From positions 62,001 to 126,000 of the forward strand of contig DATMBC010000019.1 in assembly GCA_035559435.1 (NCBI GenBank): 64,000 nt of DNA, given 5' to 3'. Positions 1 through 64,000 of this stretch are shown in pieces. Both the position numbers and the translations under genes were made by a program. The DNA is from a bacterium. Its GTDB lineage: Bacteria; Zixibacteria; MSB-5A5; WJJR01. Below the pieces are notes generated by a model, which worked only from the letters and a program-made list of their open reading frames with translations, did not search any database and had not been told where the DNA came from. How positions within the stretch are numbered: position 1 is the stretch's first letter; every line of letters begins with the position of its first letter.

Positions 1-676
1 GAGTCGTGGTCGGGTTGCCGAGTTCGTCGTAGGTGCGCAGAATGCCGCCGCCGGAACCGTTGCGAACCAGACTGACGAAGACATCGCCGTCGATGTTCTC
101 GACCAGTTCGATGGCGTTATACGCTTCGACCTGTCCGATCTCGCCGTTGAGTTTGACACGCGGGAAGGTGGTGCCGTCGCGGACGATGACGTTGCCCGGG
201 TCGCCGAGATCGCCGATGTAGACGTCGCTGTGCACGCGAATGTCGCCGAAGATGTCGCCGCCGCTGGCGTTGTCGACGGTCGTGATGCGATGGGAGTAGG
301 GCGTCGTGATCATCTGCACCCGCGGCAGGACCACCCCCGACTCGACATGCTGCACCTCCAGCCACTGCTCGCCGGCCGAGAACACCGACTCACCCAAGGG
401 GTGGGTTTCGCCCAGTCGCGCGTTCCAGAGGCCGTTGGCATCGAGCGTGACCACATGCTGTTCCTGTCCCACCACCTGCGGCCAGATTTCACGCGTGTCG
501 GTCGGAGAAGGAAAGATCTTGAAGATGAGCGTGGCGGTTCCCGCCGCCAACGGCGCGCCGTTGGCGTCGGTCAGACGACCCTGCACATGAATCAGGGTGG
601 GCACTGCGGCTTGGACGCCGGCTGTCATCGGCAGGCCGACGAGCCCCAGGACAACGAGCAGGAATTTGGGACGCAT
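1..676 (-). CDS. Secreted protein, 5' part only (runs off the left edge)
   Basis: An open frame of 225 codons starts at ATG 676 (GGAGGAG just upstream) and is still open at base 1, so only the N-terminal part is present. It begins with a signal peptide (MRPKFLLVVLGLVGLPMTAG) and continues with IHVQGRLTDANGAPLAAG, a module often found at the start of large secreted proteins in FCB-type genomes. Later parts contain Gly/Asp-rich strands (DNASGGDIFGDIRVHSDV) that look like the start of a beta-structured region. The same type of opening module is present in the product of the minus-strand gene at 11231-12082. It is transcribed away from the acetyltransferase gene at 819. Function is not known; an envelope or surface role is inferred from the signal peptide. 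Confidence 0.75.
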   Translation of the reverse strand, partial: MRPKFLLVVLGLVGLPMTAGVQAAVPTLIHVQGRLTDANGAPLAAGTATLIFKIFPSPTDTREIWPQVVGQEQHVVTLDANGLWNARLGETHPLGESVFSAGEQWLEVQHVESGVVLPRVQMITTPYSHRITTVDNASGGDIFGDIRVHSDVYIGDLGDPGNVIVRDGTTFPRVKLNGEIGQVEAYNAIELVENIDGDVFVSLVRNGSGGGILRTYDELGNPTTT

Positions 677-818
677 GGACAGACTCCTCCGCAGGGGGTG
701 CGCGTGCTAAATTGTCAGAATCTTCGGGGCAGGACCCTCGAAGCGAGAACAGGATCAACATACAGGATGGATTTTCTCCGGAAAACAGAAATCGCATCCC
801 CGGACGGGGAGGAGCGCC

Positions 819-1388
819 ATGGGGCTATCGATCCGGACTTTGCCTGAAGGGTTCCCGCGGCTGGAGACCACGCGCCTGTTGTTGCGCGCCTTCGAGTTGG
901 CCGATGCGTCCCGCGTGAAACTGCTGGCCGGCGACCGGGCCGTGGCTGCCACCACCGCCCGCATTCCGCACCCCTATCCCGACGGTGAAGCCGAGCGCTG
1001 GATCGCCACGCATGCCATCGCATTCGCCGAGGGGCGGGGGGTGAACCTGGCGATTGTGCGCCGTGGGGACGATCTGCTGGTGGGCAGCATCGGGCTTGAG
1101 ATCCAGCCGTGGCATGGGCGCGCGGAAGTCGGTTATTGGATCGGCCGTGAGTTCTGGGGGCAGGGGTATGCCACCGAGGCGTTGCGCGCGGTGCTTGACT
1201 ATGGGTTTGGACGCGGACTGCGCCGCATCTGGGCGGAGCATTTCGCCACCAATCCGGCCTCGGGACGAGTCCTGCAAAAGGCGGGGATGCGCCACGAGGG
1301 CACGCTGCGTCAGCACATGCTCAAGTGGGGCGAGCCGATGGACTGCGAAGTCTATGGTCTGCTGGCGGAGGAGTTTCGTCGGGAGTAA
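819..1388 (+). CDS. GNAT-family N-acetyltransferase (RimJ/RimL-like)
   Basis: The 189-residue product fits a RimJ/RimL-type GNAT acetyltransferase (acetyl-CoA-dependent N-acetylation of protein N-termini or small amines). Family features are the opening LETTRLLLRAFELADA, the mid-protein EVGYWIGREFWGQGYATEA, which forms the acetyl-CoA pyrophosphate-binding segment, and NPASGRVLQKAGMRHEGTLR near the C-terminus, a standard GNAT ending. Length is normal for a single-domain member. The ATG at 819 has GGGGAGGAG immediately upstream. No signal peptide, so cytoplasmic. It is monocistronic in context, and the substrate cannot be deduced from sequence. Confidence 0.9.
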   Translation: MGLSIRTLPEGFPRLETTRLLLRAFELADASRVKLLAGDRAVAATTARIPHPYPDGEAERWIATHAIAFAEGRGVNLAIVRRGDDLLVGSIGLEIQPWHGRAEVGYWIGREFWGQGYATEALRAVLDYGFGRGLRRIWAEHFATNPASGRVLQKAGMRHEGTLRQHMLKWGEPMDCEVYGLLAEEFRRE

Positions 1389-1560
1389 TCGACCTTCCCC
1401 GCCTCACCTGTCGGCGCGCGGTTGGGGATTCCCATCCACAATCGCTGATTTCCTCAGCCTGACAATACTTTTATTCCTGGTCAAATCCGACTTGAGAAGC
1501 GGGATTTGCGCGCTATCTTGGAGTGGTCCGCAGTTCCTCACCCTGCTTGTGGAGGTTGAG

Positions 1561-4317
1561 ATGAAAGCCGTCGGGTTTCCCGCCGTGGCCGTGCTGGCAT
1601 TCGGCCTGACAGCCGTTGCCTCGGCCACTGTCCGTCATGTGCCGGCCGATTTCGCCGCGATCCAGGCGGCGATCGATGCGTCCGGCAGCGGCGACACGGT
1701 GCTCGTTGCGCCCGGTGTCTACACTGAAAACCTGGACCTGCGCGGCCGCGCGTTGCGGCTGCTATCGTCCGGCGGGGCGGAGGCGACCGCGCTGACGCCG
1801 ACTTTTCCTGAGGCCACACTCATCCTGGTCAGCGGGGTCGGGGCGGGCGCCGAGCTGGCCGGATTCACGCTCGCCGGCGGCAGCATGAAGCATGTCATCC
1901 AGATAGACGGCGGCAGCGCGATTCGCATCCATCACAACGTGATCCGGAATCATGTTTCCTACCAGTCCAATGCGACGGAGATCGGATCCTACTCCGGCGC
2001 GTCGGTGATCGACCACAATCTGTTCATCCACAATCGATCGATCGGAGGCGTGGGCATATTCGCCGGCGGCGGGCAGATCCTTCACAATACCTTCCATGAC
2101 AACTCGCGCGGGTTCTGGTCTCAGGGGAGCGGTGTGGTGGCCAAGAACAACGTCGTCACCAACTCGGTACAGTTTGGCATCGGCGACAACCGCTTTGCGT
2201 TTCTGGATTACAACTGCGTCTTCGGCAACAGTCCCGATTACGGCTACGGCGCCGCGCCGGGCACACACGACATTGTCGCCTGGCCTGAGTACTGCGACAC
2301 CGCCATGGGTAACTTTGGGCTCGATGTCATTTCGCCTTGTCTGGCCACGGGGGAGGGCGGCGTCGACCGCGGCGCTTACGGGCTCGCGTGCGGGGCCGAC
2401 GGCGGGCCGCGTGTCACCGGGTTGACCGTCTCGGGAGAGATGGCCAACCACGTTCTCGACCACACACCCGACATCAAGTGGGTGTACTTTGATCTGGCCA
2501 ACCTGCCGCAACTGGAGTCCGAAATCGAAGTCGGTGTGGACGCTGACTGGACGGTCGCCGAAATGTGGAACCCGCCGGCTTTTCCCGGCGCATCCAACAT
2601 CCAAACCTACGCCGGCGCGGAGTTGCTGGACGGCACCACCTATCATGTTCGCGTGCGTGTCAGCAACGGCGCGCAGTGGGGATTGTGGACCAGCCGCACA
2701 TTCCACATGAACGCGCCGCCGCCACCGCCCGTGCTGGAAGCGCCCATTGATGGCGGCGCGGTGACGACGGCTGAGCCGGTCCTCTATCTTGCGCGCGCGA
2801 CCGACCCGGAGGGCGACGCGCAGACGTTTGGCTACGAGGTTTATGCCGACGCGGCGCTTACCGTGTTGGTGGCTGGTTCGACCAACCAACCCGAGGCCTG
2901 GCGCATCTCGCCGCCGCTGCCGCGGGAGAATCAGACCTATTGGTGGCGGGCGCGCGCCAGAGACATGTACGAGACGGGGGGCTGGTCGGAGGCGGAGTTC
3001 TTCGTCCTCGATGAAATCAACTCGCCGCCCGTGGCGGGTGCGCTCCTCGAGCCAGTCGGCAATGTCCCGGTCCCCAGCCGGCCGCCTTATTTTGACTGGG
3101 AAGATCCGTTCGATCCCGACCCGTCGCCGGGCGTCATCATCCAGACATTGATCATTGCCACCGACAGCCAGTTTACCTTTGCGACGCAGTTTTCCAACCT
3201 GCCACAATCGAACTTCACACTCGGCGGGCTGGGAGTCGCGCAACGGTACTGGTGGAAGGTACGCGTTGCGGATCAGGCGGGGCTCTGGTCCGAAACGCCG
3301 GCGGCGCGGTTCTTCATCCCCGGGCCGGGGGATATGAACATGAACCAGGCCCTCGATCTGGTTGATGTGGTCATGGTGATCGACGTTGTCTTCCGCGCCG
3401 CCGCCGGACCGGCCGCGTTCTATCTGGCCGATGTCAACGGCGATTGCGTGATCGACGTTCGCGATGTCGTGCGCATTATCGAGCACTCCTTCCGCGGCGG
3501 CCCCCTGCCGCTCTCGTTGTGCGCAACGGGTGCCTCCCACAGACGTGTTGTGCCAATCGACTACGCCACCATCACCAGCGCGATGTTGGCGGCGGCCGAC
3601 GATGACACAATTCTCGTGATGCCGGGAATCTATCGCGAGAACATTCGATTCTACGGCAAACGGGTTCACGTGGTGGGCGAAGGCGGCCCCGGCGTCACAA
3701 CGCTTAAGCCGGCGATCCTCGGCGAGCCCACGGTGCGGTTCGACACGGGAGAGCCATCGGGCGCATCCCTCTCAGGATTCACCCTCACGGGAGGCGATGG
3801 CAAGCACGCCATTCTCGTTTCAAACGGCGCCAGTCCGCACATTCATCACAACATCATCCGCGACCACATCTCCTACGAGCACAACGCCACCGCGATCGGA
3901 TCGTATGACGCCAACCCGGCGATCGAATACAATCTCTTCTTGCACACGCGGTCCTTGGGCGGCGTCGGGATCTTTTCCGGAGGCGGAACCATCAGCAACA
4001 ATACCTTCGACGACAATTCGCGCGGCTACTGGTCGCAGGGTGTCGGGGTGGTGGCGCGCAACAACATCGTTACCAACTCCGTGCAATTCGGCATCGGCGA
4101 CGATGGATTTGCCGTCAACGACTACAACTGCCTGTTCAACAATGTCGTGGAGTATTGTTGCGGCGCCGTGGCCGGCCCCAACGATATGCTGCTTGATCCT
4201 CTCTATTGCGACCGCGCTGTCGAGGACTTCCGTCTCGGCCCGGGGTCGCCGTCCCTGGGCAGCGGCGCGGACGGTCGTGATCGCGGCGCATTCCCGGCAG
4301 GGTGCAGTGGAAACTAA
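1561..4317 (+). CDS. Secreted protein with two parallel beta-helix domains flanking Fn3-like repeats and a dockerin
   Basis: The 918-residue product starts at ATG 1561 (GGAGG upstream); the frame stays open further upstream, but only this start gives a signal peptide (MKAVGFPAVAVLAFGLTAVASA). Order: pectate-lyase-like beta-helix (about 25-280, opening HVPADFAAIQAAI); three Fn3-like modules (about 285-588); a dockerin-type pair of calcium loops (about 590-650; loops starting DMNMNQALDLVD and DVNGDCVIDVRD); a second beta-helix (about 663-918, opening VVPIDYATITSAM). The helices share long near-identical stretches such as NNxVTNSVQFGIGD, indicating internal duplication. Dockerins usually sit at the C-terminus, so a central one is odd. 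No catalytic role can be assigned; polysaccharide binding or surface display is an inference. Confidence 0.85.
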   Translation: MKAVGFPAVAVLAFGLTAVASATVRHVPADFAAIQAAIDASGSGDTVLVAPGVYTENLDLRGRALRLLSSGGAEATALTPTFPEATLILVSGVGAGAELAGFTLAGGSMKHVIQIDGGSAIRIHHNVIRNHVSYQSNATEIGSYSGASVIDHNLFIHNRSIGGVGIFAGGGQILHNTFHDNSRGFWSQGSGVVAKNNVVTNSVQFGIGDNRFAFLDYNCVFGNSPDYGYGAAPGTHDIVAWPEYCDTAMGNFGLDVISPCLATGEGGVDRGAYGLACGADGGPRVTGLTVSGEMANHVLDHTPDIKWVYFDLANLPQLESEIEVGVDADWTVAEMWNPPAFPGASNIQTYAGAELLDGTTYHVRVRVSNGAQWGLWTSRTFHMNAPPPPPVLEAPIDGGAVTTAEPVLYLARATDPEGDAQTFGYEVYADAALTVLVAGSTNQPEAWRISPPLPRENQTYWWRARARDMYETGGWSEAEFFVLDEINSPPVAGALLEPVGNVPVPSRPPYFDWEDPFDPDPSPGVIIQTLIIATDSQFTFATQFSNLPQSNFTLGGLGVAQRYWWKVRVADQAGLWSETPAARFFIPGPGDMNMNQALDLVDVVMVIDVVFRAAAGPAAFYLADVNGDCVIDVRDVVRIIEHSFRGGPLPLSLCATGASHRRVVPIDYATITSAMLAAADDDTILVMPGIYRENIRFYGKRVHVVGEGGPGVTTLKPAILGEPTVRFDTGEPSGASLSGFTLTGGDGKHAILVSNGASPHIHHNIIRDHISYEHNATAIGSYDANPAIEYNLFLHTRSLGGVGIFSGGGTISNNTFDDNSRGYWSQGVGVVARNNIVTNSVQFGIGDDGFAVNDYNCLFNNVVEYCCGAVAGPNDMLLDPLYCDRAVEDFRLGPGSPSLGSGADGRDRGAFPAGCSGN

Positions 4318-4561
4318 TAGCAATCGCTTGTGGCGGTTGGCCGCACAGCGGGGCCGACCGGCGGTCACTGTGCACTGAAGTCATCTGATATCATCGTATT
4401 TGCGTCTCTCGCAGTTCAGGCAGGCTAAGTTGGCGCCATAACCGCTTGACCCGATCGCCGCGGGCGGATAAGTTTGATCCCGTTGCTGGGCAATCCAGGA
4501 AGCGCCTACCGATCCTGGGATGGAACCTATACCGGGTAGCAAGCGAAAGGAGCGTTGGGGC

Positions 4562-6682
4562 ATGCGTGTGTCCACTTGGAGTGCGATTATCCTTGCGAGT
4601 TTGTTGCTATGGGTCGTGGCCGGCTGCGGCGACGATGAGGATAAGAACCTGGTGGTGCGCAATGTCTCGGTGGCGCCGGCGTTGCTGACCGAAGGGGATG
4701 TCGGCGTGATCGAGGTGCTGGTGACCAACCGCTCCGGCGCCGCCCAGGATGACGAGACCGTCTACCTGTCGGCGATCCCGGCCACCTCGGTGACCTTCAC
4801 CGCCGCCGCGGTGACCACCAACGCGCTTGGCATCGCCGCGACCACCTTCACCGCAGCCGAACCGGGCAGCGTCCTGATCGGCGCGCGCGTGGGCAACAAC
4901 CCGAGCACCGAATATCTGACCATCGTGATCGAAGAGAGCGACGATGACGGCGGCGGCGGCGGCACCAACGGGCAGGTGATCTTGACGATCACCCCGCCGG
5001 TGCTGGTGGCCGACGGGCAAGCGACGGCGGCGGTGCATGCGGTCATCGCCGACAACGCCGGCGATCCGATTCCCGACAACACGCCGGTCAAGTTTGTCGC
5101 GGGCGAGAAGTTCACCGACGTCGACGGCGATGGGGCCTGGACGCCCAATGTCGACGCGCTGGTGTATGACGCCGACGCCGACGGGGAATGGGACGCGCTC
5201 GGTGTGATCGACCGGTTGCGCTACGCGGCCAACGGCCAGGCCAACGTCACGTTTACCGCCGGCTTCATCGCCGGACCGGTGCACATCAAGGTGACCGCCG
5301 GCACCGGACCGCAGCGCATCACCGGCGAGGCCATCCTCTCGCTGGTTGCGGGCAATCCGGTGCACACGATCGCGCTCACACCCGAATGGCAACGGATCCA
5401 GGTGCGCGGCACCGGCGGCATTGAGTGGACGCGCATTGTGGCGGAGGCCTACGATGAGCATGGCAATCCCGCCGACGAGGGGCTGCCGATCGAATTCCTG
5501 ATCACCGCGGGCCCGGGCGGCGGCGAGACGGTCAACGGCGAGGCGGTCGGGCCGGTCACGGCGCGCACCAATGCGCTGGGGCAGGCGACGGTCACGCTCA
5601 ACGCCGGCACGCTGCCCGGCACGGTCCGTCTGCGCGCCCGCGCCGGCACAGTCCTGTCCACCGCGACACAAGTCACGATTCGCAGCGGCCCGCCGGCGGC
5701 GATCTCCTGCGGGGTGGAAGACTGCAATGTCCCCTCGTGGGGCCAGACCGGACACAACAACCGCGTGCTGGCGGTGGTGGTCGATCAGTGGGGTAATGAG
5801 GTTCCCGATTCGACCGCCGTCTACTTCGGCACCGAGCAGGGTTTGATCGAAGGCGCCGCGGAAACGATGATCGAGCAGACGGTGCGCGGGAAGGCCGAAA
5901 CCTTCTGGAACTCCGGCGAGCCGCGCAACGATCCGTATGTGTACATCTGGTGCGAGACCGCCGGAGGCACGGTTCGGGACACCTGTGTTTTCCTTGAGTC
6001 GGGCGCGCCATCCACCGGCACGTTTGTGACCTGGCCGCAGACCATGGTCGCCTCCGGGGACAGTCTCGGGCGCGTGGAGATTGAAGTGCTGGATATCAAC
6101 GGCGTGTTCGTCGATTCCGATACGCCCATCGAGCTGCTGACCGACTTCGGGTCGATCCAGTCCGGCCTGCTCAAGGACGGATGCAATTCCGCCACCTATG
6201 TCGGTTACTACCGTCCGCCGGTTCTGGACCAGGACTACAGCTACACGGTTCCGGGCGATGGCATCGGCGTAGTGGCCACCATCCGGGCCAATGCCGGCGG
6301 ACCGACCGGATATCACGGCAGCGCGAATGTGACGTTATTGACCGGCAAGTCGGACTCGCGCTTCTCGCAGGTGAATATGGCCGCTCAGGTTCATGCTGGC
6401 GCATTTGTCCCGGTCGAAGTGGTTGTTCGTGACTACGATGGCAATCCGCTTGGCGGCCACGAGATCGAAATCACGGTGCAGTCCACCAACGAGGGAGTCA
6501 GCGGCAGCATCTCCGGCTCGACGCAGATCACCGATAAGTACGGGATCGCGCGTGGATTCATCTTTACCGCCGACAATCCCCTGTTCCCTTGTGATCACAC
6601 CGGCTACCTGACCATCCGCGATGTTGATCCGCAGTTCGGCGGCCTGCTCATGGTTCAGACGGTTGTGATAACCTGTCAGTAG
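4562..6682 (+). CDS. Ig-like-repeat lipoprotein (Big/invasin-type domains)
   Basis: The product is 706 residues from ATG 4562; an upstream in-frame ATG at 4520 exists, but GAAAGGAG precedes 4562 and the signal sequence begins there. The N-terminus is a lipoprotein signal with lipobox VVAGC (cysteine near residue 21), so the mature protein should be lipid-anchored. The body is a string of bacterial Ig-like modules with the recurring pattern VTARTNALGQATVTLNAG and ITDKYGIARGFIF, as in Big_1 domains of invasins. One module contains Asp-rich stretches (DVDGDGAW, DADADGEWD) resembling calcium loops. A terminator-like hairpin follows at 6729. Role unknown; surface structure or adhesion is inferred. 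Confidence 0.8.
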   Translation: MRVSTWSAIILASLLLWVVAGCGDDEDKNLVVRNVSVAPALLTEGDVGVIEVLVTNRSGAAQDDETVYLSAIPATSVTFTAAAVTTNALGIAATTFTAAEPGSVLIGARVGNNPSTEYLTIVIEESDDDGGGGGTNGQVILTITPPVLVADGQATAAVHAVIADNAGDPIPDNTPVKFVAGEKFTDVDGDGAWTPNVDALVYDADADGEWDALGVIDRLRYAANGQANVTFTAGFIAGPVHIKVTAGTGPQRITGEAILSLVAGNPVHTIALTPEWQRIQVRGTGGIEWTRIVAEAYDEHGNPADEGLPIEFLITAGPGGGETVNGEAVGPVTARTNALGQATVTLNAGTLPGTVRLRARAGTVLSTATQVTIRSGPPAAISCGVEDCNVPSWGQTGHNNRVLAVVVDQWGNEVPDSTAVYFGTEQGLIEGAAETMIEQTVRGKAETFWNSGEPRNDPYVYIWCETAGGTVRDTCVFLESGAPSTGTFVTWPQTMVASGDSLGRVEIEVLDINGVFVDSDTPIELLTDFGSIQSGLLKDGCNSATYVGYYRPPVLDQDYSYTVPGDGIGVVATIRANAGGPTGYHGSANVTLLTGKSDSRFSQVNMAAQVHAGAFVPVEVVVRDYDGNPLGGHEIEITVQSTNEGVSGSISGSTQITDKYGIARGFIFTADNPLFPCDHTGYLTIRDVDPQFGGLLMVQTVVITCQ

Positions 6683-6728
6683 CCGGCGGGGTGTGGCTCA
6701 CCTCGGTGAGTCCTCGTCGAAAGTCAAC

Positions 6729-6760
6729 GGGTGGGCGCGGATGACGCGCCCACCCTCTTT
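6729..6760 (+). terminator. Rho-independent terminator after the Ig-repeat lipoprotein gene
   Basis: A perfect 11-bp stem (GGGTGGGCGCG / CGCGCCCACCC) with a 5-nt loop at 6729-6755 is followed by TCTTT. It lies 46 bases after the lipoprotein stop codon and before mnmG. Confidence 0.75.
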
Positions 6761-6849
6761 GCTTCTGCCGGGATGTGGTTTCGGCGCCGGTTTCACGGCA
6801 AACACATCCGCGATGAACGCGCAATCCCGCCGGAAAACTGCTACATTAG

Positions 6850-8715
6850 ATGACGATGAACTTGACGCCACGCATCATCGTCATTGGCGGGGGGCATGCC
6901 GGCATCGAGGCGGCGGCCGCGGCGGCGACCATGGGCGCCCAGGTGCTGTTCATCACCCAGGATCCGGCGGCGATCGGACGCATGTCCTGCAATCCCGCCA
7001 TCGGCGGCATCGGCAAGGGACAGATCGTCCGCGAGATCGATGCCCTCGGTGGACGGATGGGGTACCTGGCCGACTGTGCCGGGATTCAGTTCAAGGTCCT
7101 CAATCGCCGCAAAGGTCCGGCGGTACAGTCCTCCCGCTGTCAGTGCGATCGACGTTTGTATCAGCAAGCGGCACAAGAAGATATATCGCAGAAAGCGAAT
7201 GTCGTTGTCCGTCGCGGCGGTGTGAAATCATTCCTCATTAAAGCCGGTCGGATCGCCGGCGTTGTCGATCAGGACGGTGAGCAGCATGCGGCGGATGCCG
7301 TCGTGCTTTGCGCCGGCACCTTCCTGGAGGCCGTCACCCACGTCGGCAGCAAGATCGAGAAAGCGGGACGTTATGGCGAGCCGCCCGCCGAGGGACTTTC
7401 GGGACAGCTGCGCGATCTCGGTTTTGCAGTGGGACGTCTGAAGACTGGTACCCCGCCGCGGTTGGCGGGATCGACCATCGATTACTCGCTCTGCGAGATT
7501 CAGCCCGGCGATGAGCCGCCACGGGGATTCTCGCGACGTCGGCCGGTGACGATTCGCAATCAGGTGGTTTGCTGGCTGACCTACACTACAATGGCGACGC
7601 ACGAGGTGATCGGCGCCAACTTCGACCGCTCGCCGCTGTTCAACGGTCAGATCTCCGGAATTGGGCCGCGTTATTGTCCATCGATTGAAGACAAGGTCAA
7701 GAAGTTCGCCGAGAAGCCGCGTCACCAACTCTTCCTCGAGCCGGAGGGGATGGGGACCGATGAGATCTACATCAACGGTTTCTCGACTTCGCTGCCGGCA
7801 GACGTTCAGCTGGAGGCGTTGCGGACCATCCCCGCTCTGCGCCGGGTGGAGATGACTCGACCCGGGTACGCGGTCGAATACGACTTTTTTCCGCCGACGC
7901 AACTGAAGCTGTCGCTTGAGACTAAGATCATTTACGGCCTCTTCTTCGCCGGGCAGATCAATGGGACATCCGGCTATGAGGAAGCGGCCGGCCAGGGGTT
8001 GGTGGCCGGGATCAATGCGGTGCTTTACTGCCGGGCCGAAACGCCGTTTGTTCTCAATCGTGCCGAGTCCTACATCGGCGTCATGATCGATGACCTGGTC
8101 ACACTGGGAGTTGATGAGCCATACCGCATGTTCACCTCGCGCGCCGAGCATCGTCTGCATCTGCGCGAGGACAACGCCGAACGGCGTCTGACCTATCACG
8201 CGGTGCGTCTGGGGCTGCGTTCGCAGCGGGAATTTGATGCGTTGCGTCGACGCTGGGACCAGATCGACCGCGCGATCGCCGCATTCGGCAGGACCACCGT
8301 CCCGGGAGAGTCACTCCCTTATGCGGGGTTGCGTCGCCAGGGAGGCGCAACGCTGGATCAACTGCTGCGGATTCCGGAGGTGCGTCTGTCCGATCTGCGC
8401 CGGTATCATCCGGAGCTGGAAGACTACGATCCGGATGCGGCGGAGGAGATTGAGGTGGCGATCAAGTACCGCGGCTACATCGAGCGCCAGCAACGTCAGA
8501 TCGAACAGTTCCAACGCATGGAGTCGCAGCGCATTCCGGAGACGTTGTCCTATGCATCGCTGCCCGGTCTGCGTCGCGAGTCGGTCGAGAAGTTCGCGCG
8601 GATCCGTCCGGCGACGCTTGGCCAGGCGTCGCGCATTCCCGGCATCACCTCGGCCGACCTCAACCTCCTGATGATTCATCTCAAGGCGGGCAATGGCCGT
8701 AGCGAAGGCGACTGA
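6850..8715 (+). CDS. mnmG: tRNA uridine-5-carboxymethylaminomethyl(34) synthesis enzyme MnmG
   Basis: MnmG (GidA) is the FAD-binding partner of MnmE and installs the (carboxymethyl)aminomethyl group on wobble U34 of certain tRNAs. The 621-residue product matches the family length. The N-terminal dinucleotide-binding motif GGGHAG is at residues 13-18, followed by the signature SCNPAIGGIGKG near residue 50 and GTFLEA. The C-terminal helical region has KYRGYIERQQRQIEQF near residue 538. The ATG at 6850 has only a weak ribosome-binding site. It is followed by rsmG after a 109-base gap holding parS sequences, and then by parA and parB, the classic origin-proximal order. mnmE is not adjacent here. 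Confidence 0.97.
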   Translation: MTMNLTPRIIVIGGGHAGIEAAAAAATMGAQVLFITQDPAAIGRMSCNPAIGGIGKGQIVREIDALGGRMGYLADCAGIQFKVLNRRKGPAVQSSRCQCDRRLYQQAAQEDISQKANVVVRRGGVKSFLIKAGRIAGVVDQDGEQHAADAVVLCAGTFLEAVTHVGSKIEKAGRYGEPPAEGLSGQLRDLGFAVGRLKTGTPPRLAGSTIDYSLCEIQPGDEPPRGFSRRRPVTIRNQVVCWLTYTTMATHEVIGANFDRSPLFNGQISGIGPRYCPSIEDKVKKFAEKPRHQLFLEPEGMGTDEIYINGFSTSLPADVQLEALRTIPALRRVEMTRPGYAVEYDFFPPTQLKLSLETKIIYGLFFAGQINGTSGYEEAAGQGLVAGINAVLYCRAETPFVLNRAESYIGVMIDDLVTLGVDEPYRMFTSRAEHRLHLREDNAERRLTYHAVRLGLRSQREFDALRRRWDQIDRAIAAFGRTTVPGESLPYAGLRRQGGATLDQLLRIPEVRLSDLRRYHPELEDYDPDAAEEIEVAIKYRGYIERQQRQIEQFQRMESQRIPETLSYASLPGLRRESVEKFARIRPATLGQASRIPGITSADLNLLMIHLKAGNGRSEGD

Positions 8716-8719
8716 CGGC

Positions 8720-8735
8720 CGTTTCACGTGGAACA
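8720..8735 (-). promoter_or_regulatory. parS site 1 (ParB-binding centromere-like site)
   Basis: Read on the minus strand this is TGTTCCACGTGAAACG, matching the widely conserved bacterial parS consensus TGTTCCACGTGAAACA at 15 of 16 positions. It lies just after the mnmG stop codon and about 1.6 kb from parB. ParB bound here would nucleate spreading for chromosome segregation. Confidence 0.9.
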
Positions 8736-8817
8736 TCCCTGGACCCCGACTAATTCCCACGAAAGTCGATTGACATCGTCATCCGTTCGATCGCTCATTG
8801 AGTGAGTGAACGGGGGC

Positions 8818-8831
8818 GTTTCACGTGAAAC
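8818..8831 (+). promoter_or_regulatory. parS site 2, perfect palindrome spanning the rsmG start codon
   Basis: GTTTCACGTGAAAC is a perfect 14-bp palindrome and the core of parS. Its bases 8825-8827 (GTG) are the inferred start codon of rsmG, so a centromere-like site and a translation start coincide. It is 84 bases from the centre of the upstream parS. Confidence 0.93.
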
Positions 8832-9463
8832 TGAATCCGGTCCTGCTGGCGAAAGCCGCCGGCGTTAACTCCATTGATCCTGATGCCTTGGTGCGATTGG
8901 AGCAGTATGCCGATCTGCTGGCCGCGGCCAACCGACGGATCAATCTGATTTCCCGGTCCAGCGAGCTTGAGCAGGAGATCAAGCGGCAGATTGTCATCTC
9001 GCTTCTGCCGCTGCGAGTGGACCGCACCAATCCCTGCCGCTGGATCGACATTGGCTCCGGCGGCGGATTCCCGGTGGTCCCGCTGGCAATCATTGAGACG
9101 GGCGTCGAGTTTATTGCCGTCGAAGCGGTGGCGAAGAAGGCCTACTTTATCGAGCGCACAGCCCAGGAACTTGGCCTCGCCAATCTGCGGGTGATCGCCG
9201 ATGGCATCGAGCGGGTGATAGCGAAAGATCCGCGTCCCGAATGCCAGGTAGTCAGTATCAAAGCCGTGGCGGACTTGCCGCAGAGTCTTGCGTGGGCCGG
9301 GGAGTTGCTCGTCCATGGCGGGCTACTTTTCACATACAAGCCAAGCGATTCGGTCCCCATCGCAACTGTACACAATGAGAAATTCGAACAATTGATGGTT
9401 ATTGATGTTAAAGAAGTCATTGACATCACGAGCCTATCCTTCGTAGTCTACAAGAAACGATGA
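8825..9463 (+). CDS. rsmG: 16S rRNA (guanine(527)-N(7))-methyltransferase RsmG
   Basis: RsmG (GidB) methylates N7 of G527 in 16S rRNA using SAM. The 212-residue product has the SAM-binding motif WIDIGSGGGFPVVPLAI near residue 73, IAVEAVAKKAYF as the next acidic SAM-contact segment, and the family ending FVVYKKR. Length is normal. The start is GTG at 8825, inside the parS palindrome; the usual family N-terminus (LNPVLLAKAAG) fits this start, and no obvious Shine-Dalgarno is present beyond the G-run at 8812-8816. It sits between mnmG and parA on the same strand, a conserved neighbourhood. Confidence 0.95.
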   Translation: MKLNPVLLAKAAGVNSIDPDALVRLEQYADLLAAANRRINLISRSSELEQEIKRQIVISLLPLRVDRTNPCRWIDIGSGGGFPVVPLAIIETGVEFIAVEAVAKKAYFIERTAQELGLANLRVIADGIERVIAKDPRPECQVVSIKAVADLPQSLAWAGELLVHGGLLFTYKPSDSVPIATVHNEKFEQLMVIDVKEVIDITSLSFVVYKKR

Positions 9464-9521
9464 TTGACCACTACGCTGTCAGGCATGGAGTTATAAAGGC
9501 AATTAATCGCAGGGGGAAGCA

Positions 9522-10286
9522 GTGACGGCACGGCGCATCATATCGGTGGCCAACCAGAAGGGCGGGGTGGGCAAGACAACCACTGCTGTCAATCTGGCAA
9601 GTTGTTTGGCGATAAGCGGTAAACGCACATTGCTTGTGGACCTCGATCCGCAGGCCAACTCGACATCATTCCTGGGCATCGACAAGTCAACAGTCACCAC
9701 TTCGACTTATGAAGTGGTCATCAATGGAGTTCCGGTGCGTGAAGCGGCCATCCCCACCGGGGTGGATCGTCTCGACATTCTCCCCTCGGCGATTCGGCTG
9801 GTCGGAGCCGAGGTCGAGATGGTGGAAATGTCCGGACGTGAAAGCCGCCTGAAGGATGCCCTCGCCGACAGCAATCTCCCCTATGAGTTCATCATCATCG
9901 ACTGCCCGCCATCGCTTAACATATTGACGTTGAATGCCTTAGTTGCGTCGGGATCGGTTCTGATTCCGGTGCAGACCGAGTATTTCGCCCTCGAGGGATT
10001 GGGCCTTTTGCTGGACACCATCAACCGGATCAAGGGGTCGCTTAATCCGGAACTGGAGATCGAGGGAGTGCTTTTGACCATGTACGATTCCCGTTTGAAT
10101 CTTTCGCGCCAGGTCGAGGCGGAGGCGCGGAAGTTTTTTGCCGGGAAGGTTTATCAGACGGTGATCCAGCGGAATGTGCGGTTGGCGGAGGCGCCGGGGT
10201 TCGGCAAGCCGATTGTCCTGTACGACATGCTGTCGGCGGGAGCGGAGAATTACGTTTCGTTGGCCAAGGAGGTCATTGCGTCATGA
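9522..10286 (+). CDS. parA: Chromosome-partitioning ATPase ParA (Soj)
   Basis: This is the ParA/Soj P-loop ATPase that works with ParB-parS to segregate the replicated origin region. The 254-residue product has the deviant Walker A motif KGGVGKTTT at residues 13-21, a switch motif in LLVDLDPQANST, and FIIIDCPPSLNILTLNAL containing Walker B. Length is typical of chromosomal Soj proteins without an N-terminal HTH. The GTG start at 9522 is preceded by AGGGGGAAGC. Its stop overlaps the parB start by four bases (ATGA), so the two are translationally coupled. Confidence 0.96.
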   Translation: MTARRIISVANQKGGVGKTTTAVNLASCLAISGKRTLLVDLDPQANSTSFLGIDKSTVTTSTYEVVINGVPVREAAIPTGVDRLDILPSAIRLVGAEVEMVEMSGRESRLKDALADSNLPYEFIIIDCPPSLNILTLNALVASGSVLIPVQTEYFALEGLGLLLDTINRIKGSLNPELEIEGVLLTMYDSRLNLSRQVEAEARKFFAGKVYQTVIQRNVRLAEAPGFGKPIVLYDMLSAGAENYVSLAKEVIAS

Positions 10287-11128
10287 ATCGGGTCGCGTTG
10301 GGACGGGGGTTGGAGGCGTTGATACCGACGGCGCCGGCGGCGGAGAAGCCGGGCGCGGGCGTTGTCACTATACCGATTGATAAGGTTGTTCCCAATCCGC
10401 ATCAGCCGCGCACGCAGCTGGACGGGATCAAGCTGCACGAGCTGGCCGACTCGATCCGTGCGCATGGCGTGCTGCAGCCGATCATCGTCAAGCAGGTCGG
10501 CGAGCACTATCAACTGATCGCCGGCGAGCGTCGCTGGACGGCGGCGAAGACCGCGGGGCTTGTCGAGATTCCCGCGATCATCCCCGAGGCCTCGACCCCC
10601 GAAGCCGAACTTGAATGGGCGCTGATCGAAAACCTCCAGCGCGAGGACTTAAGCGTGCTCGATGAGGCGGCCGGCTACCAGAAGCTCTCGCACTTGTTCG
10701 GCTACACGCAGGAGGAGATCGCCCAACGGGTAGGCAAGGACCGTTCGACGGTGGCCAACACCCTGCGTCTGCTCTCGCTGCCGGAGGCGGTGCGTGAGAA
10801 GATCGGCGGCGGCAAGCTGACCGCGGGGCATGCGCGCGCGCTGTTGGCGCTGCCGTCGGCGGCCGAGCAGATCAAGCTGGCCAACCGTGTGGTCTCCGAG
10901 TCGCTCTCGGTGCGCAAGACCGAGGAAATCGTCTACGGCCGTCCCAAGCGCATGCTCTCGCGGGCGAAGAAACGCTCTCCCGAGCTGGAGGCGGTCGAGC
11001 AGACGCTGCGCCGCCGTCTGGGCGCCACGGTGCACATCCTCGAGTCGAAAAAGCGCGGCCGTATTGTGATCGATTACTATGGCCATGATGATCTCAATCG
11101 CATCCTCGATGTGATGGGCCTGTCGTAG
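10283..11128 (+). CDS. parB: Chromosome-partitioning protein ParB (Spo0J)
   Basis: ParB binds parS and spreads or clamps on DNA as a CTP-dependent switch. The 281-residue product has the conserved N-terminal region with NPHQPRT and the box II motif GERRW near residue 82 (CTP/arginine patch), then a helix-turn-helix (GYTQEEIAQRVGKDRSTVA) that reads parS, and a C-terminal dimerisation region. It overlaps the end of parA by four bases. Two matching parS sites occur 1.5 kb upstream. A strong terminator follows 44 bases after the stop. Confidence 0.96.
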   Translation: MNRVALGRGLEALIPTAPAAEKPGAGVVTIPIDKVVPNPHQPRTQLDGIKLHELADSIRAHGVLQPIIVKQVGEHYQLIAGERRWTAAKTAGLVEIPAIIPEASTPEAELEWALIENLQREDLSVLDEAAGYQKLSHLFGYTQEEIAQRVGKDRSTVANTLRLLSLPEAVREKIGGGKLTAGHARALLALPSAAEQIKLANRVVSESLSVRKTEEIVYGRPKRMLSRAKKRSPELEAVEQTLRRRLGATVHILESKKRGRIVIDYYGHDDLNRILDVMGLS

Positions 11129-11171
11129 ACCGTCCGTCGTACGTCACTGGACAGTGTATCCAAATGCGCGA

Positions 11172-11201
11172 CGCCCGGAGCCGATTGGCTCCGGGCGTTT
11201 T
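11172..11201 (+). terminator. Rho-independent terminator after parB
   Basis: A perfect 11-bp stem (CGCCCGGAGCC / GGCTCCGGGCG) with GATT loop at 11172-11197 is followed by TTTT. It separates the parAB operon from the convergent minus-strand gene ending at 11231. Confidence 0.9.
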
Positions 11202-11230
11202 GTGTCGGTTGGCCGGTCGGTGCGCGGAAC

Positions 11231-12082
11231 TCAGCGCCGGTCGCCGGCCAGGACATCCCCGCCGTTGCGGGCGCGTTCGCGCACACGGTCCAGCGGCAGG
11301 GGTTGCCAGCGGTCGGTGGTGATCGAGTTGCCGAGCAGGTAACCGGTCAGGCCGCCGATGATCGCCCCGGCGAAGGCATCAAAGGCGCGTTTGGTCTCCT
11401 TGGACATCGACAGATCGTCTTCCTCGCCGGAGCCCATGGCATAGCCGAAGGCGGCGCCCAGGATCACGCCGGAGAGGAATCCCACTTCGCCATGGCGGCG
11501 GAAGCGGGTGCTGATGTCGAGGGCATCGATCGAGTCGAAGGCGAAGCGGTTGACCAGGCCCGGGGTGCGGGCATCCAGCAGTTCGATCTGGCTGCCGGTC
11601 ATCGACAGGAGGATGCCGACCGCCGATTTCTGCGGAGCGGAACGTCCCAGCCGCACGCGGGTGCCGGCGGCGACGGTGGGCAGGCCGGCGGTGCTCAAAC
11701 GCACCGGCGCGCAGTAGATCTCGCCGGAGGGCGCCATGCGCAGAAAGGGACTGCGCGGGGAGATTTCGTTCTCGCCGGGAAACTGAAACGAGAGAGATTT
11801 CTGCGTCGAAAACAACTCGCGGGTCAGGACATCATACGGCCCGAGATGGATCTGAAACCTCCCATGCACGACCGGTAACTGCACCGTGTCGACCTTGAGG
11901 ATCGGAGTGCTGCCGCCGTTCCACAGCCGCACGGTCACCGAATAAACGCCATCGTAGGTGGGCTGGCCTCCCGGGCCCGTTAAGGTGCCTTCCACGTGAA
12001 TCTTAACCGGTCCGGCGAGAGCCTCGGTGGCGACGAAAGCGACGATCGCGAGCGCCCAGCGAACAAGCCTTGGTGAGTTCAT
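11231..12082 (-). CDS. Exported protein with a shared secreted N-terminal module and a C-terminal glycine zipper
   Basis: The 283-residue product starts at ATG 12082, directly after AGGGAGGGG; a longer frame to a TTG at 12160 has no such site. The N-terminus is a signal peptide (MNSPRLVRWALAIVAFVATEALA) followed by VKIHVEGTLTGPGGQP, which resembles the opening module of the partial protein at 1-676. The middle is beta-rich. The C-terminal third contains glycine-zipper-like hydrophobic segments (FLSGVILGAAFGYAMGSG and AGAIIGGLTGYLLGN) separated by a short charged linker, suggesting membrane association. It lies downstream of the rRNA methyltransferase gene on the same strand (117-base gap). 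No specific function can be given. Confidence 0.75.
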   Translation of the reverse strand: MNSPRLVRWALAIVAFVATEALAGPVKIHVEGTLTGPGGQPTYDGVYSVTVRLWNGGSTPILKVDTVQLPVVHGRFQIHLGPYDVLTRELFSTQKSLSFQFPGENEISPRSPFLRMAPSGEIYCAPVRLSTAGLPTVAAGTRVRLGRSAPQKSAVGILLSMTGSQIELLDARTPGLVNRFAFDSIDALDISTRFRRHGEVGFLSGVILGAAFGYAMGSGEEDDLSMSKETKRAFDAFAGAIIGGLTGYLLGNSITTDRWQPLPLDRVRERARNGGDVLAGDRR

Positions 12083-12199
12083 GGCCCCTCCCTGGTGTAT
12101 GGATCGACTTTCACAGGATATACGAAAGCCAAAAGGCGAATGCCGCGTCGGATCGCGCAAAACTCTGACAATTAGGTCGGACCGAAATGGTCGGGAATA

Positions 12200-13396
12200 T
12201 CAGTCGACGCGGGCGATGAGGCCCTTGAGATACTCCGATTCGGGGAATGAGATCAGTAGCGGGTGATCCTCGCCCTGCCCCAATTGTTCGAGGATGCGGA
12301 CCGACCGTCCCGCATCGGTGGACGCCCAGGCGACCGCCTCCTGAAACGCGGCCCGTGTCACCGTGCCGGAGCAAGAGAAACTGGCGAGGATGCCGCCCGG
12401 GGTCAGAAGCTTTAAGGCCAAGAGGTTCAAATCCTTATACGCGCGAAGCGCCTTGGTGACCTGCGTCTGCGCCGCCGCCAGCTTGGGAGGATCGAGGACG
12501 ATCAAATCGAATTGGCGTGCCTGATCACGGAACTTGCGCAGCACCTCGAAGACGTTGCCGCAAATTGTCTCGACCGAATGCGCCTTCTCCCCCAGCGCGG
12601 AGACATTGGCCGTCAGCATCTGCAGGGCGGGCGCGGAGGAGTCGACGCAGGTGGCCGCGGCGGCGCCGGCGGCAAGCGCCGGGACGGTGAACCCGCCGGT
12701 GTAGCAGAAACAGTCGAGGATCGCGCGTCCTGAGGCATGGCGGGCAACGCGGGCGCGGTTGGTGCGTTGGTCGAGATAGAATCCGGTTTTCTGTCCCGAA
12801 CGGAAATCGACCCGGTAGCTGAAACCGTTCTCGCGAATCGCGATCGACTCCGATGGCGCCTCTCCCCTGAGCGCGCCGGAGGCGGGCGGCAGGCCTTCGA
12901 CCTGACGGATCTCGTTGTCGCTTTGGTCGAGAATCGCCCGCGGGCGAAGGAGAGCGGCCAGGGCCTCGACGATAACGGGACGGGCGCGTTCGATGCCGGC
13001 GGTGAGGAACTGACAAACCAGAATGTCATCGTAGCGATCGACGATCAGCCCCGGCAGGCCATCGGCCTCGGCGTAGACCAGGCGGTAGGCGTTGGTGTCA
13101 TCGGACCGGGCCAGGGCGGAACGTCGCGCCACCGACTCGGCAATCATCCGTCCCCACCAGGCGTCATCGATCGTTGCCGCCGGGTCCCAGGCCAGGAGTC
13201 GCACGACAATCTGCGAGTGGGGGTTGTAGTACCCAACGGCGAGGGGCTCGCCATTTGCGGCGCGGACTTGTACCATATCCCCCGGCTCGGCCTGGCCGCG
13301 CAGTCCGGCGATCGCTCCGGAGAAGATCCACGGATGGCGGTGGCGGACCGGTTTGTCCCGTCCGGGTTTGAGCGTCAAATCGGCAACGGCGGTCAT
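12200..13396 (-). CDS. Class I SAM-dependent rRNA methyltransferase, RlmI-like (PUA + methyltransferase)
   Basis: The 398-residue product has the architecture of RlmI/YccW-type 23S rRNA m5C methyltransferases: an N-terminal PUA domain (about 1-80; HPWIFSGAIAGLRG, GDMVQVRAANGEPLAVGYYN), an EEHD-like middle region ending with GQKTGFYLDQRTNR, and a Rossmann methyltransferase with SAM motif ILDCFCYTGGFTVPAL near residue 228 and the catalytic motif DLIVLDPPK near residue 300. Length matches the family (about 390-400). The start at ATG 13396 gives the normal PUA beginning. It is divergent from the MBL-fold gene at 13465. Whether the target is exactly C1962 of 23S rRNA is inferred from family membership. 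Confidence 0.88.
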   Translation of the reverse strand: MTAVADLTLKPGRDKPVRHRHPWIFSGAIAGLRGQAEPGDMVQVRAANGEPLAVGYYNPHSQIVVRLLAWDPAATIDDAWWGRMIAESVARRSALARSDDTNAYRLVYAEADGLPGLIVDRYDDILVCQFLTAGIERARPVIVEALAALLRPRAILDQSDNEIRQVEGLPPASGALRGEAPSESIAIRENGFSYRVDFRSGQKTGFYLDQRTNRARVARHASGRAILDCFCYTGGFTVPALAAGAAAATCVDSSAPALQMLTANVSALGEKAHSVETICGNVFEVLRKFRDQARQFDLIVLDPPKLAAAQTQVTKALRAYKDLNLLALKLLTPGGILASFSCSGTVTRAAFQEAVAWASTDAGRSVRILEQLGQGEDHPLLISFPESEYLKGLIARVD

Positions 13397-13464
13397 GGCC
13401 GCCGGAATAAACGGACCAATGCCGGCGGGCCAAAGCCCGTTGTTGCGCCCAGCGGAACCTCGCG

Positions 13465-14121
13465 ATGATCATCGACAAAGTCACCGTCAGTCCGCTTCTG
13501 GAGAATTGCTACATCGTCGGCGACGAAACCACCGGCCAGGGGATTGTGATCGACCCCGGCGACGAGGCCGAACGCATCCTGCGCAAAGTGGCCGAGTTGG
13601 GACTGGCGATCGACAAGATCGTCAACACCCACGCGCACGTTGACCACGTCGCCGCGGTGCAGGCACTCAAGGAGGCGCTGGGAGCGAAGTTTTACCTGCA
13701 CCCGGCGGAGACCATGCATTTTGCGCGGTTGGTCGAGAGCGCGGCGTTGTTTGGCATCTTCGGGGCGAAGGTGCCGGAGGTTGATGTCGAGCTGGCCCAC
13801 GGCGACATCATCCCGGTCGGGTCGTTGTCGTTGCGGGTGGCGCACACACCGGGGCACACCCCCGGCCACTGCCTGTTGGTCTTTCCCGGCGATGTCTTCT
13901 GCGGCGATCTGATCTTTTCCGGTTCGATCGGTCGGACCGATTTTCCCGGCGGCGATTACGCCACGATCGTGCGCTCGCTGGAGACCGAAATCCTCACCCT
14001 GCCGCCCGAGACGCGCCTGCATCCGGGGCATGGTCCGGGCACCACGGTGGCGATCGAGAGGGACTTCAATCCGTTTCTGCGCGGTCTGTCGGCGAAGCCG
14101 GCGGCGCCGCCTACTTCATGA
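13465..14121 (+). CDS. MBL-fold metallo-hydrolase (glyoxalase II-like)
   Basis: The 218-residue cytoplasmic protein has the metallo-beta-lactamase metal site: THAHVDH near residue 53, HTPGHTPGH near residue 131, the acidic bridging residue in GDVFCGDLIF, and HPGHGPGT near the end. These are diagnostic of the glyoxalase II/YcbL subfamily, thioester hydrolases that bind two metal ions. The ATG at 13465 has a weak ribosome-binding site. Its 3' end overlaps the convergent gene at 14111 by 11 bases. The physiological substrate is unknown. Confidence 0.9.
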   Translation: MIIDKVTVSPLLENCYIVGDETTGQGIVIDPGDEAERILRKVAELGLAIDKIVNTHAHVDHVAAVQALKEALGAKFYLHPAETMHFARLVESAALFGIFGAKVPEVDVELAHGDIIPVGSLSLRVAHTPGHTPGHCLLVFPGDVFCGDLIFSGSIGRTDFPGGDYATIVRSLETEILTLPPETRLHPGHGPGTTVAIERDFNPFLRGLSAKPAAPPTS

Positions 14122-15760
14122 GCACCATCTTGCGCGCCAGCTTCCCGGCCGGTGTGCGCAGTTGATAGAGATAGACGCCGCTGCCCACCGCCCCTCCGCG
14201 GTCATCGACGCCATCCCATTCGAAGGCGTAGGAGCCCGGCGCGAGGCCGGTCTCGCGGTGGCTGAGCACGGTCTGGCCGAGGAGATTGTAGATCGATAGT
14301 TCGGCGTCGCCGCCGGTTTCCAGGTCGAAGCGGATGGTGGTGGCGGCGTTGAACGGGTTGGGGCTGTTCTGGTGGAGCGCGAAGTCGCGCGGCGGATCAT
14401 TGGTCACCGGTTCGAAGACCGCGGCGCTGACCGGCTCGTAGGCGATGATCACGATGTCTAGGTTGGTCTCCGGTTCGCCCGGTGGATTGCCATAGCCGGC
14501 GACATAGACATGGTCCTCGGCTTCCACGCAAATCCGGGTGGCGCGATCATACCCGCCCGCATCGCGTGTCATCTCCCAGACCTTGGCGCCGGTGGCGCCG
14601 TTGAACTTCATGGTGAGACAGTCGTAGTCCGTCGTCCCCGCGCCGTGACCGGTGATGTACATGTTGCCGGCGGCGTCCAGCGCCATGGCATAGGCCTCTT
14701 CGTATCCGTTCCGTCCGGAGGGCGACACCCAGAGCGAATCCCCGTCGGCGCTGAGCTTGTAAAAGCTGAAATCGAATCCCGTGGCCCATCCGCTTGAGTG
14801 CGCGCCGACACAGACATTGCCCGCGGGATCAAGCGCGATGCCGGCGGTGTTGTGGATTGAGCTCGATCCGACGCCGCAGGTCCAATCCCAGAGCAACGAT
14901 CCGTTGGGATCGTATTTGAGGATGACCAGGTCGGAATTCCCGGTGGAGTCCTTGATCTTGCCGGTCACATAGGCGTTGCCGGCGTTGTCGACGGCGATAT
15001 CGATGCCTTCGTCGTAGCGGTGCAGCGGGCCGTCGTAGGCGCGTCCCCAGAGCGTGTCGCCGTCGGCGCTGAACTTCACGACGAGGATGTCGTCGAGGTT
15101 GCCCGTGGACTTGGTGGCGGTGCCGGCGATGTAGACGCTGCCATCAGAGCCGCAGGCCACGCTCTGCGCGTTGCCGCCGGTGGCGCCGGTCCAGCGGTAG
15201 AAGGTCGCCCAGAGCGAATCCCCGGTCTGCGGATCAACTTTCATTACGACGGAGTGGTATCCGCTACTGTAACCCAAGGCGGAGATGATGATGTTACCCG
15301 CCGGATCAAAGGTCATTTCGCGGGGTGCCATCTGATTTACGTTGTGGGGCCGTGCCCATTCGACCGTACCGGACGGAGTGGTTTTGCAGATCAGGAGCCC
15401 CGACCCGAACACGCCCTTGGCTGTTGTCCAACCGGAGACATAGCAGTTGCCGGCATCATCGGCGACCATGGCCATGGCGTAGTCGGAGGAGTCACCGGGG
15501 CCATTGACTGGGATCTCCCAGGCCACTCCCCCGCCCGGATTGTATTTGCCGACAAGGAAGTCCCAGTCAGCCGCGCCCGTGCTGCCGCCGGCAACGTAGC
15601 AGTTGCCGCCGGCGTCGACACCGATACCGCGGGCTTCGTTGTCATTATCGCCGGGGCCGGGATAGATGTGCCACCAGTCTTCCTGCACCTGGGCGTGGAG
15701 ATTGCCGGCGCTCAGAACGAGCGCGACCACTACGGTCAGCCAGAACCGGGAACGTGACAT
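14111..15760 (-). CDS. Secreted SBBP-repeat beta-propeller protein with C-terminal sorting/FlgD-Ig domain
   Basis: The 549-residue product starts at ATG 15760 (CGGAGG upstream); an in-frame start seven codons earlier is less likely. After a signal peptide (ending NLHAQ) come repeated beta-propeller blades with the pattern DxAGNxYVxG, for example DDAGNCYVSG, DNAGNAYVTG and DAAGNMYITG. The last 90 residues (HQNSPNPFNAATTIRFDL, then IYNLLGQTV and GSGVYLYQLRTPAGK) form a typical type IX-secretion-like/FlgD-Ig C-terminal domain, used in FCB bacteria for export across the outer membrane and surface attachment. The stop overlaps the convergent MBL gene. Substrate or ligand unknown. Confidence 0.85.
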   Translation of the reverse strand: MSRSRFWLTVVVALVLSAGNLHAQVQEDWWHIYPGPGDNDNEARGIGVDAGGNCYVAGGSTGAADWDFLVGKYNPGGGVAWEIPVNGPGDSSDYAMAMVADDAGNCYVSGWTTAKGVFGSGLLICKTTPSGTVEWARPHNVNQMAPREMTFDPAGNIIISALGYSSGYHSVVMKVDPQTGDSLWATFYRWTGATGGNAQSVACGSDGSVYIAGTATKSTGNLDDILVVKFSADGDTLWGRAYDGPLHRYDEGIDIAVDNAGNAYVTGKIKDSTGNSDLVILKYDPNGSLLWDWTCGVGSSSIHNTAGIALDPAGNVCVGAHSSGWATGFDFSFYKLSADGDSLWVSPSGRNGYEEAYAMALDAAGNMYITGHGAGTTDYDCLTMKFNGATGAKVWEMTRDAGGYDRATRICVEAEDHVYVAGYGNPPGEPETNLDIVIIAYEPVSAAVFEPVTNDPPRDFALHQNSPNPFNAATTIRFDLETGGDAELSIYNLLGQTVLSHRETGLAPGSYAFEWDGVDDRGGAVGSGVYLYQLRTPAGKLARKMVLMK

Positions 15761-16336
15761 TGCCGCCTCCGAGGTTGTCAAAGCAAGAAAGCGTTGGCAC
15801 CGTCACACCCCCTCGGGCATGAGCGGCCGGGTCGGAAATGGCCCTACGACAACTGCTGGTTAGACATGCGCGCCCGGACTGTCAAGCCGACAGGGCATAT
15901 AGAGAATCAGGGGATGATGTTTTTGACGTCTGCTAAGACCAGAGGAATACAAGAGTTATGGCCTCTGCTTTTCGGGAAAAGCCACGCCTACGCAAGAGGC
16001 AGGGCACTGCTTGGCGACTTCAGCCATGCCCGTCGCCATGGGCGCCGGTGAGCAGACACCATATTTTGTTCTGCTCCATGCGTACACCCACTAAATCCTG
16101 TAGCAAAGTCTTGATTAAGGCGGTTTTTGTTGGGACTGTACGCTAACATATATAGGGCGAGGGGGTTCGGCGGCTCATTAAATGGCATGGAGAGTCGCTG
16201 GCGATTTGTGTAGTTTCGCCAACCACGCTGCGCTGACAAAGAGCGGACAATTCGCCGGCGGCGCACGAGAAACGACGGAACATGCGGATTCTCTTGGTGT
16301 TGTCAGGGGTGGAGCGTCGCCGGACGGGGTCTGCCC
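15761..16336. other. Intergenic region upstream of the sigma factor gene, no gene seen
   Basis: This 576-base stretch separates the minus-strand propeller gene from the plus-strand sigma factor gene. Open frames in it are short, without ribosome-binding sites or recognisable motifs. Base composition is more AT-rich around 15900-16160. TATATA at 16149-16154 with TTGTTG sixteen bases before it could be a promoter but is weak. No RNA gene was recognised. Confidence 0.6.
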
Positions 16337-16903
16337 GTGGGTGATCGCTCACAGTTTGAGGCCCTGATCAAGGGGCACCTTGATGCGCTGTACCGGACGG
16401 CGTTGCGGATGACGAAGAACGCCGCCGACGCCGAAGACCTGGTCCAGGAGACGGCGCTCAAAGCCTACCGGTACTTTGACCGGTTTGAGGAAGGTTCCAA
16501 CATCCGGGCGTGGTTGTTCAAGATCCTGACCAACCTGTTTATCAACCGCTACCGGAAGGAATCGAAGGCGCCGACCCAGGTCGATTTTGATGATGTCGAG
16601 GACTTCCAACTGTATGGACGCATGGTCGAGGGCGGGATGGTCACGCCCGGGCAGACGCCCGAGCGGGAATTGTTCAACCGCGTCCTCGGCGAGGATATCG
16701 AGAAGGCCATCGAATCGCTGCCGGAGGATTTCCGGCTGGTGGTGGTGATGGCGTTTGTGGAAGGGCTGTCGTACGAGGAGATCGCGCTGGCGCTGAATGT
16801 GCCGATGGGAACGGTGAAGTCGCGGTTGTTCCGCGGGCGGAAACTGCTCCAGAAGGCGCTTCTGTCCCAGGCGCAGAAGGCGGGAGTGGTCGGGCCGAAG
16901 TAG
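16337..16903 (+). CDS. RNA polymerase sigma factor, ECF (sigma-E/RpoE-like)
   Basis: The 188-residue product is a group 4 sigma factor. Region 2 (about 10-75) shows [21 protein letters not shown] and [19 protein letters not shown]; region 4 (about 120-180) shows [20 protein letters not shown] and a helix-turn-helix [20 protein letters not shown] for the -35 element. There is no region 1.1 or 3. Start GTG 16337 gives the expected short lead-in to region 2. The next gene (17086) encodes a zinc-finger membrane protein, the usual arrangement for an ECF sigma factor and its anti-sigma factor. The regulon cannot be told from the window; the giant gene downstream is a possible target. Confidence 0.93.
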
Positions 16904-17085
16904 ACGGATCGCTTCGGGCCAACGCGCACTGGCGAACGGTTCCGACAACGGCAGAGCGCCCGACGATGACGGCCGCGGGAGGACGGCGGCCGCGACGATG
17001 TCAATGAGCGCCGGCTTGGCCTGGGTGGGGCGAAGGCGGCATGGTGTGAGAAACGGTGTGATGAGCAACGCTTGTGAGATGACGC

Positions 17086-17967
17086 ATGGTGTGTGATTGT
17101 CGCAAGGCCCTGGCCAGACTCTACGAATATCTCGACGGTGAAATCGGCGAGGCCGAGCGCGCGGCGATCGCCGCCCATGTGCAGGCCTGCCGTCACTGCT
17201 TCGAGCATTACGAGGCCGAACGCATTTTCCATGAATTCGTGACACACGCGGCGCCGCGTCCGGCGGCCCGCGCCGAGTTCAAGGCGCACCTGCTCTCCCG
17301 TCTGGCCGAGGAGGACTCTCTCCCCCGTCCGGTGGCCGCGCCGGTGAATGTCGTGTCGATGTTGACGCGCTTTGCCGTGGCGGCGGGGCTTTTGCTGGCG
17401 GTGGGGCTGGGCGGCGCCTGGGTGGGACGCGAGGCCGGGCCGGATCGCACGCCGTGGGTCACGTTGGCCTACTATCACCACGACATGCTGCCGGTCGAAG
17501 AGGTCGGCATCGAGACACAGGATTACTCGCAGGCCAAGGCCTTCCTCGCGGCGCAGATGAACCCCGGGGTGGCGACGCTTATTCCCGATGCGCCGCCTTC
17601 GGGGCTGGGTCTGCATGAGTGTTGTGTGATGCCGTGGAAGGACAGCAAGCTTGGACGTTTCGAATTCGCCGGCGGCACCACCGAGCCGGTCTCGCTGTTT
17701 CTCATTCCCGCCTCGGCGTTCCGGGTCGAAAGCGGCCCGCACTATCAAGTGGGCGAACGCGAGTATCGCAGCGTGAAGCTGGGGTGTTGCCGCGCGGTGC
17801 TCTGGCAGGAGTGCCAAGACTATGTCTGCGTGATGCTCTCCGATTGCAATGCCAACGATCTGCTGGCTTATGCGCAGGCTTGGCAGCCGGCGGTATCATC
17901 GCCGGGTTCGCAGGGAGCGGAAGCGCCGGGCGGGTACTCGCGGGCGGTGCAACGGTCACCGCGCTGA
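17086..17967 (+). CDS. Putative zinc-finger anti-sigma factor with Cys-rich extracytoplasmic domain
   Basis: The 293-residue product starts with a ZAS-type anti-sigma domain (about 1-60): an early Cys (CDCRKALARLYEYLDG) and HxxxCxxC in HVQACRHC. A single transmembrane segment follows (FAVAAGLLLAVGLGGAWVG, about residues 92-112). The C-terminal domain of about 170 residues is outside the cytoplasm if the topology is standard and holds clustered cysteines (HECC, GCCRAVLWQEC, YVCVMLSDC), which could bind metal or sense redox state. It lies 182 bases after the ECF sigma gene on the same strand. Anti-sigma function is inferred from the ZAS motif and position; I do not recognise the sensor domain. 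Confidence 0.82.
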   Translation: MVCDCRKALARLYEYLDGEIGEAERAAIAAHVQACRHCFEHYEAERIFHEFVTHAAPRPAARAEFKAHLLSRLAEEDSLPRPVAAPVNVVSMLTRFAVAAGLLLAVGLGGAWVGREAGPDRTPWVTLAYYHHDMLPVEEVGIETQDYSQAKAFLAAQMNPGVATLIPDAPPSGLGLHECCVMPWKDSKLGRFEFAGGTTEPVSLFLIPASAFRVESGPHYQVGEREYRSVKLGCCRAVLWQECQDYVCVMLSDCNANDLLAYAQAWQPAVSSPGSQGAEAPGGYSRAVQRSPR

Positions 17968-18036
17968 AGCGTCGGGAGCAAGATCAGTTCGCCTGAATTT
18001 GTCGGCTCAGCAGAAAAACGGACTTTGGCGGTTTCT

Positions 18037-18064
18037 GGGCCACCAACCTTGGGGTTGGTGGCCC
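18037..18064 (+). terminator. Strong hairpin after the sigma/anti-sigma genes
   Basis: A perfect 12-bp stem (GGGCCACCAACC / GGTTGGTGGCCC) with a TTGG loop lies 70 bases after the anti-sigma stop codon. It is not followed by a full T-run (TGTCATTT), so it may be a terminator or another structural element. Confidence 0.6.
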
Positions 18065-18957
18065 TGTCATTTGGGGGCGGGGCGTAAGTGCCGCTGCGGC
18101 AATCGCCTATGTGAAAAAATGCGCGAAGTGACAGAGTGGATTCCGGCCAACCTGTCGCTGGACTTGGTAGTAGCATGGCCGCCTTAAAGCCACGCTTCGG
18201 AGGGATGATCCTAACCGGAAACAGGGTCTTGGGTTGAGTGACGGAAATCTTCGGCGTGGGCCAAAAAAAGTCTTGCAGGGGTATTGTACCCCTATGATAT
18301 TTGGCGGCCAAGTTGGGGTCCGCCGCAAGCGGATCGGGGGAGGGTCGGGTTATCCAAAACATTGCTAAACCTCGGATCATTGGGGTCCGATAATCCCGAT
18401 TGACCCTTGCCCACAGGCTGTGGGCCGGTTCCCATAAGCAGTATGGGAACAATTGACTTGACAACGAATGCGCGCGGTGCATTCCGTTGGCGGCATTCAT
18501 ACCCGAATCTGTGGGGGCACAGAGGCGGGCGGGATTTGGGGTCCTGATTTTTGCTGTGGTCGATTGGCTGAGCGTGGGTTAACGTTGGGCGGTCGACCGC
18601 GGATGTTGGGATAAAGCGAGGGTCTAAAGAGCGCGGCGGGAGTTGTTGGGCGGCCGCGCACCATGGGAGGGTCAGATTCAGGTTGGGGAGTTTCACCAGG
18701 CGCATCGATTCGGCGTCGGGCGGGTGACCGCTTGACGGCGTCCGTTTCTTTTTAATGGGCGCCCGATCCGGCTGATGCGGCGGCCGGTCGGCAGGAGCGA
18801 GGCCTCCCCAATTTCAGTCCAGAAAGCGCTCGCACAAAGGGGGGGATCAATGCACGAAGCAACGGCGTCACGCTGGTTGTCGTTTTTTGTTTCCCGGAGA
18901 TTTAAGCGCAAAGAAGCAAAGTGTATGTCATATCCAGGAGGAGGAAGAGGAAAGGAC
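18065..18957 (+). other. Long structured leader before the giant surface-protein gene
   Basis: Nearly 900 bases without a convincing gene precede the giant gene. The stretch holds three further perfect inverted repeats: AGGGGTA-TTG-TACCCCT at 18277-18293, a 17-bp palindrome GCCCACAG-G-CTGTGGGC at 18409-18425, and GTTCCCATA-AGCAG-TATGGGAAC at 18428-18450. TTGACA at 18458-18463 could be a -35 element, but I see no -10 at normal spacing. No known riboswitch fold was recognised. It may be a long 5' UTR, a regulatory RNA or a promoter-rich spacer. Confidence 0.5.
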
Positions 18958-21900
18958 ATGTATCGAAACAACACTAATGCGCGGTCGTCCCGCTCGGGCA
19001 GTGGGGCGAACTCACCTCAGGAAGGGGGAGCGCGGATGAAACCGTGGAGATGGAGTCTCTGGGCGGCGTTGATCGCCCTGACGCTCGTCGGTTTGTCGGC
19101 GATGCCGGCGCAGGCGGCATTCAGTGATGGCACGACCATCTCAGTGTCGCAGCTGCAAGCCGCGCCGGCGGACTGCAACAACCTGGTCTGGCGGACCTCC
19201 GACGTCGCCGGCGGCTTGGACTCGCTGGCCTACAAGCGCCGCTGGTTCAATTATGCCGGGCCGACCAGCACCAACGTGCCGATTCTCAGCTTCCGCATCG
19301 ACAACGGTGACGGAACGGCGGACACGCTGTATTCGATGTATGTCCACTCGATCGCCGAGCGGACCAACACGATTTCGCAGATCCGTCTGTACTGGGATTC
19401 GACCGTGGCGGGCATGTCCGACACCAACGCCTTCTATGGCGGCGGCAACGACGTGTTTGTCGGATCGGCGAACCCGGGCGCGTTCCAAACGAACGACTCG
19501 GTGTTCATTAATCTGACCCGTCCGATCATCGTGCCGGGCGGCGGCACGGCCTGGTTCAACATGGTCGTCGACATCAACGGGATCGGCAACAACCCGACCT
19601 ATGACATGACCGGCGTGGGCGTCGAGCTGCGCCCCGAACGCGTCTGCATGGGCGCCATCGGTTGCGGTCCGGCTCCGGGCGACACCGTCGATCTGGATTG
19701 CATCCCGCAGTCGCCGGCCAACAACGCCTACTCGATTATCATCGATAATCAGGGCCCGGCCTGTGACAGCGTGTTCCTGACGAACTACAACATCAACAAC
19801 TGCCTCTACGGCGGCTGCGACCCGAGCGATGTGATCAATCTCGGCGACTCGCTGCTGATCCAGGTGGACCTGGATATTGTGAACGTCCCCAACGACACCT
19901 GCAAGACGGGGTGGCCGAAGGTTTTCGTCCGGGAGTTCACCAACAACGCCGGCGCCGTTACGATGGCGCGGTTCAAGGGGTTCGCTGGGTATCAGTATTT
20001 CGCGTATGTCAATGAGTATGACAGCTCCAACATTGGCAGCGCGCCGGCCGTGGGCCCGTTTGACCTGATGAACGTCGGCCCGACGGTGAACCTGCCGGTC
20101 GATATACCGGGCGGCACGCACTGGATCGTCGCGGAGTTCCAAGACGCCTACGGCAACACCAGCCGCTGCTCGACTCTGGTGGCTGAGCCGATCGACACCA
20201 AGAAGCCCGCGGTGGCGGCGCGTCCGGCGTCGTGGACCCTGCATTGGGACGCCAACGGCAACGGCATCGTGAATCCGGGCGACACGGTTCGCTTCTTTAT
20301 CGACATGTCGAACGAGCCGTTCGGTGAAGTGTGCGCGGTGTTCACAACGATCTACGACTTCTATGCGGCCCCGGTCGGCATCACGCTGTATGACGATGCC
20401 GGCGACCGCCGCTTCGAGGCCAAGCATGAGGTTCTGCCGGGCGTGCTCGACGGCGCGGCGGAGAGCGCCTGGCTGCACGTGGTCGACAACGCCTGCAACG
20501 AGGATTCGCTGTCGGTGACGCTGGCGGCCTCTGTTGACAACGTCGGCCCGTCGATCCCGCCGGGCGAATTCCTGCGTCTGTCGGACACCGACCTGAACGG
20601 CTGCCTGAAGATCGGCGAGAGCGTTCGCATCCGGGTGCAGGGTGTCACGGACACCGACCTGGTCGCGATCTACGCCAATGTGATGCAGGCCGGCCTGGGC
20701 GACCTGAACAATGTGGCCTACTCCCAGTACCCGCTGAACAATCTGGGCGGCGGCAACTGGCAGTTGGACTGGGTGCTCGGCGATCTGCCGCAGGATTCGG
20801 CGATTGACTACGGTCCGCTGGATCCGAACGCGATCGTGGCCCTCTACATTGTAGACAACGCGCAGAACTGGGACACGGTCTACACGACGGTCCTGGACGC
20901 GGGGACGGGCGGCTACAGCATCGACACCGACTATCCTGAGCCGGTGGTGGATCTGGCCTGTTACAGCCGCGCCTTTGGCGTGATTGATCTGGAATGGAAC
21001 TGGGGCGACCAGTATCCGAACGGCAACAACGACATCGCCCTCGTCCGCATCTACTACGACAACGGCACCGGCGGCGACCCGAACATCCTGGTCGCGGAAG
21101 TCGGCGCCACCACGAACTGGACGACGGACGGCACGGTCGTTCTGACCGACGGCGTCGTCTATAAGTGGCGTGTCGAAGTGATCGACGACTGCGGCAACGT
21201 GGAAGTCGAGCATGTGCTGCCGGTGGCCTGCGAGTCCGACGCTTCGGCGCCGATCACCTGCGTCTACCAGCCCGAAGAGGGCCAGCAGTACAGTTGCAGC
21301 TACTGCGAGTTCCTGAACAACGGTCCGCAGATGGGCGGCTTCTTCATCTATGTGAAGGCCGACCTTCCGGGCAGCGACGACCTGACCGACATTGACACCG
21401 TGTTGGTGCGCCTGAAGGATCAGGGCGACGGCAACCCCGGCCCGTGGACGCCGATGAGCTTTGACTACAGCTTCCAGGGCCCGTCGGACAACCTGATCGC
21501 GGTGTGGATCTACGCCTGCGAGCAGTTGGACGCGATGGTGGGCGACGGCGACGTCGAGGATCTCGAGATCATCGTGATCGGTTCCGACGAAGCCGGCAAC
21601 GTGATGACGCGCAACGAGGTGATCGCGGCGTGCGGCACGTGGGAGTTCACCTGGGCCAATACCGACGGGACCTTTGACCTGCAGGTGACCGAGGTCAACG
21701 GCCAGTTGGAGATGTACCAGAACTACTGCGACATCACCGGGTTCTCGGTCTGGGGACCGAGCAACACCGTGGAGGTCTGCTTCTCTGGCGGTCTGCCTCC
21801 GTACAAGATTCGCATGGAGGTCGGCCAGGAGTGGGCGGCTCCGGATAACGAGGTCGTCTACGTCGAGAACGTGTACGCCGCGTGCACGACGCTGACCTTC

Positions 21901-24900
21901 AGCGCCGAGGGCTTCTGGAAGGGCGTGGGCGAGATCGACCTGTATGCCTGCGACGCCGCCGGCGCCAATGTGGGCGAAGTCGAGTACTACTTCTGTGTGG
22001 CCGATTCGATCCCGCCGTGCGCGTTGATCTCCAACCCGGTGGACGGCAAGTGCATCCGCCGTTCGCGCTCGATGCTCGATCCGGTGGAGATCTGCGTGGT
22101 GATCGATCCGATGCAAAACTGTCTCGACCCGGACGAAGTGGTCAAGATTGACTACGAGTGGTCGAAGCAGTGCTGCCAGGGTCTGATCATCGACACGACC
22201 TGGATCGGCACGTGGTACAGCTGCGACGACACGTCCGGCAACGGCGAGAATCTCGTTTGCGACACGGTGTTCGATTACTACGGCCCCGGCCGCGACTCGA
22301 TCACCTGCCGTGACACGACGATCACCCCGGCCTGCTCGACTCTGGTGTGGACGCCGGAGATCGACACCGTGCCGTGCGAAGATCTGTATGTCTGGAACAA
22401 CATCGCCGTCCAGGCGGGTCCGGGCATCCTGCAGCCGAAGGAGGGCGGTCCGAACGGCTTCCTGATGTACGGTTGTGTGGACTGGTGGAACACCGAAGAC
22501 CTGTCCTGGATCACCGAGTCGGGCACGATCATCTATCTGCGCGCCCGTCTCTTTGACGATCAGGGCAACGAATACATCACCCCGTGCGTCCAGGTCTGCG
22601 TCGACATCGACACGCCGCCGCTGTGCCTGGAGACGCCGGACTTCTGCTACAGCGACGGCAAGATGGCGCTGTCGGCCCCGTACCTGGGCATCGAGGAGTA
22701 CCCGGGCAAGGGCCTGATGAACGATCCGTGCATGAAGACCTTCTACGCGGATCTCGACCTGGCGCAGGACAACATCGACGACCTCGATGACGTGTTCCTC
22801 TATTACAAGAAGTCGTCGGATCCGGACCAGTACGACTACTGGTACAACCTCGGTTCGGGCTTGCCGGGTGTGAACTCCAGCCCGGGCGGCACGAATTCGA
22901 CGGTCTGGCGCTGGGACATCAATCTCTGCGAGCTGGAGCTGACGCCGAACGTGGACTACGACTTCCGCGTGATCGCCCGGACGGTTTGGGGCACGTGGTC
23001 GCACGACATGAACGGCGACGGCTGGTTTGACGCCAACACCTTCGATTCGTCGGCGTGCGACATGGCCACCTTCTTCATCGATGCGTGGGCCCCGAACGCG
23101 GCGATCGACACGGTGTGGACGGAGATCAACGGCCAGCTGGTCGTGCAGCCGAACGTCTCGTGCGTGCTGTCCGATCCGCGCGGCTGGGCGTTCACGCAGT
23201 GGGGCAACACCCTGACGGTGCAGCCGAACGTGTGGCCGTGGTTTGACACCGACGGCAACGACACGCGCGACGACGTCAAGCGCGTCGAGTGGACGCTGTT
23301 CACCGGCGAGGCCAACTGCGACTGTGACGAGCAGGGCCGTTCGCCGTATCCGTCCGGTTCGCTGTTCGGCGACGTGTACAATCTCTCCGGCTACCAGTCG
23401 TGGACGGTCCAGGTGAACGAAGGCGCCAACGTCTTCAACAACCTGGTCTTCGACCCGACCGACGCGCCGTGGTATCAGGACATGACCTCGCCGCCGAGCG
23501 GTTACGAGCAGGTGGTTCTGCTCATGACCGTCTGGGACGGTTGCGGCAACATGACGCAGGATTGCATCACGATCTACCTGCTGGACATCGATCCGACGGA
23601 CGCGATCATCGTCGAGCCGGATAACGACGAGGTGTTCTGCACCGCGCCGGGCAACTATGATGAGAACGGCATCTACATCGAAGCGCGTTCGATCCTCGAA
23701 GAGGGTTGGAACAAGGCGGTCTTCGCTTATCGTCCGCTGGGCGCGACGGAGTGGGTCGAGTTCGATTCGGTCGGCGTCTCCGCCGCTCCGGATGTGTACT
23801 GGCAGTGGTTCTCGACCTACTGGAATCCGACGGCCTTCGGCCTGGCGGATGGCACGTATGAACTGACGGTCTGGGCGGTGGACAACGCGCTCAACCGCTC
23901 GGAGAACCTGTACATCACGACCGTGCACCTCTCGTGCGCGCTGCCGACGGTGGCGGTGGTCTACCCGACCACGACCGACCCGGCGTTCATCGGTTGCGAT
24001 ATCGAGTTGGAGGCGGTGGCCGAAAGCACCGATCCGCGCAACCCGATCACGGAGGTCGCGTTCTACTATGTCCGGGTGATCGACGATATTCCGGAGGAGG
24101 AGTACTACATCGGCTCCGACTACGAGAGCATCGACGGTCGCTGGGGCTACAACTGGATCGATCCGGACTTCGAGGGTCCGCACTTCATCTTCGCCCGCGC
24201 GTGGAACAAGTCGGGCCAGATGGTGCAGTCCGACCTGGTCTGGGTCCGCGGTGACGACACCGATCCGTACGGCATCGTGGCCCAGGTGGGCGACGACCTG
24301 TCGAACGGCGGTTACAACGATCCGACGATCGTCCAGGCCGGTTCCGTGGTTGACATCTGGGGTTATGCCCGTGACAACGACGGCGGCTGGGGCCAGGGCG
24401 AAGTCGACAACTGCGGCGTCGATTCGGTCATCTTCTACATTAAAGACGGTTACGAGAAGATGGACGGCTTCGTCATGACGCCGGACAACGTGATCGACTC
24501 CCTCTACACCGGTCAGTGGAACACGGCCAACTACGAGCCGGGCACCTACCGTGTGAAGATGAAGGTCTTCGACTGCGCCTGTAACGACTCGTGGTCGGAG
24601 AGCGAGTGGTACGTGCGCGTCGTCGGCCCGGATCAGGATCCGCAGCTGGCGGTCGACGGTCCGGAAGTCTGCGGCTACGTGAGCGTGGACCAGGAGTTCA
24701 ATGCGACGGTGACGGTTAACAACCCGTCGTATGTCAGCTCGGTCTACCTGGCGTGGATCAGCGCCGACAAGTCGGACGTTGAGGACCAGTACTGGTGGAG
24801 CGGTGAGCTGTCGAATGACGGCGGCGGCTGGACCGGCACGGTGTACACCGACGGATTGGACGAAGGCCTCTATCGCCTGCGCGCCGTGGTGTACTACACC

Positions 24901-27900
24901 GACGGTTCGTCGACGGAGAACGGCTTCGACGACTTCACCTTCGACGAGACGAAGGGCCACCACATGTTCATCCGTGTGGACCATTCGGCCTCGGCGATCA
25001 GCGTGACGCACGAGGGTCCGACGTTCAAGGCGCATGAGGACATCTGCCTGACGACGGACGCGACCGAGGATTGCGACATCGAAGAAGTGCTCTATGGCGT
25101 GGGCGAGGGCGACGATACGTTCGGCGCCAGCGGCCTCGGCGAGTTCTGCTTCGATCCGCTGGATTCCTCGGGCGTGACGTTGAACAACTGCAATTCCTGG
25201 ACCGGCGACGTGGTCGTGACCGCGGTGGACTACTTCGGTCATGTCACGACGCAGTCCCTGACGATCTGGATTCTGGATGTGAACGCCAATCAAGTGGCGA
25301 TCACCAACCCGAGCTGGAGCGCCTACATCACGCCGAACTCGAATGCGATCGAGGCGCGTAAGCTCTCCTCGTCGGGCATCGACTCGGTGCAGTTCTTCGC
25401 GTCGACGTCGCAGACCAACGGCACCCTGCGCTACATCGGGTCGTCGGCGGCTTCGGGCGACGAGTTCTCGACGTCGTGGAACGTGGACAACGTGCCGGAA
25501 GGCCAGTACTGGCTGTTCGGCAAGGCGTTCGACAACGGCGTCGGCGTCGACGGACCGCGCTGCCCGGCCACCGTGGCCAAGGCCTGCTCGCCGTTCGCGC
25601 TGACCGCGCCGAGCCCGAGCTATCAGCGCACGGTCAACGGGACGACGTTCACCTTCGTGGGTGAGCACACCGACCTGTGCGTCGACCGCGCCACCATCAG
25701 CAACTACCAGACCATCGGCCTCGACTCGATCGTGTGGTACTTCCGCAACGCGGATGTGCCGGGCGTCGACATCGAGGACAACCTCGATCCGAACCTCGGC
25801 TGGGTGCGTATCGACGCCGACGTGTACGGATCCCTGTGCGTCGACTGGTTCACCAACTGGTGCGACGTGATTGCCGACTACGATCTCGAGGGCGAGTACG
25901 GCTACGAAGGCAATTGCTGCCCGGATGGCCGCTACACCATCGTCGCGCGGGTCTTTGACAAGGCCGGCAACGAGTGCCACTCGATCCCGATGAACGTGAT
26001 GATCGACGTGACCGATCCGTATTCGGAGATCGTCGACATCGACGGCGACGAGACCTTCGGCACCTGCCACGAAGTCGTGCTTCCGGAAGACGACGTGGTG
26101 AAGCTGACGGCCAACGCCATCGATGACCACTCCTGCGTCGACATGGAGCCGTACAAGGCGTGGAACTCGGGCGCCAAGTACCTCCAGTTCTTCGTCGGCC
26201 GCGATTGCGCGGGCGGCGGCGGCGGGTGCGTGGACATCGTGTTCGTGCAGGACGGTTCGGGTTCGATGGCCGACGAGCAGCAGGCGATCGCGACCAACGC
26301 GCAGTTGTTCACCAGCGCGCTGGGCAACGTGGACTTCCGCCTCGGCGTCCTCGGGTACGACGGCGACTATGAGGTAATCAATCTCGACGGCTCGCGCACC
26401 ACGGCCGCGCCGGGCAACGGCGTGTTCACGACCGACGTCTCCGCCTTCCAGACCATGATCACCGCAGTGGGCGATCAGATGGGCGGCACGGAGAACGGCC
26501 TGACCGCGCTCAACACGGCGCTGACCACCTACCCGTGGCGCTCCAACTGCACGAAGGTCATGATCCTGGTGACTGACGAGGACGCGGACGACTTCGCCGA
26601 CTATGCGTCGTTGTTCCCGCCGATCGTCAATTCGGGCGCGGCGGTGTTCGGTGTGATCAACTTCGCCGACAGCGCGGGCTACTCGAACCTGGGCAGCGCC
26701 ACCGGCGGCCAGCTGTTTGACATCACGGCCAACTGGGGCGCCAACCTCGCCGCGGTCGCTTCGGGCATCAGCGCCCTGGCCGGCGGCGCGGGCAACGACG
26801 TGGGCATCGTCTGGGGCCAGACGGTGACCCTCAACGACGGCCAGGACAACGCCTTCGCGCTGTGGAATCCGACCGGTCTCGAGCCGGGCAGCTACTGCGC
26901 GTGGACCGTGGTCGTTGACAACGTCGGCAACTCGTATGTCTCGGGTTCGCGCGAGATCTGCATCGTCGACCAGACCCCGCCGGTGGCCCACATCACGGGC
27001 TTCGGCAAATCGACCGACGAGCACATGGTTAACAAGTACACCATCTATGGCGCGACGTGGGACACCGACGTCGACTATGTCCAGTTCCAGTATCGTCCGA
27101 CGGGTTCGACGAACGCGACGGATTGGACCGGAATCGGCATCTCGGCGAAGGTGAACGGCGACAGCACCTGCTGGATGACCACGTGGAACCCCTGCGTGCT
27201 CTCCGGCTCGTTCGATCTGCGTGTCGTCCCGACCGACAAGAATGGCAACCAGGACTTCGCCATCCAGCCGATCGCGACGGTCACGATCAACAACTGCAAC
27301 ATCACGCCGTCCGGCGCTTCGACCTCGGCCGCGACGATCTGGTTCGAGGATCGCACCTTCGAGGATCTGGGCCTGGTCCATGTCGATCAGGACAACACCT
27401 CCGACGACTACCACAACCTGATGATGGCCGTCTGGGCGGACCTGAAGGGCAGCCTCGATGTCGAAAAGATCGAGCTGTGGGCGCCGGATCCCGATATCCC
27501 GTCGTGGAAGTCGGGCTCATTCGAGGGCTCGCAGGCGATCAAGATGGGCGGCGAGGGCTGGTTCTGGCAGTCGTACACCGACGCGTCGAACCGCACGCAC
27601 CTGAAGAAGGAAGTCATGACGGTGTGGCGCGTGAAGGCGGCGATCGGCGCCTGCAACAGCACGCATCCGACGCTCGGCGCGAAGGTCTGCATCGAGCCCG
27701 GCGCGCTGTCGGCGGACAACGGCATCGTGGTCTTCCCGGCGCGTGTGCCGACCCTGAACCTGTCGCAGCAGCACTTCCAGGCGTGGCCGGCCTACGAAGG
27801 CACCCGGTTCCCGCTGGTCACGGCGATCCGCCTGACCGATCCGGTCTGGGGCTTCAACGACGGCAAGTACGCGCAGATCACGTTGCGCTATGTGGAGCCG

Positions 27901-29196
27901 GAAGCCTATGACCCGGCCGACCTTGGCGTGGCGTGGTGGGATGAGGATCAGTGGAACACCAACGACGGCCTGATCGCCGCCGGCGAAATCGGCGACGGTT
28001 CGGCGACGTTCCACAGCGACAACCTCTACGGTCTCTACTCGGTGGTCTCGGCGGGCCGCAACTGCAATTCGGGTGCGATCACAGTTGAGAACGCCGGCGC
28101 TGAGTTCCATGTGGGCAACGTGCTCGGGCCGCGTCCGACGATCTACACGCGGGTGCGCTCGAACATCGAGTACAACAACCAGAACCGTGACATCAACGAA
28201 GACGAGATCACGGTTGTCCTGGATGGCAACATCACCGTGTACGCCAACGGTGACAATCCGGACAACGGCTGGTACGACAACGAATGGGACGAGGTCACCG
28301 GCATCCTGACAACGCACTGGGAGTCCGATGCGCCGGCCCTGGCGCCTGGTCCGCACACTCTGATGGTGCAGGCCTTCAACAAGTCAGGGTACTGCAAGTC
28401 GAACACCTACGCGTTCACGGTCGACGCCGCCAAGCCGGATGTTGAGATCACCGGCATGGAGGTCTGCCCGAACCCGACGTTCCACATCAAGATCACCGAT
28501 GCGGGCGCCGGCGTGAACTGGGAGAAGGTCTTCGTCGACGTGTACGACATCACGGGTTCCGAGTTCTCCGAAGTGCCGAAGGCGGCGTGGATCCACACCG
28601 AAACCTTCGACGCGTTCAACGACGAGAACTTCAACCCGGCGACCGGCGAGTTCAGCTTCCAGCTGGTCGATCACATCGCCCAGGGTCGTCGCCTGCGGGC
28701 CATTGTCTACGCGGGTCCGGACTACCGTTGGGAGAAGTTCAACGAGTACTGCAACTGCATCATCTACGAGTACGACTGGGAGTTCGGCGGCGTCGCCGAC
28801 ATGGTCGAGAACTACACGCAGGTGGTGCAGGAAGACTTCACGGTCGCGGGTGGTTGCGACACCGATGGCGACGGCATCATCACCATCGTGGGCGGCGCCG
28901 GCTCGGGTTCGAGCAACCCGTTTGATCCGTGGGCCGGTGGCGCTGTCTCCTTCGCCCTGAACGGGTTCGACGGTGGCGGCGTGGTCACGGCGGAGATCTA
29001 TGACCTGGCCGGCGAGAAGGTCGCGACCATCTTCAATGGTCAGATCACCTCGACGGTGGGCACCGTGACGTGGACCGGCACGAACGACGACGGCGAGTAC
29101 GTGGCCGAGGGCGTGTACCTCGCGTACTTCAAGGCGACCGGAGCGGCCGAACAGGTCCTGAAGGTCGTGGTGAAGCGCGGAGTCGCCAGCAACTAG
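18958..29196 (+). CDS. Giant secreted multidomain protein (Ig-like repeats, vWA domain, C-terminal FlgD-Ig/sorting domain)
   Basis: The product is about 3,412 residues. I chose ATG 18958 because AGGAGGAGGAAGAGGAAAGGAC precedes it; ATG 19036 also has a strong site (AGGAAGGGGGAG) and starts directly at the signal peptide MKPWRWSLWAALIALTLVGL. The body is a long series of Ig-like modules with recurring D-x-x-GN turns and many cysteines. A von Willebrand A domain lies at about 2425-2613, with MIDAS motif DGSGS, Thr in GGTENG and Asp in VTDEDAD. The last 95 residues (from SNPFDPWAGGAVSFAL through IYDLAGEKV to GVYLAYFKATG) form a FlgD-Ig/type IX-like C-terminal domain. The gene after it encodes a PorV-like protein. 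A calcium-dependent surface adhesin or matrix protein is inferred. Confidence 0.85.
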   Translation: MYRNNTNARSSRSGSGANSPQEGGARMKPWRWSLWAALIALTLVGLSAMPAQAAFSDGTTISVSQLQAAPADCNNLVWRTSDVAGGLDSLAYKRRWFNYAGPTSTNVPILSFRIDNGDGTADTLYSMYVHSIAERTNTISQIRLYWDSTVAGMSDTNAFYGGGNDVFVGSANPGAFQTNDSVFINLTRPIIVPGGGTAWFNMVVDINGIGNNPTYDMTGVGVELRPERVCMGAIGCGPAPGDTVDLDCIPQSPANNAYSIIIDNQGPACDSVFLTNYNINNCLYGGCDPSDVINLGDSLLIQVDLDIVNVPNDTCKTGWPKVFVREFTNNAGAVTMARFKGFAGYQYFAYVNEYDSSNIGSAPAVGPFDLMNVGPTVNLPVDIPGGTHWIVAEFQDAYGNTSRCSTLVAEPIDTKKPAVAARPASWTLHWDANGNGIVNPGDTVRFFIDMSNEPFGEVCAVFTTIYDFYAAPVGITLYDDAGDRRFEAKHEVLPGVLDGAAESAWLHVVDNACNEDSLSVTLAASVDNVGPSIPPGEFLRLSDTDLNGCLKIGESVRIRVQGVTDTDLVAIYANVMQAGLGDLNNVAYSQYPLNNLGGGNWQLDWVLGDLPQDSAIDYGPLDPNAIVALYIVDNAQNWDTVYTTVLDAGTGGYSIDTDYPEPVVDLACYSRAFGVIDLEWNWGDQYPNGNNDIALVRIYYDNGTGGDPNILVAEVGATTNWTTDGTVVLTDGVVYKWRVEVIDDCGNVEVEHVLPVACESDASAPITCVYQPEEGQQYSCSYCEFLNNGPQMGGFFIYVKADLPGSDDLTDIDTVLVRLKDQGDGNPGPWTPMSFDYSFQGPSDNLIAVWIYACEQLDAMVGDGDVEDLEIIVIGSDEAGNVMTRNEVIAACGTWEFTWANTDGTFDLQVTEVNGQLEMYQNYCDITGFSVWGPSNTVEVCFSGGLPPYKIRMEVGQEWAAPDNEVVYVENVYAACTTLTFSAEGFWKGVGEIDLYACDAAGANVGEVEYYFCVADSIPPCALISNPVDGKCIRRSRSMLDPVEICVVIDPMQNCLDPDEVVKIDYEWSKQCCQGLIIDTTWIGTWYSCDDTSGNGENLVCDTVFDYYGPGRDSITCRDTTITPACSTLVWTPEIDTVPCEDLYVWNNIAVQAGPGILQPKEGGPNGFLMYGCVDWWNTEDLSWITESGTIIYLRARLFDDQGNEYITPCVQVCVDIDTPPLCLETPDFCYSDGKMALSAPYLGIEEYPGKGLMNDPCMKTFYADLDLAQDNIDDLDDVFLYYKKSSDPDQYDYWYNLGSGLPGVNSSPGGTNSTVWRWDINLCELELTPNVDYDFRVIARTVWGTWSHDMNGDGWFDANTFDSSACDMATFFIDAWAPNAAIDTVWTEINGQLVVQPNVSCVLSDPRGWAFTQWGNTLTVQPNVWPWFDTDGNDTRDDVKRVEWTLFTGEANCDCDEQGRSPYPSGSLFGDVYNLSGYQSWTVQVNEGANVFNNLVFDPTDAPWYQDMTSPPSGYEQVVLLMTVWDGCGNMTQDCITIYLLDIDPTDAIIVEPDNDEVFCTAPGNYDENGIYIEARSILEEGWNKAVFAYRPLGATEWVEFDSVGVSAAPDVYWQWFSTYWNPTAFGLADGTYELTVWAVDNALNRSENLYITTVHLSCALPTVAVVYPTTTDPAFIGCDIELEAVAESTDPRNPITEVAFYYVRVIDDIPEEEYYIGSDYESIDGRWGYNWIDPDFEGPHFIFARAWNKSGQMVQSDLVWVRGDDTDPYGIVAQVGDDLSNGGYNDPTIVQAGSVVDIWGYARDNDGGWGQGEVDNCGVDSVIFYIKDGYEKMDGFVMTPDNVIDSLYTGQWNTANYEPGTYRVKMKVFDCACNDSWSESEWYVRVVGPDQDPQLAVDGPEVCGYVSVDQEFNATVTVNNPSYVSSVYLAWISADKSDVEDQYWWSGELSNDGGGWTGTVYTDGLDEGLYRLRAVVYYTDGSSTENGFDDFTFDETKGHHMFIRVDHSASAISVTHEGPTFKAHEDICLTTDATEDCDIEEVLYGVGEGDDTFGASGLGEFCFDPLDSSGVTLNNCNSWTGDVVVTAVDYFGHVTTQSLTIWILDVNANQVAITNPSWSAYITPNSNAIEARKLSSSGIDSVQFFASTSQTNGTLRYIGSSAASGDEFSTSWNVDNVPEGQYWLFGKAFDNGVGVDGPRCPATVAKACSPFALTAPSPSYQRTVNGTTFTFVGEHTDLCVDRATISNYQTIGLDSIVWYFRNADVPGVDIEDNLDPNLGWVRIDADVYGSLCVDWFTNWCDVIADYDLEGEYGYEGNCCPDGRYTIVARVFDKAGNECHSIPMNVMIDVTDPYSEIVDIDGDETFGTCHEVVLPEDDVVKLTANAIDDHSCVDMEPYKAWNSGAKYLQFFVGRDCAGGGGGCVDIVFVQDGSGSMADEQQAIATNAQLFTSALGNVDFRLGVLGYDGDYEVINLDGSRTTAAPGNGVFTTDVSAFQTMITAVGDQMGGTENGLTALNTALTTYPWRSNCTKVMILVTDEDADDFADYASLFPPIVNSGAAVFGVINFADSAGYSNLGSATGGQLFDITANWGANLAAVASGISALAGGAGNDVGIVWGQTVTLNDGQDNAFALWNPTGLEPGSYCAWTVVVDNVGNSYVSGSREICIVDQTPPVAHITGFGKSTDEHMVNKYTIYGATWDTDVDYVQFQYRPTGSTNATDWTGIGISAKVNGDSTCWMTTWNPCVLSGSFDLRVVPTDKNGNQDFAIQPIATVTINNCNITPSGASTSAATIWFEDRTFEDLGLVHVDQDNTSDDYHNLMMAVWADLKGSLDVEKIELWAPDPDIPSWKSGSFEGSQAIKMGGEGWFWQSYTDASNRTHLKKEVMTVWRVKAAIGACNSTHPTLGAKVCIEPGALSADNGIVVFPARVPTLNLSQQHFQAWPAYEGTRFPLVTAIRLTDPVWGFNDGKYAQITLRYVEPEAYDPADLGVAWWDEDQWNTNDGLIAAGEIGDGSATFHSDNLYGLYSVVSAGRNCNSGAITVENAGAEFHVGNVLGPRPTIYTRVRSNIEYNNQNRDINEDEITVVLDGNITVYANGDNPDNGWYDNEWDEVTGILTTHWESDAPALAPGPHTLMVQAFNKSGYCKSNTYAFTVDAAKPDVEITGMEVCPNPTFHIKITDAGAGVNWEKVFVDVYDITGSEFSEVPKAAWIHTETFDAFNDENFNPATGEFSFQLVDHIAQGRRLRAIVYAGPDYRWEKFNEYCNCIIYEYDWEFGGVADMVENYTQVVQEDFTVAGGCDTDGDGIITIVGGAGSGSSNPFDPWAGGAVSFALNGFDGGGVVTAEIYDLAGEKVATIFNGQITSTVGTVTWTGTNDDGEYVAEGVYLAYFKATGAAEQVLKVVVKRGVASN

Positions 29197-29211
29197 TCAC
29201 TAATCAGTAGC

Positions 29212-29243
29212 GGTTCGCCCCGCCCTCGCAGGCGGGGCGAACC
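29212..29243 (+). terminator. Hairpin between the giant gene and the PorV-like gene
   Basis: A perfect 13-bp stem (GGTTCGCCCCGCC / GGCGGGGCGAACC) with a 6-nt loop follows the giant gene by 15 bases. No T-run follows, so it could reduce read-through or stabilise the upstream mRNA rather than end transcription. Confidence 0.6.
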
Positions 29244-29294
29244 CTCAACCGATAACGAGGACAAAAACTTCGTATGTCAAAGGGAGAAGGAACA

Positions 29295-30185
29295 ATGAAC
29301 CACACGTGGGGCAAACGGTGGGCGATGGTCCTCGGCGCGGCGCTGATTCTCGTGACGGGACTTTCGGCCAACGCGCTGGCGATCGACGACAACCATGCGC
29401 TGCCGTTCTTGCGGACAGGCGTGGGCGCCCGCGCGTACGGTTTGGGCAACGCCTACACGGCGTTGGCCGGCGACGCGTCGGCCGGGTTCTTCAACCCGGC
29501 GGGACTTTCACGCATCAACAAGTGGAGCTTTTCCTCCATGCTGTCGGCGGACATGTTTGCCGATCGCAACTTCAACTACCTCGCGCTGGCCGGCTCGTTT
29601 AAGTGGGGCTCGGTGGGCGCGTCGTGGATTAACGCCGGCATCACCGATGTCGAGCTGACCAATGGCTCGACCGAGGATTACATGGACAACTACTTCCTGT
29701 TGTCCTATGCCAACTGCGCCAAGGCGTTCCACTGGGGCATGAACCTGGTGATCGCCAACAACAAGGTCTCGGAAGAGACCGGCGTGGGCGGCGATGTGGG
29801 CTTCCAGATCGACCTGCATGACGACGCGCGTCTGGGCCTGATGGCGCAGTCGCTCGGCCTGAAGGTCGGCGAGGACAAGGTGCCGTACAACATCCGCCTC
29901 GGCCTGGCCGTCACTCCGGGCCAGCTTTCGGGTTTCACCTTCCCGGTGGAAATCCAGAAGACGCAGGGTGTGGACGAGATCGCCTTCCGCATCGGCGGCG
30001 AGTACATGCACAAGTTTGAGAACACCGACTACGCGGCCGCTCTGCGCGGCGGCGTGGACGACGGTGCGTTCGCCATCGGCGCCGGGCTGTATTTCCGTCA
30101 GTTCGGCTTCGACTACGCCTATGTGACCGACAAGGAAGACTTCATGGGCGAGAACCACCGTTTCAGCCTGACCGGCAACTTCTAA
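29295..30185 (+). CDS. PorV/PorQ-like outer-membrane protein (UPF0164 family)
   Basis: The 296-residue product starts at ATG 29295 (GGGAGAAGGAACA upstream); an earlier in-frame ATG at 29274 is less well placed. After a signal peptide ending in ANALA, the region FLRTGVGARAYGLGNAYTALAGDASAGFFNPAGL is the hallmark of the PorV/UPF0164 family of FadL-like beta-barrels, which in type IX secretion receive cargo proteins at the outer membrane. The rest is alternating beta-strand sequence ending in a barrel-like NHRFSLTGNF. Its position right behind a giant secreted protein with a C-terminal sorting-like domain suggests a cargo-receptor pair. The functional link is an inference. Confidence 0.82.
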   Translation: MNHTWGKRWAMVLGAALILVTGLSANALAIDDNHALPFLRTGVGARAYGLGNAYTALAGDASAGFFNPAGLSRINKWSFSSMLSADMFADRNFNYLALAGSFKWGSVGASWINAGITDVELTNGSTEDYMDNYFLLSYANCAKAFHWGMNLVIANNKVSEETGVGGDVGFQIDLHDDARLGLMAQSLGLKVGEDKVPYNIRLGLAVTPGQLSGFTFPVEIQKTQGVDEIAFRIGGEYMHKFENTDYAAALRGGVDDGAFAIGAGLYFRQFGFDYAYVTDKEDFMGENHRFSLTGNF

Positions 30186-30210
30186 GCCGCAGATCGACAC
30201 GCACTTCGAG

Positions 30211-30246
30211 CCGCCCCGCACTTGCCCGTGCGGGGCGGTTTATTTT
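30211..30246 (+). terminator. Rho-independent terminator after the PorV-like gene
   Basis: A perfect 11-bp stem (CCGCCCCGCAC / GTGCGGGGCGG) with a 6-nt loop at 30211-30238 is followed by TTTATTTT. Confidence 0.92.
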
Positions 30247-30339
30247 CCGGCCGAGGCCCCGGCTCCCCCGGAGGCCGGCGGTAGCGCATGCATGGGGCGA
30301 AGCGAAGTGGTATATTTTCGCCGAATGGGAGGAACGCCG

Positions 30340-31782
30340 ATGTCGATAGCGGTCGGAGACACAGTGGAGCAGAAAAGCCGGGGGGCGGTCGATGAACTGG
30401 CCTGGCTGCGCCAGCAACTGATCGGTGTGGACGCCAAGGTGCCGATCCTGGGCGGACGCATGGTAACCTATGTGAACTTCGACAACGCCGCTTCGACGCC
30501 GACCTTCCGGCCAATCGCCGACAAGGTCGACCAATTCCTCACCTGGTATTCGAACGTGCATCGCGGCAACGGATTCAAGTCACAGTTGTCGTCGTGGGTG
30601 TTCGAAGAGGCGCGGGCGCGGATCATGGAGTTCGTCAAAGCGGATCTGGCTTCGCACATCGTGATCTTCACCAAGAACACGACCGAGGCGATCAACAAAC
30701 TCTCCAACCGCATCCGCTTCGGTCCGCAGGACATCGTGCTCACCTCGCTCATGGAGCATCACTCCAACGAGCTGCCCTGGCGGAAGGTGGCGCGGGTGGA
30801 GCACATCGGGCTGGAGGCGGATGGGCGGCTCTCGCTTGAGGATTTCGAGACGAAGCTCAAGCAATTCGGGCGGCGGGTGCGTCTGGTGGCGATCACCGGG
30901 GCGTCGAATGTGTCGGGCTACATCAACGACACATCGTACTTCGCGCGACGGGCGCATGAGAGCGGCGCCGAGATCCTCGTCGACGCCGCGCAATTGGCGC
31001 CGCATCGTCCGTTGGCGATGGGCACGGCCCATGATCCGGCACACATCGACTACCTGGTCTTCTCGGCGCACAAGATGTACGCGCCGTACGGCGTCGGCAT
31101 CCTGGTTGGGCGACGCCCCACCTTCGAGCAGGGGGAGCCGGATGTGGTCGGCGGCGGCACGGTCGACATCGTGAATCTGGAAGAGGCCTACTGGACCGAC
31201 CTGCCCGAAAAAGAAGAGGCAGGGACGCCGGACATCGTCGGGGTGGTGGCGCTGGCGACGGCGATCCAGTTGCTGCACTCGGTGGGATGGGATGCGGTGA
31301 TCGCGCACGAGGCGGAGTTGACGGCCTACGCGTTGCGCAAACTGGCGGAGATCCCGAAGGTGCGCATCTATGGCGATGCCGACCCGGCCAACGCCGCGCG
31401 GCGGTTGGGTGTGTTGTCGTTTTCGGTCGACGGCGTGCCGCACAGTCTGGTGGCGGCGGTGCTCAACTACGAGCACGGGATCGGCGTGCGGTCGGGATGC
31501 TTCTGCGCGCACACCTATGTGAAGTGTCTCCTCAATGTTCCGGATGAGGAGGCGCGTCAGATGGAACGGGAGATTCTCGCCCGGGACCGCAGCCGTCTGC
31601 CGGGCACGGTGCGCGCCAGCTTCGGCATCTACAACAATTTCGCCGAAGTCGACCGGCTGGCGGCGGCTCTGGCGGACATCGCCGCGGGACGTATCCAGGG
31701 CGACTATGTGCTGAATGCGGAGAAGGGCGAATACACGCCGCGGGGGTACGCGCCGGAGTTCGGGAAGTATTTCAGTCTCTAG
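30340..31782 (+). CDS. Class V aminotransferase / cysteine-desulfurase-like PLP enzyme
   Basis: The 480-residue product starts at ATG 30340 (GGGAGGAACG upstream). It is a fold-type I PLP enzyme of the aminotransferase class V group. Visible features are NFDNAASTPTFRP at the substrate entry, VIFTKNTTEAINKLS for the PLP phosphate region, ILVDAAQLAPHRP with the Asp that contacts the pyridine nitrogen, the PLP lysine in SAHKMYAPYG near residue 245, and RSGCFCAH near residue 384 where cysteine desulfurases have the persulfide cysteine. It is longer than SufS/IscS (about 400) with an extended C-terminus. No suf/isc genes are nearby, so sulfur transfer is possible but not proven. Confidence 0.82.
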   Translation: MSIAVGDTVEQKSRGAVDELAWLRQQLIGVDAKVPILGGRMVTYVNFDNAASTPTFRPIADKVDQFLTWYSNVHRGNGFKSQLSSWVFEEARARIMEFVKADLASHIVIFTKNTTEAINKLSNRIRFGPQDIVLTSLMEHHSNELPWRKVARVEHIGLEADGRLSLEDFETKLKQFGRRVRLVAITGASNVSGYINDTSYFARRAHESGAEILVDAAQLAPHRPLAMGTAHDPAHIDYLVFSAHKMYAPYGVGILVGRRPTFEQGEPDVVGGGTVDIVNLEEAYWTDLPEKEEAGTPDIVGVVALATAIQLLHSVGWDAVIAHEAELTAYALRKLAEIPKVRIYGDADPANAARRLGVLSFSVDGVPHSLVAAVLNYEHGIGVRSGCFCAHTYVKCLLNVPDEEARQMEREILARDRSRLPGTVRASFGIYNNFAEVDRLAAALADIAAGRIQGDYVLNAEKGEYTPRGYAPEFGKYFSL

Positions 31783-31824
31783 CCGGTCGCTGACAAGGTC
31801 AGTTCCGACGCAAGACGCGGCCAA

Positions 31825-31906
31825 TGTCATGCTGAGCGAAGCGAAGCACCTGCTGTTTCCACCGCCGGATCAGAAAAGCAGACCCATCGCTCCACTCAGG
31901 GTGACA
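31825..31906. repeat. Intergenic repeat element with inverted termini
   Basis: TGTCATGCTGAGCGAAGCG at one end and CTCAGGGTGACA at the other form imperfect inverted termini of an 82-base element. Sequences of this type (GTCATGCTGAG...CTCAGGGTGAC) recur as intergenic repeats in many bacterial genomes. Only one copy is in this window. Confidence 0.55.
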
Positions 31907-32004
31907 ACGGGAGACTTTGGGTTTTCCAGCAACCTGCCAGACCGTATTGACACTTCTGCGTTTGACAAGGGGCGTTGGCCCCTTGTTCGCTTTGCAGGGG
32001 ATGT

Positions 32005-32874
32005 GTGTCGCAACCTGTCTGCGCCTTCACCATCGATGTCGAGGGGTTTGCCGAATCGCACGCGCAGAGCGTGACGGTCGATCCGGCGCTCCTGGATCCG
32101 GCGGCCATGGACCGGGAAATCGGCGCCAATCTCGATGTCGCGCTCGAACTGCTCGCCCGTCACCAGACCCGCGCCACCTTCTTTTTTCTGGGGCGCATAG
32201 CCATATCCGCTCCCCACTTGGTGCGACGGGTGGCGGAGGCGGGGCATGAAATCGGCTGCCATTCGCTGAACCATGTCCGGATCTTCGGCCAGACGCCGGA
32301 GGAGTTTCGAAGTGACCTGCGGACCGCCAAAACGGCGTTGGAAGACGCGGGCGGGCAGGCGGTGGCCGGGTTCCGGGCCCCGGATTTCTCCATCGGCCGC
32401 CGGAATCTCTGGGCGTTCGATGAATTGGCGGAGGCGGGCTTCCGGTATGACTCCAGCGTCGTGACGACGCGGATCCATGATGTTTATGGTATCACCGGCG
32501 TGCCCGAGACCCCCTACCAATGGAGCAACGGGCTGATGGAGTTTCCGCTGCCGGTGTTCGGGCTGGGCGGGTTCACGCTTCCGCTGGGGGGTGGGGGGTA
32601 TTTCCGGCTTTTGCCGGTCGGCTGGGTGCGACGGTTCCTTCGCTCCCGGGCGCAACGGAACATTCCCACGGCTTTCTACATACACCCATATGAGATCGGG
32701 CCGGTGGCGCCGCGGCTTGAGGGTCTGTCGGCGCTCCGTCGGTTCCGTCACTATGTCCGTCTGTCCCAGGGCGTCCAGCGGCTCACCCCGCTTCTGGCGT
32801 CTGTCCCCTTCACCACCATGTCGTGTGTGTTGGCGGGCCGTTCTCGCGTTCCGACACAGATGTTAAGGAGCTGA
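32005..32874 (+). CDS. Polysaccharide deacetylase (NodB domain, exopolysaccharide/XrtA-locus type)
   Basis: The 289-residue product is a carbohydrate esterase 4 protein, probably N-deacetylating a surface polysaccharide. Start GTG 32005 has AGGGG upstream and gives SQPVCAFTIDVEGF; the frame extends to a TTG at 31975 without a site. Motifs: FTIDVEGF (catalytic Asp pair region), ATFFFLG, HEIGCHSLNH (metal-binding His pair), and GFRAPDFSIG. The C-terminal GGGGYFRLLP and FYIHPYEIGP with RFRHYVRL are typical of the DUF3473 tail of the deacetylases in PEP-CTERM/exopolysaccharide loci. The start of the methyltransferase gene lies two bases after its stop. I see no exosortase or PEP-CTERM protein in the window. 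Confidence 0.87.
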   Translation: MSQPVCAFTIDVEGFAESHAQSVTVDPALLDPAAMDREIGANLDVALELLARHQTRATFFFLGRIAISAPHLVRRVAEAGHEIGCHSLNHVRIFGQTPEEFRSDLRTAKTALEDAGGQAVAGFRAPDFSIGRRNLWAFDELAEAGFRYDSSVVTTRIHDVYGITGVPETPYQWSNGLMEFPLPVFGLGGFTLPLGGGGYFRLLPVGWVRRFLRSRAQRNIPTAFYIHPYEIGPVAPRLEGLSALRRFRHYVRLSQGVQRLTPLLASVPFTTMSCVLAGRSRVPTQMLRS

Positions 32875-32876
32875 CC

Positions 32877-33647
32877 ATGATGTCCCGGACTGTCCTGGAC
32901 CGCCCCGACGCGGGCGTGACCGACGTGCGCGCTTATTTCGAGCGCGCCGCCGATTCCTTTGACCGGCTCTACAGCGAGGACGGGCAGGGGCCTTTCTGGC
33001 GCTGGGTGAATTCCCGCTTCCGCTCGGACATTATCGCGCGGTTTCTCCTTACCTGTGAGCATGTGAAACGGGCGCAGGCGCGCAGCGTGCTGGATGTGGG
33101 CTGCGGCTCGGGTCGATACCTGGCGGCGTTCGCGCAGCTGGGTGTCGAGCGTCTGGCCGGCATCGACATTTCCGCGCCGATGCTCGATCTGGCGCGGCGT
33201 CATCTGGCGGCGGCCGGACGCTCCGATGTCGAGTTGATCCGCGGCAACTTCGACGAGCACGTGACCGATCAGCGTTTCGATGTGGTGGTGGCGATGGGCT
33301 TCTTCGATTATCAGTCCGACCCGGTGGCGGTGCTCGCGCGCATGCGTGCGCTGGCCCGGCATTCGGTGATTGTCTCGTTCCCGAGCCGTCATTGGTTCCG
33401 CACGCCGCTGCGGCAGGCGCGCTACCGGATCAAGAAGTGCCCGGTTTACTTCTACGACCCGCGTCGGATCATGGAAATCGCCGAGCAGGCGGGGTACGCG
33501 TATGCCGAGACGGTCAAACTGCCCGGCGCGGGGATGGATTATGTCACGACCCTGCGGGTCGGCGTTCCCTTCCGCAACGAGGTGGCCAACACCCGTCGCG
33601 CGGGGGTCCATCGCGAGATTCTCGCCGGCGCGCTCCCGGTTGCGTAA
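32877..33647 (+). CDS. Class I SAM-dependent methyltransferase (first of a tandem pair)
   Basis: The 256-residue product starts at ATG 32877 (AAGGAG ten bases upstream), two bases after the deacetylase stop, suggesting translational coupling. It has the SAM motif VLDVGCGSGRYLAAFAQLG and the following acidic loop GIDISAPMLDLARRHL, then FDVVVAMGFFDYQSDP. A shared N-terminal pattern (YFERAADSFDRLYSEDG) and C-terminal segment (PVYFYDPRRIMEIAEQAGY) also occur in the next gene product. Substrate unknown; the cluster suggests a small molecule or glycan. Confidence 0.85.
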   Translation: MMSRTVLDRPDAGVTDVRAYFERAADSFDRLYSEDGQGPFWRWVNSRFRSDIIARFLLTCEHVKRAQARSVLDVGCGSGRYLAAFAQLGVERLAGIDISAPMLDLARRHLAAAGRSDVELIRGNFDEHVTDQRFDVVVAMGFFDYQSDPVAVLARMRALARHSVIVSFPSRHWFRTPLRQARYRIKKCPVYFYDPRRIMEIAEQAGYAYAETVKLPGAGMDYVTTLRVGVPFRNEVANTRRAGVHREILAGALPVA

Positions 33648-33655
33648 CTTCCGGC

Positions 33656-34333
33656 ATGGTCAGCGACCAACTCCGGCGGCATTTCGATCGCCACGCCGAC
33701 GATTTTGATCGCCTCTATTACGAGGGAAGACAGACCGCAATCCAGCGCTGGCTGAATCGCCGCTTCCGGTCGGACATCGTTGGACGGTATCGCGCGGCCT
33801 TGGCGCATGTCGCCTCGACTCAAGCGCGCAGCGTGCTGGATGTCGGGTGCGGCCCCGGGCATTACCTGAGCGCGCTGGCAACGATGGGCGTGCCGCGGCT
33901 GGTCGGCATCGATCTCTCTGAACGGATGCTGGAATTGGCGCGGCACAATCTCGCCGGCGAGGGGATTACCGGCGTCGAGTTAGTGCAGCGGGACTTCCTC
34001 GAGTGGGAGACAACTGAGCAGTTCGATGTCGTGCTGGCGCTTGGATACTTCGACTACTTCGACCATCCCGTCGAGCATCTGTCCCGGATGCGCGCGTTGG
34101 CGCGTCACTCGGTCTTCGCCTCGTTTCCTTCCCGGCATTGGTTCAGGACTCCGTTCCGTTGGACCAGACAACGGATTCACGGGACGAGGGTGTACTTCTA
34201 CGACACGTCTCGGATTGAGGCCTTGGGGCGGGAAGCTGGCTTTCCCAGATGCACTGTCAGTAAACTGCCAGGGGCGGGAATGAATTTTGTGACGCTCTTC
34301 GAAGTGGGACCAAGCCATGGCCGCACCGATTAA
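33656..34333 (+). CDS. Class I SAM-dependent methyltransferase (second of a tandem pair)
   Basis: The 225-residue product starts at ATG 33656, eight bases after the previous stop; a longer in-frame extension into the preceding gene is a shadow. It is a clear paralogue of its neighbour: HFDRHADDFDRLYYEG, RSVLDVGCGPGHYLSALATMG, GIDLSERMLELARHNL, VLALGYFDYFDHP and SVFASFPSRHWFRTPF line up motif by motif. It is shorter at both ends. The pair looks like a tandem duplication that has since diverged. Confidence 0.85.
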   Translation: MVSDQLRRHFDRHADDFDRLYYEGRQTAIQRWLNRRFRSDIVGRYRAALAHVASTQARSVLDVGCGPGHYLSALATMGVPRLVGIDLSERMLELARHNLAGEGITGVELVQRDFLEWETTEQFDVVLALGYFDYFDHPVEHLSRMRALARHSVFASFPSRHWFRTPFRWTRQRIHGTRVYFYDTSRIEALGREAGFPRCTVSKLPGAGMNFVTLFEVGPSHGRTD

Positions 34334-34557
34334 ATTTAGCAATATGTTGTCCCATAATGTGTTATGCGATTGCTGTGGGCGGTGCTCCGAGATTTAACTA
34401 AAAATTAATTGACTAACTTAGTCCTGCCTGTTAGCCTACCTGCAAGTACACGAGGCGAGAAACAAGGGTGCGGGCGGAGCGCTTCATTTCCGCACAGCCC
34501 TTGGCCAACAGTTTCCTGGTTAAGTAACAACTGAATAGTAGTTGCGGAGGTGACTCT

Positions 34558-37500
34558 ATGGGACCGCGATTGCCCTGGAGCAGGGAGTCAACCACGTTCT
34601 TGGTTGCGAGCGCCGTCGTTGTATTCTCGGTCGCCACAGCAGTGAATCGGGGTGGCGCGGCAGAGGATCCGCTCCCCAGCCCCCTATATGGAACGGCGTT
34701 GAACGGAGTGATTGAGAGTTTCGCCACGGCGCCGGAGGGAAGCGACGCCATCCAGATGGCGCGCCGTCGCAATTCCTCCACAGAATCCGCCGTGGTGCGT
34801 GGCACCGGGACGCTGTCTCTGCGTCCTCGGTTACCGGACGACGCGACTGTCTCATACCCTGCGCGCAGCGCTTTCGGTGCGCCCCAGGAATATGATTGTT
34901 ACGATGCTTTCGGGATCATCAGGTTTTCCCTGGATCCCAGCGATCAGTTTTGCCAGATGCCCCCTCCGCAGACGGACTTCGCTCAGGTTTTTGGCCCGAC
35001 GATTGTGCGTCGCGATGCTGGTCCCTATTCCGACGGACAGATCATCCAGACGGAGATTGTCGCCATGGAATTGACCGGCAACACCGGCGCCAATGGTCCG
35101 GTGATTTTCCGTCAGAGCCCGGCCCAACCCTCGCTGGGCGGCGTTGTCAATGTGGTCACCGACGGGAGCGGAAACCTGGTCTCCGGCGATTCTTTCTTCG
35201 ACATCGTCTTCGAGATCGAGTTCCCGATGCTGGGATTAACTGCGATTCCGGCAAGCCCGGTCCACATCAGGACATCGGTTGACAGCATGCCCCCGCGGCC
35301 GGGGACGACGCACCAGAGCCAGCCGGGGGCGTCAACGCCCTTGCTTAATAAGAACACCGGGAACCAGATCGGTTGGAGTTGCGCGACGACCCACTCAGTT
35401 AACACTTATACAAACTGTCAGAGGGTGTGTGTTTACGAGTTGACCTGCATCTCCGGTCATCCCAGCGATGTCGCGGGGCTTGGTCTGGCGGTTGGCGACC
35501 GTCGCCGCACCAATGACATGTGCGTGAACACGTGTCCGGACATCAAGACGCAATTGACGGCGGACAGCGGCACGGTGTGTATGTGGTGGCATTTTGTGGA
35601 GTGCGCGCCGAGCAACCTCCCCGTGGTTCCGGGAACCATCGTGAGCGACTGCCCGTGCGACAAGTACTGCGTCTACACCGTTCAGTGCATCTCCGGGCAT
35701 CCGGACGACATCGCCGCCTTGGGCATTCCTCCGGGAAAGCGATTCAAGCAGGGGACGTGCGTCAACACCTGTCCCGAACTGAAGTCGATCGTTCCCGGTC
35801 GGCATGGCCCGGTCTGCATTCACTGGAAGTTGGAAGGGTGTCTGCCGGAGTCGGGGAATCCGGACGTGATCGGACGTCTGGTGTTTGAATGCGCCTGCAC
35901 GCCCACCATGAACAGTGTGCCGAGTTGCGCCGGTTACTCGTCATGCCCGACATCGCCGTCGTGTCCGAATTATATCAGTTGCTACAACACTCCCACGTTC
36001 TGCATGGCATCCTGTCCGTGGTATGCCACCTGCGAACGGTACCCATCCTGTCCGGGCAATCCGAGTTGTCCGAACTATCCCAGTTGCGAGACCTATCCAT
36101 CCTGTCCATACTACCCGAGTTGCTACTCCACGCCGACCTGCGAGGGCGCGGTCACCTGCACCGGTGCGCCGCCGGCTTTTGACTCCTCATATTACCCGGC
36201 AGTCTTCTCGGTGGACGGGCCGATCAACCCGGCGGAAGGGCTGCGGCAACCGGATGTTCCGGGTGGACACCCGGCTCCTAATGATGTCTTCGCCTTGGGC
36301 TTTGCCGGACCGTGGGCTTACTTCACGGAAGGTGAGATCTTCGAGTCCAAGCCGCCGGGTCCCGGAGTCCCGCCGGCGATGACGAACATCGACCGCATCT
36401 CGGCATCACTGGGAGTCGGGGTGGCTCCCGGCGGCCCGCCCTACACCGGGCCATTTGCCCCGAATCCGGGCGCGCCCGATCCGGCGCCGTCTTCGGCCAC
36501 GCTCGGGATGGGCACGCTGGGCTTGGTCTCAACGGACAATATCGACGCACTATCGTTTGGCCGTGACGGAGGTAACGTGCTGCTGTTCAGCGTCGATCCC
36601 GAGGCGATTGGCACTGCGGGCACGGCCGTTTACGCCCAGTCAACGATGTCGCCGGCCGCCCCGCCAGTGGGAACGCCCCCGCCCAGCAATGGCGGCGGCG
36701 ATCCCGGCAGTGAAGCCGCCGGCGACATCTACCGCTCGCCGCAGTACACATGGTTTGGCGGACCGGCCAACGTGGTCCTCTTGCCGGCTCCATCAGGGAA
36801 CAACACGCTTGATCTCGATGAAGCGCAAGTCGGGTTGCAGGCGCCGGCGCACACCTACAACGCCCTGCCCGATTCGATCGAGGACGACCTCGACGCGCTG
36901 GAAGCGACCGATGCCTTAAGTGTCGACAGCGATGCGGACGGGCTGGTGGAGAATCCGGATTCGGCGATCTACTTCTCGCTGACGCTTTCGTCGCCGAGCG
37001 TCTTCACGTCGGCCGTCGTTTCCGAGGACGATATTCTCGTCTCGCCTGCCCCTGGCGGCGGAGCATTCACATTTGGCGTCTATGCCGATGGCGTCTCCGA
37101 CCTCGGGCTTCTGGACGGTGACAACATAGATGGGATCGCGGTATGGGATGTCGTGCCGCGCGGAGTCTGGAGCGCCGATGACGAGATCCTGTTCAGTCTG
37201 TCCGCTGGGTCACCGTCACTTGATGCCGCCGCCAACCCGAACATGCCGGGACCGGGGCCGTTTGCGCCCGGGGATGTCTTCAGAAAAGGTTTCGCTCCGT
37301 CGCCCGGGCCGATCGCGATGTACGCGACGGCCGCGAGTCTCGGGCTTTTGGGGACGGACGAACTGGACGCGTTGGACATCGGGCGTTGCGACTGCCGCTG
37401 GGATTCGGATGAGTCCGGGCAGGGCGATGTCTGCGAGCCCGGGTTCACGGATGTCGGGGCCGGGGTGACGGTGACGCTCGCCCCGTGTGTTGTGATCACA

Positions 37501-38142
37501 TTCGACTCGGTGTCCCTCTGGGGGGTCAGTGCGGTGACCATCTCGGCGACCGGACCGGCCGGTCCGTCCGGTTATTCCATCCTGCCGCTTTGTGCTCCGG
37601 CATCGGTCGGTGCACGCGCGAGCTCGACCCAAGGCGGCTACGCTGAGGTGACCACGAGCGCCGACTATGTCGTTGATCCCGGCCCGCCCAATATTGAAGT
37701 CTGCATCGCAGTTGAAACAACCGTTGTCAGCGGTCCCGCTCAGAACCTGAAGATGTTCCATTATGAGGAAGTCTCGCCGGGAAACTTCCAGTGGGTGGAC
37801 ATTACCACTGCGGTGACCACGGCCGGCAGCGCCTTCCAGGTGTGCGGGGCAGTTTCGGCCCTCTCGACCTTCATTGTCGCCGAGCCCGTGCTATGCGCGT
37901 GCAACTGCCACGCCGATCCGGTCTGCGACGGTGTGATCAACAACATCCAGGATGTTGTGGTGGCGGTGAACGTCGCCTTCCGCGGCGCGCCGGCGGTGCC
38001 CGATCCGAATCCGAGCTGTCCGTATGAGACGACGGATGTCAATTGCGACGGCGTCACCAGCGTCCTGGATGTCGTCAAGATCGTCAACGTGGCCTTCCGC
38101 GGATCGACACCGGCGACGGAGTACTGCGATCCGTGTCCGTAG
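34558..38142 (+). CDS. Secreted Cys-hexad-repeat protein A with C-terminal dockerin
   Basis: The 1,194-residue product starts at ATG 34558 (GCGGAGGTGA upstream). After a signal peptide comes EDPLPSPLYGTALNG, shared with the next gene. Residues about 288-446 hold two copies of a Cys-rich module (CISGHPSDVAGLG / CISGHPDDIAALG, each followed by CVNTCP). Residues 455-534 form an array of about fifteen cysteines, mostly spaced six apart (CPNYPSCETYPSCPYYPSC). A large beta-rich middle follows, then a sandwich domain (about 960-1110), then a dockerin (about 1113-1194; DVNCDGVTSVLD calcium loop). Extracellular by signal peptide. I do not recognise the array as a named family; function unknown. Confidence 0.82.
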   Translation: MGPRLPWSRESTTFLVASAVVVFSVATAVNRGGAAEDPLPSPLYGTALNGVIESFATAPEGSDAIQMARRRNSSTESAVVRGTGTLSLRPRLPDDATVSYPARSAFGAPQEYDCYDAFGIIRFSLDPSDQFCQMPPPQTDFAQVFGPTIVRRDAGPYSDGQIIQTEIVAMELTGNTGANGPVIFRQSPAQPSLGGVVNVVTDGSGNLVSGDSFFDIVFEIEFPMLGLTAIPASPVHIRTSVDSMPPRPGTTHQSQPGASTPLLNKNTGNQIGWSCATTHSVNTYTNCQRVCVYELTCISGHPSDVAGLGLAVGDRRRTNDMCVNTCPDIKTQLTADSGTVCMWWHFVECAPSNLPVVPGTIVSDCPCDKYCVYTVQCISGHPDDIAALGIPPGKRFKQGTCVNTCPELKSIVPGRHGPVCIHWKLEGCLPESGNPDVIGRLVFECACTPTMNSVPSCAGYSSCPTSPSCPNYISCYNTPTFCMASCPWYATCERYPSCPGNPSCPNYPSCETYPSCPYYPSCYSTPTCEGAVTCTGAPPAFDSSYYPAVFSVDGPINPAEGLRQPDVPGGHPAPNDVFALGFAGPWAYFTEGEIFESKPPGPGVPPAMTNIDRISASLGVGVAPGGPPYTGPFAPNPGAPDPAPSSATLGMGTLGLVSTDNIDALSFGRDGGNVLLFSVDPEAIGTAGTAVYAQSTMSPAAPPVGTPPPSNGGGDPGSEAAGDIYRSPQYTWFGGPANVVLLPAPSGNNTLDLDEAQVGLQAPAHTYNALPDSIEDDLDALEATDALSVDSDADGLVENPDSAIYFSLTLSSPSVFTSAVVSEDDILVSPAPGGGAFTFGVYADGVSDLGLLDGDNIDGIAVWDVVPRGVWSADDEILFSLSAGSPSLDAAANPNMPGPGPFAPGDVFRKGFAPSPGPIAMYATAASLGLLGTDELDALDIGRCDCRWDSDESGQGDVCEPGFTDVGAGVTVTLAPCVVITFDSVSLWGVSAVTISATGPAGPSGYSILPLCAPASVGARASSTQGGYAEVTTSADYVVDPGPPNIEVCIAVETTVVSGPAQNLKMFHYEEVSPGNFQWVDITTAVTTAGSAFQVCGAVSALSTFIVAEPVLCACNCHADPVCDGVINNIQDVVVAVNVAFRGAPAVPDPNPSCPYETTDVNCDGVTSVLDVVKIVNVAFRGSTPATEYCDPCP
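37894..38141 (+). repeat. Dockerin-coding repeat, copy 1
   Basis: These 248 bases match 41543-41790 with only two differences that I can see by direct comparison (T/C in the Tyr/His codon, A/G in the Thr/Ala codon), although the upstream coding sequences are strongly diverged. This indicates recent duplication or gene conversion of the dockerin cassette. Confidence 0.9.
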
Positions 38143-38168
38143 GGGGTTCGGCTGTTTGACTCAAGCAT

Positions 38169-38197
38169 GGGGCGCTCCGCTGTCACCGGAGCGCCCC
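38169..38197 (+). terminator. Hairpin after protein A gene
   Basis: A perfect 11-bp stem (GGGGCGCTCCG / CGGAGCGCCCC) with a 7-nt loop lies 27 bases after the stop. No T-run follows, so termination is probable but not certain. The rest of the 412-base gap to protein B holds the candidate promoter at 38398 and no gene. Confidence 0.65.
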
Positions 38198-38397
38198 AAT
38201 GAAAAGTTGCATGTCATCTGTTCCGACGAGGAAGGTACCGATATAAGCCCCGATGGACTTGTCACCGAGGATCTTCGAATGCAAGTACTGTTCAGTCCTG
38301 AATGTGGGCGAATTCGCCGACTTTCGTTAATGCATTATTGTTCAACGCTTTGCGTCGTCGCAGCTTTAGCTACTTCGCTTCTTATCCCTGATCTCTA

Positions 38398-38430
38398 TTG
38401 ACACCTCGGGATTGTAGGCGATATTAAAAT
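38398..38430 (+). promoter_or_regulatory. Candidate sigma-70-type promoter for protein B gene
   Basis: A perfect TTGACA (38398-38403) is followed after 18 bases by TATTAA (38422-38427), within an AT-rich stretch ending TAAAAT. It would give a leader of about 120 bases before the start codon at 38555. Confidence 0.45.
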
Positions 38431-38554
38431 AGATCAGGTGGATTCCATCCGGATTCCACTTCAGCGATTTCGACACAACACGCAGGTCTGGGCGGGAGCA
38501 GTCCCGGCCGACAGAACTGGCGCAGGGAGTGGCCTTTTGAGTCGGGAGGTGGCC

Positions 38555-41500
38555 ATGTTGCCGGTATTGTGTAGATGGACACGGTCCAGATTTGTTGTTG
38601 TCTGGATCGCGGCGCTGGGGGTGGCATGGATGTCGCACGCCGCGTTGGCGGGAACAGCCGACCCATTGCCGTCTCCGCTCTATCAGCATTCCCTCAAGAC
38701 CTCCATCGAGAAATTCGACGGCGCCAGCGCACAGGCGACGGCGCCGAAGATCTCACGCGAGCGGGCTTATGCCGCTCAGGCGGGCGGCGGCGGAACAGGA
38801 CGCCTCGCCGGTGTCGCGGCGGCCGTCGACGACTGCTGGTTGTCGCAGTCGGTCTGGGTTCTGTCGCTGGATCCCTCGCCAAATGGATGTGAGTCTGGAG
38901 AGGCGATCACGCTGTTGACCGCCGATCCGACATTTCCGGACATCGTGCGCCGCCAGGCGCCGCCGTACCTGCCGTCGCCGAACCCGCCCGACATTCCCAT
39001 TGAGATGATCCAGATGGAACTGCGCGGCAACGGCTCCATGGGGCCCGTTCTTGTACGCTTGAGTCCGTCGATACCATCCACCGGACGGATCACCAATGTC
39101 ACGAGCGATCCGGGCGGCAACTTCCAGTCGGGAACAGTTCAGTTGGATGTCACGATTGAAATTGAAATCGTGGCCTTAAGCCTCGTTTCGGTCAACCCGA
39201 TTCCGGTGCGACTGGAAGGGGCGATCACCACACTGCCGCCGATTGGCTCGACCTGGTCGACGCCGCCCAGTTTCCCGCCGGTGCCGTTGCACGACATCAA
39301 CAACGGCACACAGATTGGCTGGATTTGCGCGTTGCCGGGGTACACACCAGCCACTCCTCAGGAATGCCCGCCGGAGGAGCAACCAACGATGGTCGGGACG
39401 GCATCGTGCCATGGCACATCGACCTGCCCGGGGTCGTTCACCTGTCTGAACGCGACCTGCGCGGCGGCACAGACCTGCCGGTCGATGACCTGCACCGCCG
39501 AGCCGACCTGTGCCGGCTCGGAGGCGACCTGCTCGCCGAATCCAACTTGCCCGACGTATCCGTCGTGCGCCGAGACGCCGACCTGCCTCACTGAAACTTG
39601 CGTGGGTTACAGCACCTGCCGCGGCTCGACCACGTGTCAGAGCACCTACACCTGCGACCAGATTCCCTCGTACAACCCGACGCCCAGTTGCGCGCCGTAC
39701 CCGTGCAATACGATGGTGGCGGGCCCGACCTGCCATGGCGCTTCGACCTGTCCGGGTTACTACACCTGCGTGGATGCCAGTTGCGCGGCGTTCCAGACCT
39801 GCCGCAACCCGACTTGCACCTCGGAGCCGACCTGCGGTCCGCGGTCATCGACCTGTTCGTACAGTGTGACCTGTCCGGAGTATCCGTCGTGCAACGGCAC
39901 GGCGACCTGCGGGGCAACGAACAACACCTGCATTGGTTCGCCGACCTGTCGTGGGACATCGACCTGCGCAGGGGTGCCGACCTGCGAGCCGCCGGCGCCG
40001 ACCATCGCGCCGTATGTCACCTGCGGCGACAATTTCGTCACCTGTCAGGGTGTCGTCACTTGCGACCGCTCGGTCTCGTGCGCGGGCAATCCGAGTTGCG
40101 ATGGCGGCTACACTTGTCAGGGGACCGCGACGTGCGATGGCACGTCCTCGTGCGATGGGACGCTCACCTGCCACAATCAGGCGACCTGCCATTTTTCCTG
40201 CGAAGGACACCAGTGCGGTTACCCGACGATGCAGGGATACTACTCCTGCGACGGCGCCGCCTGCCCGACCTACATCTCGTCGGTCAGTTGCGCGAGCGGT
40301 TGGCTCTGCCCGACCTTCAGCGGCTACAACACCTGTCCGGTGGGCGCGTGTGTGACGATGGATGGCACGATCAGTTGCGAAGGGGGAGGCGCGTGCATCA
40401 CGTGGTCTAATTACTACACCTGCCACATGATCCCGTGCGATCCGCCGCCGCCGCCGACCTATCAATCGTATGAAACCTGCCGTCCCGCGCAGTGCGTCAC
40501 CTGGCTGGGGACGCCATCGTGTCCGGGGGATGCCAGTTGCATCCCGACGTCGCCGCCGATGGCCAGTTGTGGCGGGTTGCCGACCTGCGCGGCGGTAATC
40601 TGTGTTCCGACGATCCCGGGCAACCCGACCTGTGCCGGTGTGGCCTCGTGCGCGCCGAATCCGTCATGCAACGCCTTCGGCACCTGCGCCGGGTTTGCGA
40701 CCTGCGCGCCGGCGGGGACCTGCGGCGCGAACACCTGCCCGAACTTTAACACCTGCGCCGGCTTTGCCAGTTGCGCCGGCACCGTGACCTGTCAGGGCGG
40801 GCACACCTGCGCGCCGAATGTGACTTGCGCAGGGAGTATTACTTGCACGCATTCGAACACCTGCACGGGCGCGGCAACCTGCGACATTTCTCCCACCTGT
40901 GGAGGGTGGCCGACTTGCGCGGGCGGACCGACCTGCGGTTTTGCCATTCCGACCTGCGGGCCGTTTGCCACCTGCGCCGCCGAGCAGACCTGTCCGGGCG
41001 CGCCGACCTGCGAGCAACAGGCAACCTGCAATGGTTCGCCGACATGCGCGTTGTCGTTCACCTGCGATGGCTGGCCGACCTGTCAGCCGCCGCCGTATGA
41101 GATACCGTGTGAACTGAAGCTCTGTCTCGACAGTCTGCGCCTCGGCTGGATCACCAATTCGATTCCGCCCGACTCGACCCAGGCGTTCGAATGGCATGAC
41201 TGGCACGGCGGACCGATTCATCCGTTCCTGATCTGGGATGAAACGACGCCGAAGATTCCGGGCATCTTCGTGATCACCGAGTGGATCGCGCCGCCGCCGC
41301 AGGCGGGCATCGTCGACACTGAGTATGTCCGCTTCCCGTACTGGGTCGACTCGCTGCGCGCGCAGGATAACGACGGCGATGGCCAGGTGTCGGTCGGCGA
41401 TCATCTGCTGCTGCAATTTGCCAACCCGGCGCCGATTGTCGGGCAGACCGCCTGGTTCCGGGTGGCGGAGATCGGCAAGAGCCGTCCGCAGGACAAGAAG

Positions 41501-41791
41501 TACATCCTGAAGATGAAGTGCGACCGCCCGCTGGCGATGGCGTGCGCGTGCAACTGCCACGCCGATCCGGTCTGCGACGGTGTGATCAACAACATCCAGG
41601 ATGTTGTGGTGGCGGTGAACGTCGCCTTCCGCGGCGCGCCGGCGGTGCCCGATCCGAATCCGAGCTGTCCGCATGAGACGACGGATGTCAATTGCGACGG
41701 CGTCACCAGCGTCCTGGATGTCGTCAAGATCGTCAACGTGGCCTTCCGCGGATCGACACCGGCGGCGGAGTACTGCGATCCGTGTCCGTAA
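38555..41791 (+). CDS. Secreted Cys-hexad-repeat protein B with C-terminal dockerin
   Basis: The 1,078-residue product starts at ATG 38555 (GGGAGGTGG upstream); an open extension to 38438 lacks a site and a signal. The signal peptide ends near AALAG and is followed by ADPLPSPLYQHSLKT, matching protein A. A beta-type region runs to about residue 275. Residues 283-852 are an almost unbroken array with about 90 cysteines, mostly as [TS]C-x4 hexads (TCAGFASCAGTVTCQGGHTC). A short domain (about 856-990) with an EF-like loop DNDGDGQVSVGD follows, then a dockerin almost identical to that of protein A. The spacing suggests a disulfide-ladder solenoid; the biological role is unknown. Confidence 0.83.
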   Translation: MLPVLCRWTRSRFVVVWIAALGVAWMSHAALAGTADPLPSPLYQHSLKTSIEKFDGASAQATAPKISRERAYAAQAGGGGTGRLAGVAAAVDDCWLSQSVWVLSLDPSPNGCESGEAITLLTADPTFPDIVRRQAPPYLPSPNPPDIPIEMIQMELRGNGSMGPVLVRLSPSIPSTGRITNVTSDPGGNFQSGTVQLDVTIEIEIVALSLVSVNPIPVRLEGAITTLPPIGSTWSTPPSFPPVPLHDINNGTQIGWICALPGYTPATPQECPPEEQPTMVGTASCHGTSTCPGSFTCLNATCAAAQTCRSMTCTAEPTCAGSEATCSPNPTCPTYPSCAETPTCLTETCVGYSTCRGSTTCQSTYTCDQIPSYNPTPSCAPYPCNTMVAGPTCHGASTCPGYYTCVDASCAAFQTCRNPTCTSEPTCGPRSSTCSYSVTCPEYPSCNGTATCGATNNTCIGSPTCRGTSTCAGVPTCEPPAPTIAPYVTCGDNFVTCQGVVTCDRSVSCAGNPSCDGGYTCQGTATCDGTSSCDGTLTCHNQATCHFSCEGHQCGYPTMQGYYSCDGAACPTYISSVSCASGWLCPTFSGYNTCPVGACVTMDGTISCEGGGACITWSNYYTCHMIPCDPPPPPTYQSYETCRPAQCVTWLGTPSCPGDASCIPTSPPMASCGGLPTCAAVICVPTIPGNPTCAGVASCAPNPSCNAFGTCAGFATCAPAGTCGANTCPNFNTCAGFASCAGTVTCQGGHTCAPNVTCAGSITCTHSNTCTGAATCDISPTCGGWPTCAGGPTCGFAIPTCGPFATCAAEQTCPGAPTCEQQATCNGSPTCALSFTCDGWPTCQPPPYEIPCELKLCLDSLRLGWITNSIPPDSTQAFEWHDWHGGPIHPFLIWDETTPKIPGIFVITEWIAPPPQAGIVDTEYVRFPYWVDSLRAQDNDGDGQVSVGDHLLLQFANPAPIVGQTAWFRVAEIGKSRPQDKKYILKMKCDRPLAMACACNCHADPVCDGVINNIQDVVVAVNVAFRGAPAVPDPNPSCPHETTDVNCDGVTSVLDVVKIVNVAFRGSTPAAEYCDPCP
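39401..41110 (+). repeat. In-frame hexapeptide-coding array (Cys every six residues)
   Basis: The array is built on an 18-base periodicity encoding [Thr/Ser]-Cys-x4, with occasional 5- or 7-residue units and a few longer interruptions (around 39660-39730 and 40200-40500). Gly, Ala, Pro and Asn dominate the x positions. The middle part is less regular than the two ends. Confidence 0.85.
41543..41790 (+). repeat. Dockerin-coding repeat, copy 2
   Basis: Second copy of the near-identical 248-base dockerin cassette described at 37894-38141. The similarity begins inside codons for the CACNC motif and ends at the stop codons, which differ (TAG in copy 1, TAA here). Confidence 0.9.
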
Positions 41792-41814
41792 CGGGCCGGG
41801 CAATGTGACCACAG

Positions 41815-41848
41815 ACGGGGCATCTCGGTGAGATGCCCCGTTTGCTTT
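41815..41848 (+). terminator. Rho-independent terminator after protein B gene
   Basis: A perfect 12-bp stem (ACGGGGCATCTC / GAGATGCCCCGT) with GGT loop at 41815-41841 is followed by TTGCTTT. Confidence 0.88.
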
Positions 41849-41863
41849 GTGGATGGCGGCGGG

Positions 41864-42190
41864 GTGTGCCCTCACCCGGTTCGCCTGCGGCGAACCGACC
41901 TCTCCCGGAGGGAGAGGTGAACGAGCGCTCTTGGGGGCGATGGGGTTTGGATGGGTGAATTCGGCGGATAGAGGGGGATTGCGTGGGAAGGTGTGCCCTT
42001 ACCCGGTTCGCCTACGGCGAACCGAGCTCTCCCGGAGGGAGAGGTGAACGAGCGCTCTTGGGGCGATGGGGTTTGGATGGGTGAATTCGACGGATAGATC
42101 GGATTGCGGGGTGGGTGCCCTTACCCGGTTCATCTGCGGCGAACCGACCTCTCCTGGAGGGAGAGGTGAACAGACATCATTGGTGGCGAT
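41864..42190. repeat. Tandem intergenic repeat, about 2.6 copies of a 122-127 bp unit
   Basis: Units begin near 41864, 41991 and 42114. Each contains two hairpins: GGTTCGCC-TGC-GGCGAACC and ACCTCTCCC-GGA-GGGAGAGGT (small changes per copy), followed in the first two by a shared GAACGAGCGCTCTTGGGG and GATGGGGTTTGGATGGGTGA. The third copy is truncated. A separate hairpin, CGTCCCGTC-GAA-GACGGGACG, lies at 42302-42322. No gene is seen in 41849-42373. Confidence 0.85.
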
Positions 42191-42373
42191 TGATTCCTGG
42201 CAGTTGAAGCGCACGGGTAGACTTTACAAGGCCGGTCCGTAGCGTCGGGACTCCGTTGTGAGAAACCCAAGGCAATATTGTTCACCCCCTTGGGGGGAGG
42301 TCGTCCCGTCGAAGACGGGACGGGTGAGGGGTGTCTGCCGTTTGGCGAGTCGTGGCGCTTTGTGCGCGCGCGT

Positions 42374-42724
42374 TTACTGCATGTTGCGCATCTCCTCGCG
42401 CGCGGCGGCGGCGCGTCGCAAATGCGGGATGGTGATCGAGCCGCCGACCACCAACGCCACCGCAAAGATCTCATCGAACTCGGCGTCGGTGATGCCCTGT
42501 TCGGCGCATTGGATCATGTGGTAGGTGATACAGTCGTCGCAGCGCAGCACAATCGAGGCGACCAGCCCGAGCATCTCCTTGGTCCGGGCGGGCAGGGCGC
42601 CGTCTTTGTAGACGTTGGTGTCGATGTTGAAGAAACGTCCGATCTGCTGGTGCTTGGAGCGCAGGAGGATCTCGTTGAGGGCGCTCCGTTCCTCTTTGAA
42701 TTCGGCGATGGTCTTGCGGGGCAT
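42374..42724 (-). CDS. Carboxymuconolactone decarboxylase / AhpD-like protein
   Basis: The 116-residue product starts at ATG 42724 (GGAGGACC upstream); the frame extends another 136 codons upstream without coding character. It has the AhpD-type redox motif CDDCITYH (C-x-x-C-x-x-x-H) near residue 60, preceded by KEMLGLVASIVLRC and followed by GITDAEFDEIFAVALVVGG, all typical of the CMD family. Likely a cytoplasmic peroxidase-related or alkylhydroperoxidase-like protein. It is isolated in context, with no ahpC nearby. Confidence 0.88.
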   Translation of the reverse strand: MPRKTIAEFKEERSALNEILLRSKHQQIGRFFNIDTNVYKDGALPARTKEMLGLVASIVLRCDDCITYHMIQCAEQGITDAEFDEIFAVALVVGGSITIPHLRRAAAAREEMRNMQ

Positions 42725-43375
42725 TGGTCCTCCGGTCGGCCGCGCGGCCTGTGCGTAACGGTTTGCGGCGGAAGATAGCGGATCGGGGCGATCAGAGCAC
42801 CGATGAGAAGGCAGGTCAGGAGCACCGCGCGCGGGAGGTAATCGGCATCGTCGGATGCTCGAAGCGCGGGGCTCCTGACAGGACGCTGGCGACAGATGTG
42901 TCAGGAGCCCGGCGCCGCCGGCACTTGGGCGCGATTCGACATCATTGATGGCGCCGTGCTCCTGACCTACGCCGGTGCGAAAAGTAGTGCGTGCAAAGAG
43001 CGCACGCGCCCGACAAATTCTGGGACTGATGGGTGGCGGGAAGAATGCAGATGTGTCTTGGGTGGTTTCGGTCCCAGGGGCGACCTGCGGGATAGGCGAT
43101 CCATATCCCGTTGTGACAGAAGCATTTTTCAAGGGCTTCCATGGACGCGACGGGCTGTCTGCGGTGCCGATTGGCTGACTCGGCGTTCGGACAGGAGTCA
43201 GCGCTTTCTGTTTGAATGGGACAGATGGCGATTTAGATTGAGATGGTTCGCTCAGCTGTGCGCGTGGTTGGGATTGGGGATGCCGGTTGTGGCGGGCTAC
43301 GTTGCGATGGCAGCCGCAAACCCCTCCCCGTCGTGGGCGTCACGCAGCCGCACCGACTGAGATTAGCTCACGGCG
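42725..43375. other. Non-coding or unassigned stretch
   Basis: The 651 bases between the AhpD-like gene and the decayed lipoprotein gene contain only open frames with no ribosome-binding site, unusual amino-acid composition (Arg/Trp/Cys-rich) and no recognisable motif. The largest, 42896-43360 on the plus strand, ends in a hydrophobic segment but I do not consider it supported. No RNA gene or repeat was recognised. Confidence 0.5.
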
Positions 43376-44488
43376 ATGATGATGCTTAAGAGTATTCATC
43401 ATAGATTCCTTGCCCCGTCAAATGATACGCGCAGAAGCGCAGTCCTGCGGCTGGCCGTGTGCGCCTTGGCGGTTATGACTGTGGGGCCGCTCCTATTGAC
43501 CGGATGCAGCGGGCGCGGGACTGATCCAAAGGCGACGAAGACGTATCTGTACGCGGCGCGTTCCGATCCCTACCACGGAAGCGTGGACGTGTTCGATTAT
43601 GAGTCGGATTCGCCCCTCCGGACGATCACGGACACTGCATTTCGCGAGATACCCAGGGCCTTTTCCCCGCCCGAGGGGAACTACCTGTTGATCAGCGGAT
43701 ACGGCGGCCCTGTGATTTGGGATGTGCGAACAGATCAAGCGATGTCGCAATTGTCGAACGACGTACTAACTATATGGGGTCTTCGTTCCGCGCAAGAACA
43801 TGTTAATCGGTTTGGGTTAGGACAAGACGTTTCTCTACACCGTGCCAACTGGGCAACTGATCAACCAGTGTGACGTCGAGCTACTGCACGGGGTCCTGGT
43901 GTTCGGCGACACTCGCCTGGTCGGGCTCACGGTGGGTAGTGGAGCGGACCTTACAACAACGCTGAAGTTCAATTTGGAGACCGGGGATATCGAAGATACG
44001 ATATCTCTCCATCTGGAGGGGAAGCGTGGGTTCGGTTGATAGCAACAGATCTCGCTGCTTCACCGGATGGTAGATGGATCTACGGCCCGGTGAGCATTGC
44101 GGATCACGGCCTGGCCGTTCTCTGTTATGATCTCATCGGAGATTCAATCCGCTTCCTGGTTGAGACAGCGGTCGTGGGCGCTTGTGCCATCTCGCCGGAT
44201 GGTTCGGAGCTCTGGTTTTCGGAGTTCGCGATCGCACCAATCGGGTCAATGCGTATCTGCGATGCGCGGACAGGGGCAGTCATTTCCCAGTTTGCCACGG
44301 AAGAGTTTGGTCGATGGCCGGCCTCAAACATTGCTTTCTGTGAGGAATTCGGGAAGGTGTACCTGCGATCGAGTAAGGGCGCCCCAATTCTGGTTGTAGA
44401 CGCAGCATCGCATGCAATCGTGGGGAAGATTGCCCATAACCCGGGCCGCCCATATGAATCGATCGTTACGATGAAAACGTCGTACTAA
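43376..44488 (+). pseudogene. Decayed beta-propeller lipoprotein gene (frameshifts and a stop)
   Basis: The first frame (43376-43873) encodes a lipoprotein signal with lipobox LLTGC and propeller-like sequence (TYLYAARSDPYHGSVDVFD). Around 43770 the sense continues in another frame (YGVFVPRKNMLIGLG, an in-frame TAG near 43829, then DKTFLYTVPTGQLI to 44039). Near 44020 it returns to the first frame (ATDLAASPDGRWIYG, ACAISPDGSELWFSE) to 44488. The pieces together would make one protein of about 370 residues with SPDG-type blades. Two frameshifts plus a nonsense codon argue for a pseudogene; assembly or read errors are the alternative. Confidence 0.72.
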
Positions 44489-44579
44489 GAACAACCACGC
44501 GGCTCTGACGGGTCATCTGTCAAAAGCGGTGCGCGCGGAGAGCGCAGGCACCCTACCGGTATAATCACAACGGGAATGT

Positions 44580-44612
44580 GGGAGGGCGGCTCGGCGGGAG
44601 CTTAGCCCTCCC
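44580..44612 (-). terminator. Terminator-like hairpin downstream of the carboxypeptidase gene
   Basis: Outer stem GGGAGGGC / GCCCTCCC with an inner GCTC/GAGC pairing lies 13 bases beyond the minus-strand stop codon at 44626. No T-run follows on that strand. Confidence 0.5.
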
Positions 44613-44625
44613 CGAAATGGCGAGA

Positions 44626-46143
44626 TCAGAATCCGTACAGCGCGCCGAACTTGGCGTTCATGTAGCTCATCAGCGCCTCGTGCGAGAGCGGCTTGCCGGT
44701 GACCTTCTTGACCAGGTCGGCGGCGAGGTAGCGGCGGCCGTGGGCGTGGATTTTATCGTTGAGCCACTTCTTCAGACGGCCGAACTCGCCTTTGGCGAAG
44801 TCGGCGTCGAGGTCGCCCAGGTCCTTTTTCGCCTGCGCGAAGAACTGGGCGGCGTAGAGGTTGCCCAGCGAGTAGGTCGGGAAGTAGCCGATCAGGCCGG
44901 CGCTCCAGTGGACATCCTGCATGCAGCCGATCGCGTCGTCGGGCGGGGTGATCCCCAGGTACTCGCGGTACTTCTGATTCCAGGCGGCCGGGACATCGTC
45001 GACGGTCAACTGCCCGGCGAAGAAGGCGCGCTCCAGCTCAAAGCGGATCAGGATGTGCAGGTTGTAGGTGCCCTCGTCGGATTCGGTGCGAATGAACGAC
45101 GGCTTCACGTCGTTGATGGCGAAGTAGAAGTCATCGAGCGAGACATCGGCGAGCGCCTCGGCGAAATACTGCTGGGCCTTGGGATAAAAGAAGGTCCAGA
45201 AGGCCCTGGAGCGTCCCACCTGGTTTTCCCACATGCGCGACTGCGATTCATGGATGCCCAGCGAGATCGAGTCGCCCAGCGGCGTGCCGAAGTGATCCTC
45301 GGGCAGCCCCTGATCGTAGATGCCGTGGCCGGATTCATGCAGGGTGCCGAAGAAGGCGTTGGCGAAATCGTGCTCGTCGTAGCGCGTGGTCAGCCGCGTG
45401 TCGCCGGGGCCGATGCCGGTGCAGAAGGGATGCACGGTGACATCGAGACGGCCGCGTTTGTAGTCGAAGCCGATGCGGTCGGAGGCCTCGCGTCCGAACT
45501 TCTCCTGCATCTCGCGCGGGAAGCGGCGATGGAGGATGTCGGACTTCGGACGGCGCGATGAACCCTGGATCTTGTCGAGCAGTTTCACCAGTTCGACGCG
45601 CAGATCGTTGAGCGTCTTCTCGATGTCCTTGACCGTGGCGCCGGGTTCGTAGTCGTCCAGCAGGGCGTTGTAGGGATCATCCTTGTAGCCGACCGCCATC
45701 GCCTCCTGTTTCTTCAGGTCGATCATCTTGGCCAGCCAGGGCTTGAAGATCTTGAAGTCCTTCTTGGCGCGCGCCTCTTCCCAGGCGGCCTGGGCCAGCG
45801 AGGCGGTACGGCTGAGTTCCTCGACCAGCGCCTGCGGCATCTTGGTGGCGCGTTCATAGAAACGGCCGACTTCGCGCACGATCACTTCGGCGTCGCCCGT
45901 GCCGCCGTTGGTGGAGCCGGAACTGCGCAGGATGTCGAGTAGCTCGCCGATCTTCGGGTCGATCGTGCGTTCGTGGGTCATCCCGGCCAGCATTGCCAGT
46001 TGCTCGGCGCGGTGCTTGACGCCGCCATGGGGCATGTAAGTGCGCTCATCCCAACCCAGAAGCGAGGCACAGGAGTTGAGCATGTAGATGGCGCGGGTTT
46101 TCTGATTGAGTTCCTGCAGGGCGGCTTGCGGCGTGACTGCCAT
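44626..46143 (-). CDS. Carboxypeptidase M32 (thermostable carboxypeptidase Taq family)
   Basis: The 505-residue product is a zinc metallocarboxypeptidase that removes C-terminal residues from peptides. The HExxH zinc site is in GTLHESGHGIYDQGLP near residue 270, and the family helix with ISLGIHESQSRMWENQVGRS follows and supplies the third ligand. Other M32 segments are HPFCTGIGPGDTRLTTRY and RFELERAFFAGQL. Length equals the family norm (about 500). Start ATG 46143 has AAGGAG upstream. No signal peptide, so cytoplasmic. It is divergent from the glucanotransferase gene, with 297 bases between them in which I see no gene. Confidence 0.95.
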   Translation of the reverse strand: MAVTPQAALQELNQKTRAIYMLNSCASLLGWDERTYMPHGGVKHRAEQLAMLAGMTHERTIDPKIGELLDILRSSGSTNGGTGDAEVIVREVGRFYERATKMPQALVEELSRTASLAQAAWEEARAKKDFKIFKPWLAKMIDLKKQEAMAVGYKDDPYNALLDDYEPGATVKDIEKTLNDLRVELVKLLDKIQGSSRRPKSDILHRRFPREMQEKFGREASDRIGFDYKRGRLDVTVHPFCTGIGPGDTRLTTRYDEHDFANAFFGTLHESGHGIYDQGLPEDHFGTPLGDSISLGIHESQSRMWENQVGRSRAFWTFFYPKAQQYFAEALADVSLDDFYFAINDVKPSFIRTESDEGTYNLHILIRFELERAFFAGQLTVDDVPAAWNQKYREYLGITPPDDAIGCMQDVHWSAGLIGYFPTYSLGNLYAAQFFAQAKKDLGDLDADFAKGEFGRLKKWLNDKIHAHGRRYLAADLVKKVTGKPLSHEALMSYMNAKFGALYGF

Positions 46144-46440
46144 ATCGCAACTCCTTGTGTATCAGTATGATAAATCAGTTGTTTGCGCGCCAGTCCGGGA
46201 CGGCCGGCCAATTTTCAGAAGAACAAAGGTCCGCCAATATCCGCCAGAAATCAAGGGGCGGCGCTCTCTTTCCCGGGCGCGGTGTCGAGGTTGATGGGGT
46301 CTTGTCCGCATCGCACCAATACCATACGGATTGCGATGACATTTGATTCGGCGGCAATACAGGCGGATGTGGGTTTTGTTATCTTGTGCGGCTTCGCGCC
46401 CTACGGCATCTGCCGATAAAAGGAGCGTGGGACGCAAACA

Positions 46441-48579
46441 ATGACGATGGCCGCCAACGAGATACGACAACTCCGCCGTCTGGCCGCCCTGCACCGCATC
46501 CAGACATCCTACCTGGACATGCATGGCCAGCGCCGTTATGCCGCGCCGGAATCGCTGTTGGGGACTCTGCAGGCGGTGGGCGCGTCGGTCGATGGACTGG
46601 CCGATGCGACGGAGGCGATTCGACATCGACGCGAGGAATTGCTGGCGCGTTGGGTGGCGCCCGTGATCGTGGCCTGGGATGGCGATCCCGGGCAGCTGGT
46701 CATCCGGCTGCCGCTGGAGCCGGGGACTTCGCATGCGATCGGCGCGCGTCTGCAGTACACGCTGCATTTGGAAAATGGCGACATCTGGTCGGGGCATCTG
46801 CCGGTCGAGCCGTTGCCGACCCAGCGGTTTGTGCGCTGGGGCGCGGGGATGGCGGCGGTCAAATCATTCATGCCGCCGCGCCGCTTGCCGCTGGGTTATC
46901 ACCGGCTCACGGTGTTGATCGGGGCGCGCGCGTTTCAGGCGACCGTGATTGCCGCGCCCACACGCGCCTACCCGCATCCCGATGGGCGGCGCCGGTGGGG
47001 GATCTTCGCGCCGATCTATGCTCTGCATTCCGTCCGCGATTGGGGCGCCGGGGATTTCACCGATGCCGAGGCGCTGGTCGCCTGGGTGGGCGAGCAGGGC
47101 GGATCGCTTTTCGGTACGTTGCCGTTTCTGTCGTCGTATCTGGACACACCCTGTGATCCGAGCCCATACACGCCGATCTCGCGGCTTTTCTGGAATGAGT
47201 TCTTCGTCGACGTGACCCGTTTGCCGGAGCTGGGCCAGTCGCCCGCGGCACAGGAGCTGGCCGGGGCGGCCGAGTTTCGGCGCGCTTTGGAGGGTCTCAA
47301 GCGCGAGCGGCTGGTCGATTACCGTTCGACCATGCGGATGAAAAGCGCAGTGCTGCGGGTGCTGGCGCAGGAGGTGGCCGCGGCACAGGGGACCCGCTAC
47401 GAGGCGGTGCGTTATCACGCCGAACGTCACCCGGAATTGGCGCGCTATGCCCGTTTCCGTGCCGCCACCGCGCGTCTGGGACGAGTCTGGACAGAATGGC
47501 CAGACAACCTCCGCGCCGGCGATATCCCCGATGGATTCAGCGACCCGGGCGAGGCGTTCTATCACCAGTACGTCCAATTGATCGCCGATGAACAGATCGA
47601 AGCGCTGGCGAAACGGTGCGTGTCCGACAGCGTCGAACTGTATCTCGACTATCCGCTGGGCACGCATCCGCAGGGATTCGACACTTGGCGCTTCCAGGGG
47701 TTGTTTGCGCACAAGGCCACGGTGGGCGCGCCGCCCGATCCGGTGTTTACCACCGGGCAGGATTGGGGCTTTCACCCTCTGCTGCCGGAGGCGCAGCGCC
47801 GCGACGGGTATCGCTACTTCGCCGCGGGATTGCGTCATCAGCTGCGGCACGCCGGCATCCTGCGCATCGACCACGTCATGGGGTTGCATCGGATGTACTG
47901 GATTCCCAAGGGCGCGCACAAGTCCGAGGGCGTGTACGTGCATTCGCCGGCGGCGGAACTGTATGCCGTCCTGACGTTGGAATCGCATCGGGCGCAATGC
48001 GCGCTGGTCGGCGAGAACCTTGGGATTGTGCCGGGGTATGTGAATGATGGCATGACGCGTCATGGACTGATCGGCATGAATGTCGCGTATTGGGAGATCG
48101 CCGCCGATCCGGAGGGAGCGTTGCAGCGGATGGCGGCGCGTCCGAACACGGTGGCCAGTCTCAACACGCACGACATGTTTCCGTTTGCGGCGTTCTGGCA
48201 CGGGCTGGATGCCGACCGTCGGGCGGAGCTGGGAATGATCAGCGCCGACCAGGCCGACCTCGAGCGCTGGCTGCGGGGCGAGCTGCGCGGGCGTCTCACC
48301 GGTTACCTGCGCGAGCATGGTTTTGCCATCAAGGGCGAGGAGGATACCGACGGGGCGTTGCGCGGCATCCTGACCCTGCTGTCGCGCAGCCGGGCGGAAT
48401 GGGTGCTCCTGAACCTGGAGGATCTGTGGCTGGAAACCTCGCCGCAAAACATCCCCGACACGGTGAATGAGCATCCCAATTGGCGGCAAAAAGCGCGTTA
48501 TTCCATCGAGGAGATCCTCCGCGATGAGCGGATCGCCGCCATCCTGAAGTTGGTGCGCGATGCGCGCGGCGGGGGGTGA
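46441..48579 (+). CDS. malQ: 4-alpha-glucanotransferase (GH77)
   Basis: GH77 enzymes transfer alpha-1,4-glucan segments between acceptors (disproportionation) in maltodextrin and glycogen metabolism. The 712-residue product shows the catalytic nucleophile region [16 protein letters not shown], the acid/base region [15 protein letters not shown] and the transition-state Asp in [10 protein letters not shown]. About 150 extra N-terminal residues precede the barrel, as in the longer MalQ group. Start ATG 46441 has AAAGGAG a little far upstream; the ATG two codons later is an alternative. It is followed by the branching-enzyme gene after seven bases. Confidence 0.9.
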
Positions 48580-48586
48580 CGCAACG

Positions 48587-50542
48587 ATGACGATCGCGAC
48601 GGAAAAGCCGACCGCTGTGGGGGTGTCACGCGCCTTGCCGCCGGGCACATCGCCCCTGGGGGCGATGGACCTGCACTTGATCAACGAGGGGACGCACGAG
48701 CGGCTCTACGAGAAACTCGGCGCGCATCCGGTGGTGATCGACGGGACCGCGGGTGTGCACTTTGCGGTCTGGGCGCCCGATGCGATCTCGGTCAGCGTCA
48801 TCGGCGACTTCAACGGCTGGGACAACCGGCGCCACCCGCTTTATCCGCGCGAGCAATCGGGCGTCTGGGAGGGGTTCATCCCCGGCCTCGGGCATGGCAC
48901 GCTGTACAAGTACCACATCGTGTCGCGTTATCACGGGTACCGGAAGGATAAGAGCGATCCGTTCGCGCGGTTCTGCGAAGTGCCGCCGCGCACGGCGTCG
49001 ATTGTCTGGAACCTTGACTACGAGTGGCACGACGCCGACTGGATGCTCGAGCGCGGGAACCGTCAGTCGCTGCGTTCGCCGATTTCGATCTATGAAGTGC
49101 ACCTGGGGTCGTGGCAGCGGCGTCCCGAGGACGGCGGCCGGTCGCTCGGCTACCGCGAGATCGCCGAGCCGCTGGCCAATCATGTCGCCAAGCTCGGCTT
49201 TACGCATGTCGAGTTCCTGCCGTTGATGGAGCACCCGTTCTACGGCTCCTGGGGGTATCAGATCACCGGCTACTTCGCCCCGACGTCGCGTTACGGCACG
49301 CCGCAGGATTTCATGTACCTGATCGATTATCTGCACCAGCGCGGGATCGGCGTCATTCTTGACTGGGTGCCGTCGCATTTTCCCGGCGACGATCACGGGC
49401 TGGCGTATTTTGACGGCACGCATCTGTTCGAGCACGCCTACCCGCAGAAGGGATTTCATCCCGACTGGAAAAGCTGGATTTTCAACTACGGCCGTCATGA
49501 GGTGGCCGCCTTTCTCATTTCGAGCGCGCTGTTCTGGCTGGACAAGTATCACATCGACGGGCTACGGGTGGACGCGGTGGCCTCGATGCTGTATCTGGAC
49601 TATTCGCGCAAGGAGGGCGAGTGGATGCCCAACGAGTTCGGCGGGCGCGAGAACCTCGAGGCGATCCGGTTTCTGCGGCGGTTCAACGAGGCGGTCTACC
49701 GCAACTTCCCCGACGTCCAGACCTTCGCGGAGGAATCGACCGCCTGGCCGTCGGTGTCGCGTCCGACCTACCTGGGCGGGCTGGGATTCGGCATGAAGTG
49801 GGACATGGGGTGGATGCACGACACCCTGACCTACTTCACCAAGGATCCGATCCACCGCAAGTACCATCACAACGAGCTGACCTTCCGCATGGTGTACGCG
49901 TTCACCGAGAATTTCGTGCTGCCGCTGTCGCACGATGAGGTGACGCACGGCAAGGGATCGCTGCTGTCGAAGATGCCGGGGGCCGACGACTGGCAGAAGT
50001 TCGCCGAGTTGCGCCTGCTCTACGGCTACATGTTTTCCCAGCCGGGGAAGAAGCTGCTGTTCATGGGAGCGGAGATCGGCCAGTGGAGCGAGTGGAATCA
50101 CGACAGCAGTCTGGACTGGCATCTGCTGCAGTATCCGCCGCATCAGGGGATCGAGCGGTGGCTGGCCGATTTGAACCGTCTGTACCGTTCGCATCCGGCG
50201 TTGCACGAGCGCGAGTTTGACGACCAGGGATTCTCCTGGATCGACTGCAACGACGCGGCCTCGAGCATTCTGTCGTTTTTCCGCCATGGATCTCCCGGCG
50301 CTAAGCCGATCCTGGTGCTGGCCAATTTCACGCCGGTGCCGCGGACCGACTACCGTGTGGGTGTCCCCGCCGGCGGGGCCTGGCGCGAATTGCTCAACAG
50401 CGACGCGCAGGTTTACGGCGGCAGCGGCATGGGCAACCTTGGCGTGGTGCAGGCGCGTTCGGAGCCGTCGCACGAGCGTCCGTATTCACTGGTTTTGACA
50501 CTCCCGCCTTTGGGCATCGTTTTTCTTACCCCCGCCGATTGA
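48587..50542 (+). CDS. glgB: 1,4-alpha-glucan branching enzyme GlgB
   Basis: GlgB makes alpha-1,6 branches in glycogen. The 651-residue product starts at ATG 48587 with GGGGGGTGA upstream. Order: N-terminal CBM48 (about 60-160; [22 protein letters not shown]), GH13 barrel with [29 protein letters not shown], nucleophile Asp in [15 protein letters not shown] near residue 328, acid Glu in [10 protein letters not shown] and the conserved [16 protein letters not shown], then a C-terminal beta domain. Family length is 620-730. It is in a three-gene run with the GH77 and GH57 genes. Confidence 0.96.
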
Positions 50543-50561
50543 CGGCCAGGGATCGTCTGCC

Positions 50562-52076
50562 ATGTCGACGCAACGCTTTGTCTGCATCCACGGGCACTTC
50601 TATCAACCGGCGCGGGAGAATCCGTGGACCGGCACGGTGCCGCTGGCGCCGGACGCGTACCCGTTCCACGACTGGAACGCGCGGATCACGGCGGAATCGT
50701 ACGGCCCCAATGGCTGGTCGCAGGTCCGCGACGCGATGGGGCGGGTCGCCGAGGTCGTCAACAACTACGAGCGGATCAACTTCAACTTCGGGCCGACGTT
50801 GCTGTCCTGGCTGGCCACGAACAGCCGCGAGGTGTATGAAGCGATTCTCGCCGCCGACCGTGCGAGCGCGGCGCGTTTTGGCGGGCACGGCTCGGCGATC
50901 GCGCAGGGGTACAATCACCTGATCCTGCCGCTGGCGAATCGGCGCGACAAGCGGACGCAGGTCCTCTGGGGGATTGGCGATTTCGTCCACCGCTTTGGAC
51001 GACAGCCCGAAGGGATGTGGCTGCCGGAGACGGCGGTCGATCTGGAGACGCTCGACATCCTCGCGCAGCAGGGAATCGCCTACACGATCCTCGCGCCGCG
51101 GCAGATTGCGGCAACACGGGCGCCAGGCGAATCGGCCTGGGTTGAGAATGTCAACGAGAGCGTCGATCCCCGACACCCCTACCGTGTCGAGTTGCCGTCG
51201 GGACGCAGCATTGCAGTGTTCGTCTATCATGGCGCGCTGGCGCGGGCGGTGGCCTTCGAGCGATTGCTTGCCAACGGCGAGCATTTCGCGGCGGCGCTGC
51301 TGGGCGTGTTTCTGCCGGGACGGCCCCAGCCGCAATTGGCGCACATCGCCACCGACGGCGAGACCTACGGCCACCATCACACCTTCGGCGACATGGCGCT
51401 GGCGTATGCGTTGCGGACGATCGAGCGGGAGGGGGGCGTCCGTCTGACCAACTACGGCGAGTTCCTTCGGTTGCATCCGCCGACGCACACCGCGCGCATT
51501 CTCGAGAACACCTCTTGGAGCTGCGCCCACGGCGTGGAGCGCTGGCGCAGCGACTGCGGCTGCGCCTCGGGCGCGCATCCCGACTGGAACCAGGCCTGGC
51601 GGGCGCCATTGCGCGAGGCGCTCGACTGGCTGCGCGATGAGATTGCGCCGCGTTTCGAAGCCGAATTGGCGGGTGTGGTCCGTGACCCGTGGGAGGCGCG
51701 CGATGAATACATCGCGCTCATTCTGCGTCCGGAGCCGGCAGCCGAGAAAGAGTACCTAACCCGGCATCAGGCGCGGCGGCTGACGACCACACTGCGGCGT
51801 CGCATCCTCGGTAGCATGCGGATGCAGCGGCATCTGATGCTGATGTATTCCAGTTGCGGCTGGTTCTTCGATGACATCGCCGGGGTCGAGGCCACGATGA
51901 TCCTAAGGCAGGCCGGGTGGGTGATCCAGCAGGCGCGCGCGCACTACCAGATCGACCTGCTTCCCGGTGTGCTGGAACGGTTGCGTCCGGCAGTGAGCAA
52001 CGATCCCGACGCGGGTGATGGCGCCAAGGTCTTCCTGCGGGCCTGTCCGGAATTGCAGCAGACGGCGTTGATTTAA
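50562..52076 (+). CDS. Glycoside hydrolase family 57 protein with DUF3536-type C-terminus
   Basis: The 504-residue product begins with the GH57 signature FVCIHGHFYQPARENPW. It also has INFNFGPTLLSWL, AQGYNHLILPLAN, EGMWLPETAVD (carrying the Glu expected as nucleophile), and IATDGETYGHHHTFGDMA. The rest (about 330-504; NTSWSCAHGVERWRSDCGC, then LMLMYSSCGWFFDDIAGVE) matches the DUF3536 tail of bacterial GH57 proteins. No signal peptide: intracellular glucan enzyme, probably amylase or glucanotransferase. It starts 19 bases after glgB. The exact specificity is not resolved. Confidence 0.9.
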   Translation: MSTQRFVCIHGHFYQPARENPWTGTVPLAPDAYPFHDWNARITAESYGPNGWSQVRDAMGRVAEVVNNYERINFNFGPTLLSWLATNSREVYEAILAADRASAARFGGHGSAIAQGYNHLILPLANRRDKRTQVLWGIGDFVHRFGRQPEGMWLPETAVDLETLDILAQQGIAYTILAPRQIAATRAPGESAWVENVNESVDPRHPYRVELPSGRSIAVFVYHGALARAVAFERLLANGEHFAAALLGVFLPGRPQPQLAHIATDGETYGHHHTFGDMALAYALRTIEREGGVRLTNYGEFLRLHPPTHTARILENTSWSCAHGVERWRSDCGCASGAHPDWNQAWRAPLREALDWLRDEIAPRFEAELAGVVRDPWEARDEYIALILRPEPAAEKEYLTRHQARRLTTTLRRRILGSMRMQRHLMLMYSSCGWFFDDIAGVEATMILRQAGWVIQQARAHYQIDLLPGVLERLRPAVSNDPDAGDGAKVFLRACPELQQTALI

Positions 52077-52205
52077 GCCCTTCGTTTGCAATAAGTTCCG
52101 CTTCAATTCGAGAATTCGGATAAAGTGATTTTCTCATCGGCAGGCGTCCTGCATCTTGGGCCGGCTTTTAGATTTCATTAAACACTACCAAAGAAGGAGA
52201 GATTA

Positions 52206-52820
52206 ATGACGGGTCGTACGGGATTGGGGTGTTTGCTGGTCGTGACGGCGTTGATATCGATCCGCCCGGCTTTGGCGCAATCGGACAAGGCCCCGGCGCA
52301 GGATGCCGACATGGCGGCCATGATGCAGGAATTTCACAAGTGGGCCGATCCGGGCGCGATGCACAAGCACTTGGAGAAACTGGCGGGCACGTGGACGGTG
52401 GTGATGAAGATGACCATGGACCCGAGCGCGCCGCCGGTGGAGTCGAAGGGGACCTGTTCGAGCGCCTTTGTGATCGGTGGACGGTGGTTGCGTCAGGAGT
52501 TTAAGGGCGAGATGATGGGGATGCCATACGAGGGCATCGGGATGATCGGCTACGACAATTTCCGTCAGGAATATGTCTGCACTTGGGCGGACAACATGAC
52601 CACGGCGATGCTGCGGCTGACCGGGACCTGCAATGAAGCGGGCACGGAATTCACGCTGAGCGGGACCATGGATCAACCGATGACCGGCGAACGCGACAAG
52701 AAGTTCCGTCATGTCTGGAAGTTCACCGGGACTGACACCTATACGATGGACATGTACGACACCATCCCGGGCAAAGGTGAAGTGATGGTCATGGCACTGG
52801 AGTTTACCCGCGTGAAGTAA
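52206..52820 (+). CDS. DUF1579-family exported protein (copy 1)
   Basis: The 204-residue product starts at ATG 52206 (GAAGGAGAG upstream) and has a signal peptide (MTGRTGLGCLLVVTALISIR ... LAQ). The mature part fits DUF1579: HKHLEKLAGTWTVVMKM, ESKGTCSSAFVIGGRWL, GIGMIGYDNFRQEYVCTWAD, ending MVMALEFTRVK. DUF1579 proteins adopt lipocalin-like barrels of unknown ligand. It is followed by a paralogue after 53 bases. Periplasmic location is inferred. Confidence 0.88.
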   Translation: MTGRTGLGCLLVVTALISIRPALAQSDKAPAQDADMAAMMQEFHKWADPGAMHKHLEKLAGTWTVVMKMTMDPSAPPVESKGTCSSAFVIGGRWLRQEFKGEMMGMPYEGIGMIGYDNFRQEYVCTWADNMTTAMLRLTGTCNEAGTEFTLSGTMDQPMTGERDKKFRHVWKFTGTDTYTMDMYDTIPGKGEVMVMALEFTRVK

Positions 52821-52873
52821 TTGGCCGCGTCGCTCCCGAAAGATGGAGTGACCAACAGAAGAAGGGATTCCCG

Positions 52874-53479
52874 ATGAAACGAGCAGTGTTCACAGCCGTC
52901 GTGATGGCGCTGTTGTTGGCGCCCGGACTGGCTGCCGCGCAGGAGAGCAAGGCCCCGGAGATGGACTCCGCGATGGCCGCGATGTGGGCCGAGTGGGCCA
53001 AGTATGCCAATCCCGTCGCCGAGCACAAGTTGATGGAAAAGCAGGTCGGCCAGTGGACCTATGTGTCCAGGATGTGGATGGACCCAAACGCCCCGGCCAC
53101 CGAGTCGAAGGGCACCTGCGAGGTGACGCCGCTTCTCGGCGGACGGTTCTTTCGGACCGACTATCACGGCAACATGATGGGCGAGCCGTTCGAAGGGATC
53201 GCCATTGTCGGCTACGACATCGCCAAGAAGATGTACACCGGGGTCTGGATGGACAACTTTGGCACCATGATGATGACCTATTCCGGGACCTGCAACGCCG
53301 ATGGTTCGGAGTGCGTCTACAAGGCGACCCTCGACGATCCGGTCATGAAGGTGACCAAGAACGTGCGGGAGGTCTGCCGCTGGACCGGCCCGGACACCTG
53401 GGTGTTGGAATGGTATGAGTCCTGGCCGGGCCAGGAGGAACGCAAGGGCATGGAAATCACGCACACGCGCGTGAAATAA
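52874..53479 (+). CDS. DUF1579-family exported protein (copy 2)
   Basis: The 201-residue product starts at ATG 52874, with a weak AAGGGA site, and has a signal peptide ending in AAAQ. It is a paralogue of the previous gene: HKLMEKQVGQWTYVSRM, ESKGTCEVTPLLGGRFF, GIAIVGYDIAKKMYTGVWMD and the same closing THTRVK motif. Two successive DUF1579 genes are probably co-transcribed and end at the strong terminator downstream. Function unknown. Confidence 0.88.
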   Translation: MKRAVFTAVVMALLLAPGLAAAQESKAPEMDSAMAAMWAEWAKYANPVAEHKLMEKQVGQWTYVSRMWMDPNAPATESKGTCEVTPLLGGRFFRTDYHGNMMGEPFEGIAIVGYDIAKKMYTGVWMDNFGTMMMTYSGTCNADGSECVYKATLDDPVMKVTKNVREVCRWTGPDTWVLEWYESWPGQEERKGMEITHTRVK

Positions 53480-53505
53480 CATCCGGCTAACGTGGGTTTA
53501 ACACG

Positions 53506-53540
53506 GCGCGGCGGATCATACGGTCCGCCGCGCTTTGCTT
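53506..53540 (+). terminator. Rho-independent terminator after the DUF1579 pair
   Basis: A perfect 10-bp stem (GCGCGGCGGA / TCCGCCGCGC) with an 8-nt loop at 53506-53533 is followed by TTTGCTTT. Confidence 0.9.
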
Positions 53541-53589
53541 TGGGGACTCGGTGACCTTGTCTGCGGCGGGAAGGGTGCGTACATTGACG

Positions 53590-54288
53590 ATGCTCATGGC
53601 CGGCGGGAAAAAGATTCTCGTCATTGAGGACGAACGCGATATCGGCGATCTGGTGGTGCACCTCCTTCAGAAGGAAGGGTTTGTGGCCGCGCGGATCGGC
53701 GACGGTCGGACCGGGTTGGCGCGCATCGACGCCGAACTGCCCGATCTGGTCATCCTCGATTTGATGTTGCCCGGGCTCGACGGGCTGGAAGTCTGCCGCC
53801 GGGTGCGTCAGAGCGAGCGTACGATGTTGATTCCGATCATCATGCTGACTTCGAAGGCGGAGGAGTCGGACAAGGTGGTCGGGTTGGAGATGGGCGCGGA
53901 CGATTACCTCACCAAGCCGTTTTCGAACAAGGAGCTGGTGGCGCGGGTCAAATCGATGTTGCGGCGCGTGGAGCGCAACGAGAAGCCGCAGACGGCTTTT
54001 CAGTACGGAACGTTGTCGCTGGACCGTAACCGATTCGAGGTGACCGACAACGGTCAGCCGGTGACGTTGACGGCCAAGGAATTCGGGCTGCTGGAGGCCT
54101 TCATGCGCGGCCGGGGACGGATCCTGACGCGCGATTATCTGCTGAACACGGTCTGGGGATATGATTATTTTGGGTCGACGCGGACGGTGGATGTGCACGT
54201 GAGACATCTGCGCGACAAAATCCCGATGCTGGCGTCGGCGATCCAGACGATCAAGAACATCGGGTACAAACTCCGCGAAGAACCGTAA
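53590..54288 (+). CDS. phoB: Response regulator, OmpR/PhoB type
   Basis: The 232-residue product has an N-terminal receiver (about 1-125; acidic pair in VIEDERDIG, phosphoacceptor Asp in LVILDLMLPGLDGLE, Lys in YLTKPFSNKEL) and a C-terminal winged helix (about 135-232; KEFGLLEAFMRGRGRILTRDYLL, RTVDVHVRHLRDKI). Start ATG 53590 or ATG 53596 gives the normal beginning; a TTG at 53551 opens the frame earlier. A PhoR-like kinase follows after three bases, and pst genes lie about 6 kb downstream, so phosphate control is likely. The gene symbol is assigned on that context. Confidence 0.85.
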   Translation: MLMAGGKKILVIEDERDIGDLVVHLLQKEGFVAARIGDGRTGLARIDAELPDLVILDLMLPGLDGLEVCRRVRQSERTMLIPIIMLTSKAEESDKVVGLEMGADDYLTKPFSNKELVARVKSMLRRVERNEKPQTAFQYGTLSLDRNRFEVTDNGQPVTLTAKEFGLLEAFMRGRGRILTRDYLLNTVWGYDYFGSTRTVDVHVRHLRDKIPMLASAIQTIKNIGYKLREEP

Positions 54289-54291
54289 CGC

Positions 54292-56088
<1,797 letters not shown>

Positions 56089-56145
56089 ACCGCTACGACA
56101 GTTTTGTCGCTTTCCGCTGCTAGCGGTGATCCGGTCCGGACGCGT

Positions 56146-56181
56146 GACGTGGCCCTCGAGAGGAAGCGCCAGGGCCACGTC
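56146..56181 (+). terminator. Hairpin after phoR; rest of the 56089-56533 gap is without a gene
   Basis: A perfect 11-bp stem (GACGTGGCCCT / AGGGCCACGTC) with a 14-nt loop lies 57 bases after the phoR stop. No clear T-run. In the remainder of this 445-base gap I see no supported gene or RNA. Confidence 0.55.
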
Positions 56182-56533
56182 CCGCGATCGCAACTGGTAT
56201 CATGTTGACCGGCCATCCTTTGCGCCAGCCCGCCCCGCCTTGAACGACCGGTCCGGGGGGCGTATGCGCTATCGGCCGCCTTGCGGTCGTCGACTCCAGC
56301 CGCCGCACTCTTGCCATCCGCCCGCGCCACCGGCGCCACCGTATACACCGGCAGTAAAAAGGGACGATGGCGCTCGGGTTTGTGCCTAAATCCGGACGGT
56401 TTCCATCCGATACTTGATAATGGGAACGGAATGCCCCCGGAGCCCTCGTCTCCTGATACCGCGCCAGCGCGTGGCGCCGCTTCACTGCAATATGGACAGG
56501 AGTTGGGACAATGGGTCGACATCCAGAGCTTCT

Positions 56534-58348
56534 ATGGCGACAGAGAATATGGACAAGCGCAAGATTGAGCGACCACCGTGCGGCCGTCCCGATTTCCGCG
56601 CGCTGTTCGAATCCGCGCCGGGCTTGTATTTGGTGCTCACGCCGGAGCTTGTGATTGCGGCGGTGAGCGACGCCTATGCCCGCGCGACAATGACCTGTCG
56701 GGAGGAGGTCGTCGGGCGCGATCTCTTTGACGTCTTTCCCGACAACCCCGATGACCCGGCGACGGAGGGCGTGCGAAATCTGCGCGCATCACTGGAGCGC
56801 GTCATTCGGAGCAAAGTTGCCGACTCGATGCCCGTGCAAAAATACGACATCCGCAAACCGGAAGCGGCGGGCGGGGGATTTGAGGAGCGGTATTGGAGTC
56901 CGCACAATAAGCCGGTTCTCGACGCCGATGGCACACTGATCTACATCATCCACTGCGTGGTCGACATCACGGAGTTTGTGAAGCTCAAGAATGCCCGCGC
57001 CGAGCAACAACAGTTGACGCGGGAGGCGCGCCAGCAAGTAGAGATGATGGAGTCGCAAATCTTCCGGCGAGCGCAGGAGGTGGCGGAAGCAAGCCGTCAA
57101 CTCAAGGAAGCCAACGCGGAGTACAAGCGGGCCGAAGAAGAGGCCCGCGCCGCCAAGGCGCTTGCCGAATCGATACTGGAGAACATTCCCAATATGGTGT
57201 TCGTCAAGGATGCCAAGGAGCTGCGCTTTGTCCGTTTCAACAGGGCGGGGGAAGCGCTCCTGGGATACTCCCGCGAGCAACTGATCGGCAAAAGCGATTA
57301 CGACTTCTTTCCGCCGGAGGAGGCGGACTTCTTCACGTCGCAGGACCGTGCCGTGCTCGAGGGCGGTCAACTTGTCGACATTCCCGAGGAGCCGATCCAG
57401 ACCAAAGACAAGCAAGTGCGGTTCCTGCACACCAAGAAGCTGCCGATTAACGGACCCGACGGGAAGCCGGCGTATCTGCTGGGAATCTCCGAGGACATCA
57501 CGGAGCGAAAACTGGCCGAGGAGCGAATCCGCCAGCTCAATCTGGATCTGTTGCGCCGCGCCAGTCAACTGGAGGCGGCCAACAAGGAGCTGGAGTCGTT
57601 CAGTTATTCCGTCTCGCACGACCTTCGCTCGCCCCTCCGGAGTCTGGACGGATTCAGCCGCGCCCTGATGGAGGACTACGGCGCTGTGCTCGACGCGACG
57701 GCGGTGGAGTACCTCAACCGGATTCGCGCCGCCGCCCAACGGATGGATGAGCTCATTGACGCGTTGTTGCAGTTGTCGCGCTTCAGCCGGCAGAGCATGC
57801 ACTTCCGACCGGTCGACGTGACGGCCCTGGGCAATCGCATCATCGGCGAACTGCGAAAGCAGCATCCGGAGCGCGTCGTGGAGACTCTCGTCGACGGCGA
57901 GATGGCCGCGCACGCCGACCCGCGGCTGCTTGCGGTTGTTCTCCAAAATCTGCTGGGAAATGCATGGAAGTACACGTCGCGCCGATCGGTTGCGCACGTC
58001 CATTTTGGAGTGCGTCGGGACGGGCCGGCACCCGTCTTTTTCATCCGGGATGACGGCGCCGGTTTCGACATGGAGTATTCCGACAAGCTCTTTGGCGCGT
58101 TTCAGCGACTGCATTCCGCCGACGAGTTTGAAGGCACGGGAATTGGTTTGGCCACGGTCCAGCGCATCATCGCCCGACACGGAGGGCGCGTGTGGGCCGA
58201 GGCCGCGGTGGGGGCCGGAGCGACGTTCTATTTCACGCTCTCAGCAGAAGCATCGGGGGGCAATAATGAACAAGGAGAAATGGGTCCTCCTCGTGGAGGA
58301 CAACCCGGACGACGTGGCGTTGACCTTGCGGGCGTTGAAGCGTCATAA
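56534..58348 (+). CDS. PAS-domain sensor histidine kinase (phytochrome-like HisKA), soluble
   Basis: The 604-residue product is a cytoplasmic kinase. It has a first PAS (about 20-150; FRALFESAPGLYLVLTPEL), a coiled-coil stretch (about 160-230), a second PAS (about 232-360; ILENIPNMVFVKDAKELRF) with PAC ending, the HisKA motif SYSVSHDLRSPLRSLDGF, and an ATPase (VVLQNLLGNAWKYTSRR, DGAGFDMEYSDKLFGAFQR, GTGIGLATVQRI). This kinase class usually pairs with small Rcp-type regulators, and one follows. The start is uncertain: 56534 or 56549, both with weak sites. The C-terminus runs 83 bases into the next gene in a different frame, giving a Gly-rich tail of doubtful value. Confidence 0.82.
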   Translation: MATENMDKRKIERPPCGRPDFRALFESAPGLYLVLTPELVIAAVSDAYARATMTCREEVVGRDLFDVFPDNPDDPATEGVRNLRASLERVIRSKVADSMPVQKYDIRKPEAAGGGFEERYWSPHNKPVLDADGTLIYIIHCVVDITEFVKLKNARAEQQQLTREARQQVEMMESQIFRRAQEVAEASRQLKEANAEYKRAEEEARAAKALAESILENIPNMVFVKDAKELRFVRFNRAGEALLGYSREQLIGKSDYDFFPPEEADFFTSQDRAVLEGGQLVDIPEEPIQTKDKQVRFLHTKKLPINGPDGKPAYLLGISEDITERKLAEERIRQLNLDLLRRASQLEAANKELESFSYSVSHDLRSPLRSLDGFSRALMEDYGAVLDATAVEYLNRIRAAAQRMDELIDALLQLSRFSRQSMHFRPVDVTALGNRIIGELRKQHPERVVETLVDGEMAAHADPRLLAVVLQNLLGNAWKYTSRRSVAHVHFGVRRDGPAPVFFIRDDGAGFDMEYSDKLFGAFQRLHSADEFEGTGIGLATVQRIIARHGGRVWAEAAVGAGATFYFTLSAEASGGNNEQGEMGPPRGGQPGRRGVDLAGVEAS

Positions 58349-58721
58349 CATCACCAACGAGATCGTCGTGGCGCACGATGGAGTGGAGGCGCTTGCCCTG
58401 CTCCATGGGGCTGAAACGGAGTCGGCGCGCGGGACGACGGGTCTGCCACAGGTGGTCCTGCTGGATCTCAAGCTGCCGCGCCTTGACGGGCTGGGTGTGC
58501 TCCAGCGGATCCGTGCACATCCCCGGACGAAGCTTCTCCCGGTGGTCATTCTGACGTCCTCGCTGGAGGAGCAGGATCTCCTGAAGGGCTATTCGCTGGG
58601 CGCGAACAGCTACATTCGCAAACCCGTGGACTTTGAGCAATTTGTGGAGGCGGTTCGGAATCTGGGGCTGTATTGGCTCCTCATGAACGAGGTCCCGGAA
58701 ACGGTGAGGACTGTCCAATGA
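58266..58721 (+). CDS. Single-domain response regulator (Rcp1-like)
   Basis: The 151-residue product is a stand-alone receiver: acidic pair in LLVEDNPDDVALTLRAL, phosphoacceptor in VVLLDLKLPRLDGLGVL, Ser/Thr in VVILTSSLEEQD and Lys in YIRKPVDFEQF. No output domain. This type accompanies phytochrome-like kinases. Start ATG 58266 is preceded by GGGGGG and overlaps the kinase gene by 83 bases. Its stop overlaps the next start (ATGA). It probably relays phosphate between the two kinases around it. Confidence 0.92.
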   Translation: MNKEKWVLLVEDNPDDVALTLRALKRHNITNEIVVAHDGVEALALLHGAETESARGTTGLPQVVLLDLKLPRLDGLGVLQRIRAHPRTKLLPVVILTSSLEEQDLLKGYSLGANSYIRKPVDFEQFVEAVRNLGLYWLLMNEVPETVRTVQ

Positions 58722-59857
58722 ATCTTCCGCTGAGGGTTCTCCTGGTCGAAGACCGGGAGGATGACGCGATTTTGATCGAGGCGGAGCTGCGTCGCGGCGG
58801 CTTCGCGCCCGACTGCAGACGCATTGAGTCGGCCGGTGAAATGAACCGCGCGCTGGCGGATGGAACGTGGGATGTCATCATCTCCGACTACTCACTGCCT
58901 CGCTTCAGCGGCGTTCAGGCGCTCGATTACCTCCATCGAACAGGATTGGACATTCCCTTCATCATCGTTTCGGGGACCATCACGGAGGAGACGGCCGTGG
59001 CGGCGATGCGAGCCGGTGCACATGACTACGTCATGAAGGGAAACCTTGCCCGTCTGGTGCCGGCCATCCTGCGGGAGCTGCGGGAGGCGACGCGGCGGCG
59101 CTCCCTCCTCGAGGCGGAGGAACGTCTAAAGCAGGCGGAACGTCTCAAGACCATCGGCGAGCTCATGGCCTCGTTGATCCATGACCTGAACAATCCGCTC
59201 CAGACGATTCTCGGACTGGCGGAATTGCTGAAAAACGGCCAACTGAGCCCGGAGAAGCGGTCAAAGCACATTAGCGTCATTGAACGCGAAGTCGATCTGA
59301 TCGTGGGAATGCGCAACGACATATTGGAATTCACCCGCGGCGAAATCAAAGTCGTCCGCCGGATCGTCGATTTGTCCGCCTTGGCGAACGAGGTCATCGA
59401 GACCTATGCCCCGGCCTGCGCCAGGCAGGGAATTACGCTGGCCGGTTCCGCGAACGCGGACCCGGGCTGTGACTTCAGCATCGAAGGCGACAATGTCAGG
59501 ATCTGGCGGGCGCTGCAAAACCTGATTGCCAACGCCCGCGACGCCATGCCTGCCGGCGGACGCATCGCCGTCGACGTCCACGGCGCGGTGGAGGGCGTCA
59601 CGCTCGAAGTCTCCGACAATGGCGGCGGCATCCCCCCGGAGATTCGCGACACGTTGTTCATGCCATTTGTGACTTACGGCAAAAGCCAGGGGACCGGACT
59701 CGGGCTGGCCATCGTCCGGCAAATCGTCGAATCTCATGGCGGCACCGTCACCTTCGTGACCGAAGAGTGCGTCGGGACCACCTTCCGCCTGTTCTTTCCC
59801 AGGCCGCTGAATCGCACGTCCACCAGCCATGCGAGGATGCCCCGTTCTCAAGCGTAA
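58718..59857 (+). CDS. Hybrid response regulator-histidine kinase (receiver + HisKA + ATPase)
   Basis: The 379-residue product has an N-terminal receiver (about 1-125; LLVEDREDDAILIEAEL, DVIISDYSLPRFSG, GAHDYVMKGNLARLVP), then HisKA with LMASLIHDLNNPLQTILGL (about residue 160) and a C-terminal ATPase (LQNLIANARDAMPAGG, DNGGGIPPEIRDTLFMPF, GTGLGLAIVRQIVESHGG). ATG 58718 overlaps the previous stop by four bases. The order receiver-then-kinase suggests it is switched by phosphorylation from the upstream kinase or regulator. The final 13 residues after FFPRPL are a low-complexity tail. Confidence 0.88.
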   Translation: MNLPLRVLLVEDREDDAILIEAELRRGGFAPDCRRIESAGEMNRALADGTWDVIISDYSLPRFSGVQALDYLHRTGLDIPFIIVSGTITEETAVAAMRAGAHDYVMKGNLARLVPAILRELREATRRRSLLEAEERLKQAERLKTIGELMASLIHDLNNPLQTILGLAELLKNGQLSPEKRSKHISVIEREVDLIVGMRNDILEFTRGEIKVVRRIVDLSALANEVIETYAPACARQGITLAGSANADPGCDFSIEGDNVRIWRALQNLIANARDAMPAGGRIAVDVHGAVEGVTLEVSDNGGGIPPEIRDTLFMPFVTYGKSQGTGLGLAIVRQIVESHGGTVTFVTEECVGTTFRLFFPRPLNRTSTSHARMPRSQA

Positions 59858-59949
59858 AGACTGCGGGACAGGTCGCCACTGTCATCAACGGGTCGGGCGG
59901 CCGGCAGGGGAGAAATCGAGTCGACCTAACTTTACCGCATCGCTCTGGA

Positions 59950-59988
59950 TTAGACTTCAATTTACACACAGTTTACATACGTAACATA
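59950..59988 (+). promoter_or_regulatory. Candidate Pho box (11-bp-spaced TTTACA half-sites) upstream of the porin-pst genes
   Basis: TTTACA occurs at 59961 and again at 59972, exactly 11 bases apart, flanked by weaker half-sites TTAGAC at 59950 and AACATA at 59983, each in the same 11-base register. Tandem direct repeats with 11-bp spacing are how PhoB/PhoP response regulators recognise DNA (B. subtilis PhoP consensus TTAACA-like). The site lies 85 bases before the porin start codon and in front of pstS-pstC-pstA. Confidence 0.7.
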
Positions 59989-60072
59989 CCGCGGCAATCT
60001 CCTCTGAGGTTCATGGCGTTGTCCGCAACGCACAACCGGGCGGGGCATGGGGCTCACCCGGAGAAAGGGGAT

Positions 60073-61260
60073 ATGAGAAACGGACTGGTGTGCGCGGTTG
60101 CGATTGTTATCGCACTGTTAACAGGATCTTCATCGTACGCGCAAGAGCCGTCGGCAGATTCGCTGGCGGGACGACTTTCAGCGGTGGAAACGGCCGTTCA
60201 GAACTTGAAGAAGTTCAAAGTGTCCGGGTACGTGCAGGCGCGCTACGAGTATCATGATGATGCAATCAGCAATCCGGCGTTGGGCACGGCATCGACGGAC
60301 TCCAGGAACATGGGCAAGCTGTTGAATCGATTCTACATTCGCCGCGGTCGGCTGAAGGTGACGTTTCAAGCCAACAAGAACGCCTCCGGCGTTGTATACT
60401 TTGACGGCTCCGCCTCCGGCGTCTCCCTGAAAGAGGCCTTCGTCGCGTTGACCGAGCCCAGGTCGGAAGTGAGATTCACGCTGGGACAATTCAACTGGCC
60501 GTTTGGCTACGAGGTCAGTTTCTCGTCGTCGAAGCGTGAGTTTCCCGAGCGGGCACGCTGGTCGCGCACCTTGTTTCCGGGGGAGCGCGACCGCGGTGTC
60601 AAAGTTGAACGCGCGTTCAAGATCGAGGATCGCTACGACCTGAATCTGACCGCCGGCGTGTTCAACGGCAACGGCATCGAGGATCGTGTCTTTGGCGCGA
60701 CCGACCCGAACAAGAGCAAGGATTTCATCGCCCGCGCTGCATGCGATTTTGGCGCGCTCGATGTCGGCGTTTCGGGGTATTGGGGCGAGCAGTTCAATCC
60801 CAGCGACTCCGCCGTCCCTGTCCAGACGCCGTCGTCGACCGACAAGATTCGCTACGGGGCGGATGCGCAATTCGCCTTTGACGTGCCGCGGCTGGGCGGC
60901 GGCGCGCTGAAGGCCGAGTTTGTCGTCGGACAGGAGCCGAAGAATCAGTCGAAGGCGTTTCTGTCCTCCGACACCACGCGTGACGTGACGGGACTAGATG
61001 TTGTGCTCGCGCAGAATCTTCATCCCAATCTTCAGTTCATCTCGCGCATCGACTACTACGATCCCGACCGTGACATCAAAAGCGATGAGTTTGTCGCCTA
61101 CGGGCTCGGATTGGTTTACTTCTGGGACAATCACAGCAAGGTCAAGCTGGTCTACGAGATTCCCAAGTCGGGCAAGAATGCCCGCAGCGGGCTGGAGCCG
61201 GGAACGACCAAGGATCTGAAGGACAACATCCTGACCATGGAATGGGTGTACACATTTTGA
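60073..61260 (+). CDS. Phosphate-selective porin O/P-family outer-membrane protein
   Basis: The 395-residue product starts at ATG 60073 (GAAAGGGGAT upstream) with signal peptide MRNGLVCAVAIVIALLTGS. A short coiled region follows (SLAGRLSAVETAVQNLKKF), then a beta-barrel: VSGYVQARYEYHDD, FYIRRGRLKVTFQANKN, LGQFNWPFGYEVSFSSSKREFPERARWSRTLFPGERDRGV (a porin O/P hallmark), ending EWVYTF with the C-terminal aromatic residue needed for barrel assembly. These porins admit phosphate and polyphosphate. Its stop lies 23 bases before pstS, and a candidate Pho box precedes it, so it is probably the first gene of a Pho-regulated operon. Confidence 0.9.
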   Translation: MRNGLVCAVAIVIALLTGSSSYAQEPSADSLAGRLSAVETAVQNLKKFKVSGYVQARYEYHDDAISNPALGTASTDSRNMGKLLNRFYIRRGRLKVTFQANKNASGVVYFDGSASGVSLKEAFVALTEPRSEVRFTLGQFNWPFGYEVSFSSSKREFPERARWSRTLFPGERDRGVKVERAFKIEDRYDLNLTAGVFNGNGIEDRVFGATDPNKSKDFIARAACDFGALDVGVSGYWGEQFNPSDSAVPVQTPSSTDKIRYGADAQFAFDVPRLGGGALKAEFVVGQEPKNQSKAFLSSDTTRDVTGLDVVLAQNLHPNLQFISRIDYYDPDRDIKSDEFVAYGLGLVYFWDNHSKVKLVYEIPKSGKNARSGLEPGTTKDLKDNILTMEWVYTF

Positions 61261-61283
61261 ACGCAAACCCGAAGGAGGAGCAA

Positions 61284-62168
61284 GTGACGATTCATCGCCT
61301 CACCACCGTGTTCGCCATGGCCGCGCTATTGCTGCTTGCCGTGGGGACGTCCGGACTGGCCGGAAAAGCCATCACCATGAAAGGTTCGGACACCATGGTG
61401 ATTCTGGGGCAGCGATGGGCGGAAGTGTACATGAAGACACACAAGGATGCGGTGATCCAGGTCACCGGCGGCGGATCGGGCACCGGCATCGCCGCGCTGA
61501 TCAACGGCTCGGCGGACATCGCCCAGTCGTCGCGATCGATGAAGGACAAGGAAAAAGACGAGGTCAAGGCCAAGCGCGGCGCCGCCCCCAGCGAGATCGC
61601 CACCGCCCTGGACGGACTGGCCATTTACGTGCATGAGAAAAACCCGATCACGCGGCTGAATGCGACGCAACTGAAGGCGATCTACCAGGGCGATATCACT
61701 TCATGGAAGGATGTCGGCGGCCCGGACGAGGAAATCGTGGTGTATTCGCGAGAGAACAATTCCGGCACCTACGCTTACTTCAAGGAGCACATCCTCAAGA
61801 ACGAGGATTTCGCGCCCCAAGTGCAGACGCTGCCGGGAACGGCCTCGATTATCAACGCCGTCTCCAAGGATGAATGGGCAATCGGGTATGGCGGCATCGG
61901 CTACTCCAGCGGCGTCCGGCCACTGGCGGTTGCCAACGAGGGGAGTTCGGAGTACTTTGAGCCGACGGAAGCCAATGTGGCTTCCGGCAAGTACCCGTTG
62001 GCGCGACCCTTGTTTTGGTATACGGTGGGCGAGCCGACGGGCGAGATCAAGGCGTTGGTGGACTGGGTGCTGGGCCCGGAGGGCCAGGCGGTGGTGAGCG
62101 AGGTCGGCTACTACCCCCTGCCCAAACCCAAGACGGGTGAAGCGCCGAAGAGCGACTCCGGCCGTTAG
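61284..62168 (+). CDS. pstS: Phosphate ABC transporter substrate-binding protein PstS
   Basis: PstS binds phosphate in the periplasm for the PstCAB transporter. The 294-residue product starts at GTG 61284 (GAAGGAGGAG upstream) with a signal peptide ending near GLAGKA. Phosphate-site motifs are MKGSDTMVILGQRW, GGGSGTGIAALINGSADIAQSSR, YSRENNSGTYAYFKEH and AIGYGGIGYSSGVRPLAV. Length is normal for the shorter PstS class. It sits between the porin O/P gene and pstC, with short gaps on both sides. Confidence 0.95.
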   Translation: MTIHRLTTVFAMAALLLLAVGTSGLAGKAITMKGSDTMVILGQRWAEVYMKTHKDAVIQVTGGGSGTGIAALINGSADIAQSSRSMKDKEKDEVKAKRGAAPSEIATALDGLAIYVHEKNPITRLNATQLKAIYQGDITSWKDVGGPDEEIVVYSRENNSGTYAYFKEHILKNEDFAPQVQTLPGTASIINAVSKDEWAIGYGGIGYSSGVRPLAVANEGSSEYFEPTEANVASGKYPLARPLFWYTVGEPTGEIKALVDWVLGPEGQAVVSEVGYYPLPKPKTGEAPKSDSGR

Positions 62169-62179
62169 CATACGCGACG

Positions 62180-63175
62180 ATGACGCAGCAGACGCTGATG
62201 ACCCGACGGCGTGAGCGGCCGACCTACGGCCTGCGCCCGGCCGATCGCCGCCGCGACCGGCTCATGACGTATGTGTTCACGGTCGGGGCGGTCGGGGCCA
62301 TCGCCGCCATCGTGCTCATCTTCGTCTTTGTGGGCCGCGAGGCGTTGCCGGTCTTCTTCTCGGCGGAGGTCCATGAAGAAGTCACACTGTCGAAGATGGT
62401 GACGCCGCTGGAGTGGCGCGCCAACAAGCCCAAGACCTTCATCTGGCAGCCGGTCTCGGAGGTTCCCAAGTACTCGCTGCCGCCGCTGCTGCTCGGCTCG
62501 CTGAAAGCGACGCTGATCGCGATCCTGTTTGCGACGCCGTTTGCGGTGGGGGCCGCGATGTACTCCTCCGAATTCGCGCCGCGCCGCGCGCGCGAAGTCA
62601 TCAAGCCGGTGATTGAGATGCTGGCGGGGATCCCGTCGGTGGTGCTGGGCTTTTTCGCGCTGATGGTGCTGGCCGGCTGGCTGAAGGAGGCATTCGACTG
62701 GAAGTATCGTCTGAACGCCACAACGGCGGGCATCGCGCTCGGGATCGCCATCATACCGATCATCTACACGGTCGCCGAGGAGGCGCTGCGCGCGGTGCCG
62801 CGGCAGTATCGCGAGGCGGCGCAGGCGTTGGGCGCAAACCCGTGGCAGATCGCGCGGCGGGTGGTGTTGCCGGCGGCGGCCCCCGGCATCTTTGCCGCGG
62901 TGGCGCTCGGATTCGGACGCGCCATCGGCGAGACGATGATCGTGCTGATGGCTTCGGGCAACGCGGCGACGTGGAGTTTGCCGCTGACCGATTCGGTGCG
63001 CACGATGTCGGCCACGATTGCCGCGGAAATGGCCGAAGTCGTCAACGGCTCGGCGCACTATCACGTGCTCTTCTTCATCGGGGGCCTGCTGTTTGTCCTG
63101 ACGTTCCTGATCAATTTGGTTGGCGAAATGTATGTGGGACGTTTGAAGCGGCGGTTGACCGGACGGGCGGGATGA
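62180..63175 (+). CDS. pstC: Phosphate ABC transporter permease PstC
   Basis: The 331-residue inner-membrane permease has about six hydrophobic segments, the first at TYVFTVGAVGAIAAIVLIFVFVG, and the EAA coupling loop EEALRAVPRQYREAAQALGA that contacts the ATPase. LEWRANKPKTFIWQP is a periplasmic loop found in PstC of this type. It starts 12 bases after pstS. pstA follows after four bases, fixing the operon order S-C-A. Confidence 0.94.
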   Translation: MTQQTLMTRRRERPTYGLRPADRRRDRLMTYVFTVGAVGAIAAIVLIFVFVGREALPVFFSAEVHEEVTLSKMVTPLEWRANKPKTFIWQPVSEVPKYSLPPLLLGSLKATLIAILFATPFAVGAAMYSSEFAPRRAREVIKPVIEMLAGIPSVVLGFFALMVLAGWLKEAFDWKYRLNATTAGIALGIAIIPIIYTVAEEALRAVPRQYREAAQALGANPWQIARRVVLPAAAPGIFAAVALGFGRAIGETMIVLMASGNAATWSLPLTDSVRTMSATIAAEMAEVVNGSAHYHVLFFIGGLLFVLTFLINLVGEMYVGRLKRRLTGRAG

Positions 63176-63179
63176 ACGG

Positions 63180-64000
63180 ATGAATCCATCGGCGCCATCA
63201 TCGTCGAACGCCGAGATTGTCGCCGCGGCGCGCGAAGCGCTGGCGCAGAAATCGCGCTGGACGAAGTGGTTTTCGCCGCTGCCGTTTCTGACCGGGTTCC
63301 TGACGCTGTGCGTGGTGGCGATGCTGGCCGTCATCCTGTGGAACATCGTGACGCACGGCATCGGACGGCTGACCTGGGAATTCCTCACCGGCGTGCCCTC
63401 GCAGGGGATGACCGAAGGCGGCATCTTCCCGGCGATTTTCGGCACGGTCTTTCTCGTCATTCTGATGACGATCGCGGTCATTCCGCTGGGGGTGGCGACG
63501 GCGATTTACCTGCGCTACTACGCGCGTCCCGACGCCTGGTCTTCGCGCTTGGTGCGGGTGGCGGTCAACAATCTGGCGGGTGTGCCGGCGATTGTCTTCG
63601 GATTGTTTGGCTTGGGATTCTTCATCCAGTTCGTCGGGCAGGGGATGGACAACCTCTTCTTTGGCGGGCAGCTCACCTTCGGGCAGCCGGCGATCCTCTG
63701 GGCGTCGCTGACGATGGCCCTTTTGACTCTACCGGTGGTGATCGTGGCCACCGAAGAGGCGATGCGCGCCATCCCCAACGATTACCTCGAGGCCTCCTAC
63801 GCGCTGGGGGCGACGCGGTGGCAGACGATTGCGCGGGTGATTCTGCCCAATTCGTTGACGGGAATTCTCACCGGGGGCATCCTGGCGGTGTCGCGCGGGG
63901 CGGGCGAGGTCGCGCCGATCATGTTCACCGGCGCCGCCTACTTCCTGCCGTACTTGCCGCACAGACTCAACGATCAGTTCATGGAGCTGGGGTACCATGT
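63180..64000 (+). CDS. pstA: Phosphate ABC transporter permease PstA, 5' part (runs off the right edge)
   Basis: The frame starts at ATG 63180 (a second ATG at 63173 overlaps pstC) and is open to the end of the window, so 273 codons are visible. It has an early membrane helix (PLPFLTGFLTLCVVAMLAVIL), VPSQGMTEGGIFPAIFGT, which is standard for PstA, and the EAA loop EEAMRAIPNDYLEASYALGATRW. pstB and phoU would be expected beyond the edge but are not in view. Confidence 0.92.
   Translation, partial: MNPSAPSSSNAEIVAAAREALAQKSRWTKWFSPLPFLTGFLTLCVVAMLAVILWNIVTHGIGRLTWEFLTGVPSQGMTEGGIFPAIFGTVFLVILMTIAVIPLGVATAIYLRYYARPDAWSSRLVRVAVNNLAGVPAIVFGLFGLGFFIQFVGQGMDNLFFGGQLTFGQPAILWASLTMALLTLPVVIVATEEAMRAIPNDYLEASYALGATRWQTIARVILPNSLTGILTGGILAVSRGAGEVAPIMFTGAAYFLPYLPHRLNDQFMELGYH

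Follow-up and report, generated by a model that had tools for sequence, protein, structure and literature searches.

We have analysed a window of 64,000 nucleotides of DNA from a bacterium of the phylum Zixibacteria, in which two genes on the forward strand code for Cys-rich proteins that are called here A and B. Their main features, in positions of the window, are the following.

34558..38142 (+): protein A, 1194 aa, a further and weaker member of the family, carrying a tag, Cys-rich modules, a short array and a C-terminal module
34666..34722 (+): N-terminal tag of A, DPLPSPLYGTALNGVIESF (tag-profile match, E=1.2e-9)
35923..36159 (+): short Cys array of A, residues 456-534, 14 Cys in CPxYPSC-type hexads
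38555..41791 (+): protein B, 1078 aa, in the order signal peptide, N-terminal tag, N-terminal domain, Cys array, C-terminal domains
38660..38716 (+): N-terminal tag of B, residues 36-54, DPLPSPLYQHSLKTSIEKF (tag-profile match, E=2.7e-13)
39404..41083 (+): Cys array of B, residues 284-843, 87 Cys
40724..40939 (+): the longest part of B that is fully regular, 12 Cys with period 6, [TS]-C-x-G-x-x
41543..41788 (+): C-terminal module of B, Cys-containing and, by its sequence, dockerin-like, with two D-x-N-x-D-G-type repeats

The open reading frame of B starts with the ATG at 38555, the GTG at 38438 being an alternative start. Residues 146-259 of B (window 38990-39331) gave a match to DUF6073 just under the cut-off (24.8 vs 25 bits), and an imperfect 127-bp tandem repeat of 2.6 copies is located immediately 3' of the gene (41851-42171). 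Protein A contains, at 35428-35890, two copies of a Cys-rich module of ~70 aa (C-[IV]-Y-x-[LV]-x-C ... C-x-x-W ... C). The module is met again in many array proteins, such as L279, L280, L286, L332, L333 and L334, and looks like a domain without prior description. Upstream of A and B, the region 18775-31782 holds the genes for a 3473-aa VWA/Ig-like protein with a FlgD-like C-terminus, for an unassigned 303-aa protein and for a class-V aminotransferase (cysteine desulfurase-like); the same three genes also precede the orthologue of B in G001 (L274), a genome of the same genus.

A sequence-only reading of this DNA had reported in B about 90 Cys within residues 283-852, one every six residues and most of them preceded by Thr or Ser. 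The array is real, although its exact figures are 87 Cys and residues 284-843, and both regularities hold. Actually, 55 of the 86 successive Cys pairs are spaced by exactly 6, far above the values obtained with 5,000 shuffles (mean 5.8, maximum 17), and Thr or Ser precedes 78 of the 87 Cys, the frequency of these two residues in the array being 0.25. The middle of the array (~565-705) is non-hexad, with short (5-6) and long (9-14) spacings in alternation, and the irregular segments of B allow A, P, Q, L and I before Cys. Since TRF gave only one short match inside the array (18 bp, 2.8 copies), it is not the product of a recent tandem duplication of DNA.

We have compared B with its orthologues in G001 and in G004, which belongs to another genus. 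In the three-way alignment Cys was identical at 156 of 174 positions and, as the remaining 18 were all gaps, no Cys had been substituted. Identity was 68% for the Thr/Ser before Cys and 71% for the Gly at C+2, the other positions reaching 32-37%, with about 34% where no constraint is seen. In a separate pairwise alignment of B with the G001 orthologue, 77 of the 78 aligned array Cys were Cys in both, and 31 of these 77 had switched between TGC and TGT while the residue was kept, indicating that selection acts on the residue and not on the DNA. Judging from these alignments the Cys lattice is maintained by selection, given the conservation of Cys across three genera together with the codon switches.

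A and B are members of a family of secreted surface proteins that is common to two phyla, Zixibacteria and Bacillota, and has no existing annotation. The layout consists of a signal peptide, a tag (DPxPSPLFxxSLxxSIxxF), optional domains, an array of [Thr/Ser]-Cys-x-Gly-x-x hexads and an anchor. A third member is found in the same genome as the window (contig C95, 1099 residues) and is almost entirely array. Among 98 related genomes arrays are present in nine, all from one order. Over 1,501 regular Zixibacterial hexads the consensus was [TS]-C-x-G-x-x, with Thr/Ser before Cys in 1493 (99.5%) and Gly at C+2 in 1078. In G006:C9, the largest array gene (L284 5669-12213) seems to be frame-split into open frames of 1497 and 711 aa, both with arrays. 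We have also carried out a genome-wide scan for the pattern TGY-N12-ACN, where four of the matches listed (L044, L091, L061 and L151) were judged real and low-complexity DNA made up most of the inspected ones, again among the matches listed; in viral contigs the scan gave low-complexity matches and no convincing family member.

Searches of the array against Pfam and NCBIfam retrieved no known family, in agreement with the first reading, and the zinc-knuckle or EGF-like alternative named there was looked for and gave no match. Weak array matches were obtained to DUF7640 (PF24646) in L009 4628-7927 (E=0.0055) and L151 6996-8000 (E=3.9e-4), but both are below the curated cut-off and protein B has no match; among the control genomes, a weak DUF7640 match appeared in Haloferax volcanii. 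In the open literature we found no description of the family or of the repeat. Newness, judged from Pfam, NCBIfam and the open literature, is claimed for the system as assembled here, a claim that the subscription literature or UniProt could lower.

The anchors were of different kinds in the two phyla. Zixibacterial proteins end in a dockerin-like module or a type IX-like tail and those of Bacillota in SLH domains, which were detected by Pfam in L061 and L151 (PF00395, E=2e-20 and 2e-16, two stretches apiece). The dockerin-like module is nearly identical between A and B; neither protein matched the Pfam dockerin, and the dockerin likeness of the Zixibacterial C-termini comes from repeats recognised by eye and a weak PDB match for L009 (E=2.3). 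In place of the dockerin-like module, the array protein of G008 (L291 6383-8980) has at its end what looks like a typical sorting tail of type IX secretion.

The tag, aligned over 24 members, lies directly after the signal peptide and is common to nearly all members of the family; the profile derived for it contains no Cys. On the 98 related genomes this profile found the same nine array genomes at E<=5e-5, with no match below 0.01 in the remaining 89. The tag was also present in the two Bacillota proteins found through the array pattern (L061 and L151/L293). In a blind test on 392 genomes of one Bacillota order, the tag profile found G421 and G418, besides G099, and the proteins found in this way in G421 and G418 both have TC hexad arrays and SLH-like C-termini. 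A fourth match, a 42-residue frame in G516 (E=9e-4), was treated as noise.

Besides, the array genes are adjoined in both phyla by the genes of two membrane proteins, P1 (~700-790 aa) and P2 (~780-860 aa), each with about ten hydrophobic segments and two soluble parts. The pair is divergent from the array gene in G001, G002 and G005 and lies downstream on the same strand in G418; for G421 and G098, whose contigs then end, at least P1 lies downstream, and in G099 P2 and the array gene are on different contigs. The window's own genome has P2 at G000:C63:56807-59305. Zixibacterial and Bacillota proteins align with E=9e-93 for P2 and E=1e-54 for P1, and P2 has 118 invariant residues across eight genomes of the two phyla. 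The P2 profile gave a single match per genome in all nine array genomes and no match in 89 class relatives; as these nine genomes are one clade, their co-occurrence does not amount to many independent events and may go back to one event that was then inherited. The Bacillota set is an independent replicate, P2 being found in two of the 392 genomes of one order, G099 and G418, both of them array genomes.

P1 and P2 carry DUF4350/GIFT-type domains, with DUF4350 above the Pfam gathering score in six proteins (36 to 68 bits vs 30.4), and match IFT52 structures. The GldG/DUF4350/GIFT-domain membrane proteins include relatives of IFT52 and OST48 and the archaeal arCOG01314, for which a secretion or membrane-remodelling complex has been predicted (PMC5898192). 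P1 and P2 are like GIFT-domain membrane proteins in these matches, but in them these domains are joined to large multi-pass membrane parts for which no relatives were recognised, and the pair goes with tagged Cys arrays. No Pfam or NCBIfam model names the pair as such. Two other identities were considered and rejected: GldG of gliding ABC transporters (TIGR03521, 12.9 bits vs a cut-off of 389.85) and, for the membrane part, exosortase, an idea reached by eye (no Pfam or NCBIfam match at E<=10).

In eight of the nine Zixibacterial array genomes P2 is followed by P3, a small membrane-anchored CcmH-like protein with conserved Cys. It has in common with the CcmH/NrfF cytochrome c maturation proteins the membrane anchor and the CcmH-like Cys region, but it adjoins P1/P2 and is not in a recognised ccm operon, and most copies are below the PF03918 cut-off (of six, one above the gathering score, best E=3e-6, four below and one without match). 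In G005 and G006 the gene appears as two tandem copies (L357 5807-6566 and L358 3177-3936).

The tag and the partner genes, not visible to the first reading, are the stronger finding. Our overall reading, to which we give about even odds (a probability of roughly 0.5), is that the A/B family are tagged surface proteins that P1/P2, together with P3 in most Zixibacteria, would mature into stacks of disulfide-bridged coils. The main rival, which we consider unlikely, is that the array is mainly a substrate for modification, P1/P2 acting (e.g., by glycosylation) on the Thr/Ser before each Cys to produce a densely decorated stalk. The presence of Thr/Ser before nearly every Cys of the regular hexads is tighter than one would expect at a surface position if shape were the only constraint, the membrane pair is dedicated to the arrays, and P1 weakly matches OST48_N (E=2e-4, below cut-off), the GIFT-type domains of P1/P2 being weakly like OST48, a part of oligosaccharyltransferase. 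However, no glycosyltransferase or other catalytic domain was recognised in P1 or P2 with Pfam and NCBIfam, the irregular segments of B tolerate several other residues before Cys, and packing alone may explain a Thr before an inward Cys.

As for the fold, structure prediction had been expected to give a regular solenoid and neither of two AlphaFold runs did so. The two runs, on 72 and 161 residues and with shallow alignments, gave pLDDT 37 and 31.5 and no confident fold. Because the alignments were shallow this low confidence is uninformative, and not evidence of disorder; the very long rigid rod proposed in the first reading is hypothetical. Models of low confidence and hexads that are rich in small residues and contain Pro would also be found if the array lacked a regular fold and was cross-linked by disulfides into an extended network, as keratin-associated proteins are. 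This we regard as rather improbable, as the spacing is strict across genera, the Cys are invariant, Gly and Thr are preferred, and AlphaFold is unreliable on repeat alignments as shallow as these.

The Cys of our preferred coil stacks are probably disulfide-bonded, as suggested by their extracellular location and, indirectly, by the even number of Cys in 18 of 24 complete mature proteins (one-sided binomial ~0.011, one broken frame left out). B goes counter to the trend within its array, where the number is odd (87), with 102 in the mature protein. DsbB and VKOR are the usual generators of disulfides. Neither was detected in the nine array genomes, which disfavours disulfides, and the likeness of P3 to CcmH counts against a disulfide-making reading, since the CcmH family is known for disulfide reduction and not formation. 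The same two observations, the second suggesting thiol handling or reduction, would fit Cys that stay wholly or partly reduced, in an array working as a metal binder or a surface thiol store, and so would the very high number of Cys, as many as 230 over an open frame of 1497 residues. We find this reading improbable: the even-Cys bias speaks against it, oxidation is the more favoured state outside the cell, the arrays examined had no metal-resistance genes noticed beside them and, to our knowledge, C-x5-C is no classical metal-binding motif.

Regarding the geometry of the coil, the spacing patterns make two Cys per coil appear the most likely arrangement. In the array of the window, long spacings come back at every second step (lag 2, z 4.6) and not at every third (lag 3, z -1.0), which is indirect support, and two Bacillota arrays show a 12-residue alternation; the regular Zixibacterial hexads are without it (identity at lag 2, z=-5.6). 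The lag also bears on another geometry, a left-handed hexapeptide beta-helix with three hexads per coil, as in LpxA/LpxD, and the Cys facing outward. The period of six is common to LpxA, LpxD and GlmU, and the Bacillota array L151, made of [V/I/A]-G-x-x-[ST] hexads, gives weak matches to models and structures of these proteins. However, the [LIV]-[GAED]-x2-[STAV]-x repeat, partly present in the Bacillota arrays, is absent in Zixibacteria, where P, A, D or S mostly occupy the position that should be aliphatic (C+1) over the 1,501 hexads. With this position lost in the window's phylum, no LpxA/LpxD/GlmU match in the window array, no Cys lattice in the known family and an alternation at lag 2 instead of lag 3, the hexapeptide helix is distinctly improbable.

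The Cys period and the Thr/Ser before Cys, on which the first reading based its Tenebrio-type arrangement, are supported. The best PDB match of the array profile was the Tenebrio antifreeze protein 1EZG (E=1e-5 and 2e-5), but control rows in which all non-Cys residues had been shuffled scored better than the real profile (E=5e-7), so that the likeness is one of Cys spacing only. The beetle antifreeze proteins (Tenebrio, Dendroides and Dorcus; 1EZG) have the repeat TCTxSxNCxxAx (PMC8038014). The arrays are like them in the Cys every 6, the Thr before every second Cys, the small repeats and the proposed disulfide-bridged coil; unlike them, they have no TCT and no fixed inward Ser/Ala, have Gly at C+2, and belong to bacterial, surface-anchored proteins that are five to tenfold longer. 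In the 1,501 hexads C+3 is T/S/A/G in ~59%, with Q, F, Y, M and E common, and such bulky residues would fit the Tenebrio core poorly. That the TCT face is not conserved had been said from the start and is confirmed by the Thr at C+1 in just 67 of the 1,501 Zixibacterial hexads; with a 1EZG match due to spacing only, and with anchors and a P1/P2 pair that indicate a surface protein, the chance of an ice-binding protein of the beetle type is close to negligible in spite of the identical Cys period and of 1EZG being the best match. As a whole, the interpretation of the sequence-only reading is partly supported.

Returning to the tagged proteins matured into disulfide-bridged coils, we infer the following sequence of events. 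The array protein would be exported by Sec, and the tag, now at the mature N-terminus, would be recognised at the membrane by the dedicated P1/P2 pair, assisted in most Zixibacteria by the CcmH-like P3 through thiol handling. This complex would maintain the array's proper thiol state or would modify the array. Oxidation of the array would follow and give stacked coils bridged by disulfides, two Cys in each coil being the likeliest number. The end product may be a protease-resistant stalk or coat at the cell surface.

The tagged arrays and the membrane pair that, in both phyla and throughout the genomes searched, accompanies them look like a new bacterial surface-assembly system. In its widest form, advanced tentatively and at somewhat less than even odds, this would be an envelope system of Zixibacteria and Bacillota in which the tag hands Thr-Cys hexad proteins to the GIFT-domain pair, with the CcmH-like protein, for export and oxidative or covalent maturation into disulfide-laddered fibres without DsbB or VKOR; that the combination of tag, Thr-Cys hexad proteins and GIFT-domain pair has not been described before is put forward with the same reserve. 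A Cys lattice of secreted bacterial proteins is now linked to a tag and a membrane pair in two distant phyla and, with the tag, the substrate and the putative machinery all named, the system is open to testing. A very long, genetically encoded and disulfide-stapled solenoid, if true, would be of interest to protein engineers. If the arrays are disulfide ladders, these genomes, where neither DsbB nor VKOR turned up, must rely on another oxidant, and the disulfides may then be formed by a new route.
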